From assembly GCA_021773975.1 (NCBI GenBank), contig JAJFJN010000018.1, forward strand, positions 1 through 64,000: a stretch of 64,000 nt of DNA, read 5' to 3'. Origin of the DNA: Gammaproteobacteria bacterium. Lineage in GTDB: Bacteria; Pseudomonadota; Gammaproteobacteria; Chromatiales; Chromatiaceae. Shown in pieces: positions 1 to 64,000 of this stretch. The number at the start of each line of letters is the position of its first letter. The stretch's first letter is position 1. The position numbers were made by a program, and so were the translations under genes. The notes below the pieces were generated by a model. It ran no database searches, was not told where the DNA came from, and was given only the letters and a program-made list of their open reading frames with translations.

Positions 1-75
1 GATGGGGGCAAAGTGTTTCTGTCGAATTCGCAGCTATATATCCACCTGTCGAAAAAACGGGGTATCATCAACTGA
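1..75 (+). CDS. 3' end of an unidentified gene (partial)
   Basis: Frame 1 is open from the first base of the window to a TGA at 73-75. It encodes 24 residues ending in a basic stretch (SKKRGIIN). The composition looks like a protein tail rather than random sequence. Nothing identifies the family and most of the gene lies outside the window. It could also be a chance open frame. Confidence 0.3.
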   Translation, partial: DGGKVFLSNSQLYIHLSKKRGIIN

Positions 76-617
76 GGCACTCAGACTCCTGTTTCAGGGC
101 GAGATGCCTGCGTTTGTGAATCTAGGCACCTGAATAGTTACTAAATTTCTACAACAGATTTAAGTAGAGCATTAGATCTGAGTCATCGTCAACCAAGCTG
201 TTTTTAAGGTAAAACTGAGGTTATGGTGTTGAAAGCAGTATTGAGATCACCAAGCTGAATCGAGTTGCTACAAGAAAATAAAACAGCTATTAGATGTGTT
301 TTAGCGTATATTAATTTCATATCTTTATGCTTGATGGCAAATAACTCTGCCACTCCCCCACCATCTAAAAGGATGTATTGATATATCAGACTGACCGGAT
401 TGCGATTGCCGCTGAACGGCAGAGTCACCTTATTAAGATTTCCCTCATCACTTCGTTTGCTTCGTCTGTCCGCGTGATAAAGAGTTATCTGCGCTGGGTT
501 AGCGAAGTGTGAATCCAAGCTCTCCGTGTTCTATGGCGGGGACTAGCCTAAAGCTCGACCACCGCAGCCGCAGGCTGAGCGTGGAACCATACTCATCTAC
601 CTCTAGGAGGTATAGCC
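76..617. other. Gene-poor stretch before the first small ORF
   Basis: No convincing gene is visible here. A 104-codon minus-strand frame at 204-518 starts with TTG and resembles nothing I know. An imperfect GC-rich hairpin at 559-584 (arms CCACCGCAGCC and GGCTGAGCGTGG, 3-base loop) lies about 35 bases upstream of the small ORF at 618. It could be a leader structure or part of a decayed element. Confidence 0.4.
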
Positions 618-752
618 ATGACCAAGAGCAAGAACCATCAAAGCACTAAGGAAGGGAAGAAAAAACCGACCATGACATTGCTGGAGAAGCGGGCTGCAAA
701 GAAGTCAAAGAAGGAATCCTCAACGCTTTTGGGAAATGGTCGGGTACGGTGA
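618..752 (+). CDS. Small lysine-rich protein, 44 residues
   Basis: This short ORF starts with ATG at 618 behind a perfect AGGAGG (605-610) at 7-base spacing, which is the main reason to believe it. The product is strongly basic: about a third of its residues are Lys or Arg, and it contains KEGKKKP and EKRAAKKSKKES. It has no signal peptide or membrane segment. Small Lys-rich proteins of this style occur as hypothetical genes in gammaproteobacterial accessory regions, but I cannot assign a function. Nucleic-acid binding would be a guess from charge alone. It lies just upstream of a DUF1488-like gene and may share its transcript. Confidence 0.5.
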   Translation: MTKSKNHQSTKEGKKKPTMTLLEKRAAKKSKKESSTLLGNGRVR

Positions 753-816
753 CTCAATTCAGGCCGACAGCATGGCGAGCCTGGGAAATAATCGAACATC
801 AGCTTCAGGAGGTACA

Positions 817-1074
817 GTGATTTCATTCCCTAGGCTTGAATGCTGGAACACCATCACCAAAGTGGCGACTGTTGCGGCAGACGTAGACAAAAACCGTGTG
901 CTTTGCCGAATCTCGCTGGCGATATTACAGGATCAGTTCGGTGCTTTAGATGAGACTCCCATGCAGTCTGTAGCGCAGCATCGAACGGCTATACAAGAGG
1001 CGGCAAGAAGACTCATAGAGAGTGATGTCTATGAAGAGGATGGTTCCGTTATCATCCGCGCATGTGACCTCTAG
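817..1074 (+). CDS. DUF1488-like protein
   Basis: This is a small protein of unknown function. The pattern in its middle and C-terminus (VLCRISLAILQDQFGA, then HRTAIQEAARRLIES) resembles DUF1488, a family of about 85 residues with no established role. The frame is open from an ATG at 736, which would overlap the previous ORF by 17 bases. A GTG at 817 with a perfect AGGAGG (807-812) four bases upstream gives an 85-residue product of the usual family length, so I prefer it. A second DUF1488-like gene lies at about 2.1 kb. The assignment is pattern-based and moderate. Confidence 0.6.
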   Translation: MISFPRLECWNTITKVATVAADVDKNRVLCRISLAILQDQFGALDETPMQSVAQHRTAIQEAARRLIESDVYEEDGSVIIRACDL

Positions 1075-1184
1075 AAGAAAATTGAGGGCAGTTTATGGAT
1101 CAGGCGATGTTGAGTTAGCCATAGTCATATTGTGTCGTGACTCAGATTTGGGTTGAGCATGCAGCGGGTTTTTAAAGAGGTTTT

Positions 1185-1835
1185 ATGTCGTTGTTACGCA
1201 TTCGATATCAAACGCTAGAGTTTGATGATGTAGATATCCATGTCAGAACTTTGCGTGATAAACAGCAATACCTTGATGCAAACGGTGTTGCTGAAAAACT
1301 AGGCATCTCCTCCGCAATATGGTCTCTGTTCGGTGTGGTCTGGCCATCAAGCAAAGTGCTTGCGCACCTTATGTTTGGCTATGACATTGCAGGCAAAAAA
1401 ATTCTGGAAGTGGGTTGTGGTATTGGTTTGAGCAGCTTAATGCTTAATCAGCGACTGGCGGATATTACCGCGACGGATTATCACCCCGAGGTGGGTGGTT
1501 TTCTGCTCAAAAATGTCGAACTTAACAAGGGTAACAAGATTCCCTTTGTTCGCATGGGTTGGGGTGATGAACCGAGTGAACTCGGTAAGTTTGATTTGGT
1601 GATTGGTAGTGATCTGCTTTACGAGGGTGATCATGTTGAGCTATTGGCTGGTTTTATCAACGCACATGCCAAACCACAATGTGAAGTCATCCTGGTTGAC
1701 CCTGGCCGTAGCTACCATGGTCGGTTTAGTAAAAAAATGGTCACTTTGGGATACGCCCATCGTTACAGCAAACCTACCAATGTGGACTATCTGGAGCAGC
1801 CTTTTCGGGGCCAGATATTACATTACAATCGTTAA
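1185..1835 (+). CDS. Class I SAM-dependent methyltransferase, METTL21/23-like
   Basis: The 216-residue product has a Rossmann-type methyltransferase core. Motif I is LEVGCGIGLSSL (about residues 72-83), the acidic post-I strand is ATDYHPE, and motif IV is SDLLYE. The WPSS segment before motif I and the SDLLYE signature resemble the lysine protein methyltransferase group (Methyltransf_16, METTL21/23) rather than nucleic-acid or small-molecule enzymes. The substrate cannot be read from the sequence. An AGAGG at about 1175 supports the ATG at 1185. It sits alone between two DUF1488-like genes, with intergenic gaps on both sides. Confidence 0.75.
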   Translation: MSLLRIRYQTLEFDDVDIHVRTLRDKQQYLDANGVAEKLGISSAIWSLFGVVWPSSKVLAHLMFGYDIAGKKILEVGCGIGLSSLMLNQRLADITATDYHPEVGGFLLKNVELNKGNKIPFVRMGWGDEPSELGKFDLVIGSDLLYEGDHVELLAGFINAHAKPQCEVILVDPGRSYHGRFSKKMVTLGYAHRYSKPTNVDYLEQPFRGQILHYNR

Positions 1836-2122
1836 GCCCGAGCATTTTAGTACGGTCACCGTGTGAGGGTGTGGGTTCAGCAATACCCGGGTTGGCAATC
1901 GCTTGCAGGGTTTGAATAAAAGAAATTTGAGATGAATTTATATATCGTTAAAAACAAGACAGCAGGGGGCATCATGATGCCATCGAATAATTTTGACGAT
2001 GTTATGATCTTAATGTGTTGCTGCGGCAGTGGCGAACTTGGCTTTATCCACACACGGATAGTGACATGTTTAAATTCCTGAAAGGCATGACATCCAATTC
2101 GGTGACTGCTGTGGGCGGGCCA

Positions 2123-2401
2123 ATGATGAAGTTGCACTTTCCGAACCCAAGCCGTAGTTTCGATGAGATCCATAACCAAGTCATCTTTTGGGGATATGAC
2201 CGTGCGATGGAGGTCTCTTTCTTTCTGGACATAGCGGCCCTCAAACGGCTATGCCCGGAGATGAGTAATGCCGAATCGGAATTTCTAAAGGCATTTGATA
2301 CCGCACGAGAGAGAATCTATGAAGTGGCGGACAATGTCTATCGGCGTGGTGGCGGTGGCAAAGGCACTTACGCTTATGTTTTGGCGGCAGATGATTTCTG
2401 A
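2123..2401 (+). CDS. DUF1488-like protein, second copy
   Basis: The sequence NPSRSFDEIHNQVIFWGYD, the stretch FLKAFDTARERIYEVA, and the ending YAYVLAADDF closely follow the usual DUF1488 pattern. The function of the family is unknown. The open frame begins at 2015, but family members normally start just before the FPNP segment, so I chose the ATG at 2123 (ATG 2126 is equally possible). No strong ribosome site is seen at any candidate; GGGCGGG upstream of 2123 is the nearest. It is a diverged relative of the gene at 817-1074 rather than a recent duplicate. Confidence 0.65.
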   Translation: MMKLHFPNPSRSFDEIHNQVIFWGYDRAMEVSFFLDIAALKRLCPEMSNAESEFLKAFDTARERIYEVADNVYRRGGGGKGTYAYVLAADDF

Positions 2402-2705
2402 GGGGCGTTTCTAAGGCTAAGCCGATTTAACCTAAAAAGAGCAGTTAGATGGACGCACATGCCGCACCAATATCTCGCCTCAGACGCCTACTTTCGGTAC
2501 GTCCTGCACACACGCCCAACTGCTATTATTAGGTTTAATGCCCATCAGAGAGTGGTTTGGGGGGTAGAATAAATCCAAACAAAACCACTAGCGTGTTGGG
2601 ACCCGCAAAATGCACTCACCTCATACCTACAGGCTATATTCCCATATTAGGCAGATAATGCGCTTTAAAAGCAGTACACCTTTCTAGTGTCAACAGAGGT
2701 ATAAC
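2402..2705. other. Intergenic stretch upstream of the cyanophycin unit
   Basis: I see no gene here. The 3' end carries AGAGGT, a good ribosome site for the ATG at 2706. A promoter for the cyanophycin unit would be expected in this stretch, but no box stands out clearly enough to place one. Confidence 0.4.
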
Positions 2706-3518
2706 ATGAAGCTATTCCAGCGTGCTATTTTGACCCACGCAGGCGCGGGCTCAGATCCGCAAAATTCTGATGGCCCACAATCAGCCGCCAAAGCCGGTAT
2801 GGATTTAATGAGCAGCGGCCAATCTGCTTTGGATGCCGTTGTGCATGCTGTGAGATGTTTAGAAGACGATCCCCGGTTCAATGCCGGTGTTGGCTCCCAG
2901 CTTCGGGCCGATGACCAAACCATCCAGCTGGATGCTTCTTGCATGACAAGCGATGAAAAATTTGGAGCCGTTGCCTGTGTTGAAGGAGTGCAAAATCCCA
3001 TCGATTTGGCACAGGGGGTACTGCTTCATTCTCCATATATTCTCATGGTCGGTCAGGGCGCAAGAGCCTTTGCCGATGAACAAAATATACGCGTAATACC
3101 GTTAGGCGGCGCTGCCGGGAAAAAAGCAGCTGAAAAGAGTGGAACGCCTTCTTGCGATACGGTGGGTGCAGTGGCCTATGATGGGAAACTATTCGCGGCT
3201 GCGCTAAGCTCTGGTGGTTTAGAAAAGGCAGCCCTCGGGCGAGTGGGTGACGTCCCCTTTCCTGGGTGTGGCCTGTTCTGTGGCCCTATCGGAGCTGTTG
3301 CCTGTACTGGAGATGGGGAGTTTATCGCAGTTAAGGTTCTGGCGAGAGAGGTCTATGGCTGGCTTGAACAGGGTATGAGCCCAGGTGATGTCGTGCAAAA
3401 AGCACTGACGCTGTTTGACGACGCTGTTGATATCGGTCTTATTGTTTTAACCAAAAATGAATTCGCGTCGAGTGCCCGTAACGGTATGGCATGGTCACAC
3501 CTCACAGAGATTAAATAA
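2706..3518 (+). CDS. iaaA: Isoaspartyl peptidase / plant-type L-asparaginase
   Basis: This is an Ntn-hydrolase that cleaves beta-aspartyl peptides. In this setting the expected substrate is beta-Asp-Arg, the dipeptide released from cyanophycin. The N-terminus has the family pattern THAGAG. A cleavage site precedes Thr152 in SCDTVGAVAYDG; in the family, autoproteolysis there exposes the catalytic threonine. It is followed by SSGG and GRVGDVPFPGCG, the usual substrate-binding segments. At 270 residues it is shorter than E. coli IaaA (about 320), mostly in the alpha subunit and C-terminus. The cyanophycinase gene follows after one base, and cyanophycin synthetase after that, so it very likely completes polymer breakdown to Asp and Arg. 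Confidence 0.88.
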   Translation: MKLFQRAILTHAGAGSDPQNSDGPQSAAKAGMDLMSSGQSALDAVVHAVRCLEDDPRFNAGVGSQLRADDQTIQLDASCMTSDEKFGAVACVEGVQNPIDLAQGVLLHSPYILMVGQGARAFADEQNIRVIPLGGAAGKKAAEKSGTPSCDTVGAVAYDGKLFAAALSSGGLEKAALGRVGDVPFPGCGLFCGPIGAVACTGDGEFIAVKVLAREVYGWLEQGMSPGDVVQKALTLFDDAVDIGLIVLTKNEFASSARNGMAWSHLTEIK

Positions 3519-3519
3519 T

Positions 3520-4350
3520 ATGAAGTCAAAATCTATTTCTCAAGGGCGTCTGATTGCCATAGGAGGGAATGAAGATAGGGTCAATGAATTAGTGGTGCTC
3601 AGGCGCGTTATCCAGGAAGTTAGCGAGGTGGACTATAAAGTTGTTGTCATCACCACCGCCAGCGAAGAGCCTGAAGAACGAGGGGAAGAGTATCGCCAGG
3701 CATTCAACAGCCTCGGTGCAGCCAGGATAGAGATACTCAACATCAGTGAAAGAGTGCAAGCCAACGACGATGCTTGTGTGAAACCCCTGGAAGATGTCAA
3801 TTTGATTTTTATTGCCGGTGGCGATCAACTCCGCTTAACCACCATTTTAGGTGGATCAAAAGTACTCGATGCCATTCAAAATCGGTTTGCAGCTGGCGCC
3901 CTCATCGCAGGAACGAGTGCCGGGGCTGCCGCCTTCTCCAGCACCATGATTTATGAAGGCAAAAGTGAAGAGGGATTGTTTAAAGGAAGAGTGCTCACTA
4001 CGCCAGGTTTTGGCTTTGTTGAGAATATTGTCTTTGACACGCATTTTATGGATCGCGGGCGTATTGGCCGTCTGATGCAGATTGTCACCACAAATCCGAC
4101 CTACACAGGCGTCGGCATTGGTGAAGATTCTGGTGTGTTGCTAAAGGGCGATGGGACAGTTGAGGTGATTGGTACAGGCCAGGTCATCATCGTTGATGGT
4201 AGTGATATTGGTCATTCCAATATCTTGGATATCGAAGAAGGAGGGGGCATCGCTGTGGAAAATCTACGCATTCACTCTCTGGTGAGTGGGTATGGGTATG
4301 ATTTCAAACAGAGACGATTGTTAATACCAACAGGAAATGCAGATGATTGA
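3520..4350 (+). CDS. cphB: Cyanophycinase
   Basis: This serine exopeptidase of family S51 releases beta-Asp-Arg dipeptides from cyanophycin. The segments FIAGGDQLRL and AGTSAGAAAFS are present. The serine in GTSAGA is Ser133 with the start chosen here, close to the catalytic Ser132 known from Synechocystis CphB. DTHFMDRGRIGRL carries the conserved histidine. The frame is open from 3457, but the residues before ATG 3520 are unlike the family, and 3520 lies one base after the stop of the peptidase gene. The product is 276 residues, normal for the family. The 3' end overlaps the cphA start by 8 bases, indicating translational coupling. Confidence 0.93.
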   Translation: MKSKSISQGRLIAIGGNEDRVNELVVLRRVIQEVSEVDYKVVVITTASEEPEERGEEYRQAFNSLGAARIEILNISERVQANDDACVKPLEDVNLIFIAGGDQLRLTTILGGSKVLDAIQNRFAAGALIAGTSAGAAAFSSTMIYEGKSEEGLFKGRVLTTPGFGFVENIVFDTHFMDRGRIGRLMQIVTTNPTYTGVGIGEDSGVLLKGDGTVEVIGTGQVIIVDGSDIGHSNILDIEEGGGIAVENLRIHSLVSGYGYDFKQRRLLIPTGNADD

Positions 4351-6955
4351 AATAAAAGAGTTAAGAGCATTGCGTGGCCCCAGTCGCTATACGCGGCATT
4401 CTGCAATATTCATGGTCTTGGATATCAAAGAGTATGAGAATCGACCTTCAGATACTCTGGAAGGGTTTACCGATCGATTGACAACGCTTATTCCAACCCT
4501 TCAAGAACATGAATGCTCCATTGGGGAACCAGGGGGGTTTATCCAAAGGCTTCAACGCGGCACCTGGGCCGGCCATATTATCGAGCACATCGCCCTTGAG
4601 CTTCAGTGTTTGTCTGCCATGGAGGTGGGTTATGGGAAAACTTTTGATACGTTGGAAAAGGGCATTTACGTTGTGGCATTCCGCTACCTCGTCGAATCAG
4701 CAGGCTTAAAAGCGGCTAAAGAGGCCGTCGCCTTATTTGAAGCGGTTGCTGAAGGGCGGGGGTTTGATATCGACCAGGTGATTGCCGATCTCAAGGTTTT
4801 ACGCGAAGAGGATATGCTAGGCCCCAGCACCTTGAGTATTGTGGAAGAGGCTAAATCACGGGGCATTCCGTTTCGTCGCTTAAATAATGACAGCTACATT
4901 CAGCTAGGCTACGGTGCTCATCAAAAACGTATTCAAGCCTCCATGACCTGCCAAACGTCGGCTATTGCTGTCGAAACGGCGGATGAAAAGACCAGAGCAA
5001 AAGCGCATCTGAAAAAATCCGGCATCCCGGTTCCCGATGGCTACGTGGTTTCAACGGAAGAGGAGGCCATAGCCGCATTTGATAAGATAGGTGCGGCGGT
5101 GGTGGTGAAGCCTGATGTCGGCAACCATGGCCGAGGGGCCACGATAAATGTGACAGATCCGGCTCAATTGAGAAAGGCTTTTCATGCCGCTAAAGCCAAA
5201 CATCCCGATGTGATTGTGGAAGAGTATGTTGAGGGGTTTGATTTCCGTCTCCTGGTTATCAATGGAACCCTGGTGGCCGCTGCAAAGCGGGAACCCGCTC
5301 ATGTGATAGGCGATGGAAAATCCACGATCACACAACTTGTTGAAAAGACCAATGCGGACCCTCGACGCGGATTCGGGCATGAAAAGGTCTTAACGCAAAT
5401 CGATATCGATACCCACACAGAGCGACTCTTGTCCCGGCAAGGGCTTGGCTTGGATTATTGTCCTAAAAAAGATGAGACGGTCTATTTAAAGGCCACAGCC
5501 AACCTTAGCCAAGGCGGCACGGCGACGGATGTGACCGATGAGGTGAGTCCCGATATCCGTCTAATGGCTGAACGGGCAGCACGGATTATTGGATTGGATT
5601 GCGCAGGAATCGACGCATTAGGTCTGGATATCTCCCTCCCTCTGAGTCAATCCGGGTTTAAAGTGGTTGAGGTGAATGCGGCCCCTGGCTTTCGTATGCA
5701 TATAGAACCCACTCATGGTCAGCCGCGCGATGTCGCAAAACCGATGGTCGATATGCTCTTTCCGAATGGTTATGTTCATGTCCCTGTTATTGCGGTCACT
5801 GGAACCAATGGTAAAACGACGACCTGCAAATTAATCACCCATACACTGAAGTATGCTGGGAAAAATGTCGGTCTGGCCTGCACCACGGGTGTGGAAATTG
5901 ATGGCACTCCCATCCTGGCCGGGGACTATAGTGGCCCAGAGGGGGCAGGGATTGTGATCAGAGAACCTACGGTGGATCACATTGTGCTGGAGGTCGCCAG
6001 AGGTGGATTAGTCAGGCGAGGGCTGGGTGTCGATCAGCTGGATGTCGGTGTGCTCCTCAATATTGGAAACGACCATCTGGGGATGGATTGGATAGAAACA
6101 CAGGAAGATCTTAGTTTAGTGAAGTCTACTGTGGTAGAGGTCGTCAGTAAGTCGGGGGCCTCCGTTTTAAATGCAGATGATGCGATGACCATGAGCGTTC
6201 TGGATCGCGCACGTGGAAACATCATCCTGTTCTCTTTAGACCCTGAAAATCAGAAACTTAAAACGCATGTAGAGGGCGGGGGCACCGTTGTCACGGTAGT
6301 TGAAAGAGACGTTATCATTAGAAATAGCGGGTTGGACATTATTGTCTGCGCGCTTGAAGAGATCCCCATTACCTTTGGTGGGATTGTTGATTTTAATACG
6401 GCCAATGCATTAGCCGCCATCGGTGCCCTGCATGGTTTACACCTGCCCATAGAACAAATTCGCAATGGCATGATGACATTTTATCCTTCGGCAAACCAAA
6501 ACCCTGGCCGGATGAATCTGTTTGATTTCCGAAAGTTCAAAGTACTTCTTGATTATGGTCACAATCCAGAATCTGCGCAGGCCCTTGCCAAGTTATTACC
6601 AAGACTATCAGCGGGACGAAAAATCGGTTTATGTCATGGAACCGGCAGCCGGACTACTGAACAAGTCATCGAATATGGCAAAGCCCTGGCATTGGTTTAC
6701 GACACTATTTTATTGGCAGATTTTGATCCTCGACAACGGCCTACTGGAGAGACGTCAGAACTCGTCCGAAAAGGTCTCATCGAAGCTGGCTTTGAAGCGG
6801 AAAATATTGAAATTGTCACAGAGACAACTAAAGCCGTCGATTACCTTTTTTCAAAGGCGGAAACAGGCGACCTACTGGTCATTCAACCCAGTGAACTTGA
6901 ACCTGTCATGAGTCAAATTATGGAGCGATATCGACAGATGGTGACACATATCTAA
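4343..6955 (+). CDS. cphA: Cyanophycin synthetase
   Basis: CphA polymerises Asp and Arg into cyanophycin using ATP. The order is standard: an N-terminal domain starting EIKELRALRGPSRY, an ATP-grasp domain (about residues 210-470, with VVKPDVGNHGRGA and EEYVEGFDFRLLVI), then a Mur-ligase-like domain with the P-loop GTNGKTTT at about residue 490 and LLDYGHNPES near 735. The length of about 870 residues is typical of CphA1. Two ATGs exist, 4337 and 4343. AGGA at 4332-4335 is correctly spaced (7 bases) only for 4343. The gene closes the iaaA-cphB-cphA unit, so synthesis and degradation genes appear co-transcribed. No second synthetase (cphA2) is in the window. Confidence 0.95.
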   Translation: MIEIKELRALRGPSRYTRHSAIFMVLDIKEYENRPSDTLEGFTDRLTTLIPTLQEHECSIGEPGGFIQRLQRGTWAGHIIEHIALELQCLSAMEVGYGKTFDTLEKGIYVVAFRYLVESAGLKAAKEAVALFEAVAEGRGFDIDQVIADLKVLREEDMLGPSTLSIVEEAKSRGIPFRRLNNDSYIQLGYGAHQKRIQASMTCQTSAIAVETADEKTRAKAHLKKSGIPVPDGYVVSTEEEAIAAFDKIGAAVVVKPDVGNHGRGATINVTDPAQLRKAFHAAKAKHPDVIVEEYVEGFDFRLLVINGTLVAAAKREPAHVIGDGKSTITQLVEKTNADPRRGFGHEKVLTQIDIDTHTERLLSRQGLGLDYCPKKDETVYLKATANLSQGGTATDVTDEVSPDIRLMAERAARIIGLDCAGIDALGLDISLPLSQSGFKVVEVNAAPGFRMHIEPTHGQPRDVAKPMVDMLFPNGYVHVPVIAVTGTNGKTTTCKLITHTLKYAGKNVGLACTTGVEIDGTPILAGDYSGPEGAGIVIREPTVDHIVLEVARGGLVRRGLGVDQLDVGVLLNIGNDHLGMDWIETQEDLSLVKSTVVEVVSKSGASVLNADDAMTMSVLDRARGNIILFSLDPENQKLKTHVEGGGTVVTVVERDVIIRNSGLDIIVCALEEIPITFGGIVDFNTANALAAIGALHGLHLPIEQIRNGMMTFYPSANQNPGRMNLFDFRKFKVLLDYGHNPESAQALAKLLPRLSAGRKIGLCHGTGSRTTEQVIEYGKALALVYDTILLADFDPRQRPTGETSELVRKGLIEAGFEAENIEIVTETTKAVDYLFSKAETGDLLVIQPSELEPVMSQIMERYRQMVTHI

Positions 6956-7057
6956 TCAACAAAAGAGCGGCATATGAGCACAAAGCCCAATACCCAGAGC
7001 ACGCCCCTGTATTGTGATGCTAATAGTAATAATAGATGCCGTAGGTGAATAGTTGTA

Positions 7058-7759
7058 ATGGACACTAAAGTTATTGATCAATTTGATCCTGCTTGGAAAG
7101 CACACTTTGAGCATGAGTTTGCTCAAGAGTACATGATGGAGTTGCGTGAATTTTTAAAAGCTGAACAGCGTGTTGGGGCGGTGATTTACCCGCCCAACGA
7201 TCAGTGGTTTAACGCTTTTTTATATACCCCATTTGATGACATTAAAGTGGTTATTGTCGGGCAAGATCCGTATCACGGTGAAGGGCAGGCTCACGGCTTA
7301 AGTTTTAGTGTGCCTGATGGCATTAAAATTCCACCCTCGTTGCGTAATATCTATAAAGAACTCAGTCGTGATCTGGGTATGAATATTCCTGCTTCTGGAA
7401 ATTTGGAAGCCTGGGCGAAACAGGGTGTGTTGCTGTTGAATGCATCGTTAACCGTACGAGCTGCGGAGGCCAATAGCCACAGCAAACAGGGCTGGTTAAC
7501 CTTCACCAATGCTTGTATCAAATATATTAATGAGCATAAACAAGGGGTGGTGTTTTTAGCCTGGGGCCGTTTTGCACAGGGTGTTTGCGCTACGGTTGAT
7601 ACCTCTAAACATTGTGTGATTAAAACCTCGCACCCAAGCCCATTGGGTGCCAGCAAAACCGGCAAGGATTTTGCCGCGTTTATGGGTTCCGGTTGTTTTT
7701 CGTTGGCCAATGACTATCTAAAAAAGGTAGGGAAACAACCGATTCAGTGGATGATGTAA
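7058..7759 (+). CDS. ung: Uracil-DNA glycosylase
   Basis: Ung removes uracil from DNA as the first step of base excision repair. The catalytic water-activating loop is GQDPYHGE, with Asp70. LLLNASLTV and the C-terminal HPSPLGASK loop (catalytic His, DNA intercalation) are also intact. The 233-residue length is normal for family 1 UDGs. The gene is monocistronic. It converges with the racemase-like gene, and their 3' ends overlap by 16 bases. Confidence 0.97.
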   Translation: MDTKVIDQFDPAWKAHFEHEFAQEYMMELREFLKAEQRVGAVIYPPNDQWFNAFLYTPFDDIKVVIVGQDPYHGEGQAHGLSFSVPDGIKIPPSLRNIYKELSRDLGMNIPASGNLEAWAKQGVLLLNASLTVRAAEANSHSKQGWLTFTNACIKYINEHKQGVVFLAWGRFAQGVCATVDTSKHCVIKTSHPSPLGASKTGKDFAAFMGSGCFSLANDYLKKVGKQPIQWMM

Positions 7760-8847
7760 CTGGAAGGCGGGGATGTGTGACTGCGCTGAACCCTCATGAG
7801 TTTAGCGACAAAGGGTGAGGTCATGGCACGAACCAGTGCGCTGTAGTTTAGCTGGAAGCTGACTTCGTCACCGACCGACATGTTGCAGCTACTGGTATCG
7901 GTGATGAGATGGTCACTGCTGGCTCCGAGAATCTCGATTCCGGGAGGTGGTTGGAGACCGCATGGATCGATATCCTGGTGCCCAATAGCGAGGATTGCCT
8001 GTGAGATATCGCCCTGATTTGTGAGAGATGGCTTCTCCCCAAAAGCATTCTGCGCCATCTCGCCCCATGGCTGTGATGGCTTGATTTTTGACTCTATTAC
8101 TTCCGCAACGAGGGTGATGGCATCGGTGTGTAGGCCATCGATCGGTTGGCGGTGCAGCGGCTCACACCCTAACAGGATCGCTTCCCCCAAGCGGAGGTTG
8201 TTAATACGTCCCGTATCTGCGCCACTTAGTGCCCACTGAAGGTTACCCGAGTTGCCTCCAGAAACGATACTGAGTGTGGTGCCGAAGGTTGCTTCTATCG
8301 AATCGGCCAGTGCAGAAAGCTCGGCCATGTTTTTTGCATCGGGTGACACACCGCTGCGGCAGGCAAGGTTAGTACCGATGCCTTTGAGCACGATATTTGG
8401 AAAGCGGAGTGTCTCACGCACTGTCTTCTCCAGGTCGCCCGGCATGATGCCTTCACGCAGGTCGCCAAGCTCAACCATGAGCACGATTCCGTGTGTCCGC
8501 TTTGCCTTTTGTGCAGCAGATGAGAGGCCGCTAATGACATCGAGTTCGGTGTTGAAACTCACATCGGTATGCATCACAACACGCTCTACCTGACTGAGCA
8601 TCGGTGAACGGATAAGTGTCATTGATGCTGCGACATGGGCACAGTGCATCGCTTCGATGTTCTCAATGCGGGAGTCGCCAAGCCCAAGAACCCCGGCCCG
8701 AAGTAACACAGCGGCGATCTCGGGGGAACCGAGCGTCGCCTTGGTAACTCCCGTGACCGAGATGCCACAGCGGCCTAGTCGTTCAACCAGTGTGCGGGCA
8801 TTGTGCTCGATTTTACCGAGGTCGATCTCTAATCGCGGCGCACTCAT
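7744..8847 (-). CDS. Alanine/ornithine racemase-like PLP enzyme
   Basis: The 367-residue product matches the N-terminal barrel family of alanine racemase. It starts RLEIDLGKIEHNARTL and has GVTKATLGSPEIA, where the lysine is the expected PLP Schiff base. VSGGNSGNL is the phosphate-binding region. It lacks an obvious full C-terminal alanine racemase domain and resembles the stand-alone YhfX / alanine-ornithine racemase group. The start overlaps the stop of the upstream DUF1611 gene by 4 bases, so the two are a translationally coupled pair. The substrate is not readable from sequence; an amino acid racemisation is the family expectation. Confidence 0.75.
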   Translation of the reverse strand: MSAPRLEIDLGKIEHNARTLVERLGRCGISVTGVTKATLGSPEIAAVLLRAGVLGLGDSRIENIEAMHCAHVAASMTLIRSPMLSQVERVVMHTDVSFNTELDVISGLSSAAQKAKRTHGIVLMVELGDLREGIMPGDLEKTVRETLRFPNIVLKGIGTNLACRSGVSPDAKNMAELSALADSIEATFGTTLSIVSGGNSGNLQWALSGADTGRINNLRLGEAILLGCEPLHRQPIDGLHTDAITLVAEVIESKIKPSQPWGEMAQNAFGEKPSLTNQGDISQAILAIGHQDIDPCGLQPPPGIEILGASSDHLITDTSSCNMSVGDEVSFQLNYSALVRAMTSPFVAKLMRVQRSHTSPPSSYIIH

Positions 8848-10124
8848 TGTGCGTGTGCGGTCACTCTCTCCTTAAGTTCGGGGAATGCCGAAAGGACTAT
8901 CTCCACCAGATGTTTGGTAGGGCGGGTCAATGCATCAGTAGCGGGGATGCCGAGTTCATGCTCATACTGCGTAATGGCTGTGGTGACCTCAGTGTCGGTT
9001 AACTTCTCATGATTGATTGTGAGGCCGATGACCTTGGTATCGGCGAAGGTTTGAATGAGATTGATCTCAGTGGCTGGTGCTGGAATCGCCATCTGTTCGA
9101 AGTCGCAACGATGGGATCGTCCTGGCGCATGTTGCAACACAACACCATCGGGGCAGCTGCCTCGGAGGATAAAGGATGTGGTCGAGAAAGCGGGATGCCC
9201 CAGTGCGCCTTGCCCTTCGATGATGATGACATCAGGCTTCTCAATTTCAAATGCTTCGACAATGGTGGCTTCCAACTCGCCTGCACAGAACTGCGACGGG
9301 ACGGCATCAAGAGCGACGCCGTAACGAGCGCCCTGGATCAAGCCGGTCTGGCCGGTACCGATCATGACGGCTTTGATACCACAATCATTCAGGGCGCGGG
9401 TCAGGATGGTGGCTGTGGTGCGTTTGCCGATAGCACAGTCAGTGCCAAGTACGGCAATACGTGGGCAGGTGACCTCGGCGATGCGGCCACTGAACATCCG
9501 CAGCTCTTTATGAGGGCGTGGTTTTCGTATATCAAGGATCTCCACATTTTTCTCTGCACTCAGTGCAGAGAACTCTGGATCATCGTTCAAAAATTCGTGC
9601 AGACCATTGACGATGTTCATCCCGAGGTCCATGGCCTTAAGCATCAAACTGCGTTCATCTGTCGATAACATGCCACTGGATGGTGCCATGCCGAAGATGA
9701 AGTAGTCGGGTACATAACCGGCCTTTATCAGTGAGTCGGTGAGATTGTTACAGATGGGAATGGCATTTGGCTTATTGTCGAGCACCATGCCTGTGTCAAG
9801 GCCGGCCTTTTCACTATCGATGACTGAGAGGATTTCATATTTCTCTGAGTATCGAACAAGCCCGTTAGCGGTTTTACCGTCGATAGCACCAAAATTGCCT
9901 TCGCAATAGACAACAGCGGTTGTGATTTTTTTCTTGGTATCGAGAGGCTGCAGCTGTACGGGTATCGTCAAATTGTTATTGGCGAGAGGATTGTAGTTGG
10001 TGATGCGCGGGCTTGATGAAGGGGAGGGTGAAGCGGTATTGGTGAGGGTCTGGATGGTGGAAATCGGTGGTGCCTGCTGAGAATAAGGGCGGGCCTGTGG
10101 CGGAGTGGGCTGAACAATAGTCAT
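8844..10124 (-). CDS. DUF1611 protein (DgcN-like P-loop family) with a Pro/Ser-rich N-terminus
   Basis: Residues from about 65 onward match the DUF1611/DgcN family. They include TAVVYCEGNFGAIDGKTANG, a P-loop GTDCAIGKRTT, IGTGQTGLIQGARYG, and EGQGALGHPAFS. Characterised relatives (DgcN) act with DgcA in D-glutamate use through N-acetyl-D-glutamate. Here the partner is a PLP racemase-like enzyme, not DgcA. The first 60 or so residues are unusual: rich in Pro, Ser, Thr, Gln and Asn, and probably disordered. Internal starts that would remove this extension are not obvious. The downstream racemase overlaps by 4 bases. The reaction is inferred only. Confidence 0.75.
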   Translation of the reverse strand: MTIVQPTPPQARPYSQQAPPISTIQTLTNTASPSPSSSPRITNYNPLANNNLTIPVQLQPLDTKKKITTAVVYCEGNFGAIDGKTANGLVRYSEKYEILSVIDSEKAGLDTGMVLDNKPNAIPICNNLTDSLIKAGYVPDYFIFGMAPSSGMLSTDERSLMLKAMDLGMNIVNGLHEFLNDDPEFSALSAEKNVEILDIRKPRPHKELRMFSGRIAEVTCPRIAVLGTDCAIGKRTTATILTRALNDCGIKAVMIGTGQTGLIQGARYGVALDAVPSQFCAGELEATIVEAFEIEKPDVIIIEGQGALGHPAFSTTSFILRGSCPDGVVLQHAPGRSHRCDFEQMAIPAPATEINLIQTFADTKVIGLTINHEKLTDTEVTTAITQYEHELGIPATDALTRPTKHLVEIVLSAFPELKERVTAHAQ

Positions 10125-10647
10125 GATGATTCCTCAAGTTGAGTAATCTCAGGGGAGGCAACAGAATCGTGCCGACCTGATTTTGCCGGATGTCAACGAG
10201 AGGACCCCACTAAGTGGTGGTGTATGCAACAGGTCATCCTAACATAGATTGAAGTGGGTTATTGATATCGATTCGAAGGCGGCTACAGCCATGGCTACCA
10301 GTGATTTGTCGATATATACCGCATGGTATTATCAGTAGGATCAAAATGATTTTGCATTGTCGCTTAAGTTTCTACCGCAACACTAGTTCAAAACGTTTTT
10401 TGCAAGATGTAATGTTTAACTTGCCACCCGTGCCATGCACCTCTTTAAATCAACCGGTTGTAACGCTTTAATGTATATCGAACCCAGAGATGAGGGGGTA
10501 GGTCAGTAATAGCAGGATGAGAGCAACAATAGTATTAAGTTTAGCAGGGGGGTTGATTCCAGGCTCAACCCCCATGTATTTGCGCTGTCTATATGTATGA
10601 AATATTTAGTCTATAAGCCTTAAATCATGAGGCTAAAATTTAGATGG
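10125..10647. other. Intergenic region between DUF1611 gene and mtaD
   Basis: This is a 523-base stretch without a credible gene. The plus-strand frame at 10262-10471 has no ribosome site and no family features. A perfect 9-base-pair hairpin sits at 10548-10573. The part next to 10124 must hold the promoter of the DUF1611-racemase unit, but I cannot place it. The stretch could be remains of a lost gene. Confidence 0.4.
10548..10573 (-). terminator. GC-rich hairpin downstream of mtaD
   Basis: GGGGGTTGA (10548-10556) pairs perfectly with TCAACCCCC (10565-10573) around an 8-base loop. It lies about 75 bases past the mtaD stop on the minus strand. No run of T follows, so it is at best a weak intrinsic terminator. 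A repeat or RNA-stabilising hairpin is the alternative. Confidence 0.4.
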
Positions 10648-11961
10648 TTACTCCTCACGGATTTTGTTTTCCCATCCAGATGCCCGTTCTCCTACCTCAT
10701 CTATGTTTATAGTTGTCAGGTTGCCCTTGCGTACGACCTGTTTGCCTGCAATCCAAACATCACTGACTTTGTCTCTTCCTGTGGCATATACCAATTGAGA
10801 GATAGGATGGTACATGGGTTTGGTTTCAGCATGATTAAAGTTGATTGCGGTGATGTCAGCTGATTTGCCTGGTTCCAAAGATCCGGTTTGATCTGCAATG
10901 CCCAGCGCAATGGCACCATTCAATGTGGCCATGCGAAGTGCAGTGAAGGCAGGAATTGCACTGGCATCCTGTGCCACACCTTTTGCTAACAGTGCGGCGG
11001 TTCGCATCTCGCTGAACATATCAAGGTCATTGTTGCTGGCGGCACTATCGGTGCCAATGGCAACATTAATCCCGGCTTTAACCAGTTTGTTTACGGGGCA
11101 AAAACCACTGGCCAATTTCAGGTTGGATTCAGGGCAATGTATGACATGTGTGCCAGATTCAGCCACTGCACTAATTTCATCATCATTTAGTTGTGTCATA
11201 TGTACGGCAGCCAGGGAGGGGGAAAGTAGCCCCAGCTCTTGCAGTCGTTCAATTGGTCGGGTGCCAAATTGCTGCAGCCCTTGTTTGATTTCATCGTGGG
11301 TTTCGTGAACATGCATGTGGATGGGTATATCCATCTCATCTGCCAGGGTGCGGATGCGTTCTAATGGTTTGTCAGAGACAGAGTAGGGGGCATGGGGGGC
11401 AAAGGCTGTTTTGATGAGATTGTGCCCTCGGTATTGGTCGTGAACCTCTAACCCCCGGCATAGATAATCATCTGCATCAGTGGCCCATGCAGATGGGAAA
11501 TCAATGACGATAAGACCGACAACCGCTCTCATTCCCGCAGCAGCTGCAACTCTGGCGGTAATCTCTGGAAAAAAATACATGTCATTAAAGCAGGTAGTAC
11601 CACCACGCAGCATCTCTGCTAGAGCCAATTGAGTGCCGTCAGCCACAAATTCTTCACTCACCCATTTGCCTTCAGCAGGCCAGATGTGATCATTCAGCCA
11701 GGTCATCAGTGGCATATCATCAGCCAGGCCACGGAGTAGTGACATGGCAGCATGAGTGTGGGCATTGATCAGACCCGGTATCAGGGCGTGATCAGTCAAC
11801 TCTTCTGTGTTATTGGGTGAGTACTTCTGTTCAGCCTTGGCGGTAGGAAGAATCTCAAGGATGCGACCATGTTGTATGGCCAGGCTATGGTGTTCTAATA
11901 CCTGGTTTTCTGGAATGACAGGGATAATCCAGCGGGCGTTAATCAGGGTGTCGATCTTCAC
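10648..11961 (-). CDS. mtaD: 5-methylthioadenosine / S-adenosylhomocysteine deaminase
   Basis: This is an amidohydrolase of the TRZ/ATZ family, 437 residues, that deaminates methylthioadenosine (and often SAH). Metal and active-site motifs are visible in order: NAHTHAAMSLLRG, FAPHAPYSVSD, HMHVHETHDE, AAVHMTQL, and GTDSAASNNDLD. It is divergent from mtnA with only 84 bases between the starts. Pseudomonas aeruginosa has the same pair (PA3170/PA3169), where MTA is first deaminated and then phosphorolysed. The methylthioinosine phosphorylase needed between the two enzymes is not in this window. ubiG, which usually follows mtaD, is also absent here. Confidence 0.9.
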   Translation of the reverse strand: MKIDTLINARWIIPVIPENQVLEHHSLAIQHGRILEILPTAKAEQKYSPNNTEELTDHALIPGLINAHTHAAMSLLRGLADDMPLMTWLNDHIWPAEGKWVSEEFVADGTQLALAEMLRGGTTCFNDMYFFPEITARVAAAAGMRAVVGLIVIDFPSAWATDADDYLCRGLEVHDQYRGHNLIKTAFAPHAPYSVSDKPLERIRTLADEMDIPIHMHVHETHDEIKQGLQQFGTRPIERLQELGLLSPSLAAVHMTQLNDDEISAVAESGTHVIHCPESNLKLASGFCPVNKLVKAGINVAIGTDSAASNNDLDMFSEMRTAALLAKGVAQDASAIPAFTALRMATLNGAIALGIADQTGSLEPGKSADITAINFNHAETKPMYHPISQLVYATGRDKVSDVWIAGKQVVRKGNLTTINIDEVGERASGWENKIREE

Positions 11962-12045
11962 TAGGTTGCAGCTCCAGAGTTATTGGCATGTAGTTCGTTT
12001 GCCGCTGTGGCAGAATAGAGTGAATTTGCCACGAGAGTCCTAAAG

Positions 12046-13107
12046 ATGGAAGTACCAATGCCAAATATCCCCGTTCATGCTGATAATGCAGTCGTCTGGC
12101 ATGATGAGCACCTCTACCTGTTAGATCAACGCATACTGCCACTACAGACAGAGTTTATCAGGCTGACTACTGTGGAAGAGGTCGCCAATGCTATTCGTGA
12201 CATGGTAGTGCGTGGTGCCCCGGCCATTGGTGTGACAGCAGCTTTCGGTGTGGTTGTGGCTGCTCGTAATGCCTGGGAAAACAAGGGGGCAAGATGGAAG
12301 TCTGCTATTGCAGCTGATCTAAGTACATTAGCTGCATCACGTCCTACAGCAGTCAATCTGTTTTGGGCATTGGATCGTATGCAGAAGGTCATTGCAGAGA
12401 TGGGTGCTGAAAACCCAGCGCCAAGGTTGCTGGCCGAAGCCCAGGCAATACATAAAGAGGATGTTGCAGCCAATCGATGTTTGGGCGATTTGGGGGCAGA
12501 GCTTATTACAGAACCAACCTCTGTTATCACCCATTGTAATGCAGGTGCACTTGCGACGGGCGGCTACGGCACAGCCTTGGGTGTCATTCGTAGTGCATTT
12601 GCTGTGGGAAAGATTCAGCGGGTTTATGCGGATGAGACGCGTCCGTGGCTGCAAGGTTCCCGCCTCACCGCGTGGGAGCTGAATCAGGACAATATTCCTG
12701 TCACGCTATTGATAGATGGAGCGGCGGCCAGTTTGATGGCCCGAGGTGGTATAGGTTGGGTCATCGTTGGCTCTGATCGTATTGCGGCCAATGGTGATGT
12801 GGCAAATAAGATTGGAACCTATGGTCTGGCAGTGGCTGCAAAGCATCACGGTGTCAAAGTAATGGTTGCTGCACCTACCTCAACGGTTGATATGTCTGTG
12901 GCTACGGGCGCTGATATTCCAATTGAAGAACGTGATGCTGCTGAGGTGCTTAATTGTGGTGGAAAACAGCTGGGTGCTTCGGGTGTAGATGCCTGGAACC
13001 CTGTGTTTGATGTGACGCCAGCCAGCTTAGTCGATGCTATCGTTACAGAGATGGGGGTTGTTCTTCAGCCAAGCTCAGAAAAGATGGCGAATTTAATGGC
13101 AAGATAA
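12046..13107 (+). CDS. mtnA: S-methyl-5-thioribose-1-phosphate isomerase
   Basis: MtnA converts methylthioribose-1-phosphate to the ribulose form in the methionine salvage pathway. Diagnostic segments are [33 protein letters not shown] (catalytic Cys), [18 protein letters not shown], and [21 protein letters not shown] (catalytic Asp). The 353-residue length is typical. The first ATG (12046) has GAGAG at good spacing. An in-frame ATG at 12058 is an alternative because GGAAG lies just before it. Later pathway genes (mtnB-D) are not in the window, so the completeness of salvage cannot be judged. Confidence 0.95.
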
Positions 13108-13211
13108 TCTCAGGCGGCCTGAAAGCCGTTTTAAGCCGTTTTAAGTGTGCAGGGCTATGTCGGGGTGTGTTAGAATCCGGCTTCCTTATTTAAGCACCAG
13201 CTGAGTAATTT

Positions 13212-15812
13212 ATGGCCGAATTTGCGAAAGAAGTTATACCGGTCAACCTCGAAGATGAGATGAAACAGTCCTACCTGGATTACGCCATGAGCGTAATTGT
13301 AGGACGAGCACTCCCTGATGTACGAGACGGCTTAAAACCTGTGCATCGCCGCGTACTTTACGCGATGAATGTATTGGGCAATGACTGGAACAAGCCTTAC
13401 AAGAAATCAGCTCGTGTTGTCGGTGACGTTATCGGTAAGTACCACCCTCATGGTGATACTGCGGTCTACGATACCATCGTTCGTATGGCTCAGCCCTTTT
13501 CAATGCGCTATATGCTGGTGGATGGCCAGGGTAACTTTGGTTCGGTCGATGGTGATGCGCCAGCCGCCATGCGTTACACCGAAGTCCGTATGGCCAAGAT
13601 CGCCCACAGCATGTTGGATGATCTGGACAAAGAGACGGTCGACTTCGCTGTCAACTATGATGAATCAGAGCACGAACCTGTTGTACTGCCTGCCCGTGTC
13701 CCTAACCTGCTAGTTAATGGTTCCTCCGGTATTGCAGTGGGTATGGCCACCAATATTCCACCCCATAATCTTACTGAAACTGTGAATGCCACTATTGCAT
13801 TGATTGATGACCCTGAGATCACCATCGAGGGGCTGATGCAACATGTGCCAGGGCCAGATTTTCCGACTGCTGCACTGATCAATGGTGCGAGCGGTATCCA
13901 TGAGGCTTATCACACTGGGCGTGGCCGCATTTATATGCGTGCCCGGACTGGGATTGAAACCAATGAGTCCAATGGCAAGCAGACGATCATCGTCCATGAG
14001 CTGCCTTACCAGGTAAACAAGGCGCGCTTGCTGGAGAAGATTGCTGATCTGGTTAAAGAGAAGCGCATTGAAGGCATCACTGAGCTGCGGGATGAATCTG
14101 ATAAAGATGGCATGCGCATGGTTATTGAGCTGCGCCGTGGTGAAGTCGCTGAAGTTATTCTGAATAACCTCTTTCAACAGACTCAGTTGCAGAGTGTATT
14201 TGGTATCAATATGGTGACCCTGGTTGATGGCCAGCCCCGCCTGCTGAACCTCAAACAGATTCTGGAATATTTCATTCGCCATCGCCGTGAGGTGGTGACA
14301 CGTCGGACAATCTATCTGCTGCGCAAGGCAAGAGGTCGGGCGCATGTATTAGAAGGGCTGGCCGTTGCACTAGCCAATATTGATGAGGTGATTGCCTTAA
14401 TCAAAGCCGCTCCCAATCCCGCTGAGGCCAAATCACAGCTGCTGGCACGTCATTGGAAATCAGGTGCTGTAGAGGCCATGATTGGGCGTGCAGGAGCTGA
14501 TGCTTCGCGCCCTGAAGAGCTAAGTGCTGAATTTGGTTTAACTGACCAGGGTTATCGACTCTCTGAGGTTCAGGCTCAGGCTATTTTAGATCTGCGTCTG
14601 CACCGTCTTACGGGGCTTGAGCAAGATAAAATAATCAGTGAATACAGTGAGATAATAGAAAGAATTAAAGAACTACTTGACATTATCTCCAGTGCTGATT
14701 GTTTGATGAGTGTGATCCGTGAAGAGCTGTGCAGCATTCGTGATCAATTTAGTGATGAGCGCCGCACAGAGATTTTACAGAACAGGCTTGATCTCAGCCT
14801 GGAAGATTTGATCACTGAAGAGGATGTGGTAGTTACCCTCTCGCATGCGGGTTATGCCAAGGCTCAGCCTCTGGATGTTTATCAGGCGCAGCGTCGTGGT
14901 GGGAAAGGCAAGTCAGCCACCAAAACCAAGGAAGAGGATTTTGTCGACCAGCTGTTTGTGGCTAGCACCCACGATACGGTGCTCTGCTTCTCTAGCCGGG
15001 GTAAGGTCTACTGGTTGAAGGTCTATGAGCTTCCCCAGGCAGGCCGAGCTTCACGTGGCAAGCCCATGATCAATCTGCTGCCATTGGAAGAGGGTGAACG
15101 TATCAATGCCGTGCTGCCTGTGCGTGAGTACTGTGACGACAAATATGTCTTCATGGTTTCCAGCTCGGGCACCGTTAAAAAATCCCGTTTGACTGATTTC
15201 TCCCGCCCTCGTGCCAATGGCATTATTGCCGTTGACCTGCGTGAAGATGATCAGCTTGTGGGTGTCGCAGTTACTGATGGCACCAAGGATGTGATGCTCT
15301 TTACTAGTGCGGGAAAGGCCGTTCGATTTGATGAAAGCCATGTGCGCCCGATGGGACGTACAGCCTGTGGTGTGCGTGGTATCCGTCTGGCTGATGATCA
15401 GCGGGTTATTGCCCTGATTATTCCTGATGATGGCATGATACTTACCGTAACTGAGAATGGTTTTGGTAAACGCACTGCTATTGAAGACTACCCGGTCCAC
15501 GGTCGTGGTGGTATGGGTGTTATCTCAATCCAGACCAGCGATCGAAATGGCGCCGTGGTTGGTGCAGTACCTGTCCAGCAGCAAGATGAAATCATGCTTA
15601 TTACCGATGGTGGAACGCTGGTTAGAACGCTCGTTGATGACGTCTCCGTCGTGGGTCGAAATACCCAGGGCGTGAAGATGATCAGTCTGACCAAAAAAGA
15701 GAAGCTGATTGGCATTGCACGTATCGAAGGGCTGGATGGTGAAGAGTCTGAAGCAGGTGAAGAGTCTGAGTTAGATGATGATGCAGGCTCTGAGACAGAA
15801 AGTGATTCTTAA
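13212..15812 (+). CDS. gyrA: DNA gyrase subunit A
   Basis: GyrA is the DNA-cleaving subunit of the type II topoisomerase that introduces negative supercoils. The catalytic tyrosine is Tyr122 ([10 protein letters not shown]). The quinolone-resistance region reads [13 protein letters not shown], with Thr83 and Asp87. Thr83 is the normal residue in Pseudomonas, so this is not itself a resistance signature. The GyrA box QRRGGKG lies at about residue 559, before the beta-pinwheel C-terminal domain. The protein ends in a strongly acidic tail, as in many gammaproteobacteria. It heads the serC-to-ihfB run. Confidence 0.98.
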
Positions 15813-15864
15813 ATTTCAAGTATAAACAATATATTAAATAGCTTAATTAAAGCGGAGACTTACT

Positions 15865-16947
15865 ATGGCGCGAACTTTTAATTTCAGTGCTGGTCCAGCT
15901 GTACTACCCGAAGAGGTTCTTCTTCAGGCGCAGGAAGAGATGCTGGATTGGCATGGCTGTGGCATGTCTGTAATGGAGATGAGCCACCGTGGTAAAGAGT
16001 TCATGTCCATTGCAGAACAGGCAGAGGCTGACCTGCGTGAGCTGATGGCTATACCGGATAACTATAAGGTGCTGTTCCTGCAGGGCGGTGCTTCCAGTCA
16101 GTTTGCTATGGTTCCGTTGAACCTACTGCGTGGAAACCCGAATGCGGACTACATCAACACCGGTGCCTGGTCTAAAAAGGCCATTGCTGAGGCAAAGAAG
16201 TTCTGTGAAACCAGCGTTGTGGGTACTGGTGAAGAGTCCCGTTTTACAACCGTACCCAGCCAGGAAGAGTTAGACCTCAACCCAAATGCAGCCTATCTTC
16301 ACTTTACCCCTAACGAGACGATTGGTGGCGTTGAATTTCCATATCTGCCTGAGGCAGGTGATGTGCCACTGATTGCAGATATGTCATCTAATATTCTCTC
16401 CCGTCCAGTTGATGTTTCAAAGTACGGCATTATCTATGCGGGTGCTCAGAAGAACATTGGGCCTGCTGGGCTAACGGTAGCTATTGTGCGTGAGGATTTG
16501 ATTGGTGAGGCGGTTCCAGGTACCCCAGCCATGTTTGATTACAAGGTGCTCTCCGATGCAGACTCCATGTACAACACACCGCCAACCTATGCTTGGTATC
16601 TGGCAGGTCTGGTGTTCCAGATGTTGAAGCGCAAAGGTGGCTTGGTAGCCATGGCTGAGATCAATCAACGTAAGGCAAAGGCGCTTTACGATGCGATTGA
16701 TGGCTCGGGCTTTTATGCCAACCCTGTTGATGTTAACTGCCGGTCGTTGATGAATGTGCCATTTACTCTGGCCAATGCTGATCTTGATGCTACTTTCCTG
16801 GCTGAAGCAAAAGAGGCAGGCCTGGTCACCTTAAAGGGGCATCGCTCTGTCGGTGGAATGCGTGCCAGCATTTATAACGCAATGCCAGAAGAGGGTGTGC
16901 AAGCTTTGATAGACTTTATGGCGGATTTTGAGAAACGCAACGGTTAA
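15865..16947 (+). CDS. serC: Phosphoserine aminotransferase
   Basis: SerC transfers an amino group to 3-phosphohydroxypyruvate in serine synthesis, and to the matching intermediate in PLP synthesis. The PLP lysine is Lys196 in [11 protein letters not shown]. The start [15 protein letters not shown] and the end [21 protein letters not shown] are typical. It is 360 residues. It lies 52 bases after gyrA, and a hairpin at 16963-16983 separates it from the next gene, serA, its pathway neighbour. Confidence 0.97.
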
Positions 16948-16962
16948 AAGAGATGGGTAGAG

Positions 16963-16983
16963 TGGGCACGTGGTTTGTGCCCA
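16963..16983 (+). terminator. Hairpin between serC and serA
   Basis: TGGGCAC (16963-16969) pairs with GTGCCCA (16977-16983) around a 7-base loop. There is no clear T run behind it, so it may be an mRNA-stability or partial attenuation element rather than a true terminator. Confidence 0.4.
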
Positions 16984-17045
16984 TATAATACAAAAAATTA
17001 TAAGCATTCTTCAACAGTTGAAGAGCGATGGGGACAGATAAAATA

Positions 17046-18209
17046 ATGTATAAAATTCTGACGCTGAATAATATCTCAGTAGCTGGTTTGGAGCGGCTGC
17101 CACGGGATAGCTATGAGGTTGCTTCTGAAATTGCCCATCCAGATGCCGTACTGGTACGTTCATTCAAGATGCACGATATGGATGTGCCTGAGACAGTGAG
17201 GGCAATAGGTCGTGCCGGGGCGGGAACAAACAATATCCCAATCCAGGCAATGAGTGAGCGCGGTATAGTGGTTTTTAATGCACCTGGTGCCAACGCCAAT
17301 GCGGTAAAAGAGTTGGTGGTTGCTGGCATGCTCATTGCCGCCAGAAATATCGGTCAAGCCTGGTCATATGCTCAGGGGTTGAGTGGTGATGATGCCACCA
17401 TCCACTCTCAGGTTGAGAAGGGTAAAAAACAGTTTGTAGGTTTTGAGTTGCCAGGTCGCACTCTGGGTGTGATTGGCCTAGGTGCTATTGGTGTGCAGGT
17501 TGCCAATGCAGCGCATGCCTTGGGTATGAATGTTGTTGGATTTGACCCAACCATTACCGTGCAGCGTGCCTGGCAGCTGGAGGCTGAAGTTGAGCAGGCA
17601 GTTAGTGTTGATGATCTGCTTTCTAAGGTGGATTTTGTTACGGTTCACGTTCCACTGATGGAAGAGACCAAGCATCTGATTAATGCGCAGCGTATAAAGC
17701 TGATGCGTAAAAATGCAGTGATACTTAATTTTGCACGGGATGGCATTGTTGATGATGATGCGGTTTGTGCAGCTATGGATGAGGGGCGCCTTTATGCCTA
17801 TGTCTGCGACTTTCCAACCAATCAGCTAAAAGAGCACCCTCGTGTTATTGCCCTGCCACACATTGGCGCTTCAACCGGTGAAGCGGAAGATAATTGTGCC
17901 GTCATGGTGGCTAATCAGGTGCGTGATTATCTGGAAAATGGCAATGTGCGTAATTCAGTTAATTTCCCTGAGATCAACCTGCCTCGTGCTGGAGGGTACC
18001 GCATTGCTATTGTGAACAGCAATGTGCCAAATATGGTGGGTCAGATATCTACTGATCTGGCGCAGGAAGGATTGAATATAACTGACCTGCTAAACAAATC
18101 TCGTGGTGATATTGCTGTTACACTGCTGGATGTGGATCAAGAACCATCACAAGCCACATTGGATCTGATTCAAAACATTGATGGCGTACTTTCAGTACGC
18201 AGTCTGTGA
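17046..18209 (+). CDS. serA: D-3-phosphoglycerate dehydrogenase
   Basis: SerA oxidises 3-phosphoglycerate, the first step of serine synthesis. The NAD-binding motif is GVIGLGAIGVQVANAA, followed by the catalytic Arg/Glu/His region (NFARDGIVDDDAV, LPHIGASTGEAEDNCA). A C-terminal ACT-like domain starts at about residue 315 (YRIAIVNSNVPNMVG). The frame is open from 17028, but MYKILTLNNI is the usual family start, so I chose ATG 17046, giving 387 residues. Its place between serC and pheA adds serine synthesis to the supraoperon; in Pseudomonas this position lacks serA. Confidence 0.94.
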   Translation: MYKILTLNNISVAGLERLPRDSYEVASEIAHPDAVLVRSFKMHDMDVPETVRAIGRAGAGTNNIPIQAMSERGIVVFNAPGANANAVKELVVAGMLIAARNIGQAWSYAQGLSGDDATIHSQVEKGKKQFVGFELPGRTLGVIGLGAIGVQVANAAHALGMNVVGFDPTITVQRAWQLEAEVEQAVSVDDLLSKVDFVTVHVPLMEETKHLINAQRIKLMRKNAVILNFARDGIVDDDAVCAAMDEGRLYAYVCDFPTNQLKEHPRVIALPHIGASTGEAEDNCAVMVANQVRDYLENGNVRNSVNFPEINLPRAGGYRIAIVNSNVPNMVGQISTDLAQEGLNITDLLNKSRGDIAVTLLDVDQEPSQATLDLIQNIDGVLSVRSL

Positions 18210-18235
18210 CGATACACACTACCTAACTGATCCGT

Positions 18236-19321
18236 ATGAGCGACAACGAACAACTCAAAGCTATCAGGAATAAGATTAATTCACTGGATGAACAGATTCA
18301 GGTCTTAATCAGCCAGCGAGCAGAAGCAGCTCAAGAGGTAGCTCGGATTAAATTAGCGGCTGATAGCCAGGCAGAATTTTATCGTCCAGAGCGTGAAGCC
18401 AATGTGCTTCACAAGGTTAAGGAGCGAAACCAAGGGCCACTGGATGATGAGGAGATTGCCCGTTTGTTCCGGGAGATTATGTCTGCCTGCCTAGCACTGG
18501 AAGAACCGATGAAAATCGCCTTTCTCGGTCCAGATGGCACCTTTACCCAAGCAGCGGCCCTGAAACATTTTGGTCACTCGGTTCAAACCCAATCAGTTGG
18601 CTCAATTCCTGAGGTCTTTCGGGATGTAGAGTCGGGTGCATGCCACTATGGTGTTGTTCCAGTAGAAAACTCTACGGAAGGGGTTGTAACCCATACGTTG
18701 GATATGTTTCTTAACTCACCCTTGAAAATTTGCGGTGAAGTCTCTCTGCGCATTAATCATCATCTCTTAGCTGTTACTGAAGAGATGGCAGAGATAGAAA
18801 CTGTCTATTCACATCAACAGTCGTTAGCTCAGTGCCGAGGGTGGCTGGATCATAATTTACCACTCACTAAGCGAGTAAGTGTTGGTAGCAATGCAGAAGC
18901 CGCTAAAATGGCTGCGGCCGATCCTCATTCAGCAGCTATTGCCAGTGAAACGGCTGCTGAGATCTATGGACTCAAGATATTATCTCAAGGCATTGAAGAT
19001 GAGCCAGGTAATACCACACGCTTTCTGGTTATTGGTAAGCAGGAAGTGGCTCCCTGTGGCGCAGATAAAACTTCACTGTTATTAGCTACACGCAATGTTG
19101 CTGGCGGCCTGCATCGCTTGCTTGCGCCATTGGCTGAACACAGTGTGAGCATGACACGGATTGAGTCACGGCCTTCACGTCGAGGTAGATGGGAGTATGT
19201 TTTTTTTGTAGACATCGATGGCCATAAAGATGACGACAATGTGTCACAAGTACTTGAAAGTCTAAAGAGTGAGGCTCAAGTCTGTAAAATTCTTGGCTCC
19301 TACCCAAAAGCAGTCCTTTAA
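18236..19321 (+). CDS. pheA: Bifunctional chorismate mutase / prephenate dehydratase
   Basis: This fusion makes phenylpyruvate from chorismate. The N-terminal AroQ-type mutase covers about residues 1-90 (IRNKINSLDEQIQVLI, then FYRPEREANVL). The dehydratase starts at KIAFLGPDGTFTQAAA and includes VPVENSTEGVVTHTLD. A C-terminal ACT domain with ESRPSRRGRWEYVFFVD binds phenylalanine and gives feedback control in known relatives. It is 361 residues, of the Pseudomonas PheA type. It lies 26 bases after serA. Confidence 0.97.
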   Translation: MSDNEQLKAIRNKINSLDEQIQVLISQRAEAAQEVARIKLAADSQAEFYRPEREANVLHKVKERNQGPLDDEEIARLFREIMSACLALEEPMKIAFLGPDGTFTQAAALKHFGHSVQTQSVGSIPEVFRDVESGACHYGVVPVENSTEGVVTHTLDMFLNSPLKICGEVSLRINHHLLAVTEEMAEIETVYSHQQSLAQCRGWLDHNLPLTKRVSVGSNAEAAKMAAADPHSAAIASETAAEIYGLKILSQGIEDEPGNTTRFLVIGKQEVAPCGADKTSLLLATRNVAGGLHRLLAPLAEHSVSMTRIESRPSRRGRWEYVFFVDIDGHKDDDNVSQVLESLKSEAQVCKILGSYPKAVL

Positions 19322-19422
19322 CGCTTTGGCAGATTACAAATTAAAGGTAATAAGGTGATTTAAAAATACTCTCTTAATAACCTAAGTCCCCCTTTTTCTG
19401 CTTTATTGACCTGTATATATCC

Positions 19423-20553
19423 ATGCAAAAATTAATCGCTAATCCATTTCTAAAATATACAGCTCCTGGTATCTCTGGGTTGCATCCGTACGTTCCAGGC
19501 AAACCAGTCTCTGAGCTAGAGCGTGAGCTTGGCATATGTGATTCAGTGAAGTTGGCATCCAATGAAAATCCGCTTGGCGCCAGTCCAAAAGCAAAAGTGG
19601 CGGCTGCCGCTTTATTAGATGAGTTGGCACGTTATCCAGACGGGGGTGGTTTTGAACTGCGTACAGCATTGGCTGAATTTCATGGCACAGGGGTTGAAAC
19701 GGTCACGTTAGGCAATGGATCAAATGATGTATTGGATTTGATTGCCCGTGTCTTTTTAGCTCCAGGTTCTGAGGCAATATTTTCTGAGCATGCTTTTGCA
19801 GTTTACCCTATCTGTACCCAGGCTGTAGGGGCAACCTCTAGGGTTGCACCAGCTCATGATGGTTCAATAGGGCCGCGTTTTGGCCATAATTTAAAAGCCA
19901 TGCGGCAGTTGGTGAGTGAAAAAACCAGGGTTGTTTTTATTGCAAATCCAAATAACCCAACGGGAACCTGGCTGGCTAAAAATGAGCTGCTAGAGTTTAT
20001 TGATAGCTTACCTTCTAATATTATTGTCGTTGTTGATGAGGCTTATACTGAATATGTAGAAGAGTTAGCCTACCCAGATGCGACTCAATGGCTAAAGCAA
20101 TACCCAAATCTGATTGTAACTCGAACATTCTCCAAGGCTTATGGGTTGGCTGCATTGCGAGTGGGTTATGGCCTCTCTCATCCTGACGTGACAGAGCTGT
20201 TGAATAGAGTCCGGCAGCCTTTTAATGTAAATGCACTAGCGCTCGCTGGAGCGCATGCCGCACTTAACGACCATGAGCATATTAAGCAATCGGTAGCTGT
20301 TAATAGGGTTGGAATGAATCAGCTTATAGCCGGGTTTGAAAGGCTAGGATTGGATTATATTCCTTCGGTAGGTAATTTTATCTGTGTGGATGTGGGGCGC
20401 TCAGCTGCAGAAGTGGATAGCCAGCTATTACATAAAGGATGTATTACACGTCCAATTGGTGGTTATGGCTTACCTCACTATCTTCGTATTACGGTGGGAT
20501 TAAAAGATGAAAACCAACGATTTCTTCAAGCCTTGGAGTCTGTACTGAAATGA
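19423..20553 (+). CDS. hisC: Histidinol-phosphate / aromatic aminotransferase
   Basis: This is a class I/II PLP aminotransferase of 376 residues. The Schiff-base lysine is Lys238 in RTFSKAYGLAALRVGYG. VKLASNENPLGASP at the start and IANPNNPTGTW in the middle are HisC hallmarks. Placed between pheA and tyrA, it corresponds to Pseudomonas hisC2, which is thought to serve aromatic as well as histidine transamination. Whether a second hisC exists elsewhere cannot be seen. It overlaps tyrA by 4 bases. Confidence 0.95.
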   Translation: MQKLIANPFLKYTAPGISGLHPYVPGKPVSELERELGICDSVKLASNENPLGASPKAKVAAAALLDELARYPDGGGFELRTALAEFHGTGVETVTLGNGSNDVLDLIARVFLAPGSEAIFSEHAFAVYPICTQAVGATSRVAPAHDGSIGPRFGHNLKAMRQLVSEKTRVVFIANPNNPTGTWLAKNELLEFIDSLPSNIIVVVDEAYTEYVEELAYPDATQWLKQYPNLIVTRTFSKAYGLAALRVGYGLSHPDVTELLNRVRQPFNVNALALAGAHAALNDHEHIKQSVAVNRVGMNQLIAGFERLGLDYIPSVGNFICVDVGRSAAEVDSQLLHKGCITRPIGGYGLPHYLRITVGLKDENQRFLQALESVLK

Positions 20554-21410
20554 AGATACAGCGCCTTGCCATCATTGGCGTTGGGTTGATTGGCGGATCT
20601 TTGGCGCAAGCCTTGCGTAAAGCAGATGCTGTTGTCGAGGTGATTGGTTGCGGCCGTGGAAAATCCAATCTGGAAAAAGCCGTTGAGCTTGGTGTTATTG
20701 ATCGTTATACGCATGATGTAGCTGAAGCGGTTGATGGTGCTGATATGGTTTTTGTTGCAGTCCCTCTGGGCGCAATGAAATCAACCTTCCAAGCCATGCA
20801 GGGGCATCTAATGGCAGATGCAATAATTACTGATGGCGGTAGCGCTAAAGCCAGTGTTGTACAGGCAGCCACTGAGGCCTTTGGTCAATTGCCATCTAAT
20901 TTTGTTCCTGGTCATCCTATTGCAGGGACTGAGCATAGTGGTGTTGAGGCTGCCTTTCCTACGCTATATCAAAACCGCCGTATTATTTTGACACCCCTTA
21001 GTAGCACAGCTCCAGAGGCATTGGCGACGGTTGATGCTATGTGGCGGCTTTGTGGCGCTGATGTGACACATATGGAAGTTGAACATCATGATGAAGTACT
21101 GGCAGCGACCAGTCACCTCCCGCATATGTTGGCCTTTAGTCTTGTCGATACCCTGGCGCAGATGAAAGAGAATGACGAGATTTTTCGTTATGCAGCAGGC
21201 GGATTTAGTGATTTCACTCGCATAGCCTCTAGTAGCCCAGTTATGTGGCGAGACATCTGTTTGGCTAATCGAGATGCTTTGGGTGAAATGTTGGAGCGCT
21301 TTGCTTCAGAATTGACCGACCTTTCTACTATTTTGCGAGAGGGTGACGGTGATCATCTGCTTGAAATATTTGAGCGAGCCAAAGCAGCTCGTGATCGCTT
21401 TGCAAATTGA
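20550..21410 (+). CDS. tyrA: Prephenate / arogenate dehydrogenase
   Basis: TyrA oxidises prephenate (or arogenate) toward tyrosine. The Rossmann motif is IIGVGLIGGSLAQALRK. The active-site histidine segments GHPIAGTEHSGVEAA and TSHLPHMLAFSL are present. At 286 residues it is a stand-alone enzyme with no chorismate mutase part and no fusion to aroA, unlike Pseudomonas, where TyrA and AroA are fused. A 38-base gap separates it from aroA. Confidence 0.95.
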   Translation: MKIQRLAIIGVGLIGGSLAQALRKADAVVEVIGCGRGKSNLEKAVELGVIDRYTHDVAEAVDGADMVFVAVPLGAMKSTFQAMQGHLMADAIITDGGSAKASVVQAATEAFGQLPSNFVPGHPIAGTEHSGVEAAFPTLYQNRRIILTPLSSTAPEALATVDAMWRLCGADVTHMEVEHHDEVLAATSHLPHMLAFSLVDTLAQMKENDEIFRYAAGGFSDFTRIASSSPVMWRDICLANRDALGEMLERFASELTDLSTILREGDGDHLLEIFERAKAARDRFAN

Positions 21411-21448
21411 ACGTAATGTAATTAAGTCTTTTTTAGGATTACCAAAAA

Positions 21449-22768
21449 TTGAATCCATCTCATTCAGTAATTTTTAACATCAAACCTGGCGGTAAATTAC
21501 AAGGTAGCTTGCGTGTTCCAGGTGACAAATCCATTTCTCATCGTTCCATTATGTTTGGTTCGTTGGCTGAGGGCATCACCCAAGTAACAGGTTTTCTTGA
21601 GGGGGATGATGCGCTGGCGACCCTAAATGCCTTTCGGCAAATGGGGGTTAGAATTGAAGGGCCTGATAATGGTCGAGTAACAATTCATGGTGTCGGCATG
21701 CAGGGGTTGAAGGCGCCAAAAGAGCCGCTTGACGTTGGGAATTCAGGCACATCGATGAGATTGCTTTGTGGGCTGTTGGCAGGGCAGGGGTTTGAGGTGA
21801 CGCTAGTAGGAGACAGGTCGCTATCTGGTCGTCCAATGCGGCGGGTTACGACACCACTGGAAAAAATGGGTGCAAATATTGAAGCGACAGATGCAGGTAC
21901 TGCACCACTGGTTATTCACCCAGTTGATCATCTACAAGGCATTGACTACCCAATGCCCGTTGCCAGTGCACAGGTAAAATCTTGCCTGCTTTTAGCAGGA
22001 CTTTATGCTCAAGGGAAAACCAGTACAACAGAACCTGCTCCCACACGTGATCATACCGAACGTATGATGAGTGGGTTTGGTTATGATATTCAACGGGAAG
22101 GCGCTAAAGCTACGCTCTCTGGTGGTGGTCATTTTACAGCGTGTAACTTGGATATTCCTGCTGATATTTCATCAACAGCCTTTTTTCTGGTTGGAGCAAC
22201 TATTGCTGAAGGATCCGATTTGATGCTGGAGCATGTAGGCATCAATCCCACACGTATCGGCGTTATCAATATACTTCGTGAAATGGGTGCAGATATTGAA
22301 GTGCTTAATGAGCGCGATGCAGGTGGAGAACCTGTAGCAGACTTGCATGTGCGCTCCAGCAAATTGAAAGGGATTAATATCCCTGAAGACCAGGTTCCTC
22401 TCGCTATTGACGAATTTCCCGCAATCTTTATTGCTGCCGCCTGCGCTGAAGGCGAAACAATTCTGACAGGTGCTGAAGAGTTACGTGTAAAAGAGAGTGA
22501 TCGCATCCAGGTAATGGCGGATGGGCTGATTGCGCTAGGGATTGATGCACAGCCCACACCCGATGGCATGATTATCAAAGGTGGAGAGATTCAAGGTGGT
22601 ACGGTTGGCAGTCATGGTGATCACCGTATCGCTATGTCATTCGCAATTGCTGCACTTCGTGCATCAGGTGAAATTACAATTACAGATTGTGCCAATGTAA
22701 ATACCTCATTTCCGGGGTTTGTTTCGCTTGCGGCTAAAGCTGGCCTGAATATCTCATCAGCATCATGA
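21449..22768 (+). CDS. aroA: 3-phosphoshikimate 1-carboxyvinyltransferase (EPSP synthase)
   Basis: AroA joins phosphoenolpyruvate to shikimate-3-phosphate. Typical motifs are [41 protein letters not shown], and the late [16 protein letters not shown] and KESDRI. The LAG-type segment SGTSMRL and the length (439 residues) suggest the class II group. The start is a TTG at 21449 with AGGA about 10 bases upstream; no ATG fits. It overlaps cmk by 4 bases. Confidence 0.96.
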
Positions 22769-23445
22769 TTCCGGTTATTACAATCGATGGCCCCAGTGGT
22801 TCTGGTAAAGGCACCATCAGTCAGCTTGTAGCAGAATGCCTGGGTTGGAATTTGTTAGATAGTGGGGCAATCTACCGCGTATTGGGGCTTGCAGCTGAAA
22901 GAGCGGGAATCTCAGCAGAGCAGGCTGCTGAGTTAACCAAATTGGCCAGAGAACTGAATTTGAACTTTCATGCTGGAAAGGTGCTGTTAGATAATGAAGA
23001 TATTAGTCATTTAATTCGTACTGAAGCAGCAGGAAATGCCGCCTCAAAAGTGGCAGTAGTCCCACAAGTGCGTGCTGCACTGCTGGATTGGCAGCGGGCT
23101 TATGCCAAAGCTCCTGGCCTTGTGGCAGATGGGCGGGATATGGGCACAGTTGTCTTTCCTGATGCCAAAATCAAGATTTTTCTTACTGCAAGTGCAGAAG
23201 AGCGAGCTTTAAGACGTTATAAGCAGTTGAAAGAGAAGGGTTTGAATGCTAATCTTCTGAGTCTGGTCTCTGAAATTCAAGAGCGTGATGATCGTGATCA
23301 GAATCGCAGTGTGGCTCCACTAAAAGCGCCGGCCGCAGCGCTAAATATAGAGTCAACCTCACTGTCGATAGATGAGGTGTTGGAATTGGTTTTGGATAGG
23401 GTACAGAAAATCTATCCGAAACTGGATATTTCAGCACCTAAATAA
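22765..23445 (+). CDS. cmk: Cytidylate kinase
   Basis: Cmk phosphorylates CMP and dCMP. The P-loop is [11 protein letters not shown] near the N-terminus. [22 protein letters not shown] and [13 protein letters not shown] are family signatures. It has 226 residues. It overlaps aroA by 4 bases and precedes rpsA, the standard proteobacterial order. Confidence 0.97.
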
Positions 23446-23548
23446 GTGGCTTATGGGGTGAACACCCAAAGGCTAATTTTTTAAACTAACCGTTTGACCA
23501 TGCAGTAACGGGCAAACGAAAATGCGGCATACTAGGAAAATCAAACCC

Positions 23549-25222
23549 ATGACCGAAAGTTTCGCAGAACTATTTGAGCAGAGTATTGCCAACACTCAGC
23601 TCCGTACAGGTGCCATCGTTATCGGTACCGTCATTGACATCACATCAGACACCGTTGTTGTTAATGCAGGACTCAAGTCCGAAGGTGTAATCCCCAGATC
23701 GCAGTTTCTTGATAGCAATGGTGATATTGAAGTTGCCATTGGCGATCAAGTTGATGTTGCGCTGGATGCTGTTGAAGATGGCTTTGGTGCCACTCGCCTC
23801 TCTCGTGAAAAAGCTAAGCGTGATCAAGCCTGGCGTTTTCTGGAAAAAGCTTCAGAAGCTGAAGAGACTGTTGTTGGTCGAATCAATGGTAAAGTTAAAG
23901 GCGGTTTCACTGTTGAAATAGGTGAAGTTCGCGCCTTCTTACCAGGTTCTTTGGTAGATGTTCGTCCTGTACGTGATACTGCTTACCTTGAAGGCAAAGA
24001 CCTTGAATTTAAGGTTATTAAGTTAGATCGTCGTCGTAATAACGTTGTTGTATCTCGACGTGCTGTTGTTGAGTCTGAGTACAGTGCTGAGCGCGAAGCT
24101 CTGCTGGAAAGCCTGCAAGAGGGTATGGAAATAAAAGGTGTCATCAAGAATCTTACCGATTACGGTGCGTTTGTTGATCTTGGTGGTATTGATGGTCTGC
24201 TACATATCACTGATATGGCTTGGAAACGCGTCAAGCATCCTTCAGAAGTCGTTGAGATCGGTGATGAAATTAACGTGAAGGTTCTGAAATTTGACCGTGA
24301 TCGTAGCCGTGTTTCTCTTGGTTTGAAACAGATGGGTGATGACCCATGGGTTGCACTCGCACGCCGTTATCCAGAGCACACACGTCTGTTTGGTAAGGTT
24401 ACCAACATTGCAGATTATGGCTGCTTTGTTGAGATCGAAGAGGGTGTTGAAGGTCTGGTTCACGTCTCAGAGATGGATTGGACTAACAAAAATGTTCACC
24501 CATCCAAGTTGGTGCAGCTCGGTGACGAAGTTGAAGTTACCGTACTGGATATCGATGAAGAGCGTCGCCGTGTATCTCTTGGTATGAAGCAGTGCCAAGC
24601 CAATCCATGGGATGAATTCTCTAGCAATTATAAAAAAGGTGATCATATCACCGGAAAAATCAAATCCATTACCGATTTTGGTATCTTCATTGGATTGGAT
24701 GGGAATATTGATGGGCTGGTTCATCTATCAGATATATCATGGGATGAAGCTGGCGAAGGCATGATTCGCGACTATAAGAAAGGACAAGAAATTGAAGCTG
24801 TTGTCCTCTCTGTTGACCCCGAACGTGAGCGCATCTCACTGGGTGTTAAGCACCTTGATAAAGACCCCTTCTCTAGCTATGTTGGTGCAAATGCCAAAGG
24901 TAGCATAGTAAAGGGTGTAGTGAAGGAGGTTGATGCTAAAGGTGCCATTATTACCTTAGAAGAAGGTATTGAGGGTTATCTACGTGCTTCTGAGTTGTCT
25001 CGTGACCGCGTAGAAGATGCTCGCTCAGTATTGAAAGAAGGCGAAGAGATTGAAGCCAAGTTTCTTGGCGTTGATCGTAAGAATCGTACAATATCACTTT
25101 CTATCAAAGCCAAAGATGTTGAGGAAGAGACAACAGCTATCAAAGGCTATGCTTCTGCAGCCAGCGCTGGAAAAGCAACCCTGGGTGATCTATTAAAAGA
25201 GCAAATGGGTGAGAAGGGCTAA
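23549..25222 (+). CDS. rpsA: 30S ribosomal protein S1
   Basis: S1 binds mRNA and helps translation initiation. Six S1/OB repeats follow each other, for example [20 protein letters not shown] and [21 protein letters not shown]. The frame is open from 23522, but [12 protein letters not shown] at 23549 matches the known start and gives 557 residues, the E. coli length. A leader of about 100 bases after cmk carries a small GGGT-ACCC hairpin. In E. coli this leader is the site of S1 autoregulation; that is only an analogy here. Confidence 0.98.
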
Positions 25223-25256
25223 TTACTCTTAATCCCTAAGTGGCTAAATAGTACAT

Positions 25257-25275
25257 GGGGCAGCTTTGCTGCCCC
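25257..25275 (+). terminator. Hairpin between rpsA and ihfB
   Basis: GGGGCAG (25257-25263) pairs with CTGCCCC (25269-25275) around a 5-base loop. Only AATATCT follows, so termination would be weak. It may reduce read-through into ihfB, which is normally expressed far less than S1. Confidence 0.5.
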
Positions 25276-25299
25276 AATATCTAGATGGGGAAACTTTAA

Positions 25300-25623
25300 G
25301 TGACGAAATCAGATTTAATTGAAGCCATTGCCAAGCAGCAAAGCCATCTAGCATCTCGTGATGTGGAGCTTGCGGTTAAATGCGTTCTTGAACAAATGAG
25401 CCAAGCATTGGCATCTGGTGAGCGCATTGAGATCAGAGGTTTTGGTAGCTTTTCGTTGCATTATCGCCCACCAAGAATGGGGCGGAACCCTAAGACGGGT
25501 GATTCAGTCGCTTTGTCTGGAAAGTATGTACCTCATTTCAAACCTGGAAAAGAGTTACGCGAAAGAGTAAACGAAAAGGCTGGTCAGGAACTGGATCCCA
25601 GTTCAAAAAAAACCAATAGCTAA
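25300..25623 (+). CDS. ihfB: Integration host factor beta subunit
   Basis: IHF-beta is the DNA-bending nucleoid partner of IHF-alpha. The core matches well: [13 protein letters not shown] at the start, [19 protein letters not shown], then the DNA-intercalating arm [10 protein letters not shown]. At 107 residues it is longer than the E. coli protein (94) because of a charged C-terminal tail. The start is GTG at 25300. It closes the gyrA-ihfB run; pyrF or lap genes often found next are not present. Confidence 0.96.
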
Positions 25624-26045
25624 GCTGACAATATTTAAGAAAGTAATAGTGTCGCTATCTCATTAGAGATTTAGCACTTTCCTGTGCAAAATCGCTTTGC
25701 TTACATGATAACTTATATGTGTTGGCCGTCCTGTGTATATAATTCCTCTCGTTTCATGCGACTTTATAAATCTTAGCTACAGAAAACCTCCTATGCCTGG
25801 CCTGTAATAAGGGATGCATAATGCTGTTGTAGGCAACTGATTTCGGATGCTTGATTAGAGAGTCATATCATCTGTTGATCTATGCACTAGCTCAGCACTT
25901 GACGTAATACAGATCAATTGCTATCACCAGATAGGCCTATCTTCTACAGGATCTAGAGATAAGTAATATTGATCTGACAGAATTAATTCATACAATTGAT
26001 TTTCTGAAAAGTTGAGCTATTGGGTAATCGGAGTGAGGTAATAAT
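25624..26045. other. Intergenic stretch between ihfB and lolA
   Basis: This 422-base region holds no credible gene. A hairpin at 25654-25675 (GCTA-TCTC, loop ATTA, GAGA-TT-TAGC) follows ihfB and may act as a weak terminator. The rest is AT-rich with no clear promoter box. ftsK, which often precedes lolA in gammaproteobacteria, is missing here, so this may be a rearrangement point. Confidence 0.45.
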
Positions 26046-26666
26046 TTGTTGAACAGATCTATTTTGGCTGGAGCTGTGTTGGTGCTCTTTTCTGGCCTGT
26101 TGTGGGCAGAGACAGGAGTAACTCATCTTGATGCATTTCTCGATAATTTAGGCACGTTGCAGGCTAAATTTGAGCAGTCTGTATTGGATCAATCACATAA
26201 TCAGGCTGACCGTTTTCAAGGGGTCTTCTACCTGCGCCGCCCCGGCCAGTTTCGCTGGGATTACAGTGAGCCCTATGAACAGCTGATTGTTGCAGATGGT
26301 GATCGGATCTGGCTCTATGACAGCGACCTGGATCAGATCAGTCATCGCTCACAAGAGGATGCGCTAAGTGGTACACCCGCCCAATTATTGAGCGATGCCA
26401 GCCCGATTGAAGATAACTTCGAGGTGATTGATATTGGCGCCAGTCAGGGCATGGCCTGGGTGGAGCTGATTCCGCGTGATAAAGAGAGTCAGTTTGTACG
26501 CATTTTGTTGGCTTTTATGGGGCAGGAGTTACGCCGCATGGAAATGGCCGATCAGTTTGGTCAGGTGACTCGCTTTCAGTTCTATGATATCCAGCGGAAT
26601 CTCGCCTTGCCGGATGAGCTGTTTGAATTTGAACCGCCTGAGGGCAGTGATAGTTATGGAGATTAG
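26046..26666 (+). CDS. lolA: Outer-membrane lipoprotein carrier protein LolA
   Basis: LolA carries lipoproteins across the periplasm from LolCDE to LolB. A signal peptide (residues 1 to about 20, hydrophobic [15 protein letters not shown]) precedes a mature part with [32 protein letters not shown], in which the segment RRPGQFRW is a family hallmark. It has 206 residues. The start is TTG at 26046 with GAGG at 7-base spacing. rarA follows after 17 bases, the usual neighbour. Confidence 0.93.
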
Positions 26667-26683
26667 ATTGCGGCATTGCGCTT

Positions 26684-28024
26684 ATGGCTGCTGATGATCT
26701 TTTTGCTACTGCTAAGCAGGAGTGTTTGACGCGTCCATTAGCTGATCGGATGCGGCCACAAAATCTGGCTGAATTTTTTGGCCAGCAGCAGATTGTTGCC
26801 GCGGGCAAACCGCTGTATGAAGCTATTGAGACAGATCATCTGCATTCAATGGTGTTCTGGGGGCCGCCTGGTACGGGCAAAACGACCCTTGCAAGATTGA
26901 TTGCCCATCGATCGGGTGCCTGTTTTCTGAGCCTCTCAGCAGTGCTGGCCGGAGTGAAGGAAATACGCCAGGCTGTGGAGCAGGCCAAGGCTATTCGGCA
27001 AACTGAGAAGCGTCCCACCATTCTTTTTATCGATGAGGTACACCGCTTTAACAAAGCACAGCAGGATGCTTTCTTGCCGCATGTGGAAGATGGCACCTTT
27101 GTCTTTATCGGCGCCACGACTGAAAACCCCTCGTTTGAACTTAATAATGCCTTGTTGTCGCGAGCCAGGGTCTACGTTCTCAAATCGTTGAAGGTGGAGG
27201 ATCTGGAGCAGATCCTGGATAAGGCACTCACAGATGAGGAGCGAGGGTTAGGCAAACAGGGTTTCCAGTTGGAACCTGACTTGCGGCATCTGATTGCTGA
27301 AGCGGCTGATGGCGATGCCCGCTGTGCCTTGAATCTGCTTGAGATTATTACAGACCTTTCTGATAGCAAAGTAATCTCCAGAGTGGTGGTGGAAGAGGTG
27401 GCAGCAGGGGGTGTGCGCCGGTTTGACAAAGGCGGTGATGCTTTCTATGACCAAATGTCAGCACTACATAAGTCAGTGCGAGGGAGCGCTCCTGATGCGG
27501 CTCTCTACTGGTTTGCAAGAATGCTGGATGGCGGCTGTGACCCACTCTATATAGCACGTCGCGTTGTACGTATGGCCTCTGAAGATATAGGTAATGCTGA
27601 TCCCCGTGCGCTCACCCTGGCCCTGAGTGCTTGGGAGACCCAGGAGCGCTTGGGCAGCCCAGAGGGCGAATTGGCTATTGCTCAGGCGGTAGTCTATTTG
27701 GCATGTGCCCCCAAGAGTAATGCGGTTTATTCTGCCTTTAAGCAAGCGATGGCTGTTGCCAAGACATCTGGCTCACTGGAGATCCCTATCCATCTGCGTA
27801 ATGCGCCGACAAAACTGATGAAGGAGTTGGGCCATGGCAAGGCGTATCGGTATGCACACGATGAGCCGGGTGCTTATGCAGCTGGTGAGAGTTACCTGCC
27901 TGAAGAGTTGGAGGGGCTCTCCCTCTATGCGCCAGTTGACCGAGGACTAGAGATAAAAATCACAGAGAAACTAGAGCGCCTGCGTGTGCTGGATCAGGCA
28001 GCAAAAAAGAATCCACAAAAATAA
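26684..28024 (+). CDS. rarA: Replication-associated recombination protein A
   Basis: RarA (MgsA) is an AAA+ ATPase related to clamp loaders that acts at stalled replication forks. The Walker A motif is [12 protein letters not shown], Walker B is [16 protein letters not shown], and sensor 1 is [14 protein letters not shown]. The C-terminal tetramerisation part includes [26 protein letters not shown]. It has 446 residues. crcB and serS, which commonly follow, are replaced by the MSHA locus. Confidence 0.97.
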
Positions 28025-28265
28025 GGTGTTGCTAATATATAAAATTTCTTTCTGATCATCTACACTTTGAAAGATAACAGTAAGTTATTGGGAAAGTTTG
28101 ATGTAATTGCTAAGCAAACCACTCGGTTATTAAGGTTGTTTGATTGGCAGCAGATGCTGACGGGTAACAATGGAATGGTTTCGTTAGTTAAATGATTCAG
28201 CGCTATTGTGACCAAAATATGCTGTTACAGATTGATGCAATACAAATACAACCCAGGTTTGCTTT

Positions 28266-29237
28266 ATGTTCTTAAAAGCCAGGCTGAAAACAAAAGGGGT
28301 TGTAGGTCTATCTCTATCTTCAGATCAGATCTCATTAGCTCATGTGATATCCAGTAATGGTCAATTACCCAGATTGGAACTGCTGGAGAGTGTCTGTTAT
28401 GAAGGCAAAATAGAGCAGGAGGCAATGCTTACAGCGCTGGTTAAAAAGAACAGACTAACCAACACCCCTTGTAATTTGGTTCTTGAGCCGAATGGGTACA
28501 ATCTATTGCAAGTTGAAACCCCTGCCGTTGCGGAGGAAGAACTTAAATCAGCGCTAAAGTGGCAAATTAAAGATCTTGTCGACTTTCCTATTGATGAAGC
28601 CATTATTGACTGCTTTAAAATTCCTGAACAAAACAACCCGGGGCCTGGCCGCCCTAAACTTATCTATGCTGTAGCAATGCAGGCATTAAAAAATCAGGAA
28701 TTGATTGGGCTGGTTAAATCATCAGGTCTTAATCTGTCATCAATTGATATTACTGAGTTGGCGTTACGAAATATTGCTTCATACCTACCAGAAGATGAAG
28801 TAGGTGTGGCTCTGCTTCATGTGGCAGAGGAGTGGAGTCTGGTTAATTTAACACAGTCCTTAATGGTTCATTTGACACGTGGGCTTGGTATCAACCTGCG
28901 TCAACTACGATCAATTGAAGAGTCGCTGGCTGGGGAATTTGGAGTCAACTTTGAAGATAGTACACGCCTTGATGACCTGATTCTTGAGATTCAACGTTCC
29001 ATGGGTTACTACGAGAGCTATTATGGACAGACTCCTATTGGCAGCTTAGTTGTCACTCCAACCAATACTGAATTACCCTCTTTTATTCATCATCTTGCGC
29101 TTCATCTTGGTATCTCTGTACGTGTGCTTGATTTGAATATGTTGTTAACAGTTAAAACACCCTTGGATTTAACACAGCAGGCTGATGGCTTACTGGCTGT
29201 TGGCGCGGCATTGCGTACACAGGAAAAACAAAAGTAA
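28266..29237 (+). CDS. mshI: MSHA biogenesis protein MshI (PilM-like)
   Basis: This 323-residue cytoplasmic protein resembles the actin-like PilM component of type IV pilus assembly. GVVGLSLSSDQISLAHV is the first phosphate-binding strand, and LKWQIKDLVDFPIDEAIID is characteristic of PilM/MshI. With the next gene it would form the PilM-PilN-like inner-membrane platform. It begins a run of overlapping genes that continues to mshG; 241 bases separate it from rarA and probably hold the operon promoter, which I could not place. Confidence 0.88.
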   Translation: MFLKARLKTKGVVGLSLSSDQISLAHVISSNGQLPRLELLESVCYEGKIEQEAMLTALVKKNRLTNTPCNLVLEPNGYNLLQVETPAVAEEELKSALKWQIKDLVDFPIDEAIIDCFKIPEQNNPGPGRPKLIYAVAMQALKNQELIGLVKSSGLNLSSIDITELALRNIASYLPEDEVGVALLHVAEEWSLVNLTQSLMVHLTRGLGINLRQLRSIEESLAGEFGVNFEDSTRLDDLILEIQRSMGYYESYYGQTPIGSLVVTPTNTELPSFIHHLALHLGISVRVLDLNMLLTVKTPLDLTQQADGLLAVGAALRTQEKQK

Positions 29238-29848
29238 TGCAGCAAGTTAACCTTTATCAACCTGCTGTTCGTAAGCAATGGAGGTTGTTTTCTTTTCAAA
29301 TGACATTGTCAGCTGCCTTGGCAATGTCAGTAATTTTTATTGTTGTTTATTATTTTGGGTATCAAGACCAACAAAAGATGGTGTTTAACCTACAAATAAC
29401 AAAGCTACAGGAAGAAGATCAGTTGAAAAGAATGGAGGATCTGCAAGCAAAACTCTACCCAAAACGTAAAACTCAGCAGTTGGAACAGAAATTGGAATTA
29501 TTGAAGTTTGAGCGCAGACAAAAATCCAGAGTAGTAAGTCGCCTTCAAGACCAAACGATTAGTAATGTTATTGGTTTTTCACCTTATTTTGAGGCGCTTG
29601 CCAGACAGCGCCTAGCCGAATTATGGCTGACCAAAATCAGAATTCATGATGGTGGAGAGCAGATGTTTTTGGATGGCAGCGTCCTCACGGCTGATTTAGT
29701 TCCAAGGTATCTGCAACGATTGGCTACAGAAACGGTTTATGTTGGCAGAGTATTTCAAACATTCACCTTAACTAGACCTGAAAATGAAGCTTGGCATCTT
29801 GATTTTTCAATTGGTACAAAGATTGAAGAGGGTGAACCTAAGAGATGA
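29237..29848 (+). CDS. mshI2: MSHA biogenesis protein, PilN-like (MshI2)
   Basis: This is a bitopic membrane protein of 203 residues. It starts with QQVNLYQPAVRKQ, the PilN-type motif that binds PilM. One membrane helix follows (about residues 24-43), then a coiled coil (about 48-100) and a small periplasmic domain. The ATG overlaps the mshI stop (TAATG). The expected role is linking cytoplasmic MshI to periplasmic MshJ. Confidence 0.85.
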   Translation: MQQVNLYQPAVRKQWRLFSFQMTLSAALAMSVIFIVVYYFGYQDQQKMVFNLQITKLQEEDQLKRMEDLQAKLYPKRKTQQLEQKLELLKFERRQKSRVVSRLQDQTISNVIGFSPYFEALARQRLAELWLTKIRIHDGGEQMFLDGSVLTADLVPRYLQRLATETVYVGRVFQTFTLTRPENEAWHLDFSIGTKIEEGEPKR

Positions 29849-30537
29849 AGAGTCAAATATTAGAATTGCTAGGTAAGGTTAATGCGTTAAGTCTGCGTGA
29901 GCGTGCTTTGGTATCTGGTGCCGTGCTGGTTATTCTTTTTACGCTTTGGAATGAACTTCTTATGGTGCCAATGGAGCATAAAAACAAACAAGTGGTAGCT
30001 GAGACAGCTGCTGTTCAGCAGCGTATTGTTGCATTAGATGATCAGATTAAAGTGCTATTAGAGAAAACTAAAAAAAATCCTGAAAAAGCAATGAATGATG
30101 ATCTGGCACGTTATGGCTATGAGCTTAGTGAGCTGGACAAGAAAATATCCGTGTTGGCTGAAAAACTCATTTCCCCCCAAAAAATGGCAAATGTTCTACA
30201 ACAGATGCTGGTACAAATTTCGGGATTAAATGTAATTGGGGTTAAAAGTCTCGCTGCTCAGCCGCTAGTAGATGGTAACGCAAGAAAAACAGCTGCACAG
30301 CGTAACAATTCAGAGTTTGAAACAGCAGCTCCAATGCTTGGAATATACCGACATCAACTTATTATCGAATTTGAGGGTGACTTTAACCAAACAATTAAAT
30401 ATTTAAAGGCATTAGAGACACTGCCATGGCAACTGTTTTGGGATTCTATTGAATATACCGTTGAAGAACATCCTAAAGCACATGTCACCATAGGTGTATC
30501 TACGTTAAGTCTGCATGAGGGGTGGATTGGTGTTTAA
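29845..30537 (+). CDS. mshJ: MSHA biogenesis protein MshJ (PilO-like)
   Basis: This 230-residue bitopic protein has a short cytoplasmic start, one membrane helix (about residues 23-40), a coiled coil, and a periplasmic ferredoxin-like region (LKALETLPWQLFWDSIEYTV). That is the PilO architecture. It overlaps the previous gene by 4 bases and mshK by 8. It likely partners with MshI2 in the alignment complex. Confidence 0.86.
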   Translation: MKSQILELLGKVNALSLRERALVSGAVLVILFTLWNELLMVPMEHKNKQVVAETAAVQQRIVALDDQIKVLLEKTKKNPEKAMNDDLARYGYELSELDKKISVLAEKLISPQKMANVLQQMLVQISGLNVIGVKSLAAQPLVDGNARKTAAQRNNSEFETAAPMLGIYRHQLIIEFEGDFNQTIKYLKALETLPWQLFWDSIEYTVEEHPKAHVTIGVSTLSLHEGWIGV

Positions 30538-30883
30538 TAACAAAAAATATTGGGCTGTATTGTTGATGATGAGTGGGATTTCTGCCTCTGTTATAGCACT
30601 GGATGATCCCACTGAGCCGCCATTTCGCCCAATATTAGATAATATGGTAATTGAAGATAAAGAGGTTATATCTATATTTACGCTGTCATCTATATTGATA
30701 TCACCTAACCGCCGTGTTGCTGTTATTAATGGGCAAATATTAAAACGCAATGAGTTAATTGAGGGAGCACGTGTTATTGCAATTGAGCCTGATCGCGTTC
30801 TGCTTGATAACGCAGGTAAAAAAATGGAGCTTTTTTTGTTGTCTGATGTAAAAAGAAAAGCAGCCGGTATAAGCAAACTATGA
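30530..30883 (+). CDS. mshK: MSHA biogenesis protein MshK (PilP-like)
   Basis: This small exported protein has a hydrophobic N-terminus (about residues 7-25) and a core with LSSILISPNRRVAVINGQILK, the MshK hallmark. The frame opens at ATG 30515. GAGGGG at 30517-30522 is ideally spaced for the GTG at 30530, so I chose that start (117 residues). The protein likely contacts the secretin MshL, whose gene starts within its stop codon. Confidence 0.85.
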   Translation: MFNNKKYWAVLLMMSGISASVIALDDPTEPPFRPILDNMVIEDKEVISIFTLSSILISPNRRVAVINGQILKRNELIEGARVIAIEPDRVLLDNAGKKMELFLLSDVKRKAAGISKL

Positions 30884-32601
30884 ATTTAAAAAGCCTCATG
30901 TTTTTATTGATTTCTCTGGCAATGATGGGCTGCCAAGAGAGTTCACAGATTAAACAGAAAGAGATTAGTCGTGAAATTGATGCGGCGTTTAAACAGGAGC
31001 AGACACAAACTGCACCGCCACCCCCCGCTATTGTTCAATCATTATTGCCACCAGTAAAAATAGATTTGCCACAAAAGAGAAAGACGCCTGAATTTCGTTT
31101 TGACATCGCTGTTGCAGGCGTTCCTGCCAGAGAGTTTTTTATGGGGCTGGTTGCCGGCACTCCAAAAAACATGGTCGTGCATCCATCAGTTACGGGTGAT
31201 ATATCCCTTACCCTCAAGAATGTCACTATTAGTGAGGTAATGGAAACCATACGTGAGGTTTATGGTTATGAATATCGACTGACGAAGATGGGTTATCTGG
31301 TTGTACCAAAACAACTACAAACAAGGGTATATCAGATTGATTACCTGAATCTAAAAAGGACGGGAATCTCTCACACATGGATCAGCTCTGGACAACTAAC
31401 GCAGCAGAGTGGCAGTTCATCATCAGGCGGTTCAGATTCAAATAGTAACAAAGAGGGTAGTAGCTCAGCGAATAGCGGAGGGCAGGTCAGTAGCGCTGTG
31501 CAAACCACAACAAGCTCTGATTTTTGGGGTGAGTTAGGCGGTTCCCTTGAAGCTATGGTGTCAAAAAGTACAGGTGCCAGTGTTGTGTTGAATAAGCTAT
31601 CGGGTTTAGCAATTATACAGGCTTTCCCTGAAGATCATCGCTCTGTTGTAGAGTTCTTAAAGAGCATGCATCTTAATTTAAATCGGCAGGTTGTACTTGA
31701 AGCCAAGATCATTGAGGTAACGCTTAATGATGGTTTTCAATCAGGTATTAACTGGTCAGCCTTGCATAAAAATAAAGCTATTGTGGGTCAAACAGGTGGT
31801 GCTGGTCTTATTGACAGTGGCAGTTCATCGCTTTCATCAGCTACTAGTTTACTCTCCCTTCCCATGGCCGCATTTGGCGGTAGTTTTTTAGCCGCTGCAA
31901 AATTTGGAGGCTTTACAGCGTATTTAGAATTGCTGGAAACACAGGGCAGTGTACAGGTGCTTTCAAGCCCACGAATTTCAACACTTAACAATCAAAAAGC
32001 AGTGATTAAAGTAGGGTCAGATGAGTATTATGTTACTGAGGTAAAGGCTTCAACTACTACCTCCGCGGGTGCTTCAACTACGACACCAGAAATTGTTTTA
32101 ACCCCCTTCTTTTCTGGCATTGCATTAGATGTGACGCCACATGTTGATTTGAATGACAACGTCACATTGCATATTCACCCATCTGTTAGTGATGTGAATG
32201 ATCAGATCAAAGTAATCAAAGTATTTGGTGAAGATCAAAGCTTACCTTTGGCATTAAGTAGTGTACGTGAATCAGATAACCTGGTTAGGGCAAAAAGTGG
32301 TCAGATTATTGCCATAGGCGGCCTGATGGAAAATTACGTTAAGACAGATAATGCAGGAACACCAGGCCTTAAAGATCTACCAGGTATAGGAGGAGCCTTC
32401 CATCACGATAAGACAGCTGCGAAAAAAACTGAGCTGGTGATTTTATTGCGTCCTATTATTATTGATTCTGATGAAGAGCAAGCGAATCGTCTACTTGATA
32501 CAGGTATGCGAGTTAATCAAATGCAGAATGATATTGGTAATTGGCGTACAGAGCATAAAGAGACGCATGAAATACCAATAAATTCTGGCACTTCACCATA
32601 G
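30880..32601 (+). CDS. mshL: MSHA secretin MshL
   Basis: MshL forms the outer-membrane channel for the pilus. It is a lipoprotein: the signal ends MMGC, with the lipidated Cys at about residue 18. An N-domain (ISLTLKNVTISEVMETIREVYG) is followed by a Ser/Gly/Asn-rich low-complexity insert (about residues 178-208). The C-terminal secretin domain has VLSSPRISTLNNQKAVIKVG and SGQIIAIGGLMEN. It has 573 residues. It is translationally coupled to mshK by a 4-base overlap. Confidence 0.94.
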   Translation: MNLKSLMFLLISLAMMGCQESSQIKQKEISREIDAAFKQEQTQTAPPPPAIVQSLLPPVKIDLPQKRKTPEFRFDIAVAGVPAREFFMGLVAGTPKNMVVHPSVTGDISLTLKNVTISEVMETIREVYGYEYRLTKMGYLVVPKQLQTRVYQIDYLNLKRTGISHTWISSGQLTQQSGSSSSGGSDSNSNKEGSSSANSGGQVSSAVQTTTSSDFWGELGGSLEAMVSKSTGASVVLNKLSGLAIIQAFPEDHRSVVEFLKSMHLNLNRQVVLEAKIIEVTLNDGFQSGINWSALHKNKAIVGQTGGAGLIDSGSSSLSSATSLLSLPMAAFGGSFLAAAKFGGFTAYLELLETQGSVQVLSSPRISTLNNQKAVIKVGSDEYYVTEVKASTTTSAGASTTTPEIVLTPFFSGIALDVTPHVDLNDNVTLHIHPSVSDVNDQIKVIKVFGEDQSLPLALSSVRESDNLVRAKSGQIIAIGGLMENYVKTDNAGTPGLKDLPGIGGAFHHDKTAAKKTELVILLRPIIIDSDEEQANRLLDTGMRVNQMQNDIGNWRTEHKETHEIPINSGTSP

Positions 32602-32622
32602 AAAATACCTGGGAAATGTAGC

Positions 32623-33534
32623 GTGTATCTAGAGCACTTTGGCATACGGGAAGCACCATTCTCCTTAACCCCTGATACATCTTATTTTTTTGCATCTCCC
32701 AGTCATCAAGCTGCGCTTAATACCCTTTTGGTTGCCCTTCAAATGGGAGAGGGATTTATTAAAGTAGTGGGCGAGGTTGGCACAGGCAAAACGTTGCTTT
32801 GCCGTAAGCTACTTAAAATTTTGGGTAAAAAATATATAACAGCCTATATTGCGGACCCTTATCTCACACCTGTGCAGTTGCGCTTGGTGCTTGCTAATGA
32901 ATTGGGCATTGAAATGCCTCCAGGCGCAGGCCAGTCTCAAATAAATCAAGTGATTCATGATCGTTTGTTAGCATTGAGCGAAGAAGGAAAAAATGTAGTA
33001 TTAATATTAGATGAAGCCCAAGCCCTGCCGAATGAGAGTTTGGAGGCACTGCGTCTATTAACCAATCTTGAGACTGAAAAGAAAAAGTTGCTGCAGATTG
33101 CTATTTTTGGGCAGCCAGAGCTTGATCAGCGCTTGGCTGAATCTGGCATGCGGCAGCTTAGGCAGCGAATTACATTTTCTCATCGACTGGAAACAATAGA
33201 TTGTGATTGTCTTGGTGATTATATCTATCATCGCCTTTGTCAGGCAGGTTATCAGGGGCGACAACCTTTTACACCGAAGGCACTAAAGCTACTGCATAAG
33301 GCGAGTCGAGGCGTACCTCGATTGATTAATGTACTTGCTCATAAATCACTTATGGCCGCCTTTGGTCAGGGAACCTGGGGCATTACTCCTGAACTTATAC
33401 AGTCCGCTGTTTATGATACTGAAGGCGCAACTAGCTTGCAGGCTTCTTTTCCTTCAGTTGCAAAAAAAGGTTTTATTGGAGCGGTATTGGCATTGCTCGT
33501 GGGTGCTGTTTTCTATTGGATGGGAGGTATCTGA
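32623..33534 (+). CDS. mshM: MSHA biogenesis protein MshM (ExeA-like ATPase)
   Basis: This is an AAA ATPase of the GspA/ExeA family. The start YLEHFGIREAPFSLTPDTSY is characteristic. Walker A is GEVGTGKTLLCRK, and Walker B is VVLILDEAQALPNE. A C-terminal membrane helix (about residues 282-300) anchors it. The start codon is GTG at 32623. It has 303 residues. In related systems such ATPases help place or assemble the secretin. The TGATG junction couples it to mshN. Confidence 0.92.
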   Translation: MYLEHFGIREAPFSLTPDTSYFFASPSHQAALNTLLVALQMGEGFIKVVGEVGTGKTLLCRKLLKILGKKYITAYIADPYLTPVQLRLVLANELGIEMPPGAGQSQINQVIHDRLLALSEEGKNVVLILDEAQALPNESLEALRLLTNLETEKKKLLQIAIFGQPELDQRLAESGMRQLRQRITFSHRLETIDCDCLGDYIYHRLCQAGYQGRQPFTPKALKLLHKASRGVPRLINVLAHKSLMAAFGQGTWGITPELIQSAVYDTEGATSLQASFPSVAKKGFIGAVLALLVGAVFYWMGGI

Positions 33535-34844
33535 TGAGCTTAATTAATCAGGTTCTTACGGATTTAAATCATAGAAGATCAGGTTTTTACTTATCTGGCA
33601 ATGGCGTATTTGTCGGTACAGTTCCTGCTTCCTATACACACAGATCTAAACGCATACAGCCTTTTTTTATAGGTGTTGGTTTGTTCGTTTTAGTTATTGC
33701 TATATTGCTTTGGTTTGCTTCTAAATATAATCCAGAAATAATGAATTATATTTATGATAATTTCCCCAATGCCTCTCGTGTAAAAAATGACTCATATAGT
33801 GTTACGCTTAAATTGTCACCAAATTTTAGTCCAGAAAATAATCAAATAGCGTTGGCATCGGTAAATGAAATAGCCCCCCCTTTGGTAAAAGAGGTGGTCA
33901 CTAGCAGTAAGCCTGTGCCTCTGTCAGCAACATCATCTTTCAGTAACCATCTGCGTGGTGTTTTTACTAAGGAGGTTAGTAGTCTCTCTTTGGGCGATAA
34001 TAAGCAGCTGAGTTTATTGCTGAGTGCCAATGTAGGCGCGACTAAAAACGGCAGTGAATCACAAAAGAAAGAGAAATACGCAATAGATCAAACAGGCTAT
34101 ACGCCTGTGATGGTGTTAGATTCCAGTATGTTTGTAAAATCACAGACAGCCACAGAAACGCCCCCGTTTGCCGATGATGAACAGTACAATAAGTCATTAA
34201 AATCTAATTATAAGCATCTTGAGTCTTCTGATAATCTACCGATAAACAAACCAATTAGAGTAGTAACTAATGAGCAGCGTGCCGAGCAAATTTATCAGCA
34301 AGCACTGGTTTTAAATGCAGATGGTAATTTATATCAGGCATCCTCTAAGTTGAAAGAAGCGCTGCTACTAAATGCAGCTCATCTAAAAGCACGTTATACA
34401 CTTGTGGCATTACTAATTAACGCCAATCAATCAGATGAAGCGCTAAAAGAGCTGATGTTTGGTATGGATATGCAACCTGATCATGCTCCTTTTGCCAAAC
34501 TATATGGCCGATTGATGATGCTTAGAGGTCAGTTTGACGACGCAATAATAACGATGCAGAGCGCGCGCAGTAATGCACAGCAAGATCCAGAATACTATGC
34601 GCAATTAGCAGCAATATACCAACAGCAAAAAAAACACACTGAAGCTATAGCTTATTTTCAGCAGGCTTTGCGATGGCAGCCCACGGTAGGTGTGTGGTGG
34701 ATGGGGTTGGGTATATCACTTGAGCAGCAACAGCAGAAAAGCGATGCAGTAATTGCGTACCGAAAAGCCGATGCAACAGGAACACTTTCAGCAAGTGTAT
34801 CGACTTATGTGCAAGATCGTATTAAGTCTTTAGATAAATGGTAA
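33534..34844 (+). CDS. mshN: MSHA biogenesis protein MshN (TPR protein)
   Basis: The N-terminus SLINQVLTDLNHRR is the MshN signature. A membrane helix follows (about residues 43-65), then a long low-complexity periplasmic linker. The C-terminal third (about residues 245-430) has several TPR repeats, for example AEQIYQQALVLNADGNLYQA. ATG 33534 with GGGAGG at 6-base spacing is preferred over the earlier ATG at 33516; it gives 436 residues and a one-base overlap with the mshM stop. Confidence 0.9.
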   Translation: MSLINQVLTDLNHRRSGFYLSGNGVFVGTVPASYTHRSKRIQPFFIGVGLFVLVIAILLWFASKYNPEIMNYIYDNFPNASRVKNDSYSVTLKLSPNFSPENNQIALASVNEIAPPLVKEVVTSSKPVPLSATSSFSNHLRGVFTKEVSSLSLGDNKQLSLLLSANVGATKNGSESQKKEKYAIDQTGYTPVMVLDSSMFVKSQTATETPPFADDEQYNKSLKSNYKHLESSDNLPINKPIRVVTNEQRAEQIYQQALVLNADGNLYQASSKLKEALLLNAAHLKARYTLVALLINANQSDEALKELMFGMDMQPDHAPFAKLYGRLMMLRGQFDDAIITMQSARSNAQQDPEYYAQLAAIYQQQKKHTEAIAYFQQALRWQPTVGVWWMGLGISLEQQQQKSDAVIAYRKADATGTLSASVSTYVQDRIKSLDKW

Positions 34845-34848
34845 TAGA

Positions 34849-36609
34849 ATGCTAAAGGTTAAAGCTAAAAAAATCAGGCTTGGAGAGCTGTTAGTCCAGC
34901 ATAAAAAAATCTCAACAGATCAACTTAATCAGGCGTTGGATGAGCAACATAGTAGTGGGCGAAAGTTGGGGCGGGTGCTTAAGGATTTTGGCTATATTTC
35001 AGATACAGAGTTGGCGCATTTTTTGGCAGACCAACTGTCTATTCCCTACATTGATTTAAAAAAAACCAGTTACGATCCTAAAATAGTTAGGCGACTCCCG
35101 GAAACGCATGCGCGCCGTATTCGGGCGATAGTGCTTGAAGATACCCCTACTGGTTTTATTGTAGGCATGGTAGATCCAACTGACATTATGGCATTTGATG
35201 AGTTGACTCGTATTCTTCAGTCGACTATTCAGCCCGCTGTAGTTAATGAGCCAGAACTACTGCAAACCTTTGATATTGTCTATCGTCGAACCGATGAGAT
35301 TAGCAATCTGGCAGTAGAGCTAGGGGCATCGCTTACAGAAGATGCAATAGATTTAATGCAATTAATGGCGCAAGCAGAGGTTATTGATGCCCCAGTTGTA
35401 AAATTGCTTCAGAAGCTATTTGAGGATGCAGTGCAGGTAGGTGCATCAGATATTCATATTGAACCTGATGAAACAGTGCTGCGGATTCGTCAGCGGGTAG
35501 ATGGCGTGCTTCAAGAGCACGTCATGAATGAGAAAAATATTGCAGCGGCGCTTATATTGCGCCTTAAGCTCATGAGTAACCTAAATATCTCTGAAAAACG
35601 CCGTCCTCAGGATGGGCGTTTTCAGATTCGGGTTAAACAGTGCAAAATTGATGTTCGATTATCCACCATGCCGATTCAGTATGGTGAGTCTGCGGTTATG
35701 CGTTTATTAAACCAATCGGCAGGTATGCTGAAGTTAGATCACCTTGGTATGGATCCAATGATGCTGGCGCGGTTTCAAAGAATGTTTCACCATCCGCATG
35801 GCATGGTTCTGGTTACTGGACCCACGGGTAGCGGCAAAACATCCACGCTCTATAGCGTGCTGAATGAGCTGAATCAGCCAGATAAAAAAATTATTACCGT
35901 TGAAGATCCAGTTGAATACCGGATGCCACGCATCAACCAGGTTCAGGTAAATACAGCAATAGGTTTAAGTTTTGCATCTGTATTACGTTCAACTCTGCGC
36001 CAAGATCCCGATATTATCCTAGTGGGTGAGATGCGTGATCAGGAGACCGCAGAGATAGGCTTAAGAGCGGCCATGACAGGGCATATGGTGCTTTCTACGC
36101 TGCACACCAATGATGCCATAACCACAGCAAATCGATTGCTGGATATGGGGGCAGAAGGGTTCCTGGTTGCCGCGTCACTTTTAGGAGTGTTGGCACAGCG
36201 ACTGCTTCGTCGAGTCTGCGCAACATGTACAGAGCCTTACCAGGCCAATGCGCATGAAAAAGCATGGTTGGCCACCATATTAAATAAAGATGAGATAAAG
36301 AATATCCAGCTAAAAAAAGCGGTAGGTTGCCAACATTGTCACAACACAGGTTATCAGGGGCGCTTTGGTGTCTTTGAATTGCTTGAAATAGATAGCACAA
36401 TGGTTGATGCCTTACGTAAAAATGATACGGCACTATTTTCAGAAATGGCGCTTGCCCAACCTGGTTTTAAACCGCTTGTTCATTCGGCTTTAAGCTATGC
36501 CTTGAAAGGTGATACAACCTTGGATGAAGTCTTTCGCATTGCAGGTGAAGTTGATGTGTTGAAGTCTGTTGATGAACAGCAGTTGTTGACAACACCAGAG
36601 CAAGTATAG
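34849..36609 (+). CDS. mshE: MSHA extension ATPase MshE
   Basis: This is a GspE/PilB-type hexameric ATPase that drives pilus extension. The N-terminus is an MshEN domain, the c-di-GMP-binding module first described in Vibrio MshE. It shows RLGELLVQHKKIS and KLGRVLKDFGYIS. In the first of these a lysine stands where a glycine is usual. Walker A is GPTGSGKTSTLYS (Lys330), followed by the Asp box and Walker B (RQDPDIILVGEMRD). A C-terminal zinc-type motif has four Cys (CATC and CQHC). It has 586 residues. It likely couples pilus extension to c-di-GMP level. Confidence 0.95.
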   Translation: MLKVKAKKIRLGELLVQHKKISTDQLNQALDEQHSSGRKLGRVLKDFGYISDTELAHFLADQLSIPYIDLKKTSYDPKIVRRLPETHARRIRAIVLEDTPTGFIVGMVDPTDIMAFDELTRILQSTIQPAVVNEPELLQTFDIVYRRTDEISNLAVELGASLTEDAIDLMQLMAQAEVIDAPVVKLLQKLFEDAVQVGASDIHIEPDETVLRIRQRVDGVLQEHVMNEKNIAAALILRLKLMSNLNISEKRRPQDGRFQIRVKQCKIDVRLSTMPIQYGESAVMRLLNQSAGMLKLDHLGMDPMMLARFQRMFHHPHGMVLVTGPTGSGKTSTLYSVLNELNQPDKKIITVEDPVEYRMPRINQVQVNTAIGLSFASVLRSTLRQDPDIILVGEMRDQETAEIGLRAAMTGHMVLSTLHTNDAITTANRLLDMGAEGFLVAASLLGVLAQRLLRRVCATCTEPYQANAHEKAWLATILNKDEIKNIQLKKAVGCQHCHNTGYQGRFGVFELLEIDSTMVDALRKNDTALFSEMALAQPGFKPLVHSALSYALKGDTTLDEVFRIAGEVDVLKSVDEQQLLTTPEQV

Positions 36610-36610
36610 A

Positions 36611-37834
36611 ATGCCTCAGTTTTATTACAAAGGTCGATCTGTTGATTCGGGGCTGAGTGTTGATGGCTATATAGATGCAACAGATGAGAATAGTGCAGCG
36701 GGTCAGTTAATGAATAGGGGCGTTGCCCCTATAACCATAAATGAGAGCGTTAAAGGGGGCGATGATACAAAGTTGGCTTTTGGTGAGCGGCGACCCAATC
36801 TCTCTGATTTAGCACTATTTGCACGTCAAATGCATACCTTAACCAAAGCTGGCGTGCCGATTACAAGGGCGATAAATGGCCTGATTCAAACAGCTAGAAA
36901 TGCATATCTCATCCGCGCAATGAAAGATATGGTTACAAATTTAGAGTCTGGTAGAGATCTTTCAAACTCATTGGCTCGTCATCCAGACATCTTCTCAGGC
37001 CTGTTTGTTAACATTATCAATGTTGGTGAGCAGAGTGGCCACCTTGAACAGTCATTTTTGCAGATCGCCAAGCACCTTGAGAAAGAAAAGGTCAATCGCA
37101 ATCGCATCAAAGCCGCTACACGCTATCCAAAAATTGTGCTTGCCGCCATCACCATAGCAGCAGCTGTTATCAATATTCTTGTTATCCCAGCCTTTAGCAG
37201 CACCTTTACCCGTTTAGGGTCAGACTTGCCTCTGCCAACCCAGATCTTAGTTGCTAGTTCGCATTTTTTTATGACCTATTGGGCTTATATGATAGCGGTT
37301 ATAGTGCTGTTAATGTTTGGCGGCGATAGTTATCTTAAAACCAAGCAGGGACGTTGTACTTGGGATCGCCTAAAACTTAAAACCCCTATTCTTGGGGACA
37401 TCATTCTGCGTACTACCCTGGGGCGATTTACGCACTCTTTTGCAATGTCCCTGCGCGCAGGAATACCTTTAGTACAAGCACTAAGCATGGTCTCAAAAAC
37501 ACTGGATAACAGCTATATTGAAAAACATATCAATGCGATGAAAAGCAGCATTGAACGTGGTGAAACCCTCACAAAAACAGCGACAGCGACCGGTATTTTT
37601 ACTCCACTAGTGCTACAAATGTTGGCAGTAGGAGAGGAGACAGGTAATGTTGATGAGATGATGGATGAAGTAGCAGAGTACTACGAGCAAGAGGTTGATT
37701 ATGATCTGAATTTTGTTGGTGATGCCATAGAACCCATATTGCTCATAATTATTGGAGGCATGGTATTGATACTAGCACTGGGTGTATTTCTGCCTATGTG
37801 GGAGATGAGTTCCGTGGCATTAGGTAATACTTAA
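36611..37834 (+). CDS. mshG: MSHA platform protein MshG
   Basis: This is an inner-membrane GspF/PilC-type platform protein of 407 residues. It has two repeated T2SSF domains (LALFARQMHTLTKAGVPI and FTHSFAMSLRAGIPLVQAL), each with the LxxGxP-type pattern, and three membrane helices. It follows mshE after one base. The small mshF gene found next in Vibrio is missing: only 125 bases separate mshG from the major pilin. Confidence 0.95.
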   Translation: MPQFYYKGRSVDSGLSVDGYIDATDENSAAGQLMNRGVAPITINESVKGGDDTKLAFGERRPNLSDLALFARQMHTLTKAGVPITRAINGLIQTARNAYLIRAMKDMVTNLESGRDLSNSLARHPDIFSGLFVNIINVGEQSGHLEQSFLQIAKHLEKEKVNRNRIKAATRYPKIVLAAITIAAAVINILVIPAFSSTFTRLGSDLPLPTQILVASSHFFMTYWAYMIAVIVLLMFGGDSYLKTKQGRCTWDRLKLKTPILGDIILRTTLGRFTHSFAMSLRAGIPLVQALSMVSKTLDNSYIEKHINAMKSSIERGETLTKTATATGIFTPLVLQMLAVGEETGNVDEMMDEVAEYYEQEVDYDLNFVGDAIEPILLIIIGGMVLILALGVFLPMWEMSSVALGNT

Positions 37835-37959
37835 GTTACATTAGCAAGTGCCGTTATAGATTACAGCATCAGATTGGAATTGATGGGTGGCAGATTTAAT
37901 AACTGGATTCAGTGCGAGTACGACATACTAAATATAAAGATTAGTCTGAGGATAAACTA

Positions 37960-38451
37960 ATGAAGCATAGACAAAAAGGTTTCACACTTATTGAGTTGGT
38001 TGTTGTGATTATTATTCTGGGCATTTTAGCCGCAACAGCAATGCCAAGATTTTTGAATCTTCAAAATCAGGCCAGAACATCATCACTACAGGCGGCCTTC
38101 GGCGCTGTGCGTGCGGCATCAGCAATCTCCCATTCAGGATATCTGGCCCAACAGATAGCTGCTAATGGCGCAGTGGATCTGGATGGTCAGGATGTAAACT
38201 TATGCAATGGCTATCCCACTGCAGCTGATATTGATCTTGCTGCCAGCATTAACCAGGGCGGTGCAACGGATTATGTCTTGGTTCAAGGTGATGCTACTGC
38301 TGCAGCAGTAACTACAATTACTGCAGTGAATGCAGCTACACCTGCTTCATGTGTCATTACTTATACAGCTCCAGCAGGAGTCGATACTGCTGCAAGCTGT
38401 GCTGATCCCGGTAATGGCCCCGGTATTACAATTGTTGTGACTGGTTGCTAA
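37960..38451 (+). CDS. mshA: MSHA major pilin, MshA/MshB type
   Basis: This is a type IV pilin with a short leader and the cleavage motif KG/FTLIELVVVIIILGILA, including Glu at +5. The mature part is about 155 residues with four cysteines (NLCNG, ASCVI, ASCAD, VTGC) that could form two disulfides. It is Ala/Thr-rich, as in MshA. Vibrio has both mshB and mshA; here only one such gene is present. Its own upstream gap, GAGGA ribosome site, and strong terminator downstream suggest high separate expression. Confidence 0.9.
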   Translation: MKHRQKGFTLIELVVVIIILGILAATAMPRFLNLQNQARTSSLQAAFGAVRAASAISHSGYLAQQIAANGAVDLDGQDVNLCNGYPTAADIDLAASINQGGATDYVLVQGDATAAAVTTITAVNAATPASCVITYTAPAGVDTAASCADPGNGPGITIVVTGC

Positions 38452-38539
38452 TAGTGTAAGTGCCATTAGATTAACGGTGTTGCTTAAGAAGAGCAGAAAT
38501 TACTATTGCTATTTTTTCAGTGCTATCGTAGGTATAGGA

Positions 38540-38573
38540 AGGGTGTGATAGGTGATGTCACACCCTTTTTTTA
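38540..38573 (+). terminator. Strong intrinsic terminator after the major pilin
   Basis: AGGGTGTGA (38540-38548) pairs perfectly with TCACACCCT (38558-38566), followed directly by a T-rich run. This is the best terminator in the window. It would produce abundant short pilin transcripts and lower expression of the minor pilins beyond it. Confidence 0.85.
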
Positions 38574-38647
38574 TTGGTGCCATGTTTATTTAAAATGCAT
38601 TGAACCTCCATTGAAATGATCTGTGATATTCAGTTGAGACAGATGTC

Positions 38648-39145
38648 ATGCCTGTAAAATATAGAGTTAAACAGCAGGGCTTTACGCTGACAGAATTGAT
38701 CATCATTATGATTATCATGGGGGTATTGATGGCGACTGCTGCCCCGCGTTTTATGGGCACTCAAACCTTTGAGTCACGTGGTTTTTATGATGAGGTGCTT
38801 TCCTCGCTTCGTTATGCACAAAAGATAGCAGTGGGGACAGGTTGCCCAATACAGTTCACTATCACGACAGGTCCAGATAGTTACGGCATGACTCGAGGAA
38901 CGGCTTGTGAGAATGGTAATTTTATCGGTGGTGTCCCTATCATCAATCCACGCACGGGAGCTGACTACCCCACAGCTGCGCCTGCTGATGTTGTCTTTTC
39001 AAATGTGGTCGGTTTTCCTATTGAGTTTACTTCTTTTGGTCGGGCGATAAATACTGGGGGGACACCGCTGGTATCTCCAACTGCTACAGTAAATGTTGGC
39101 ACACGCACTATTACAATCTGGGCTGAAACAGGTTTAGTGCAGTGA
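38648..39145 (+). CDS. mshC: MSHA minor pilin MshC
   Basis: This prepilin has the processing motif QG/FTLTELIIIMIIMGVLM with Glu at +5 and the following hydrophobic helix. The rest (ESRGFYDEVLSSLRYAQKIAV, VGTRTITIWAETGLVQ) fits the MshC/GspH-like minor pilins. It has 165 residues. It overlaps mshD by 4 bases and starts the minor pilin group C-D-O-P. Confidence 0.88.
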   Translation: MPVKYRVKQQGFTLTELIIIMIIMGVLMATAAPRFMGTQTFESRGFYDEVLSSLRYAQKIAVGTGCPIQFTITTGPDSYGMTRGTACENGNFIGGVPIINPRTGADYPTAAPADVVFSNVVGFPIEFTSFGRAINTGGTPLVSPTATVNVGTRTITIWAETGLVQ

Positions 39146-39660
39146 TTCATATCAATACGAAACACCAGCAAGGTGCCACCCTCATAGAGCTTGTTCTCTC
39201 GATGGTGATAATAAGTATTGCTGTGACTGGGGTGTTGGTGGTGATGCTGTTGACCAGTCGCCACAGTGCTGATCCGATGGTGGAGCATCAGGCAGTAGCT
39301 ATTGCTGAATCCTATCTTGAAGAGATTATGTTGTTACCTTTTAACGAAGATGCTGCAAATGGGCAAACGGGTGATGTTTTAGAAGGTGTTCTGGGTCCGG
39401 ATGCTGGTGAAGTGCGCGGCAGTTTTGATGATGTAAATGATTACGATACGCTGGCTGATAATGTAGCCACAGATGTAAATGATGCTCCTATTCCAGGGCT
39501 GGGTAATTATTCAGTAGCGGTTACTGTTGTTAATGATGGTGCTTTAGGGCCAGCCGGTCAACTAGTTGCAGCAGCTGATGCACAGCTGGTTACAGTTACA
39601 GTAAGCCATACTTCAGGTATGAGTCCAATAATTATAAGTGCTTACCGTACGAGATATTGA
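39142..39660 (+). CDS. mshD: MSHA minor pilin MshD
   Basis: The prepilin motif is QQG/ATLIELVLSMVIISIAV, with Ala rather than Phe at +1 and Glu at +5, as is usual for MshD/PilV-type minor pilins. ESYLEEIMLLPF is a further family segment. It has 172 residues. The start is GTG at 39142, inside the mshC stop. It is expected in the pilus tip or priming complex. Confidence 0.88.
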   Translation: MIHINTKHQQGATLIELVLSMVIISIAVTGVLVVMLLTSRHSADPMVEHQAVAIAESYLEEIMLLPFNEDAANGQTGDVLEGVLGPDAGEVRGSFDDVNDYDTLADNVATDVNDAPIPGLGNYSVAVTVVNDGALGPAGQLVAAADAQLVTVTVSHTSGMSPIIISAYRTRY

Positions 39661-40562
39661 TGGTGTTTCGGTCCCGCTCTGTGATGTTCTATCGCCCACG
39701 CAGCCACCAAGGCTTCACCTTGATGGAGTTGCTTTTGGTGATACTCATTACAGGCATTATGGCTACAATTGTCGGTGCGGTGATTACCCGGCCAATGCAG
39801 GGTTATGTTGCACTGACTCAACGGGCAGCGTTGGTTGATCATGCGGAGATGGCGCTGCGACGTATGCAGCGGGATATCCGCAGGGCATTGCCCAATAGCA
39901 TTCGGGTAAATGGTAATGCGATCGAGATGGTCAATGTGGTGGAGGGGGTTGCTTATCGGGATGGCCTTACTGGTATTTTAGATGAGCTGGATGTTACAGC
40001 TCCGGATGATTCTTTCAACACAATTGGCACCTTTAGTACACAGCTCCCTGTTGTGGCTTCAACAGGAATTCGGCTTGTGATTTATAACCTGCCAGCAGGA
40101 GGAGAGGCAGGAAACAACATCTACGATGCAGTAGCAGGGAGCCATGTCATTACGCCAATTGATACGGCTATAACAATAGGGTCTGCTGCAGATAATGGAG
40201 GCATTGAACATACCATCACTATGGCTCCTTTCCATCAATTTAAACGGCAATCATCTCAGAATAGGCTTTATGTAATTGACACCCCAGTTACCTATATCTG
40301 TGACCCAGTAACTGGCACCTTGACCCGCTACGCTGGTTACCCGATTCAGGCAGCACAGCCTGTTACAGCGGCTTCCCCTTTAACTGATGCTGGGGTTAGC
40401 GCTGATCCGGTCAGTGTGAATTTGACTGACTGTGATATTGAATATGTCCCAAGTGCTTCGCAACGACCAGAAATAGTACGGATGTCGCTGACTGTTACAA
40501 ACCCAGATAGTGGTGAATCAGTGACGCTTATGCACCAGGTTCATGTGGTGAATGCATCATGA
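39660..40562 (+). CDS. mshO: MSHA minor pilin MshO
   Basis: This prepilin has the motif QG/FTLMELLLVILITGIMA and Glu at +5, followed by the MshO/PilW-like region (DHAEMALRRMQRDIRRALPNS). It is about 300 residues, the largest of the minor pilins, as in other MSHA loci. A TTG at 39657 opens the frame, but ATG 39660, overlapping the mshD stop (TGATG), is more natural. It overlaps mshP by 4 bases. Confidence 0.88.
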   Translation: MVFRSRSVMFYRPRSHQGFTLMELLLVILITGIMATIVGAVITRPMQGYVALTQRAALVDHAEMALRRMQRDIRRALPNSIRVNGNAIEMVNVVEGVAYRDGLTGILDELDVTAPDDSFNTIGTFSTQLPVVASTGIRLVIYNLPAGGEAGNNIYDAVAGSHVITPIDTAITIGSAADNGGIEHTITMAPFHQFKRQSSQNRLYVIDTPVTYICDPVTGTLTRYAGYPIQAAQPVTAASPLTDAGVSADPVSVNLTDCDIEYVPSASQRPEIVRMSLTVTNPDSGESVTLMHQVHVVNAS

Positions 40563-40996
40563 CACTGGGTAATGGCATGGCCAGGCAGAGCGGGTTTTCT
40601 CTGGTTGCTGCAATCTTTATCCTGGTAATTCTTGGCATGATGGGTAGCTATATGGTTTCCACCAGTGTAATGCAGTATCAGACCACTGATTATGCCGTGC
40701 AAGGTGCCAGAGCCTATAAAGCGGCACAGAGTGGTCTTCAATGGGCCATTTATCAGGTCATAAATGGTACTGGAAATTTTACCTGTGGAAATGAAGGAGC
40801 AGAGAGAACAAGAAACCTGGTATTTGCCGCAAATGGCCTTAATGGCTTTGGTGTGGATGTAACATGTAATTGGGTCTCTTATACTGCTGATAATATTTGT
40901 ATGTATCGGTTTACCACAGAAGCCAGATTTGGTGGGTTTGGGCAACCTGATTTTGTCTCCCGTAGGCTTGAAGCAGTTGTATCTGATGCGTGCTGA
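40559..40996 (+). CDS. mshP: MSHA minor pilin-like protein MshP
   Basis: The N-terminal hydrophobic helix follows SG/FSLVAAIFILVILGMMG. The Glu at +5 is replaced by Ala, which is usual in the MshP/PilX group. The segment AYKAAQSGLQWAIYQV is also typical. It has 145 residues. The protein probably sits at the pilus tip, where the missing Glu5 is tolerated. mshQ follows after 148 bases. Confidence 0.87.
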   Translation: MTLGNGMARQSGFSLVAAIFILVILGMMGSYMVSTSVMQYQTTDYAVQGARAYKAAQSGLQWAIYQVINGTGNFTCGNEGAERTRNLVFAANGLNGFGVDVTCNWVSYTADNICMYRFTTEARFGGFGQPDFVSRRLEAVVSDAC

Positions 40997-41144
40997 TGTG
41001 GGGAATTAAATGACTCTATCAACCTGGAAAATGGTAGTAATGGTATGCGGTGACTATGCTTAAAAAGAGCGCCATGATGGCTGTTAATTGTGAGTTAGAG
41101 TTCAATGCTATGCAGAAGTTGCCTGTTGCTGATAGAAGAAGCAA

Positions 41145-44100
41145 ATGAAGCAAATTAAAGTAATTATAGATATAACTGCAATCCTGCTGCTGTTTTTTTT
41201 ATTGGGTTTTTCCAGTAGTAGTTCTGCTGCAATCTGTATTAATTCAAATTGTAGTTATTTAAGCATACAAAATGCTATTGACGCTGCAGTGAATGGTGAC
41301 ACGATCCTTGTTTCAGATGGCGTCTATAGTGAGACGCTAAACTACGCCAGTAAAATCATTACCATCCAATCACAGAATGGTGCAGCAAGTGCAACCATTC
41401 AGGGCGATGGATCAAATGCACCTGTTATCACCTTTGCCAGTAGTGCTTTAAATGTAAGCACTGCCCTTGATGGTTTTACCATTGATAACCAGTCTAACGG
41501 ACAATTCTTTACTCAGGGTATCTTGATTTCAAATGGAGCTGCACCGACGCTGAGAAACCTTCTTATTAAGGGGAATAGTGTTTCTGAAGGTTATTCCGGT
41601 GGTGGTATAAAAATTGATGGGGGTGGGGTTAGTATTCACGACAGCACTATTGGTGGATCCTTGGCCAATAAAAACAGTGCTGCCAAGGGAGGAGGCATCT
41701 ATGCTGTAAATAGCTCTCTTCCTATTACCATTACTAACTCGAATTTCTCTTATAACAACGCTAATGATTTAGGTGGTGCGATCTATCTAACCAATGTTTC
41801 GTCGACGCTTACCATTACCGGTTCCGTTTTGAGTGATAATACGGGTAGAAATAGAGGCGGCGCAATCTATAGTGATATGGCTGCAATATCCATAACCAAT
41901 ACGAGCATGGTGCGAAATGTTACTGTTATGGTTGAAGGAGCTGCAATCTATTATGTTGGCTCTGCTTCTAGCATAACTGTTAGTGATTCAATCCTAACTG
42001 ACAACACTGCCGCTACCAGTTCGGGTGGGGGAAGAGGGGGGGCGATATACAGTGTTGGTGCAGTTCTAAATATATCAAATACTAATCTTGATAGAAATTC
42101 AGGGTCGGATGCAGGAGCTGCAATCTATATAAGCGGTGTTTCAGCCATGAATACCATCACGAATTCTACCCTCAACAATAACTCGGCACGCAACAGAGGT
42201 TCCGCTATCTATAGTAATGGTACGCCATTATCCATAACGGATACGGCTATAGATGGTAATACAACCAGTAATGAAGGTGGGGCTTTATACCTGGTAAACA
42301 GTGGTGCAGCGGTAGCAATTACTGGCGGCACCCTTAGTAACAATTCGGGGGCACATGGTGGTGCCATATATATGACTGGGGGGGCTGAATCGCTCTCTAT
42401 AACCGGCACCACGTTGAGCGGAAACACATGTCTCTACCATGGTGGGGCGATTTATCTGGACTCTCTTTTGGCTACATCAACTATCACTGATTCCACAATC
42501 AACAATAGCACTGGCAGCCATAGGGGAGGGGCAATTTACAATGCTAATTCGCTGCTGACAATAGTTGATACAGACATGGATAACCATAGTAGCGCCTATG
42601 AGGGGGGGGCGGTTTACATCAAAGGATTAGCTGCGACAACAACAATCACCGGTGGTTCTATTAGTAATAATATAGTGAATAGTAGTGGTGGAGCCTTGTA
42701 TGTTGGCGACGGCGCTAATGTCGCTATTACCGGTGCAACTATAAATAGCAATACAGCCAATCTCTATAATGGCGGCGCCATGTTTGTGCAAGGGACTGGC
42801 ACTACAGTAAATCTCTCTAAAACAATTATCTCAGGAAATGAAACACACCAGCGGGGGGGGGCTATCGTTGTTGGCTCCTCCACAGTAGTAACCCTCACTA
42901 ACTGCATAGTTACAGGTAACGTAGCAGATGGTGAACGCTGGAGTGAAGGTGGTGGGATCATGAATTATGGTACTGTTAACATCTACAACAGTACATTTGC
43001 CGGCAACTACGTCTGGGGACCGTGGGGAGGAGGAGGAGGCTTAAGAAACTCTGGAACTGCAACTATTAAGAACAGCATATTCTGGGGTAATAGAGCAGTC
43101 AGGGGGTCGCAAATACGTGGTACGACTACGGTCACATATTCAGATATTGAAGATGGTTACAGTGGAACAGGAAACATTGATCAGGATCCGCTTTTTGTAA
43201 ATTCACAGCGGGCATCGCGCAACAAGCCGACAGCAGCCGGAGATTTTCACATACAGGCTGGATCACCGATCCTTGATCAGGGTACATCAATTGGCGCGCC
43301 TGCAGATGATATTGATGATGATCGTAGGCCAATGGGGGGCGGTATTGATATGGGGGCAGATGAGTGCTGTGGTTCACTGCTTCCTAGCCCGAGTTATTTC
43401 CTAATCAACCATGATGGCTTTGGCATTCACTGTGTCGGTGAGGTTATTTCGGTCAGGCCAAAGCAGAGCGATGGATCAGATCTTACGGGTTATACCGGAA
43501 CTGTTGTACTGGATACGCAATCAGGTAAAGGGAGTTGGATTGCTACTAATGGCAATGGTACTTTGACTGATGTAACGGCAAATGATGGTAAGGCAACCTA
43601 TACATTTTCTGGTACTGAGACGTTGCCAGTTACCTTTACCCTTGAGTATAGAGAGGGTGCTTCAACTATCAATGTTGATGTATATGATAATACATTACGT
43701 GATAATGATGCCGAAGGTGATATCGTATTCTCACCTAATGGCTTTACTGTCAGTGCCGCACCGCTCAATCTATCAGAATTTAATTCAACCATTCCGGTTC
43801 AGATAGCAGGCAACAGTTTTCCTCTGTACATTACGGCCTATGGTGAGACACCTACTGATACGGTTTGTGGGATTATTGAGTCATATACTGGTGCTGAGCC
43901 TAAACCATTAAAATTTTGGTCAGACTACAATGATCCAATAGCTGGAACACGGCAGGTTACTGTTGATAGAGTGGCCGTAGCATCATTTGAAAATGATGCT
44001 ATTGGGCAAGATGTTTTATTTACAAATGGTCAGGCTCAAGTTACTACGAAATACAAGGATGTTGGACGGATCACACTAAGCATGAAGGATGATAATGTTG

Positions 44101-45659
44101 ATGATCCTGAGTTGCCAACAGGCATTCAAGGCGCAACAAATCCATTTGTATTAATACCGGCTGATTTTGTGTTATCGATTACTGCAAATCTAACGACAGA
44201 GGGTGATTGTAGTACGAGTAGTTCATTTGAATTACTCCCTCCACTTGATCATACAAATAATAAAACGCTTATTGCCGGAGACGATTTCTGCGTTAAGGTT
44301 ACCGCTGTAGAAACCAATGGCGAAGCTACGCCTAATTTTGGCAGGGAAACGACGGGGGAAAGTGTAGAGCTGATCTCCACAATACTTGCTCCTGCAGAAG
44401 TAGACGGAGGTTTAGATCCAGGCGTTACAATTTCAACAGATTTTGATTTTACCACTGGTATTGCGAATGGTTCTGCAGAAGGTGTATTTACCTGGGCAGA
44501 GGTTGGTATTACCAATCTAACTGCACATGTTAAGGAAGATCAAAATGAAGTTAGTGATTATCTGGGAGCGGGAGATGTTACTAGCTCTGTTAGTGTGCCA
44601 GTTGGGCGGTTTATCCCAGCAAGTTTTTCAGTGTTTCCCGTTGATCCAGAATTTAGGCCGGGTTGTCAGGCAGGTCAGTTTACCTATATAGGTGAAAGTT
44701 TTAATTATTCTTCGATACCAAGACTCACTCTAACTGCCCTTAATGCCATAGGAGGCACAACAACGAATTACACATTACCAGACTGGGATAAGCTTGCGGC
44801 TAATAATGCCACTTATTCGCCAGTGGCTGAACTTAGTAAGACTAGTCCAGATTTAAGCCAGACACGTGAAGATGGTGTTATAACAATTGTCTTTGATGAA
44901 GCTAATGCTGCTGACTTGCAGTCGTTTAACCGTGCTATAGCTCCCCAGAATGATTTTACCGCTCAGATAGCACTCTCAATTGATTTGCAGGATGGTGACA
45001 ATGTTTCCATTGATGGCGGTCCTGTAGATGGCAGTAAATATACATATACCTTTGGTAGAACAGCTGCGCCGAATGGTATTTCATTTGGTGGCATAGAAGA
45101 TCCAAATACAGCAGAGCTGGAAGCGGAGATACCAAAGAGGGTGTTCTATGGACGGTTAAAAATTGGCATTAACTCTGGCTCAGAACTATTTGATTTAAAT
45201 ATACCCGTTACAACAGAGAGATATGAGTATGATGAAATAAATGATGTGGTCATTGGTTTTGTTCCAAATGTGGATGATGTTTGCACAGGTGGTGTTGGCA
45301 ATGCTTCAGATATAACCTTTTTATTAACTGATCCGAATGGTTCAGATGCTTTGGAGGCAGTAAATACCTGTATATGGGAAAGTCCATCTATAGATAATGA
45401 GTCTGGTATTGCGTGTGTAGGTGTGGAAGCAATTATAGATAGAACCTATGCTGAACCGCCTCTGGCAGCAGGTGATCTTAATGTCTGGTTGAGAGCGCCT
45501 GATAATGGTGCTTCAGGTTCCCTGAATCTTGGAGCTAATGCCCCACCCTGGTTAAAGTATGATTGGTATGGTATCGGTGATGAAAATCCACAAGGTCTTG
45601 CCACCTTTGGTATATTCACAGGTAACAGGCAGCACATTTTTTTACGTGAAGTCTATTGA
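41145..45659 (+). CDS. mshQ: Giant MshQ: Pmp-like beta-helix fused to MshQ C-terminal region
   Basis: This is an exported protein of 1504 residues. A signal peptide (about 1-29) is followed by a right-handed parallel beta-helix (about 35-735). In it the motif GG[A/G][I/L/V]Y recurs about every 30-40 residues, some 18 times (GGAIYLTN, GGAIYSD, GGALYLVN, GGAVYIKG). This resembles chlamydial Pmp repeats. From about residue 745 to the end it matches the MshQ C-terminal region (DUF6701-type), ending FLREVY. MshQ proteins I know carry other N-terminal domains, such as LamG-like ones. The likely role is a large pilus-associated surface or tip protein. Four poly-G tracts of 7-9 bases lie inside the beta-helix coding region. 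Confidence 0.85.
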   Translation: MKQIKVIIDITAILLLFFLLGFSSSSSAAICINSNCSYLSIQNAIDAAVNGDTILVSDGVYSETLNYASKIITIQSQNGAASATIQGDGSNAPVITFASSALNVSTALDGFTIDNQSNGQFFTQGILISNGAAPTLRNLLIKGNSVSEGYSGGGIKIDGGGVSIHDSTIGGSLANKNSAAKGGGIYAVNSSLPITITNSNFSYNNANDLGGAIYLTNVSSTLTITGSVLSDNTGRNRGGAIYSDMAAISITNTSMVRNVTVMVEGAAIYYVGSASSITVSDSILTDNTAATSSGGGRGGAIYSVGAVLNISNTNLDRNSGSDAGAAIYISGVSAMNTITNSTLNNNSARNRGSAIYSNGTPLSITDTAIDGNTTSNEGGALYLVNSGAAVAITGGTLSNNSGAHGGAIYMTGGAESLSITGTTLSGNTCLYHGGAIYLDSLLATSTITDSTINNSTGSHRGGAIYNANSLLTIVDTDMDNHSSAYEGGAVYIKGLAATTTITGGSISNNIVNSSGGALYVGDGANVAITGATINSNTANLYNGGAMFVQGTGTTVNLSKTIISGNETHQRGGAIVVGSSTVVTLTNCIVTGNVADGERWSEGGGIMNYGTVNIYNSTFAGNYVWGPWGGGGGLRNSGTATIKNSIFWGNRAVRGSQIRGTTTVTYSDIEDGYSGTGNIDQDPLFVNSQRASRNKPTAAGDFHIQAGSPILDQGTSIGAPADDIDDDRRPMGGGIDMGADECCGSLLPSPSYFLINHDGFGIHCVGEVISVRPKQSDGSDLTGYTGTVVLDTQSGKGSWIATNGNGTLTDVTANDGKATYTFSGTETLPVTFTLEYREGASTINVDVYDNTLRDNDAEGDIVFSPNGFTVSAAPLNLSEFNSTIPVQIAGNSFPLYITAYGETPTDTVCGIIESYTGAEPKPLKFWSDYNDPIAGTRQVTVDRVAVASFENDAIGQDVLFTNGQAQVTTKYKDVGRITLSMKDDNVDDPELPTGIQGATNPFVLIPADFVLSITANLTTEGDCSTSSSFELLPPLDHTNNKTLIAGDDFCVKVTAVETNGEATPNFGRETTGESVELISTILAPAEVDGGLDPGVTISTDFDFTTGIANGSAEGVFTWAEVGITNLTAHVKEDQNEVSDYLGAGDVTSSVSVPVGRFIPASFSVFPVDPEFRPGCQAGQFTYIGESFNYSSIPRLTLTALNAIGGTTTNYTLPDWDKLAANNATYSPVAELSKTSPDLSQTREDGVITIVFDEANAADLQSFNRAIAPQNDFTAQIALSIDLQDGDNVSIDGGPVDGSKYTYTFGRTAAPNGISFGGIEDPNTAELEAEIPKRVFYGRLKIGINSGSELFDLNIPVTTERYEYDEINDVVIGFVPNVDDVCTGGVGNASDITFLLTDPNGSDALEAVNTCIWESPSIDNESGIACVGVEAIIDRTYAEPPLAAGDLNVWLRAPDNGASGSLNLGANAPPWLKYDWYGIGDENPQGLATFGIFTGNRQHIFLREVY
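42036..42042 (+). repeat. Poly-G tract, G7, in mshQ
   Basis: Seven G in a row encode the Gly-Gly of the repeat GRGGAIYSVG, near residue 298. The open frame is intact in this sequence. Confidence 0.9.
42378..42384 (+). repeat. Poly-G tract, G7, in mshQ
   Basis: Seven G in a row encode the Gly-Gly in MTGGAESL, near residue 412. The frame is intact. Confidence 0.9.
42602..42609 (+). repeat. Poly-G tract, G8, in mshQ
   Basis: Eight G in a row encode part of YEGGAVYIKG, near residue 487. Tracts of this length can slip during replication. Confidence 0.9.
42853..42861 (+). repeat. Poly-G tract, G9, in mshQ
   Basis: Nine G in a row encode part of HQRGGAIVVG, near residue 571. It is the longest coding homopolymer noticed in the window and the best candidate for slipped-strand phase variation. 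Confidence 0.9.
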
Positions 45660-45729
45660 TCATACCTTGCTGATAGTGGTTGAATAACGGGGCAATAACG
45701 CTTCTTTATTTATTAATAATCTAAAACAT

Positions 45730-46056
45730 ATGACTTTACAAATAAAACTCAAAGACATCGTATACAGCAAGAAATCTCAAATTCACGGCACGGGTCTATT
45801 TGCTAAGCGCAAATTTAAAAAAGGTGAATACATCGGTACCTACGAGGGTCCGCAGGCAAAGCGTAATGGCATGTATGTGCTATGGGTTTATGAAGAGGAA
45901 GATGCAGACCCAATTGGCCGTAGCGGAAAGAACCTGCTTCGTTATCTAAATCACTCGGTGACAGGTAATGCGGAGTTTGATGGCTTTGATCTCTATGCAC
46001 TTAAAAAGATAGGTGAGCATGATGAGATCACTTTCGATTATAAAGAGTTCGATTAA
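45730..46056 (+). CDS. Small SET-domain protein (putative lysine methyltransferase)
   Basis: The 108-residue product consists almost only of a SET domain. It shows SKKSQIHGTGLFAKRKFKKGEYIGTYEG (start of the fold, GxG SAM motif region), then LRYLNHSVTGNAEFDGF (the NH motif) and GEHDEITFDYKEFD (the catalytic Tyr region). Bacterial SET proteins of this size occur widely. Their targets are mostly unknown. The 3' end overlaps that of the convergent J-domain gene by 29 bases. It lies 70 bases after mshQ; I see no functional link. Confidence 0.85.
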   Translation: MTLQIKLKDIVYSKKSQIHGTGLFAKRKFKKGEYIGTYEGPQAKRNGMYVLWVYEEEDADPIGRSGKNLLRYLNHSVTGNAEFDGFDLYALKKIGEHDEITFDYKEFD

Positions 46057-46639
46057 GTTTTAGTGTTTCATATGCTTCTCGTATAGCGATGAACTGTTCA
46101 TTATTCCCACCTCGATCTGGATGAGATTCAGCGGCCAGCCTGCGGTAGGTTTGCTGTATCGCTGGCCATGTTTCATCGCTATCCAACCCTAAAGTATTAA
46201 ATGCATCTGCGTGCTTGTCGTATGCGCAGTATTGTTTCCAGAAAATTGTTAATAACGTATTCACATCTGATTCGGTTGTTTCAGAAAGTTGTGACCAATC
46301 CAGATAATAGTCGCGCAGTTTAGCGTCAGGACAGTTTGCAGGTGTTTTGTTCTCGCCAGCCTTGATGGGTTCAATCTTGATGGACAGTGCTGAAATAGCC
46401 AGATATAACCCATCTTTTACAAGACTATCCTGAAGCTGATACAGCGCATTCATCACCATAAAATGTTTGCGGAAAAGCGCTATATCAATTCTTTTATCGT
46501 CACCCTGAAAAGCGGCACAATTAGATTCCAGATGCTTGAATAGTGCATATTCACTAAGATCATCTGTGCTCTCTTTTAGAATTCTAAGAATGGGGGCTTT
46601 TAGTGGGTTATCTTGCATCTGTTGGATCGGGTTAATCAT
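46028..46639 (-). CDS. Protein with C-terminal J-domain
   Basis: Residues from about 145 on form a J-domain (FNTLGLDSDETWPAIQQTYR, then AAESHPDRGGNNEQF with the essential HPD). J-domain proteins stimulate Hsp70 ATPase. The N-terminal 140 residues are helical and have PxLRILKE and LFRKHFMVMNALYQLQDSL, a pattern of the DNA-J related group (DNAJ_related). It has 203 residues. It converges with the SET gene and diverges from the radical SAM gene. Confidence 0.85.
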   Translation of the reverse strand: MINPIQQMQDNPLKAPILRILKESTDDLSEYALFKHLESNCAAFQGDDKRIDIALFRKHFMVMNALYQLQDSLVKDGLYLAISALSIKIEPIKAGENKTPANCPDAKLRDYYLDWSQLSETTESDVNTLLTIFWKQYCAYDKHADAFNTLGLDSDETWPAIQQTYRRLAAESHPDRGGNNEQFIAIREAYETLKLNRTLYNRK

Positions 46640-46670
46640 TCGCGTTTATATATCTATACTATAGTATTGA

Positions 46671-47786
46671 ATGATCAGAGAGGGGTTTACCGTGAGTTCA
46701 TTTCCTACACATTATTGGCATAGGCTTGATGATGGTCGTGTGCAATGTGATGTCTGCCCACGAGCATGCAAGCTAAAGAATGGTCAGCAGGGGTTATGTT
46801 TTGTCAGAGCTTGTGAAAATGATCAGGTTGTTCTTACCACTTACGGCCGCTCCAGTGGTTTTTGTATTGACCCTATAGAGAAAAAACCACTTAATCATTT
46901 CTTACCGGGCACCCCTGTGCTCTCCTTTGGTACGGCGGGCTGTAATCTGGCGTGTAAATTTTGCCAGAATTGGGATATGAGCAAATCGCGAGAAATCGAC
47001 ATTCTGGCGGATGCCGCTTCACCTGAGATGATTGCCAGAAAAGCCCGTGAACTAAAATGCCGCAGTGTGGCTTTCACCTATAATGATCCCGTTATTTTTC
47101 TTGAATATGCGGATGATACTGCGATTGCTTGCCATGAACAGGGCATTAAAACAGTAGCTGTTACAGCGGGGTATATCTCAGCTGATAAACCACGTGAACA
47201 ATTCTTTAGTCATATTGATGCAGCCAATGTTGACCTAAAAGCCTTCAGCGAAGATTTTTACCATAAACTCACAGGTGGGCATCTACAGGTGGTTTTGGAT
47301 ACTTTGCTCTATTTAAAGCAGGAGACTGATGTTTGGTTTGAGCTTACTACGTTGATGATTCCAGGAAAAAATGATTCTGAAAAAGAGATTAATGAAATGA
47401 CTCAATGGGTGGTTGAGCATCTTGGTCCTGATGTGCCCATGCACTTTAGTGCTTTTCACCCTGACTGGAAGATGCTTGATGTGCCTCCGACACCACTCAG
47501 TACATTGATGCGGGCGCGTGAGACGGCTATGAACAATGGAGTGCATTATGCCTATATTGGCAATGCCCATGATTGGAGAGGTGATAGTACCTGGTGCCAC
47601 AATTGTGGCAAGTTACTTATCCAGCGTGATTGGTACGAACTGGAAGACTGGAATTTAACACCCAATAGTGGATGTTCCGCTTGTGGTGTTCTTTGTGCGG
47701 GCCTATTTGAAGCTGAGCCTGGCCATTGGGGTTCTCATCGACAGCCTGTAAGAATAAATTACTATGATTCTGATGTTATTTCGTAA
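46671..47786 (+). CDS. amrS: AmmeMemoRadiSam-type radical SAM enzyme
   Basis: This is a radical SAM protein of 371 residues. The cluster motif is CNLACKFC (about residues 91-98). Before it stands a Cys-rich N-terminus (CDVCPRACKLKNGQQGLCF), and near the C-terminus are CHNC and CSACGVLC. This layout matches AmrS, which often goes with AMMECR1 (AmrA) and Memo (AmrB) proteins; neither partner is in the window. The reaction is not established. A GTG at 46692 with AGAGGGG at good spacing is a credible alternative start. Confidence 0.88.
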   Translation: MIREGFTVSSFPTHYWHRLDDGRVQCDVCPRACKLKNGQQGLCFVRACENDQVVLTTYGRSSGFCIDPIEKKPLNHFLPGTPVLSFGTAGCNLACKFCQNWDMSKSREIDILADAASPEMIARKARELKCRSVAFTYNDPVIFLEYADDTAIACHEQGIKTVAVTAGYISADKPREQFFSHIDAANVDLKAFSEDFYHKLTGGHLQVVLDTLLYLKQETDVWFELTTLMIPGKNDSEKEINEMTQWVVEHLGPDVPMHFSAFHPDWKMLDVPPTPLSTLMRARETAMNNGVHYAYIGNAHDWRGDSTWCHNCGKLLIQRDWYELEDWNLTPNSGCSACGVLCAGLFEAEPGHWGSHRQPVRINYYDSDVIS

Positions 47787-48128
47787 TGGATTTTTTTGTG
47801 CCCATTGTTTTGATTTAGTTAATAATTCTGCGTAGTTTGACATCGTTTTCTTTGCTAAAAGATTGCTCTATAGGGATCTTGTTTTAGCGCAATATACACT
47901 ATAAAAATGTTGATTTTATCTTTATGCACATGATATAAATCAGCAATACAAGCGACGTTAATCAATTTTTAGTCGTTTTATTGCTTTGATTAGTGATGTA
48001 AAACTGAAGACCCATTGTATTTACAAAAACCTTATGGGTGCTCTTAAGTATTGTAAAGTTATGCCGAATATGTAGGTTAGAGGCCTATATATTGATACGG
48101 TTATTTTGAAAGTTTGGAGTTATTTTTT
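47787..48128. other. AT-rich intergenic region upstream of the cupredoxin
   Basis: No gene is visible. It holds a long interrupted inverted repeat (47938-47991: AATCAGCAAT and CGAC pairing with GTCG and ATTGCT..GATT) and another at 48010-48039 (ACCCAT / ATGGGT) that encloses the palindrome TTGTA-TT-TACAA. These could be operators or RNA structures in the cupredoxin leader. I cannot place a promoter. Confidence 0.4.
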
Positions 48129-48491
48129 ATGAAAGATTTTCTAGGATTAGTACGTTGTTTATTATGTTTAAGCTTATTGATTAATGTGGGGCAAGCAGTT
48201 GCGGATGAAGGTGCAGTGCATGATGTTGTGATTCCTGATGGGGTAGATCAATTTACGCCAGCAATTATATCTATATCGGCTGGTGAAACGGTTCGTTGGA
48301 TTAATAATGATACCAAGCAACCATCACATGATTTTGCAAGTTTGCCTGGAACAAAACCAGAAAATAAAGAACTTAAGGTAATTGAATTAAAGTCTGGAGA
48401 GATGTTTGAACATACCTTTAGTCGTCCGGGTGAGTATATTTATTTTTGTTATATCCACAAAGGGATGATTGGGAAAGTTGTAGTTAAATAG
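48129..48491 (+). CDS. Periplasmic cupredoxin (plastocyanin-like)
   Basis: This is a small exported copper protein. A signal peptide (about residues 1-26, LLCLSLLINVGQAVA) is followed by one cupredoxin domain. Type 1 copper ligands are visible: His in PSHDFAS, and Cys, His and Met in FCYIHKGM. VVIPDGVDQFTPAIISISAGETVRW is the typical entry. The frame opens at 48114, but GGAG at about 48115 fits ATG 48129. It has 120 residues. The likely role is soluble electron transfer or copper handling; its partner is unknown. It stands alone. Confidence 0.88.
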   Translation: MKDFLGLVRCLLCLSLLINVGQAVADEGAVHDVVIPDGVDQFTPAIISISAGETVRWINNDTKQPSHDFASLPGTKPENKELKVIELKSGEMFEHTFSRPGEYIYFCYIHKGMIGKVVVK

Positions 48492-48507
48492 AGTTGATTG
48501 ACATTAG

Positions 48508-48528
48508 GTTTAAAAATAGTTTTTAAAC
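48508..48528. terminator. AT-rich palindrome between convergent genes
   Basis: GTTTAAAAA (48508-48516) and TTTTTAAAC (48520-48528) form a perfect 9-base-pair hairpin with a 3-base loop. It lies between the cupredoxin and the convergent PilZ-like gene. GC content is low, so it is at most a weak bidirectional terminator. Confidence 0.35.
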
Positions 48529-48567
48529 TTATTTGTTTAGTGTCTCTGTAACATTGTTAAGCACATA

Positions 48568-50283
48568 TTAATAATGTTGAAACTGCGTTATCCTTCTATA
48601 AGAAAAACAAGCAAATGAGTTGCTGAAATCATGTAGTGTGGTTAATGTGATTTTTGCTGGGTTTTTGTGTAGTTCGGCATAGAGTTGTGTACCTGTATCG
48701 TAAACGGATGCGGGTACAATTATTTTAGCATCGGGGTGATTAAGTCCTTTTGGTGAGAGTAGCAAACTTTGCATTAAATCACCGCCTCTACCCACACCAA
48801 TTAGCGCCTTGATTGCTATTGGTGAAGGTGCGTATGAAAACAGCTTGATTCCCAATGTGCCTTTTTCTTGTGAAAATTCCATCCAGCGAATAGCACCTAA
48901 TTGCCATTCATCCTGTTCGCTATCTCCTGATCTGAAACTGATGAGATCTCCTACGCAGGGTTTTAGTCCGCTTGAAAAATCAAAGTGCACTGATAGCCCC
49001 ATAGCACTGTAATCTGTTTGGGTTGCTGCGTAGCGTTTAAATGTAGGCGTTTTTGGTAAATCTTTCGTAGATGGACGTAATGTCTGCTTATCCCATACAT
49101 CATGCATTGGATCATCAACATTGAATTTTGATTCATCTCCTGCATCAAGCTGATGGTCGTTTATTATTGGAGCCCAAGGGTCATCATATTCACCATCTAT
49201 GGGGATGAGCCGCATCTTCATATGAGTGGGTTGATCTGCTTTTGGGCATTTCCCACCAAATGCTAAGTAGCAGGCATTAAGCCCCAAGATGATTTCAATT
49301 TTATTTTTACAATGAGTTCGTGTGCTCTTGCGTACATTGCTTGCATGCCATCCCTCAAGAAGGCGGGTAAACATATTTCTCATGAGTCGTTCAGAGAGTG
49401 TTGAAGAAGCACCTTTTCCATTTTCACAATGGGTTTTCATAAAGGCTTTTAACCTGTCAATATTAATAATTCTAATATCTTTTAGGTCGCTTAATTGTGC
49501 ACCTTTTTTTGCGCAAGATACCAGGCCATAAGCCGTTGCCTTAACGATCAGTTCATTGGTTGGCTTCCAGTTTACTGGGGGTTTTAATAACTTGCAGTGG
49601 CGACTCCAGTCTTTCATTAAGTGATAAACCAGTGTTGCTTCACCATGGGTTAAGCGATAGGGGTGAATGGCAACCAATAAAAGAATCTGTAGATAAGCTT
49701 GCTCAATAGTTGTTTGCTTTTTCTCTCCAACATCAAGTGGTGCTGTTTCAACGCAGAGCGATGTGGCAAATTTAAAAAGGTTAGTCAGTTCCATCCATAT
49801 GCTGGGTGCTTGACTTTCATAGCAGAGGTATTTATCCAGTAATAGTCGCCCAATGTAATGAATGGCTGAGTAGATGGTTTGTGTAATCTCTTGAATGGAG
49901 ATGCGTTGATTTGAGTCAGTTGTATGGCTATTAATTATTATTTTATATCCACCGGCCATTTCATTAAGTAGCTGTTTAATGTGAGTGGAGGCTTCTTTAT
50001 GTTTGCCGGTTAATGGGGGGTGAATAGCCAGATATTTTTTACGGGTGATTGCAATGGGGTGCTGCAGTGCCTGCGAAAAAAGCTGCATGGTGTTAAAACG
50101 CAGTGTGTTGTCCATCTCAGTGCGATTTAATTCAATAAGCACAGGTAAGGCTTCTTGAATAGTGGTAATGGCATCAAATAGTGGCAGTGCTTCTATCCAG
50201 GATTTAATCTCATCAGGCTGAGAGCCAATAGATAGCTCATGCCCCGGAGTGAGTTTTGGTATGGATATTTTTAGCGCTGACAT
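48568..50283 (-). CDS. Large protein with C-terminal PilZ-like domain
   Basis: This is a 571-residue cytoplasmic protein without signal or membrane segments. Residues 1 to about 400 are helical and unlike anything I can name. The C-terminal part (about 405-510) looks like a PilZ barrel: DYSAMG matches the D/NxSxxG c-di-GMP motif, followed by VGDLISFRSG and QLGAIRWMEFS. The upstream RxxxR motif is not clear (only KRY is nearby), so ligand binding is uncertain. PilZ proteins couple c-di-GMP to pili, flagella or polysaccharide. A G10/C10 tract lies about 72 bases upstream of its start. Confidence 0.65.
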   Translation of the reverse strand: MSALKISIPKLTPGHELSIGSQPDEIKSWIEALPLFDAITTIQEALPVLIELNRTEMDNTLRFNTMQLFSQALQHPIAITRKKYLAIHPPLTGKHKEASTHIKQLLNEMAGGYKIIINSHTTDSNQRISIQEITQTIYSAIHYIGRLLLDKYLCYESQAPSIWMELTNLFKFATSLCVETAPLDVGEKKQTTIEQAYLQILLLVAIHPYRLTHGEATLVYHLMKDWSRHCKLLKPPVNWKPTNELIVKATAYGLVSCAKKGAQLSDLKDIRIINIDRLKAFMKTHCENGKGASSTLSERLMRNMFTRLLEGWHASNVRKSTRTHCKNKIEIILGLNACYLAFGGKCPKADQPTHMKMRLIPIDGEYDDPWAPIINDHQLDAGDESKFNVDDPMHDVWDKQTLRPSTKDLPKTPTFKRYAATQTDYSAMGLSVHFDFSSGLKPCVGDLISFRSGDSEQDEWQLGAIRWMEFSQEKGTLGIKLFSYAPSPIAIKALIGVGRGGDLMQSLLLSPKGLNHPDAKIIVPASVYDTGTQLYAELHKNPAKITLTTLHDFSNSFACFSYRRITQFQHY

Positions 50284-50355
50284 AACTGCATTCTGTAAAA
50301 GTCCCCTTAACTATAAGCTATAGCGACAATATGAAGAATTTATTTACTTTCTTTA

Positions 50356-50365
50356 GGGGGGGGGG
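50356..50365. repeat. Poly-G/C tract of 10 bases
   Basis: Ten G on the plus strand (C10 on the minus) directly follow the permease stop codon and lie about 72 bases upstream of the PilZ-like gene's ATG. Length change here would not alter either protein but could change promoter spacing. Confidence 0.9.
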
Positions 50366-52297
50366 CTAATAGACAACATTCATCATGATGAGTAATACGG
50401 CTAGAAATAGTATGGTCATGATGCCGCCGGCCTTGATGTAGTCAGACACGCGGTAGTTACCAGGCCCCATAATGAGGGCATTTACCTGATGAGTGGGGAT
50501 GAGAAAGGAGTTGGATGTGGCAATGGCTACGGTAAGTGCAAATAGAGCAGGGTTTGCGCCTACACCAATGGCTATATTTACAGCCAAAGGAACCAGTAAT
50601 ACGGTGGCACCAACATTGGACATAACCAAGGTGAAGAAGGTAGCGAGGAGGGCAATGGCAAGTTGTACAGTCCAGATGGCAGGATGATCACCAAATAGTG
50701 CCAATGTTTGTTGTGCAATCCAGGCGGCGGTGCCTGAACTTTCTACCGTTATTCCAAGTGGAATAAGGCTGGCGAGTATGAAAACTGATTTCCAGCTGAT
50801 CGCCTCATAAGCTTCATCCATAGAGATGACACCAGAGAGAACCATGCCGATGGCTCCAGTGAATAGGCAGATGGAGAGTCTGATGTCGGTGCAGAGAATA
50901 AGCCCCAGCGCGAGTAGAAAAAAGAGTACGGCAAAACCGACCTTTTGTGGCCGCAACTCTTCATGTGGGTATTCGGTAGTGACGATAACAAAGTTTCGAT
51001 TGGATTCCAGTCGGGCGAGATCCATCCAACGAGTGTGGCAGACCAGGCAGTCACCTGATTGCAGAGGGGTATCCCGGACACCTTCGCCTTCACGGGTAAT
51101 GACTTTGCCATTACGGTGAATGGCCAGTAGTGAAAGACCGTAGGTTTTGCGTAACCAGATATCACGGGCTGATTTTCCAACCAGTGTTGATCCAGGAGGG
51201 ATGACCACCTCAGCAATACCGGCCTTTGTAGGAACCAGTGCTTCAGCAAACATCTCCAGGTCAGGTTTGATTTTGAGGTTGTGGCTGCTAACAAATGCCT
51301 GAACGGCAGTTTCAGTTCCCAATACACCTAGAATTGCCCCAGGTTCTATACCCAGCTCACGGTCAACGCCTGATGACCCAAAGCGCAAGCCATCGCCTTT
51401 ATCGACGGCAATAACACGGATGCGATGAGTCGTCTCTATTGTATCTAGATTCGCCCCGACCATTGGGCTGCCTGGGGTGACTAAAACCTCGTAAACCTCA
51501 TAGTTCACACCATAGGTCTCAGCGATATAATCCATGGCCTGCGTGGCCTCTGCGCCTGTGGCCTGATTGTTGGGCAGGATATGATGGCCAACCAGAAAAA
51601 AATAGCCAATGCCGGTAATGAGCAGTGCAATGCCAATGGGGGCCACATCAAAAAGACCAAAGGTCTCCATTTTAGAACCAGCGGGCAATAGCTGATTGGA
51701 GGTAATGATGAGATCATTAAGTAAAATGAGGGGGCTTGAACCAACCATGGTCATGGTGCCGCCTAGAATAGCAGCGAACCCCATTGGCATCAGTAAGCGG
51801 GAAAGGGGAAGGCCTGTGCGAGCAGAGATACGGCTGACAACAGGCAGAAAGAGCGCTGCTGCCCCCACATTCTGCATAAAGCCAGAGGCAATACCTACCG
51901 CACTGGAAATGAGTGGTACAACTCGTTTTTCTGTCTTTCCGGCAATTCTAAGAATATGAGTGGCAACCTTGCTCATTACGCCTGTTCGGTCGAGACCTGC
52001 ACCGATGATCATCACGGCAATAATAGAGGTGACGGCGTTACTGGAGAAACCATCAAACAGATGTTTAACAGGGATTAAGCCAGATTCCAGCCCAAGCCAG
52101 GGGGCAAAAAAATCACTGAGTCCTAACAGCACCATAATGCAGATGGCAGCGACATCGACAGGGACAATCTCAAAGCCAAAAAGGTAGATTGTAAGCAGTA
52201 ATATGCCGCAGACCCAGGCAATCTCTCTGCTGGGCACCGCTTCTGTTAGAAAGAAGCCAATGACCAAAAAGATTGTAAGTGTGATGAAATTTTTCAT
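50366..52297 (-). CDS. SLC13-family permease with RCK_C domains
   Basis: This is a polytopic inner-membrane transporter of 643 residues. The two halves of a DASS/SLC13-like transporter (about residues 1-240 and 440-643) flank two RCK_C/TrkA_C regulatory domains (about 260-430; VNYEVYEVLVTPGSPMVGAN and EVVIPPGSTLVGKSARDIWL). GSSPLILLNDL and the closing NSFLIPTHQVNALIMGPGNY are typical. Relatives move sulfate, carboxylates or other anions; the substrate cannot be told. It stands alone, possibly with the PilZ-like gene downstream. Confidence 0.85.
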   Translation of the reverse strand: MKNFITLTIFLVIGFFLTEAVPSREIAWVCGILLLTIYLFGFEIVPVDVAAICIMVLLGLSDFFAPWLGLESGLIPVKHLFDGFSSNAVTSIIAVMIIGAGLDRTGVMSKVATHILRIAGKTEKRVVPLISSAVGIASGFMQNVGAAALFLPVVSRISARTGLPLSRLLMPMGFAAILGGTMTMVGSSPLILLNDLIITSNQLLPAGSKMETFGLFDVAPIGIALLITGIGYFFLVGHHILPNNQATGAEATQAMDYIAETYGVNYEVYEVLVTPGSPMVGANLDTIETTHRIRVIAVDKGDGLRFGSSGVDRELGIEPGAILGVLGTETAVQAFVSSHNLKIKPDLEMFAEALVPTKAGIAEVVIPPGSTLVGKSARDIWLRKTYGLSLLAIHRNGKVITREGEGVRDTPLQSGDCLVCHTRWMDLARLESNRNFVIVTTEYPHEELRPQKVGFAVLFFLLALGLILCTDIRLSICLFTGAIGMVLSGVISMDEAYEAISWKSVFILASLIPLGITVESSGTAAWIAQQTLALFGDHPAIWTVQLAIALLATFFTLVMSNVGATVLLVPLAVNIAIGVGANPALFALTVAIATSNSFLIPTHQVNALIMGPGNYRVSDYIKAGGIMTILFLAVLLIMMNVVY

Positions 52298-52425
52298 TAT
52301 TAATAATAATAGCGTCTTTAATAGTAGAAAACTTCATGCCATACAGTTTATTGAGTATATGCTTATGATTTTCCACACCCTTCTTTGTGGTGTAAGATGC
52401 GCGGTTTTCGTTTAGGTTATCAGTT

Positions 52426-53524
52426 ATGCAGGATCTAAATCCGATCACTAACAAAATCAGCGATTTACAGGGGCGATCTGAGTCTCTGAGGGGGTACCTT
52501 TGACTTCGCTGAAAAGGAAGAGCAGCTGACGGAGGTTTTGCGGGAGCTTGAAGATCCCAAGATCTGGAATGACCCTGAACGTGCCCAGGCTATGGGCAAG
52601 AAGCGCGCTACCTTAGAAGCGGTAGTGCTAACGCTGGAGCAGCTACATACCGGACTTATCGATACCCGTGATCTATTAGAGATGGCGGTTGAAGAGGGCG
52701 ATGAAGAGACGGTTGATGCTGTTGTTGACGATCTAGAAGCCTATGAAAAACAGGTGGCAGAGCTGGAGTTCCGCCGCATGTTCTCTGGAGAGACAGATGC
52801 TTGTAGTGCTTTCCTTGATATTCAAGCAGGTTCTGGAGGTACAGAGGCTCAGGATTGGGCTGAAATGCTGCTGCGAATGTACCTGCGCTGGGGCGAAGCA
52901 CGTGGGTTTAAAACTGAGCTGATTGAGTGTTCCGCGGGTGATGTTGCCGGCATCAAAGGTGCAACTATCCATTTTGAAGGTGAGTATGCCTTTGGTTGGT
53001 TGCGTACTGAAATTGGCGTACATCGCCTGGTTAGAAAATCCCCGTTTGATTCTGGCAATCGCCGCCACACCTCCTTTGCTGCTGTCTTCGTCTCCCCAGA
53101 GATTGATGATGATATTGAGATTGATATCAACCCAGCTGATCTGCGTATCGATGTCTATCGGGCCAGTGGGGCAGGTGGCCAGCATGTGAATAAGACTGAG
53201 TCTGCAGTGCGTATCACCCATATGCCGACTAATACCATTGTGCAGTGCCAGAATGACCGCTCTCAACACAAGAATAAGGCCACAGCTATGAAGCAGCTCA
53301 AGGCCAAACTCTATGAGTTGGAGATCCAGAAGCGCAGTGCTGATCAACAGACCGTAGAAGATAGCAAGTCTGATATTGGCTGGGGCAGCCAGATACGCTC
53401 CTATGTATTGGATCAGTCCCGTATCAAAGATCTGCGTACCGGTGTTGAGACGGGAAATACCCAAGCCATTTTAGATGGTGGTTTGGATCTGTTTATTGAG
53501 GCTAGCTTGAAAAGTGGGCTGTAA
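52426..53524 (+). CDS. prfB: Peptide chain release factor 2, with programmed +1 frameshift
   Basis: RF2 reads UGA and UAA stops. The gene starts at ATG 52426. Twenty-five codons in the first frame run to CTT TGA C (52498-52504), where ribosomes shift +1; the second frame then continues from GAC 52502 to the stop at 53522-53524. The product is 365 residues, the E. coli length. The stop-recognition motif SPF is in VRKSPFDSG, and the catalytic GGQ is in [14 protein letters not shown]. lysS follows, as in E. coli. Confidence 0.97.
52489..52504 (+). promoter_or_regulatory. RF2 autoregulatory frameshift site
   Basis: AGGGGG (52489-52494) is the internal Shine-Dalgarno-like stimulator. It is followed three bases later by CTT TGA C. 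This is nearly identical to the E. coli site. When RF2 is scarce, the slow UGA lets the ribosome slip from CTT to TTT and read on. It gives feedback control of RF2 level. Confidence 0.97.
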
Positions 53525-53554
53525 CATTATTCTTAAATTGAAGCTGAGTTAACT

Positions 53555-55048
53555 ATGACTGAACAAATTATTGATGAAAACAAACTGATTGCACAACGTC
53601 GTGCCAAGTTGACTGAGCTGCGTGAAAAAGGTGCTGCCTTCCCTAACGATTTTCGGCGTAATACGGTTGCGGGCGAAATCATGGCAGAGTATGAAGAGAA
53701 AACACCAGAAGCGTTAGAGGAGCTAGGTGTTCGGGTCTGCGTTGCTGGGCGCATGATGAGTCGTCGAGTCATGGGAAAAGCCAGCTTTGCTCATCTTCAG
53801 GATATGTCTGGTCGTATCCAGCTGTTTGTGCAGCGAGATAATCTGCCAGAAGGTGTCTACCCGGAATTTAAAAAAGGCTGGGATGTGGGTGATATCCTGG
53901 GCGCTGAAGGACAACTGTTTAAAACCAAAACAGGGGAGTTGTCAGTACGATGTGACAGCATTCGTTTGTTGACTAAATCTCTGCGTCCACTGCCAGAAAA
54001 ATATCATGGTCTTACTGACCAAGAGCAACGCTATCGCCAACGCTATGTTGATCTGATCATGAATGAGACGACGCGGGAGACCTTCCGTATTCGCACACGT
54101 ATGGTGCAGTATATTCGTAACTTTCTAAATGACCGTGATTTCCTAGAGGTGGAGACACCCATGATGCAGGCTGTGCCAGGTGGTGCGGCAGCACGCCCAT
54201 TCACTACCAAGCATAATGCACTGGATATGGATCTGTTTCTGCGCATTGCCCCAGAACTCTATCTGAAGCGGTTGGTTGTAGGTGGCTTTGAAAAGGTTTA
54301 TGAGATCAATAGAAATTTCCGCAATGAAGGGTTATCAACTCGCCACAACCCTGAGTTCACCATGCTGGAATTCTATGAGGCCTATACCGACTATCAGGAT
54401 CTGATGAACCTCACAGAAGAGATGTTACGAGGTATGGCCGAAGAGGTTTTGGGTACAACTACTGTTCAATACCAGGGCGAAAGTTATGATTTTGCTGCCC
54501 CTTTTATGCGTTTGACGGTAAAAGAGGCGATCCTCAAATATATGCCAGATATTTTGGAAGCAGATCTGGATAATCTGGATCGGGCATGTGCTGTTGCAGA
54601 GAAGCTGGAGATACCACTAAAAGAGACCTATGGCTTGGGTAAAGTGCAGATTGAGATCTTTGAGAAGGTAGCTGAACACCGTTTGATGGACCCTACTTTT
54701 ATTACCGCTTATCCAACGGAGGTTTCACCGCTGGCTCGCCGTAATGACGATAACCCTTTCGTAACAGATCGTTTTGAGTTCTTTGTGGGTGGGCGTGAGA
54801 TTGCCAATGGTTTTTCTGAATTGAATGATGCAGAAGACCAGGCTGAGCGTTTTCAGAAGCAGCTTGAGGAACGTGCAGCAGGCGATGATGAGGCGATGCA
54901 CTTTGATGCGGATTATGTGCGTGCTTTGGAGCACGGGCTGCCACCAACAGCAGGAGAGGGGATTGGTATTGATCGATTGGTGATGCTGTTTACTGATTCA
55001 CCATCAATCCGTGATGTGCTGTTGTTTCCTCATATGAGAGCCGAGTAA
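53555..55048 (+). CDS. lysS: Lysyl-tRNA synthetase, class II
   Basis: LysS charges tRNA-Lys. The N-terminal OB fold ([20 protein letters not shown]) binds the anticodon. The class II motifs are [10 protein letters not shown] (motif 1), [20 protein letters not shown] (motif 2), and [12 protein letters not shown] (motif 3). It has 497 residues. It starts 31 bases after prfB, and the two are probably co-transcribed. A hairpin at 55059-55090 ends the unit. Confidence 0.98.
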
Positions 55049-55058
55049 ATACAAATAC

Positions 55059-55090
55059 CCCCTCACGTTTGCATCAGCAGATGTGAGGGG
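55059..55090. terminator. Hairpin between lysS and the HDOD gene
   Basis: CCCCTCAC (55059-55066) pairs with GTGAGGGG (55083-55090); the loop can form an inner CATC/GATG stem. It lies between converging genes and probably works in both directions. No long T run is present. Confidence 0.6.
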
Positions 55091-55099
55091 ATGTCAATA

Positions 55100-55939
55100 T
55101 TAGATTTCAAACATCTGTTCAACTTCTTCAACCTGTTCTGCAACACCTTCAATCTCAATTACAGAGACCTCTGGATCTAAACCAATCTTAGCAAACGAAG
55201 GTGCTTGCGCCCATTCAGCGGGGCCTGCTGTCTTGGCTGCGCCAGTATTACACTCCAGAGTGGCAACCTGTACTAGATCAACATAATCAGCGCTTTCACC
55301 GCTATCGTATTTTAGATCAGTGTAATGAGCGGGAACTAATATCAGCGTATCAGGAAAGTTCCATGCCTCAAGAATTTGGCGGCCAATAATTGGGCTTAAC
55401 TGCACCAATAGGTTATCAACCCGAGTTTCGTCATCTATTAGCTCTTGAAAGTTCTCAGCCATGATGAGCACAGGTAATGAGCCAATGCTATGGATTAAGC
55501 CAGCCAGCATGGCCTGCTCTGCATCAAGATGTGGAATCTGATGTGCAAGAGCCCGGCTAATAGCTGCTACCTGAACACTCTCTTCCCATAGTCGGCGTAG
55601 ACGTTGCTCTAATGCTGGGGTTGTGGGCTGGAAGATCTGTTTCATGGCAAGGTTAACCACGAGGGTTTTTACCATGCGAGTGCCTAGTCGAGTAATGGCC
55701 ATTTGGATGCTGTCGATGCTGACTCGTCCACCGTATAGCGGGCTGTTGGCTACTTGAAGAAGACGGGCAGAGAGCGCAGCATCGGTGGCAACCAGTTCAG
55801 ATATTTGTTGTGCTGTAGCATCGTCCCGTTCAACGGCATCACGTACTCGAAGTGCTACTTCAGGAAGGGTAGGGAGTACGATGCTGTTGTCTCGAATTGC
55901 AGCCTGTAACTGCGCTAAAAATTCTTCATCAGTGATCAT
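55100..55939 (-). CDS. HDOD-domain protein
   Basis: This is a 279-residue protein dominated by an HDOD domain (about residues 14-215): LPTLPEVALRVRDAVERDDA, then SARLLQVANSPLYGG and LGTRMVKTLVVNLAMKQIF. The HD metal residues are largely lost, as usual in HDOD. Such proteins are signalling or scaffold parts linked to c-di-GMP, chemotaxis and stress circuits. No output domain is attached. The gene stands alone on the minus strand, between lysS and ygfZ. Confidence 0.88.
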   Translation of the reverse strand: MITDEEFLAQLQAAIRDNSIVLPTLPEVALRVRDAVERDDATAQQISELVATDAALSARLLQVANSPLYGGRVSIDSIQMAITRLGTRMVKTLVVNLAMKQIFQPTTPALEQRLRRLWEESVQVAAISRALAHQIPHLDAEQAMLAGLIHSIGSLPVLIMAENFQELIDDETRVDNLLVQLSPIIGRQILEAWNFPDTLILVPAHYTDLKYDSGESADYVDLVQVATLECNTGAAKTAGPAEWAQAPSFAKIGLDPEVSVIEIEGVAEQVEEVEQMFEI

Positions 55940-56014
55940 TTTTATTGGCGTTCCAGCATAAAAGAGTTTATGTGATTTAGTTTAGTACCATATCGGTAAC
56001 CTAGTGCAGGAACT

Positions 56015-57052
56015 TTATCTTACATCTGTGACAAAGGGGTAAGTAAGTTCCCGAAAACACAGTTTTTCACCTGCGGCATCATTTAGATGAATATCATCCG
56101 CTTCAAAGCAGGGAATCTGCACCATGGCCAACGCATCAAAGCCGCCTTTAGGAGCAGGTTGGACATTGACGATGGTTCCGGCTGATTTTCCATGTTCTGC
56201 ACTTTGAGAAAATAGCGTATCGCCTGCGCTGGGATTTTGATTACCACTGATATGCGCCAGATACATGCGGCGTTTTAGTGTTCCTCTGTGCTGAGTCCGC
56301 GCTACAACCTCTTGCCCACAGTAACAACCTTTGGTGAAGCTGATGCCATCGAGTAGTTGTAAATTTACCATTTGCGGTATAAATGTTTCAACGGTAGCAG
56401 GGTAGACAGTGGGGATGCCTGCATGAATATCCTGCAGTGCCCAAAAACTGGAGCTGGTGGGTTGAGCCTGAGTTGCCAGCGTTGCCCAAATTTTTTCAAT
56501 TGACGGTTCAGTGCCAATGATCTCAAAGCGTGGAATGATACCAGGTAGACGGATGATGGTTAAATCATCAGCCTGTGTAACCTGCTGTGGTGCTGAGGGT
56601 ATGGTGGAAATAATGGCAGCAAGTTGTTTCTCTGCCTGATCCCCAATAAGACCAATACGAATGAGTTCATCACCTGCATCACTTAGTTTGACCTCTGAGC
56701 GCAGCACAAACATCGAGAGTCGCTTAAGCACAGCCGGAAGGGTTGCTGTGGGCAGCAGAAGGAAGATCTCATCATCCCGGCGAAAGAACCAGCCATTAGC
56801 CAGCATCTGCCCCTTAGGATTGCAGTAAGCGTTTAATTGGCATTTATCTGCGGTTAATTCCCGAATGTCGTTAGTAAACTGCCCTTGCAAAAAACCAACG
56901 CTGTCTTTGCCTGTGATACGGATTAGCCCCAGGTGTGATAGATCACAGAGTGCACTGGCTGATGTTTGTGTGTACTGTTCAAAGTTAACCCAGTTGTCGT
57001 CTGTTACAGAACCAGCATGGGATTCAAGAAATGTTTTCCAATTGTTATTCAT
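56015..57052 (-). CDS. ygfZ: Folate-binding protein YgfZ
   Basis: YgfZ is a tetrahydrofolate-binding protein of the GcvT-like fold that supports Fe-S cluster proteins such as MiaB. The signature KGCYCGQEVVARTQHRG contains the K-G-C-Y-x-G-Q-E motif with its functional Cys. LSHLGLIRITGKDSVGFLQG at the start is also typical. It has 345 residues. It is divergent from the RNB ribonuclease gene with 80 bases between. Confidence 0.94.
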   Translation of the reverse strand: MNNNWKTFLESHAGSVTDDNWVNFEQYTQTSASALCDLSHLGLIRITGKDSVGFLQGQFTNDIRELTADKCQLNAYCNPKGQMLANGWFFRRDDEIFLLLPTATLPAVLKRLSMFVLRSEVKLSDAGDELIRIGLIGDQAEKQLAAIISTIPSAPQQVTQADDLTIIRLPGIIPRFEIIGTEPSIEKIWATLATQAQPTSSSFWALQDIHAGIPTVYPATVETFIPQMVNLQLLDGISFTKGCYCGQEVVARTQHRGTLKRRMYLAHISGNQNPSAGDTLFSQSAEHGKSAGTIVNVQPAPKGGFDALAMVQIPCFEADDIHLNDAAGEKLCFRELTYPFVTDVR

Positions 57053-57132
57053 GATTTTGGCAAGATAGCAAGATAGTGAATGACCCTCTATAATCGCATT
57101 AATTTTTTTTAACGCAAAGTAGCTAACACCTT

Positions 57133-58953
57133 ATGCAGGAAAATAATTTTAAACCAGGAGGTTTGGCGCTTTACAAGATTCGTCCAGCTCGCGTTCTCAG
57201 TGTTACTGATAAAATTGAGATCGAACTGGAAGGTGGAAATTTGAAGCGCGTTCGGTTGAAAGACCTGTCACTGCTGCATCCTGGCCCACTTGCTACGCTG
57301 TCTGAATTAAAGCCATGTGAAGGCGAGGTTACTGAAAGCTGGGAGCTGTTGGCAGAGAGTGAGACTAATCTGCTGGAGCTGGCGGAACTGATTTACGGTG
57401 AGTACACGCCGCTAACAGCGTGGGCAGCTTGGCAGCTGGTGGCAGATGGCCTCTATTTTGAGGGAGAACCAGCATGCATCCGTACACGCTCAGAAGAGCA
57501 GGTTGCAACAGATCGTGAACAGCGAGAAGCGAAAACCATAGCAGAAAAGGAGTGGACAGCATTTTTAGCTCGCCTAAAGTCCTCCAAAATTATCCCGCAA
57601 GATCATAGTCATCTACTCGAAGTAGAACGGCTTGCTTTTAAACAGAGCAAAAGCAGCCGTATTTTGCAGATACTTGATCGGCAGCAAACACCTGAAAACG
57701 CCCACCGCCTGCTGGTTAGTTTGGGGTATTGGGCGCCGACCTTTAATCCTTATCCGCAACGCTTAAATCAATCGCTTGCATCCCCAGATATTGCTGTTCC
57801 TGCATTGCCGGATGATGAGCGGGTTGATATGAGCCACCTTCTGGCTTTTGCTATTGATGATGAAGGTAATCAAGATCCTGATGATGCGATCAGTCTGGAA
57901 GGTGATCGTATCTGGGTGCATGTTGCAGATGTGGCGGCACTTGTTAGTCCTGATTCCCCTTTGGACCTGGAAGCGCGTGCTCGTTCAGCTAATCTCTATC
58001 TACCCGAAACTACAGTGCAGATGTTGCCCTGGGCGGTAACTGAGCAATTAGGATTAGGATTAGCTGAAACCTCACCGGCACTCTCATTTGGCTTTAGGCT
58101 GGCAGATGATGCTGAGCTGATCGATATTCAGGTGGTGCGTAGTTGGATTCGGGTTAAACGCCTTAGCTATGCGGAGGCAGATAATCTGCTGCATACCGCT
58201 CCCTTTGACCAATTACAGGTTTTAACCCAACGTTATCATGCAAGGCGGCAGGCAGCAGATGCGCTGCAACTTAATCTACCTGAAGTGCGTGTGCAGCTGT
58301 TAAATGAAGAGATACAGATTGAGCCGCTGAACAGAAAAGATAGCCGAGATATGGTGACAGATGCCATGTTGATGGCAGGAGAGGCAGCCGCCCGTTTTGC
58401 ACAGGAACGGGATATCCCCATTCCATTTGCCACTCAGGCAGCTTCAGATATCACAGAATCCCCCAGTGGTTTGGCGGCCATGTATGCTTGTCGCCGGTCA
58501 CTCAAACCCAGTCAAACGGTCTGTAGCCCAGGCCGGCATGCTGGTCTGGGTTTAGATGTCTATTGCCGTGCAACCAGCCCGTTACGGCGATATGCTGATC
58601 TTGTTGTGCATCAGCAATTAACAGCGCATCTTTCAGGTAGAGAGCTGTTGCCAATAAAAGCCGTGACTGAGCGAATGGCTGCGGCTTCTGCAGTTACAGG
58701 AAGTGTCCGTAAGGCTGAGCGCTTTTCTAATCTGCATTGGAAACTGATCTATCTTAAACGCAACCCGAAATGGCAGGGTGAAGGCGTCGTGGTTGATTTT
58801 CAGAATCAGCGTGCCACGATTATCATTCCCTCACTGGCAATGGAGACAAAGCTGCGTTTTCCTGAGCCAGTCGCCTTGGATGCCCGCCTTAGTCTGGAAC
58901 TGAGCGGAGTGGATCTACCTGATTTAACTGCGAGGTTTCGTGTTTTTGAATAG
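57133..58953 (+). CDS. RNB-domain exoribonuclease (RNase II family)
   Basis: This is a 3'-5' exoribonuclease of 606 residues. The RNB active site is AIDDEGNQDPDDAIS (about residues 239-253), whose acidic residues bind magnesium. RNB hallmarks further on are TSPLRRYADLVVHQQL and DAMLMAGEAAARFAQE. The N-terminal 200 residues are not the cold-shock domains of RNase R but a helical region, and the C-terminal S1-like part is short. So it is neither a standard rnb nor rnr; it resembles the shorter VacB-like group. Confidence 0.87.
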   Translation: MQENNFKPGGLALYKIRPARVLSVTDKIEIELEGGNLKRVRLKDLSLLHPGPLATLSELKPCEGEVTESWELLAESETNLLELAELIYGEYTPLTAWAAWQLVADGLYFEGEPACIRTRSEEQVATDREQREAKTIAEKEWTAFLARLKSSKIIPQDHSHLLEVERLAFKQSKSSRILQILDRQQTPENAHRLLVSLGYWAPTFNPYPQRLNQSLASPDIAVPALPDDERVDMSHLLAFAIDDEGNQDPDDAISLEGDRIWVHVADVAALVSPDSPLDLEARARSANLYLPETTVQMLPWAVTEQLGLGLAETSPALSFGFRLADDAELIDIQVVRSWIRVKRLSYAEADNLLHTAPFDQLQVLTQRYHARRQAADALQLNLPEVRVQLLNEEIQIEPLNRKDSRDMVTDAMLMAGEAAARFAQERDIPIPFATQAASDITESPSGLAAMYACRRSLKPSQTVCSPGRHAGLGLDVYCRATSPLRRYADLVVHQQLTAHLSGRELLPIKAVTERMAAASAVTGSVRKAERFSNLHWKLIYLKRNPKWQGEGVVVDFQNQRATIIIPSLAMETKLRFPEPVALDARLSLELSGVDLPDLTARFRVFE

Positions 58954-59021
58954 TACTCTGTGGCAGAATGCATAGCTTGTTTGTAAAGCCTATTTATAGC
59001 AATCGTTGGAAATAGATTTTC

Positions 59022-59219
59022 ATGTCGAAAAAAGATAAGAGCAAACCTCTTAGTTCCTCAGATATTCGTGGGCCTGAAGCACACTTCAACGCCTACTGTG
59101 AAGATGAGTGTGAACGTCGGAGCAACTCAGGTGAGGCTTTTGATGAGGCATTGTTTGCAGAGGCAGTCAAACTTGCCAAGCGGAAGTTACAGGTGCGGAT
59201 GAGAAGGAGCCTGAAATGA
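59022..59219 (+). CDS. Small charged protein, first gene of the membrane-ATPase unit
   Basis: This is a 65-residue soluble protein of unknown family. It has an acidic middle (YCEDECERRSNSGEAFDEAL) and a basic end (KLAKRKLQVRMRRSLK). It has no signal or membrane segment. The stop overlaps the ATPase start by 4 bases (ATGA), so it is translationally coupled to that gene. A role as an accessory or antitoxin-like partner would be a guess; the context is the only clue. Confidence 0.65.
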   Translation: MSKKDKSKPLSSSDIRGPEAHFNAYCEDECERRSNSGEAFDEALFAEAVKLAKRKLQVRMRRSLK

Positions 59220-60979
59220 TCGTTGTCAGCCTTTCTGCTGAGAATGTGCTCAAATATTCCAGCCTGGAGCTTTCAGATTTACCAGAAGAGGGCGTTATTG
59301 CTGTTAGTGGTCAGAATGAATCAGGCAAAAGTTCCATTGGTGAAACAATCTGCTTTGTGCTATTTGGTCGAACCTACTCGTTTGGAGCAGAGGCACCCGA
59401 AAAAATCATCTGCTGGGGGCAGACGCGTTGCACCGTTGATCTTGTCTTTGCTGTTGCAGATGGTGATCACTATCAGATCAGTCGCTTTTTAGATAATGAT
59501 GGACATCATAGCGCACGTCTTTGCAAGACTGATGATCTTGAGAATCCCATTGCATCAGGCGTGCAAGCAGTTGGTGATGCCATGCTTCAGTTGCTGGGGT
59601 ATGACTATGATGAGTTTATTGAGTCGTTCTATCTTGCCCAACGAGAAATCACCACGCCGCATAGAAACAGCCAGGCAGTAAAAACCATGGCGGGTTTGAC
59701 CACCTTTGAGTCGGTCACAGCCGATATACAGCGTGAAACCCAAGAGGCACAAGCGGCAGTTGAAGAGTGTGAGGCAGAGATAGCCACTATCACAGCCAAG
59801 CTTGAAGAGCTGGACATTGAAGAGGGGCATCTTCAAGCGCTTGAGGGAGAGCACAGTGAGCTGAGCCACGAGCAAAAAGAGAGTGATCAGTTATCATTGG
59901 CGCTGGGTATGGCTGCTACGGCTTATGAAGAGAATATTCCGCGTCTTGAAAGAGCCTATCGTGGCCGTCGCTCGATGCGGATTTTATGCACGTTGCTAAC
60001 GTTAGGGCTGATTTCTTCAGGCTATTTTGCCATGCAACCTGAAGACCCTGATGGCTACATGTGGGTGCAATTTTGTGCGCTTTCAGGGCTTATGTTAATC
60101 ATCGCTATCGGCGGTATCTTTATCATGAAAAACCGGATTGAAGGTTTAAGTGATGCCCCGGTAAGCCTGGCAAGAAAGCTAATGACGCTACAAATGGGTG
60201 GAGATCCATCATCAGAAGCTACTCCAAGTGATGACCAGCCTCCGGCTCAGAAAGAATTTACGGGGATTTATGCTGCTATAGCAGAGTACGCAGCAGAACC
60301 AGAGGAAGCACGTGAGCTGGTAGATAGAGAGCTGTATCAATTGAATGAACAGAGCCAAATTCGACGTGATAAAATAGAAAGACTCACTACAGCAATAAGC
60401 CAAGAGCAGGTGCGTGTAATACAGGCCAATGAGCTGGTTCAGTCAAGTAAAGAAGAGCAGGAAAAAATCACTGAATGTCACCACCAGATTGCTATAAAAC
60501 AGTTGGCAGAAGAGCTGCTGGTAGGTGCAGAAACCACCCTGTCACAACGTTTTAACCGTGATTTACGAGAGTTGGTCGGGCATACGCTCCCTATGTTTAC
60601 CAAGGGGCGGTATGAGCATCTAAAGATTGATGAAGAGTTGAATGTGCAGGTCTTCTCCAATCAAAAGCGTGATTTTACCGCCTTGGATGAGGTCTCGAGT
60701 GGCACACAGCGACAGATTATGCTGGCCGTTAGATTAGCGCTTTCACAAAAGCTGATTGATAGTGCCATGACGGGCAGGCAGTTTATTTTTCTGGATGAGC
60801 CCTTCGCTTTTTTTGATGCTGAACGCACCCTGAGTACCTTGGAAGTACTGCCGCAGCTGAGTGATGAGATTACGCAGATTTGGCTGATTGCGCAGGATTT
60901 CCCCGAAGGGAGTCAACTGGATCGGCATATTGAGTGCTCTCGTGAGTACGTGAGCCTTTCACCCGCAGCGATGGTATGA
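59216..60979 (+). CDS. SMC/SbcC-like ATPase with a membrane hairpin in the coiled coil
   Basis: This 587-residue protein is built like SbcC/RecN/YhaN. The N-terminal half has Walker A GQNESGKSS (about residues 31-39) and a Q-loop region (FIESFYLAQREI). A coiled coil follows (about 165-250). Two membrane helices (about 255-271 and 284-304, joined by a short acidic loop) stand where SMC proteins have a hinge or zinc hook. A second coiled coil leads to the signature SSGTQRQIMLAVRLAL and Walker B FIFLDEPFAFFDAER. All ATPase motifs are intact. It resembles YhaN-type proteins. The function is unknown; DNA or RNA work at the membrane is possible. It overlaps both neighbours by 4 bases. Confidence 0.8.
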   Translation: MIVVSLSAENVLKYSSLELSDLPEEGVIAVSGQNESGKSSIGETICFVLFGRTYSFGAEAPEKIICWGQTRCTVDLVFAVADGDHYQISRFLDNDGHHSARLCKTDDLENPIASGVQAVGDAMLQLLGYDYDEFIESFYLAQREITTPHRNSQAVKTMAGLTTFESVTADIQRETQEAQAAVEECEAEIATITAKLEELDIEEGHLQALEGEHSELSHEQKESDQLSLALGMAATAYEENIPRLERAYRGRRSMRILCTLLTLGLISSGYFAMQPEDPDGYMWVQFCALSGLMLIIAIGGIFIMKNRIEGLSDAPVSLARKLMTLQMGGDPSSEATPSDDQPPAQKEFTGIYAAIAEYAAEPEEARELVDRELYQLNEQSQIRRDKIERLTTAISQEQVRVIQANELVQSSKEEQEKITECHHQIAIKQLAEELLVGAETTLSQRFNRDLRELVGHTLPMFTKGRYEHLKIDEELNVQVFSNQKRDFTALDEVSSGTQRQIMLAVRLALSQKLIDSAMTGRQFIFLDEPFAFFDAERTLSTLEVLPQLSDEITQIWLIAQDFPEGSQLDRHIECSREYVSLSPAAMV

Positions 60980-61170
60980 AAAAGAAAAAAAGCAGTGCGG
61001 GCTGTAAATTTTGCCACTTTACTCGAGCGCTGGCCTTTAGTGGAATAGGTGCCGCTGCTTTTGGCTTGGGTGCAAAATGGCTGGGCGCTGACCAGCAAAC
61101 CATCATTATTAGTGCGATGATGGGTTCTATTGGGCTGGTAGGCTGGGTTACCAGAAAGCGTCATAAATAG
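60976..61170 (+). CDS. Small membrane protein with CxxC, third gene of the ATPase unit
   Basis: This is a 64-residue protein with a basic start (KKKKSSAG), a CxxC pair (GCKFCHF), and two hydrophobic segments (about residues 18-36 and 43-57). It ends in RKRHK. It overlaps the ATPase stop by 4 bases. No family is recognised. The CxxC could bind metal or be redox active. It may interact with the membrane hairpin of the ATPase. Confidence 0.65.
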   Translation: MKKKKSSAGCKFCHFTRALAFSGIGAAAFGLGAKWLGADQQTIIISAMMGSIGLVGWVTRKRHK

Positions 61171-61216
61171 CCGATTAGTTAGGCACTCTGTTTTATTCTC
61201 AGTTCACACCAAGTGA

Positions 61217-63739
61217 ATGAAAAACATCCCCTCCTTACCTATCAATGATGTCCTTCCTGAGCTCTGCGAGGCTTTGGAATCCACACAGACTGTTGTGCTC
61301 TCTGCACCACCTGGCTCAGGTAAAACCACTGTAGTTCCTTTGGCACTGTTGCAGCAGCCCTGGCTTCAAGGGCAAACCATTCTTATGTTAGAGCCTCGTC
61401 GATTGGCTACTCGTGCTTCAGCCTTGCGCATGGCTGAGTTACTGGAGGAGCAGGTTGGTGAGACTGTAGGGTATCGGGTGCGCTTTGATAGCCAGGTTTC
61501 AAAACAGACGCGTGTTGAAGTGGTTACAGAAGGTATCTTAACCCGACGTTTGCAGCATGATCCTGAACTGGAAGGTGTAGGGTTGGTTATCTTTGATGAG
61601 TTTCATGAACGTAATCTGCATGCAGATCTAGGGTTGGCACTCTGCCTGGATATTGTCCAGGGATTGCGGGATGATCTACGATTGTTGGTGATGTCTGCCA
61701 CCTTGGATACGGTAGCAGTTTCATGCCTGTTGGGTGATGCACCGGTTATCTGTAGCGATGGTCAATCTTTTTCTGTTGATGTTCAATATCTTGATACGCT
61801 GCCTAAAAAGCAGTTGCCGGATCTAACAATTACAGCTGTAAAACGAGCTATTTTTGAGCAACAGGGAGATATACTGGTTTTTCTTCCAGGTGTTGGCGAG
61901 ATTCGACGGATTGATGATGCACTTAGAGGTATATGGTCCGATATTGTGATCTGCCCACTCTATGGTGATCTCTCACGAGACGCTCAGGATCAGGCTATTC
62001 AGCCTCATCCACAGGGTTATCGTCGAATTGTTCTAGCAACAGCCATTGCTGAAACCAGTTTAACGATTGAGGGCATTTCCACAGTGGTCGATGTAGGCTG
62101 GTCTCGTCTGCCAAGATTTAATCCCAACACTGGGCTGACTCGATTGGAGACTGTGAGGGTGTCGCGTGCAGCAGCTGATCAGCGGGCGGGACGTGCTGGA
62201 CGATTAGCCCCTGGTGTTTGTTACAGGTTGTGGACCTCATCCATACAATCTGGTTTGCAGGCACATACCTCACCAGAGATTCTGGATGCAGATATGGCTC
62301 CACTTGCCCTTGAACTGGCTCAATGGGGGATAAGTGATCCTGCCCAACTGAGTTGGTTGGATAGCCCGCCAATAGGCGCTTATGCGCAAGCGCAGGATCT
62401 ACTGAAGCGATTGGGTGCTTTGGATGAGCAGGGACGAATCACCACAGCAGGTCGGCGTATGGCAACCCTGGCACTGCACCCACGGCTAGCTCGTATGTTG
62501 TTGCGGGCTGAAGTAGCGGGGCAAGGCGCTGTAGCTGCTGATTTGGCTGCGCTGTTATCTGAGCGGGATCTGTTACCAAAGGTTATGGGTGAGCAGAAAC
62601 CAGTAGACATAGAGTTGCGGTTGCAGCTGCTTCAGTGCTGGCGGGATCAAGGCAGCAAGGCGGTAACAATAGCAGGTGGTGATGCTAGGGCATGCAGGCG
62701 AGTAGATCAGCTGAGTAGCCAATATTGTCGATCGTTGAAATCAAATGGCAAGTCACCTGTAGATAGGGTTTCAATCGGTGCATTATTGGCCAATGCTTAT
62801 CCTGACCGAATTGCACAGCTACGCTCTGCTTCTAATTCCAGTTATCTGCTCTCATCAGGGCGGGGAGCCTCCCTGCCAAACGGGGACCTATTGAGTGGTT
62901 GTGACTATCTAGTTGCAGCTCAATTGGATGCAGGATCAAGTGAAGGCCGAATTTTTTTGGCGGCATCAGTGACCCTATCTGAATTACGAGCTGAGCAAAA
63001 AAGCCATATAAAAATGCGATCTAAAGTCCAGTGGGATAGTCGAGAACAGGTGGTCTCTAGTTGTGCAGAAGATCGTCTGGGTGCATTGACGCTTGCTAGA
63101 TATCCCATCAAAAAAGCGGATGTAGATGTGATTTCTCAAGCCATGTTGGAAGGCGTTAAGCAAATGGGAATAGGAGCATTGCCATGGAATGATGCGTTAC
63201 GTGCCTGGCAGATGCGTGTGTTATCACTACGGCAATGGCAACCTGATAATGAGTGGCCGGATGTTTCAGATAAGGTGCTGGCTGAAACTATAGATAGTTG
63301 GTTAAGCCCCTGGTTGGCTGGAATTTCACGCAGAAGCCATTTACAAAAGCTGGATTTGAAGGCAATTCTACACAGCATGCTGGACTGGAAAAAACAACAG
63401 GTATTAGAGCAGGGCGCGCCAACCTCTATTCAAGTACCCAGCGGCTCTCAAAAACGCCTTGTTTATCAGCTGGGTGAACCCCCAGTATTGGCGGTAAGAT
63501 TGCAAGAGATGTTTGGCTTAGTAGATACGCCTACGGTTTGTTGGGGGCAGGTGCCCGTTGTATTGCATCTGCTATCACCTGCGCAGCGACCCATACAGGT
63601 TACCCAGGATTTAAGAGGTTTTTGGGAACGAACCTACAGTGAAGTGAAGAAGGAGTTAAAGGGGCGCTATCCTAAACATTACTGGCCTGATGATCCATGG
63701 AATGCAAAACCAACTGCCCGAGCAAAGCCAAGGCGCTGA
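61217..63739 (+). CDS. hrpB: ATP-dependent helicase HrpB
   Basis: This is a DEAH-type RNA helicase of 840 residues. Walker A is APPGSGKTTVVPLALL, motif II is IFDEFHERN, motif III is VMSATLD, and motif VI is QRAGRAGRLAPG. The C-terminal HrpB-specific domain follows (ILHSMLDWKKQQVLEQ, and FWERTYSEVKKELKGRYPKH at the end). Its cellular role is poorly known; in some bacteria it affects mRNA processing. It converges on the mobA end. Confidence 0.96.
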   Translation: MKNIPSLPINDVLPELCEALESTQTVVLSAPPGSGKTTVVPLALLQQPWLQGQTILMLEPRRLATRASALRMAELLEEQVGETVGYRVRFDSQVSKQTRVEVVTEGILTRRLQHDPELEGVGLVIFDEFHERNLHADLGLALCLDIVQGLRDDLRLLVMSATLDTVAVSCLLGDAPVICSDGQSFSVDVQYLDTLPKKQLPDLTITAVKRAIFEQQGDILVFLPGVGEIRRIDDALRGIWSDIVICPLYGDLSRDAQDQAIQPHPQGYRRIVLATAIAETSLTIEGISTVVDVGWSRLPRFNPNTGLTRLETVRVSRAAADQRAGRAGRLAPGVCYRLWTSSIQSGLQAHTSPEILDADMAPLALELAQWGISDPAQLSWLDSPPIGAYAQAQDLLKRLGALDEQGRITTAGRRMATLALHPRLARMLLRAEVAGQGAVAADLAALLSERDLLPKVMGEQKPVDIELRLQLLQCWRDQGSKAVTIAGGDARACRRVDQLSSQYCRSLKSNGKSPVDRVSIGALLANAYPDRIAQLRSASNSSYLLSSGRGASLPNGDLLSGCDYLVAAQLDAGSSEGRIFLAASVTLSELRAEQKSHIKMRSKVQWDSREQVVSSCAEDRLGALTLARYPIKKADVDVISQAMLEGVKQMGIGALPWNDALRAWQMRVLSLRQWQPDNEWPDVSDKVLAETIDSWLSPWLAGISRRSHLQKLDLKAILHSMLDWKKQQVLEQGAPTSIQVPSGSQKRLVYQLGEPPVLAVRLQEMFGLVDTPTVCWGQVPVVLHLLSPAQRPIQVTQDLRGFWERTYSEVKKELKGRYPKHYWPDDPWNAKPTARAKPRR

Positions 63740-63744
63740 TGGTA

Positions 63745-64000
63745 TTACCCTTTTCTGTTTTTCATAAACAGCCCTTTTGAGGCTGGATGAGATGGGTCAT
63801 TTAGGTGTGTTTCTGCTGCTTTTAACTCAGTAGGTGAATTCACATTAAAAAAAACCTCAGGTTGATCTGAGAAATCAGTTAAAGCAGGATTTTGTTGTCT
63901 GACCCAGTAACCCAGCCGTCTTTCACCTGATTTAAGATAGCTCAAAATAGAAGGCAGTAGTTTACGGTGAATTAAGGCAAATACAGGCTGCAGCCGTTCA
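63745..64000 (-). CDS. mobA: Molybdenum cofactor guanylyltransferase, C-terminal part (partial)
   Basis: The minus-strand frame is open from the window end to the stop at 63745. It encodes about 84 residues reading RLQPVFALIHRKLLPSI, then GERRLGYWVRQQ, and FSDQPEVFFNVNSPTEL. This is the C-terminal third of MobA, which attaches GMP to molybdopterin. The N-terminal nucleotide-binding half lies beyond the window, so an internal TTG start at 63945 should not be taken as the true start. Confidence 0.85.
   Translation of the reverse strand, partial: ERLQPVFALIHRKLLPSILSYLKSGERRLGYWVRQQNPALTDFSDQPEVFFNVNSPTELKAAETHLNDPSHPASKGLFMKNRKG

Follow-up and report, generated by a model that had tools for sequence, protein, structure and literature searches.

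A Pmp-type beta-helix in front of DUF6701 in the MshQ protein of a gammaproteobacterial msh locus: a putative pilus-borne adhesin

INTRODUCTION

MshQ is a putative adhesin of the MSHA pilus (PMC7096442) and has also been listed with MSHA components of unknown function (PMC9815625). In Vibrio cholerae, deletion of mshQ lowers surface MSHA and retraction does not need MshQ (PMC7096442), and in Vibrio fischeri swapping mshQ between strains altered squid colonization, with like effects of other msh genes (PMC4094467). MshQ differs in length between two Shewanella strains (PMC7439477). The grafting of adhesive modules on type IV pili is a described principle (PMC10191384, PMC9934059), and a first-pass annotation of the locus described here went too far in presenting its beta-helical head as a new way to give a pilus binding specificity, given this principle (PMC10191384), the putative adhesin role of MshQ (PMC7096442) and the V. 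fischeri swap (PMC4094467). Neither a helix-headed MshQ nor a survey of MshQ heads was found in the open-licence literature, among the matches listed; subscription papers (e.g. the A. hydrophila MshQ work cited in PMC7439477) lie outside that scope. Here we describe a gene in which an MshQ-type C-terminal half is joined to a predicted beta-helix with Pmp-type repeats.

Chlamydial Pmps carry repeated GGA[ILV] motifs in a beta-helix and paired FxxN motifs, and they have a middle domain and a C-terminal autotransporter barrel. The Pmp middle region and the autotransporter nature of these proteins are described in PMC10715098, and the same source records Pmp-type rungs in organisms other than Chlamydia.

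RESULTS AND DISCUSSION

The msh locus

The window, by which we mean the whole stretch of 64,000 nucleotides that was analysed, contains the following genes, all on the forward strand.

28266-29237, +, mshI-like gene (PilM_2, Aeromonas caviae order)
29237-29848, +, mshJ-like gene (A. caviae order)
30880-32601, +, mshL secretin (TIGR02519, 261 bits, cut-off 250.2)
32623-33534, +, mshM-like gene (A. caviae order)
33516-34844, +, mshN-like gene (A. caviae order)
34849-36609, +, mshE-like extension ATPase with MshEN domain (Pfam, NCBIfam, A. caviae order)
36611-37834, +, mshG-like platform protein (A. caviae order)
37960-38451, +, mshA-like prepilin (N_methyl, A. caviae order)
38648-39145, +, mshC-like minor prepilin (N_methyl, A. 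caviae order)
39142-39660, +, mshD-like minor prepilin (N_methyl, A. caviae order)
39657-40562, +, mshO-like minor prepilin (N_methyl, A. caviae order)
40559-40996, +, mshP-like prepilin, directly upstream of mshQ (match to the A. caviae ORF at this place, E 7.1e-8)
41145-45659, +, mshQ ORF, 1504 aa (open reading frame, DUF6701 match, gene order)

The genes from 28266 to 40996 match A. caviae ORFs in identical order, each of the twelve compared having an E-value of 7.1e-8 or better except mshJ (8.9e-7), and the A. caviae stretch, which has one pilin ORF extra, closes with a DUF6701 ORF. The A. caviae record is unannotated; apart from mshL, which passes its NCBIfam cut-off, the genes were named here (mshI, J, M, N, E, G, A, C, D, O and P) from the V. 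cholerae order. The V. cholerae msh gene order is described in PMC4624765. Gene order and the DUF6701 C-terminal half together identify the ORF at 41145-45659 as mshQ, and its slot after mshP, which the first-pass annotation had already recognized, is that of the DUF6701 ORF in A. caviae, in a locus whose mshL match is over the TIGR02519 cut-off.

The msh locus is lower in G+C than most of its surroundings: in 2-kb steps, the G+C fraction is 0.385-0.466 between 28 and 50 kb, where the msh locus and the genes that follow it lie, against 0.431-0.533 in the rest of the window. Downstream of mshQ lie genes for a small SET-domain protein (45730-46056) and an AmmeMemoRadiSam-system radical SAM enzyme (46671-47786, NCBIfam).

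Domain organization of the mshQ product

The mshQ ORF is open over 1504 codons without interruption and encodes the following parts.

41145-41231, +, Sec-type signal peptide, residues 1-29 (by eye: basic start, hydrophobic AILLLFFLLGF, then SSSSSAA)
41232-43364, +, right-handed beta-helix head, residues 30-740, with N-terminal cap, rungs and end part (Pfam Beta_helix, AlphaFold2, PDB comparison)
41598-43046, +, Pmp-type repeats GG[AG][ILV], residues 152-634, period mostly 26-28 aa (pattern count, Chlam_PMP, POMP_repeat)
43242-43364, +, choice-of-anchor Q end of the helix, residues 700-740 (NCBIfam NF041518)
43389-43769, +, Ig-like linker, residues 749-875 (blastp, alignment, model)
43779-45653, +, DUF6701, residues 879-1503, a predicted string of Ig-like beta-sandwiches (PF20419, model)
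45597-45656, +, conserved C-terminal tail ending IFLREVY (alignment; tail pattern in DUF6701 ORFs)

The first-pass reading of a single ORF with a beta-helix front and an MshQ/DUF6701 back thus agrees with Pfam, NCBIfam, AlphaFold2 and gene order. Pfam matches at E<=0.1 are only to DUF6701 (PF20419, residues 879-1503, 265.8 bits, cut-off 27), Beta_helix (44.6 bits, cut-off 25.9) and Chlam_PMP (33.5 bits, cut-off 20.6), with neither a Pmp middle nor an autotransporter domain among them. The POMP repeat is also matched by NCBIfam, and choice_anch_Q (NF041518) is matched at residues 700-740 with 26.6 bits, barely above its cut-off of 25. When the front part was compared by blastp with 75 other MshQ heads, matches started only at residue ~738, i.e. 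at the linker, and from there onward the protein aligns with other MshQ proteins at up to 52 % identity.

The strict pattern GG[AG][ILV]Y occurs only 10 times, short of the 'about 18' repeats first estimated, although that figure is close to the 19 occurrences of the relaxed GG[AGS][ILVMF] and equals the number of rungs in the model described below. There are 16 occurrences of GG[AG][ILV] in the protein (mean 0.74 and maximum 4 in 2000 shuffles of the head), and one further motif of this form, at residue 731, lies beyond the block at 152-634; the 13 occurrences of G[GAS][AG][ILV][YF] are spaced by 26-28 residues, once by 33. FxxN is found three times and [FILMV]xxN 21 times, 12 of the 21 preceding a GG[AG][ILV]-like motif (shuffled maximum 4).

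The IFLREVY tail is a possible docking strand, and its last 11 residues have a pLDDT below 50 in the AlphaFold2 model of the back half. The tail pattern occurs in 126 of 183 DUF6701 ORFs, in 22 of the 135 MshO-like ORFs and, among 4498 unrelated ORFs, in 39. A C-terminal strand common to MshQ and MshO was considered and set aside as weak, at this frequency among MshO-like ORFs and with the pattern absent from the window's own MshO.

Predicted structures and proposed role

Structure prediction of both halves, a check suggested at the outset, gives a beta-helix for the front as had been expected. The AlphaFold2 model of residues 26-745, made from the single sequence and of middling confidence (pLDDT 66.5, pTM 0.74), has 18 three-strand rungs by our own count; in its last 97 residues (649-745), which include the choice-of-anchor Q end, the pLDDT is below 50. 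The back half, modelled with 64 sequences, is a string of Ig-like sandwiches (pLDDT 84.4, pTM 0.72) whose structural neighbours, at modest scores, include invasin, PrgB, InvE and FdeC, and also complement C3, integrins and filamin.

When the helix model was compared with the PDB in the VIA second look, which barely covers this model past residue 475 and the back-half model past residue 412, the best match was Vag8 (Z 28.9, rmsd 2.3 over 399 residues), followed by phage proteins, AlgG, PfbA (22.9) and pertactin (21.7). Foldseek returned five PDB matches with E <0.001, four PL6 alginate lyases and Vag8; its TM-scores are low (0.09-0.31 by query length in the best 50 matches), and two leucine-rich-repeat proteins are also among its matches. 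Vag8, the PL6 lyases, AlgG, PfbA, pertactin and the helix head have a common fold, and nothing more. Searching the PDB by sequence gave a single chain for the helix ('transmembrane protein, putative', 1e-6) and nothing at E<=1 for the back half.

The domain make-up, the gene order and the predicted folds were established by computation, and the pilus-borne helical adhesin is putative, although plausible. The best explanation, which we regard as likely on balance, is that the gene is the mshQ of an MSHA-type type IV pilus, with the conserved half docked and the helix displayed at or near the tip. The signal peptide, as read from the sequence, would take MshQ into the periplasm, where the linker and the DUF6701 Ig-like string would most likely dock on the minor-pilin complex MshC/D/O/P, by analogy with PilY1. 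MshQ might then be carried out through the MshL secretin on the pilus extended by MshE, in the manner of PilY1 in T4aP, so that the 18-rung predicted rod with its choice-of-anchor Q end would be shown at or near the pilus tip as a contact surface, and the head may bind a glycan or other surface ligand. No experiment on MshQ at the pilus tip was found in the literature searched.

The helix head could instead be an enzyme, such as a polysaccharide lyase, a hydrolase or an epimerase-like protein, that acts on a polymer from the pilus and is no adhesin. We think this quite unlikely: the structural neighbours do include AlgE/AlgG epimerases, GH110, tailspikes and PL6 alginate lyases, the last accounting for four of the five Foldseek matches with E <0.001, but there is no enzymatic family among the Pfam and NCBIfam matches, the helix core has few charged residues (3.6 % K+R, 5.0 % D+E) and rich in S/T/N (35.0 %) and G (16.2 %), the very regular rungs would leave little room for a cleft, and the top Z belongs to the autotransporter passenger Vag8, although all of these neighbours have only the fold in common. 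An adhesive head on the pilus is the reading that we follow below.

Survey of MshQ front ends

Overlapping genome samples were searched for DUF6701. It was found in 81 of the 369 genomes sampled from the class, in 45 of 398 from the phylum, in 25 of 210 from the family (the order-level search covered those 210 genomes again) and in 1 of 6 from the window's genus. A total of 185 distinct DUF6701 proteins, each with a head of 60 residues or more (146 + 39), was assembled from fetched stretches and from 63 named loci, several partial DUF6701 matches being left out; the first set comprises 170 DUF6701 ORFs less 13 duplicates and less 11 with a head under 60 aa or a partial DUF6701. No two of the 185 have identical 200-residue tails, and only one pair is more than 95 % alike in the last 200 residues (95.5 %). 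In twenty of the 185 the head is truncated by the end of a contig.

The commonest head family is Laminin_G_3 (LamG), found by Pfam in 87 of the 184 other heads (25 of 47, 27 of 51, 21 of 47 and 14 of 39 in the four sets). Among the families listed, DUF7305 occurs in 18, PA14 in seven and Beta_helix in four; these tallies cover the best 25 of 27, 29, 31 and 28 families in the four sets, so single weak matches may be hidden. In 91 of the 95 heads without LamG by our own profile, choice-of-anchor J occurs in five and types A, Q and T in one each. The suggestion that the helix stands in place of the usual N-terminal domains therefore holds in so far as LamG is commonest, but there is no single usual domain and the heads vary widely. 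The MshQ head of L145 has a weak YCF48/BNR-like match.

Searching for proteins that combine a helix with DUF6701, another of the proposed checks, showed the combination to be rare: five of the 185, the window included, have a Beta_helix match by Pfam, among the families listed. The other four are L175 (108.9 bits), L296 (97.1), L312 (36.7) and L054 (27.4, adjoining LamG); L175, L296 and L312 adjoin msh-type pilins, and L054 adjoins mshI- and mshJ-like genes. Pmp repeats are found only in the window protein, with 19 occurrences of GG[AGS][ILVMF] against at most three in any of the 184 others. In L175, mshQ (1-3717) and mshP (3758-4417) are convergent, and L060 and L070 likewise have mshP on the opposite strand.

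Head exchange and linkage to msh genes

Across relatives the front half of MshQ is exchangeable and the back half conserved. In a FastTree tree of 183 DUF6701 domains the sister of the window protein (SH-like support 98) is L126, apparently from the same contig as L143 (JAKITT010000155.1), and its head is choice-of-anchor A. Both lie inside a clade of 23 rows (SH-like support 98) in which the heads comprise the Pmp helix of the window, a NosD-type helix (L175), choice-of-anchor A (L126), LamG, PKD (L067, L071, L073) and CBM96 (L148, L171). Over the 183 tips at least 40 changes between LamG and non-LamG are required, compared with a mean of 61 and a minimum of 51 in 300 shuffles, and the 20 heads cut by contig ends could have produced some false changes. 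This difference from the shuffles is phylogenetic signal, and the heads have therefore been exchanged often but not freely or at random. With these varied heads and at least 40 changes, MshQ would seem to be a scaffold, mostly linked to the pilus, whose front ends can be exchanged, and the window's MshQ looks like a rare variant among such proteins.

Tandem long DUF6701 genes were seen at four loci (two at L059, three at L184, four at L204 and two at L294), and at L059 and L204 some of the tandem genes have LamG heads and others do not. At L186 the DUF6701 matches are divided between overlapping ORFs (2142-4259 and 4256-5182), which may reflect a broken gene or a sequencing error.

Linkage was counted for the 164 DUF6701 genes flanked by 4 kb or more, and 21 others with shorter flanks were left out. 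Msh-type genes lie within 8 kb of 132 of the 164: 84 have minor pilins and machinery, 40 minor pilins only and eight machinery only, and the 32 with neither may include some with distant neighbours, since msh-type genes were found by similarity to those of the window. The expectation that such genes always sit beside msh genes is thus mostly, but not always, borne out. The 32 exceptions, among them the tandem genes of L184 and L204, are what would be expected if MshQ were an outer-membrane or freely secreted surface protein that shares only the operon, its helix acting on the cell surface without a pilus, much as in the giant choice-of-anchor Q proteins to which this account likens the head; Shewanella MshQ has moreover been listed among outer-membrane proteins (PMC10520059). 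We nevertheless find this account unlikely, as most DUF6701 genes are msh-linked (132 of 164), the Pfam and NCBIfam matches of the window protein include no family of outer-membrane barrels, and V. cholerae has less surface MSHA once mshQ is deleted (PMC7096442). Display of the helix on the pilus is the account that we retain.

Origin of the helix and integrity of the fusion

Relatives of the helix were found in 31 of 204 genomes of the family and 38 of 340 of the class. Three congeners have the closest ones, in open frames 3337, 3343 and 3371 aa long (E 6.4e-57 to 5e-51), and DUF6701 was looked for in these three genomes and not found; the best relative outside the family, in the class sample, has an E-value of 2.0e-18. 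Also among the best is an open frame of 5167 aa in the window's own genome (contig C44:22986-38489; G000, L249), which contains several beta-helices, four choice-of-anchor Q and two CSLREA stretches. Searching a viral collection with the helix gave eight candidate stretches, none of them confirmed, and a plasmid collection gave one weak helix match (Runella, choice-of-anchor Q) and one DUF6701 match (an A. caviae record).

The label 'chlamydial', applied to the repeats at first, is misleading, since Pmp-type rungs occur elsewhere too (PMC10715098) and, in the genomes searched, the relatives closest to the helix belong to the window's genus. A chlamydial origin is unsupported in that the nearest relatives are congeners (E down to 6.4e-57), the genomes searched being without Chlamydia. 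Nor is there support for the idea that the helix was captured recently from the giant gene of this genome: the mshQ gene and the 20 kb around the giant gene share no identical stretch of 14 bases or more, and the G+C of the head (0.453) is not that of the giant gene (0.523). The kinship of the helix with those of the genus is unaffected by this, and the helix may have arrived together with the low-G+C msh locus. Since the nearest relatives in the genomes searched are same-genus giants, the joining of the helix probably took place in this lineage or in a near donor.

In the congener G005 an msh-type ATPase gene adjoins the rarA-like (MgsA_C) and LolA genes that the window also has, and an msh-type cluster is present in G003; a search for DUF6701 found none in these two genomes. 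Transfer of the msh locus followed by the joining of a genus-type helix would fit. The G003 cluster encodes a 472-aa prepilin-like protein with weak YCF48/BNR-like repeats (L246:5852-7270), as if a module had been grafted on an MshP-like pilin.

The combination with Pmp-type repeats is present in one genome only among the 185 proteins, and that genome is a draft assembly of 113 contigs which also holds the 5167-aa open frame with related helices, so one might ask whether an assembly artefact has joined a giant beta-helix gene to a remnant of mshQ. This is very improbable. The junction falls between the choice-of-anchor Q end (740) and the linker start (~749), the ORF is open throughout, the absence of a shared 14-base run noted above applies equally here, the head has the G+C of the six msh genes measured (0.42-0.49) and not that of the giant gene, and a Beta_helix match precedes DUF6701 in four other genomes. 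We therefore treat the fusion as genuine.

Comparison with known systems

The survey yields a testable answer on MshQ function, in which a conserved pilus-side half carries an exchangeable front, LamG being commonest and the beta-helix rare. A broader interpretation, offered tentatively and falling somewhat short of likely, is that MshQ is a pilus-borne display scaffold, in which DUF6701 would be the pilus anchor for grafted, exchangeable heads (LamG lectin-like, PA14, PKD, CBM96, ice-binding-like, beta-helix and choice-of-anchor A, J, Q and T), and the binding range of MSHA would change by head exchange; the head here would be a Pmp-type beta-helix rod at the tip, unlike any pilus adhesin found described in the literature searched. 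If so, MSHA pili would be, like T4aP, filaments with a binding range that evolves through the cutting and pasting of modules, and the front half of mshQ would give a clue to the surface that a bacterium sticks to.

The C-terminal domain of PilC/PilY1 is a Pfam family that is absent from the Pfam list of the window protein at E<=0.1; unlike PilC/PilY1, the protein carries DUF6701, and its putative tip position is proposed by analogy. The likeness is to the PilC/PilY1 tip adhesins and the modular pilins of T4aP as large modular pilus-associated proteins with variable adhesive parts (PMC10191384, PMC9934059). With the chlamydial Pmps the protein has in common its GGA[ILV] beta-helix rungs and a Chlam_PMP match over the cut-off, but it is without a match to the Pmp middle or autotransporter domains, its FxxN seems mostly replaced by [ILVM]xxN, with only three FxxN remaining, and its repeats have a regular period of 26-28 residues and stand on an MshQ half. 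The choice-of-anchor Q giants of C44 and the congeners have the same type of helix (31-48 % identity over parts) and the same end domain, but unlike the window's MshQ they are open frames with several helices, of 5167 aa in this genome and of 2722-3371 aa in three congeners. L175 (JAAELW010000204.1, MAG Bpl_16) resembles the window in its beta-helix, choice-of-anchor Q (43.9 bits), linker, DUF6701 and adjoining msh genes; it differs in its NosD-type rungs, without GGA repeats and with no significant similarity between the heads, and in having mshQ convergent to mshP. With MshQ and DUF6701 proteins in general the window's protein has in common the DUF6701 half, the Ig-like linker and the slot after mshP in the msh locus, and what sets it apart is a Pmp-type helix as the head, where LamG is the commonest in the others (87 of 184).
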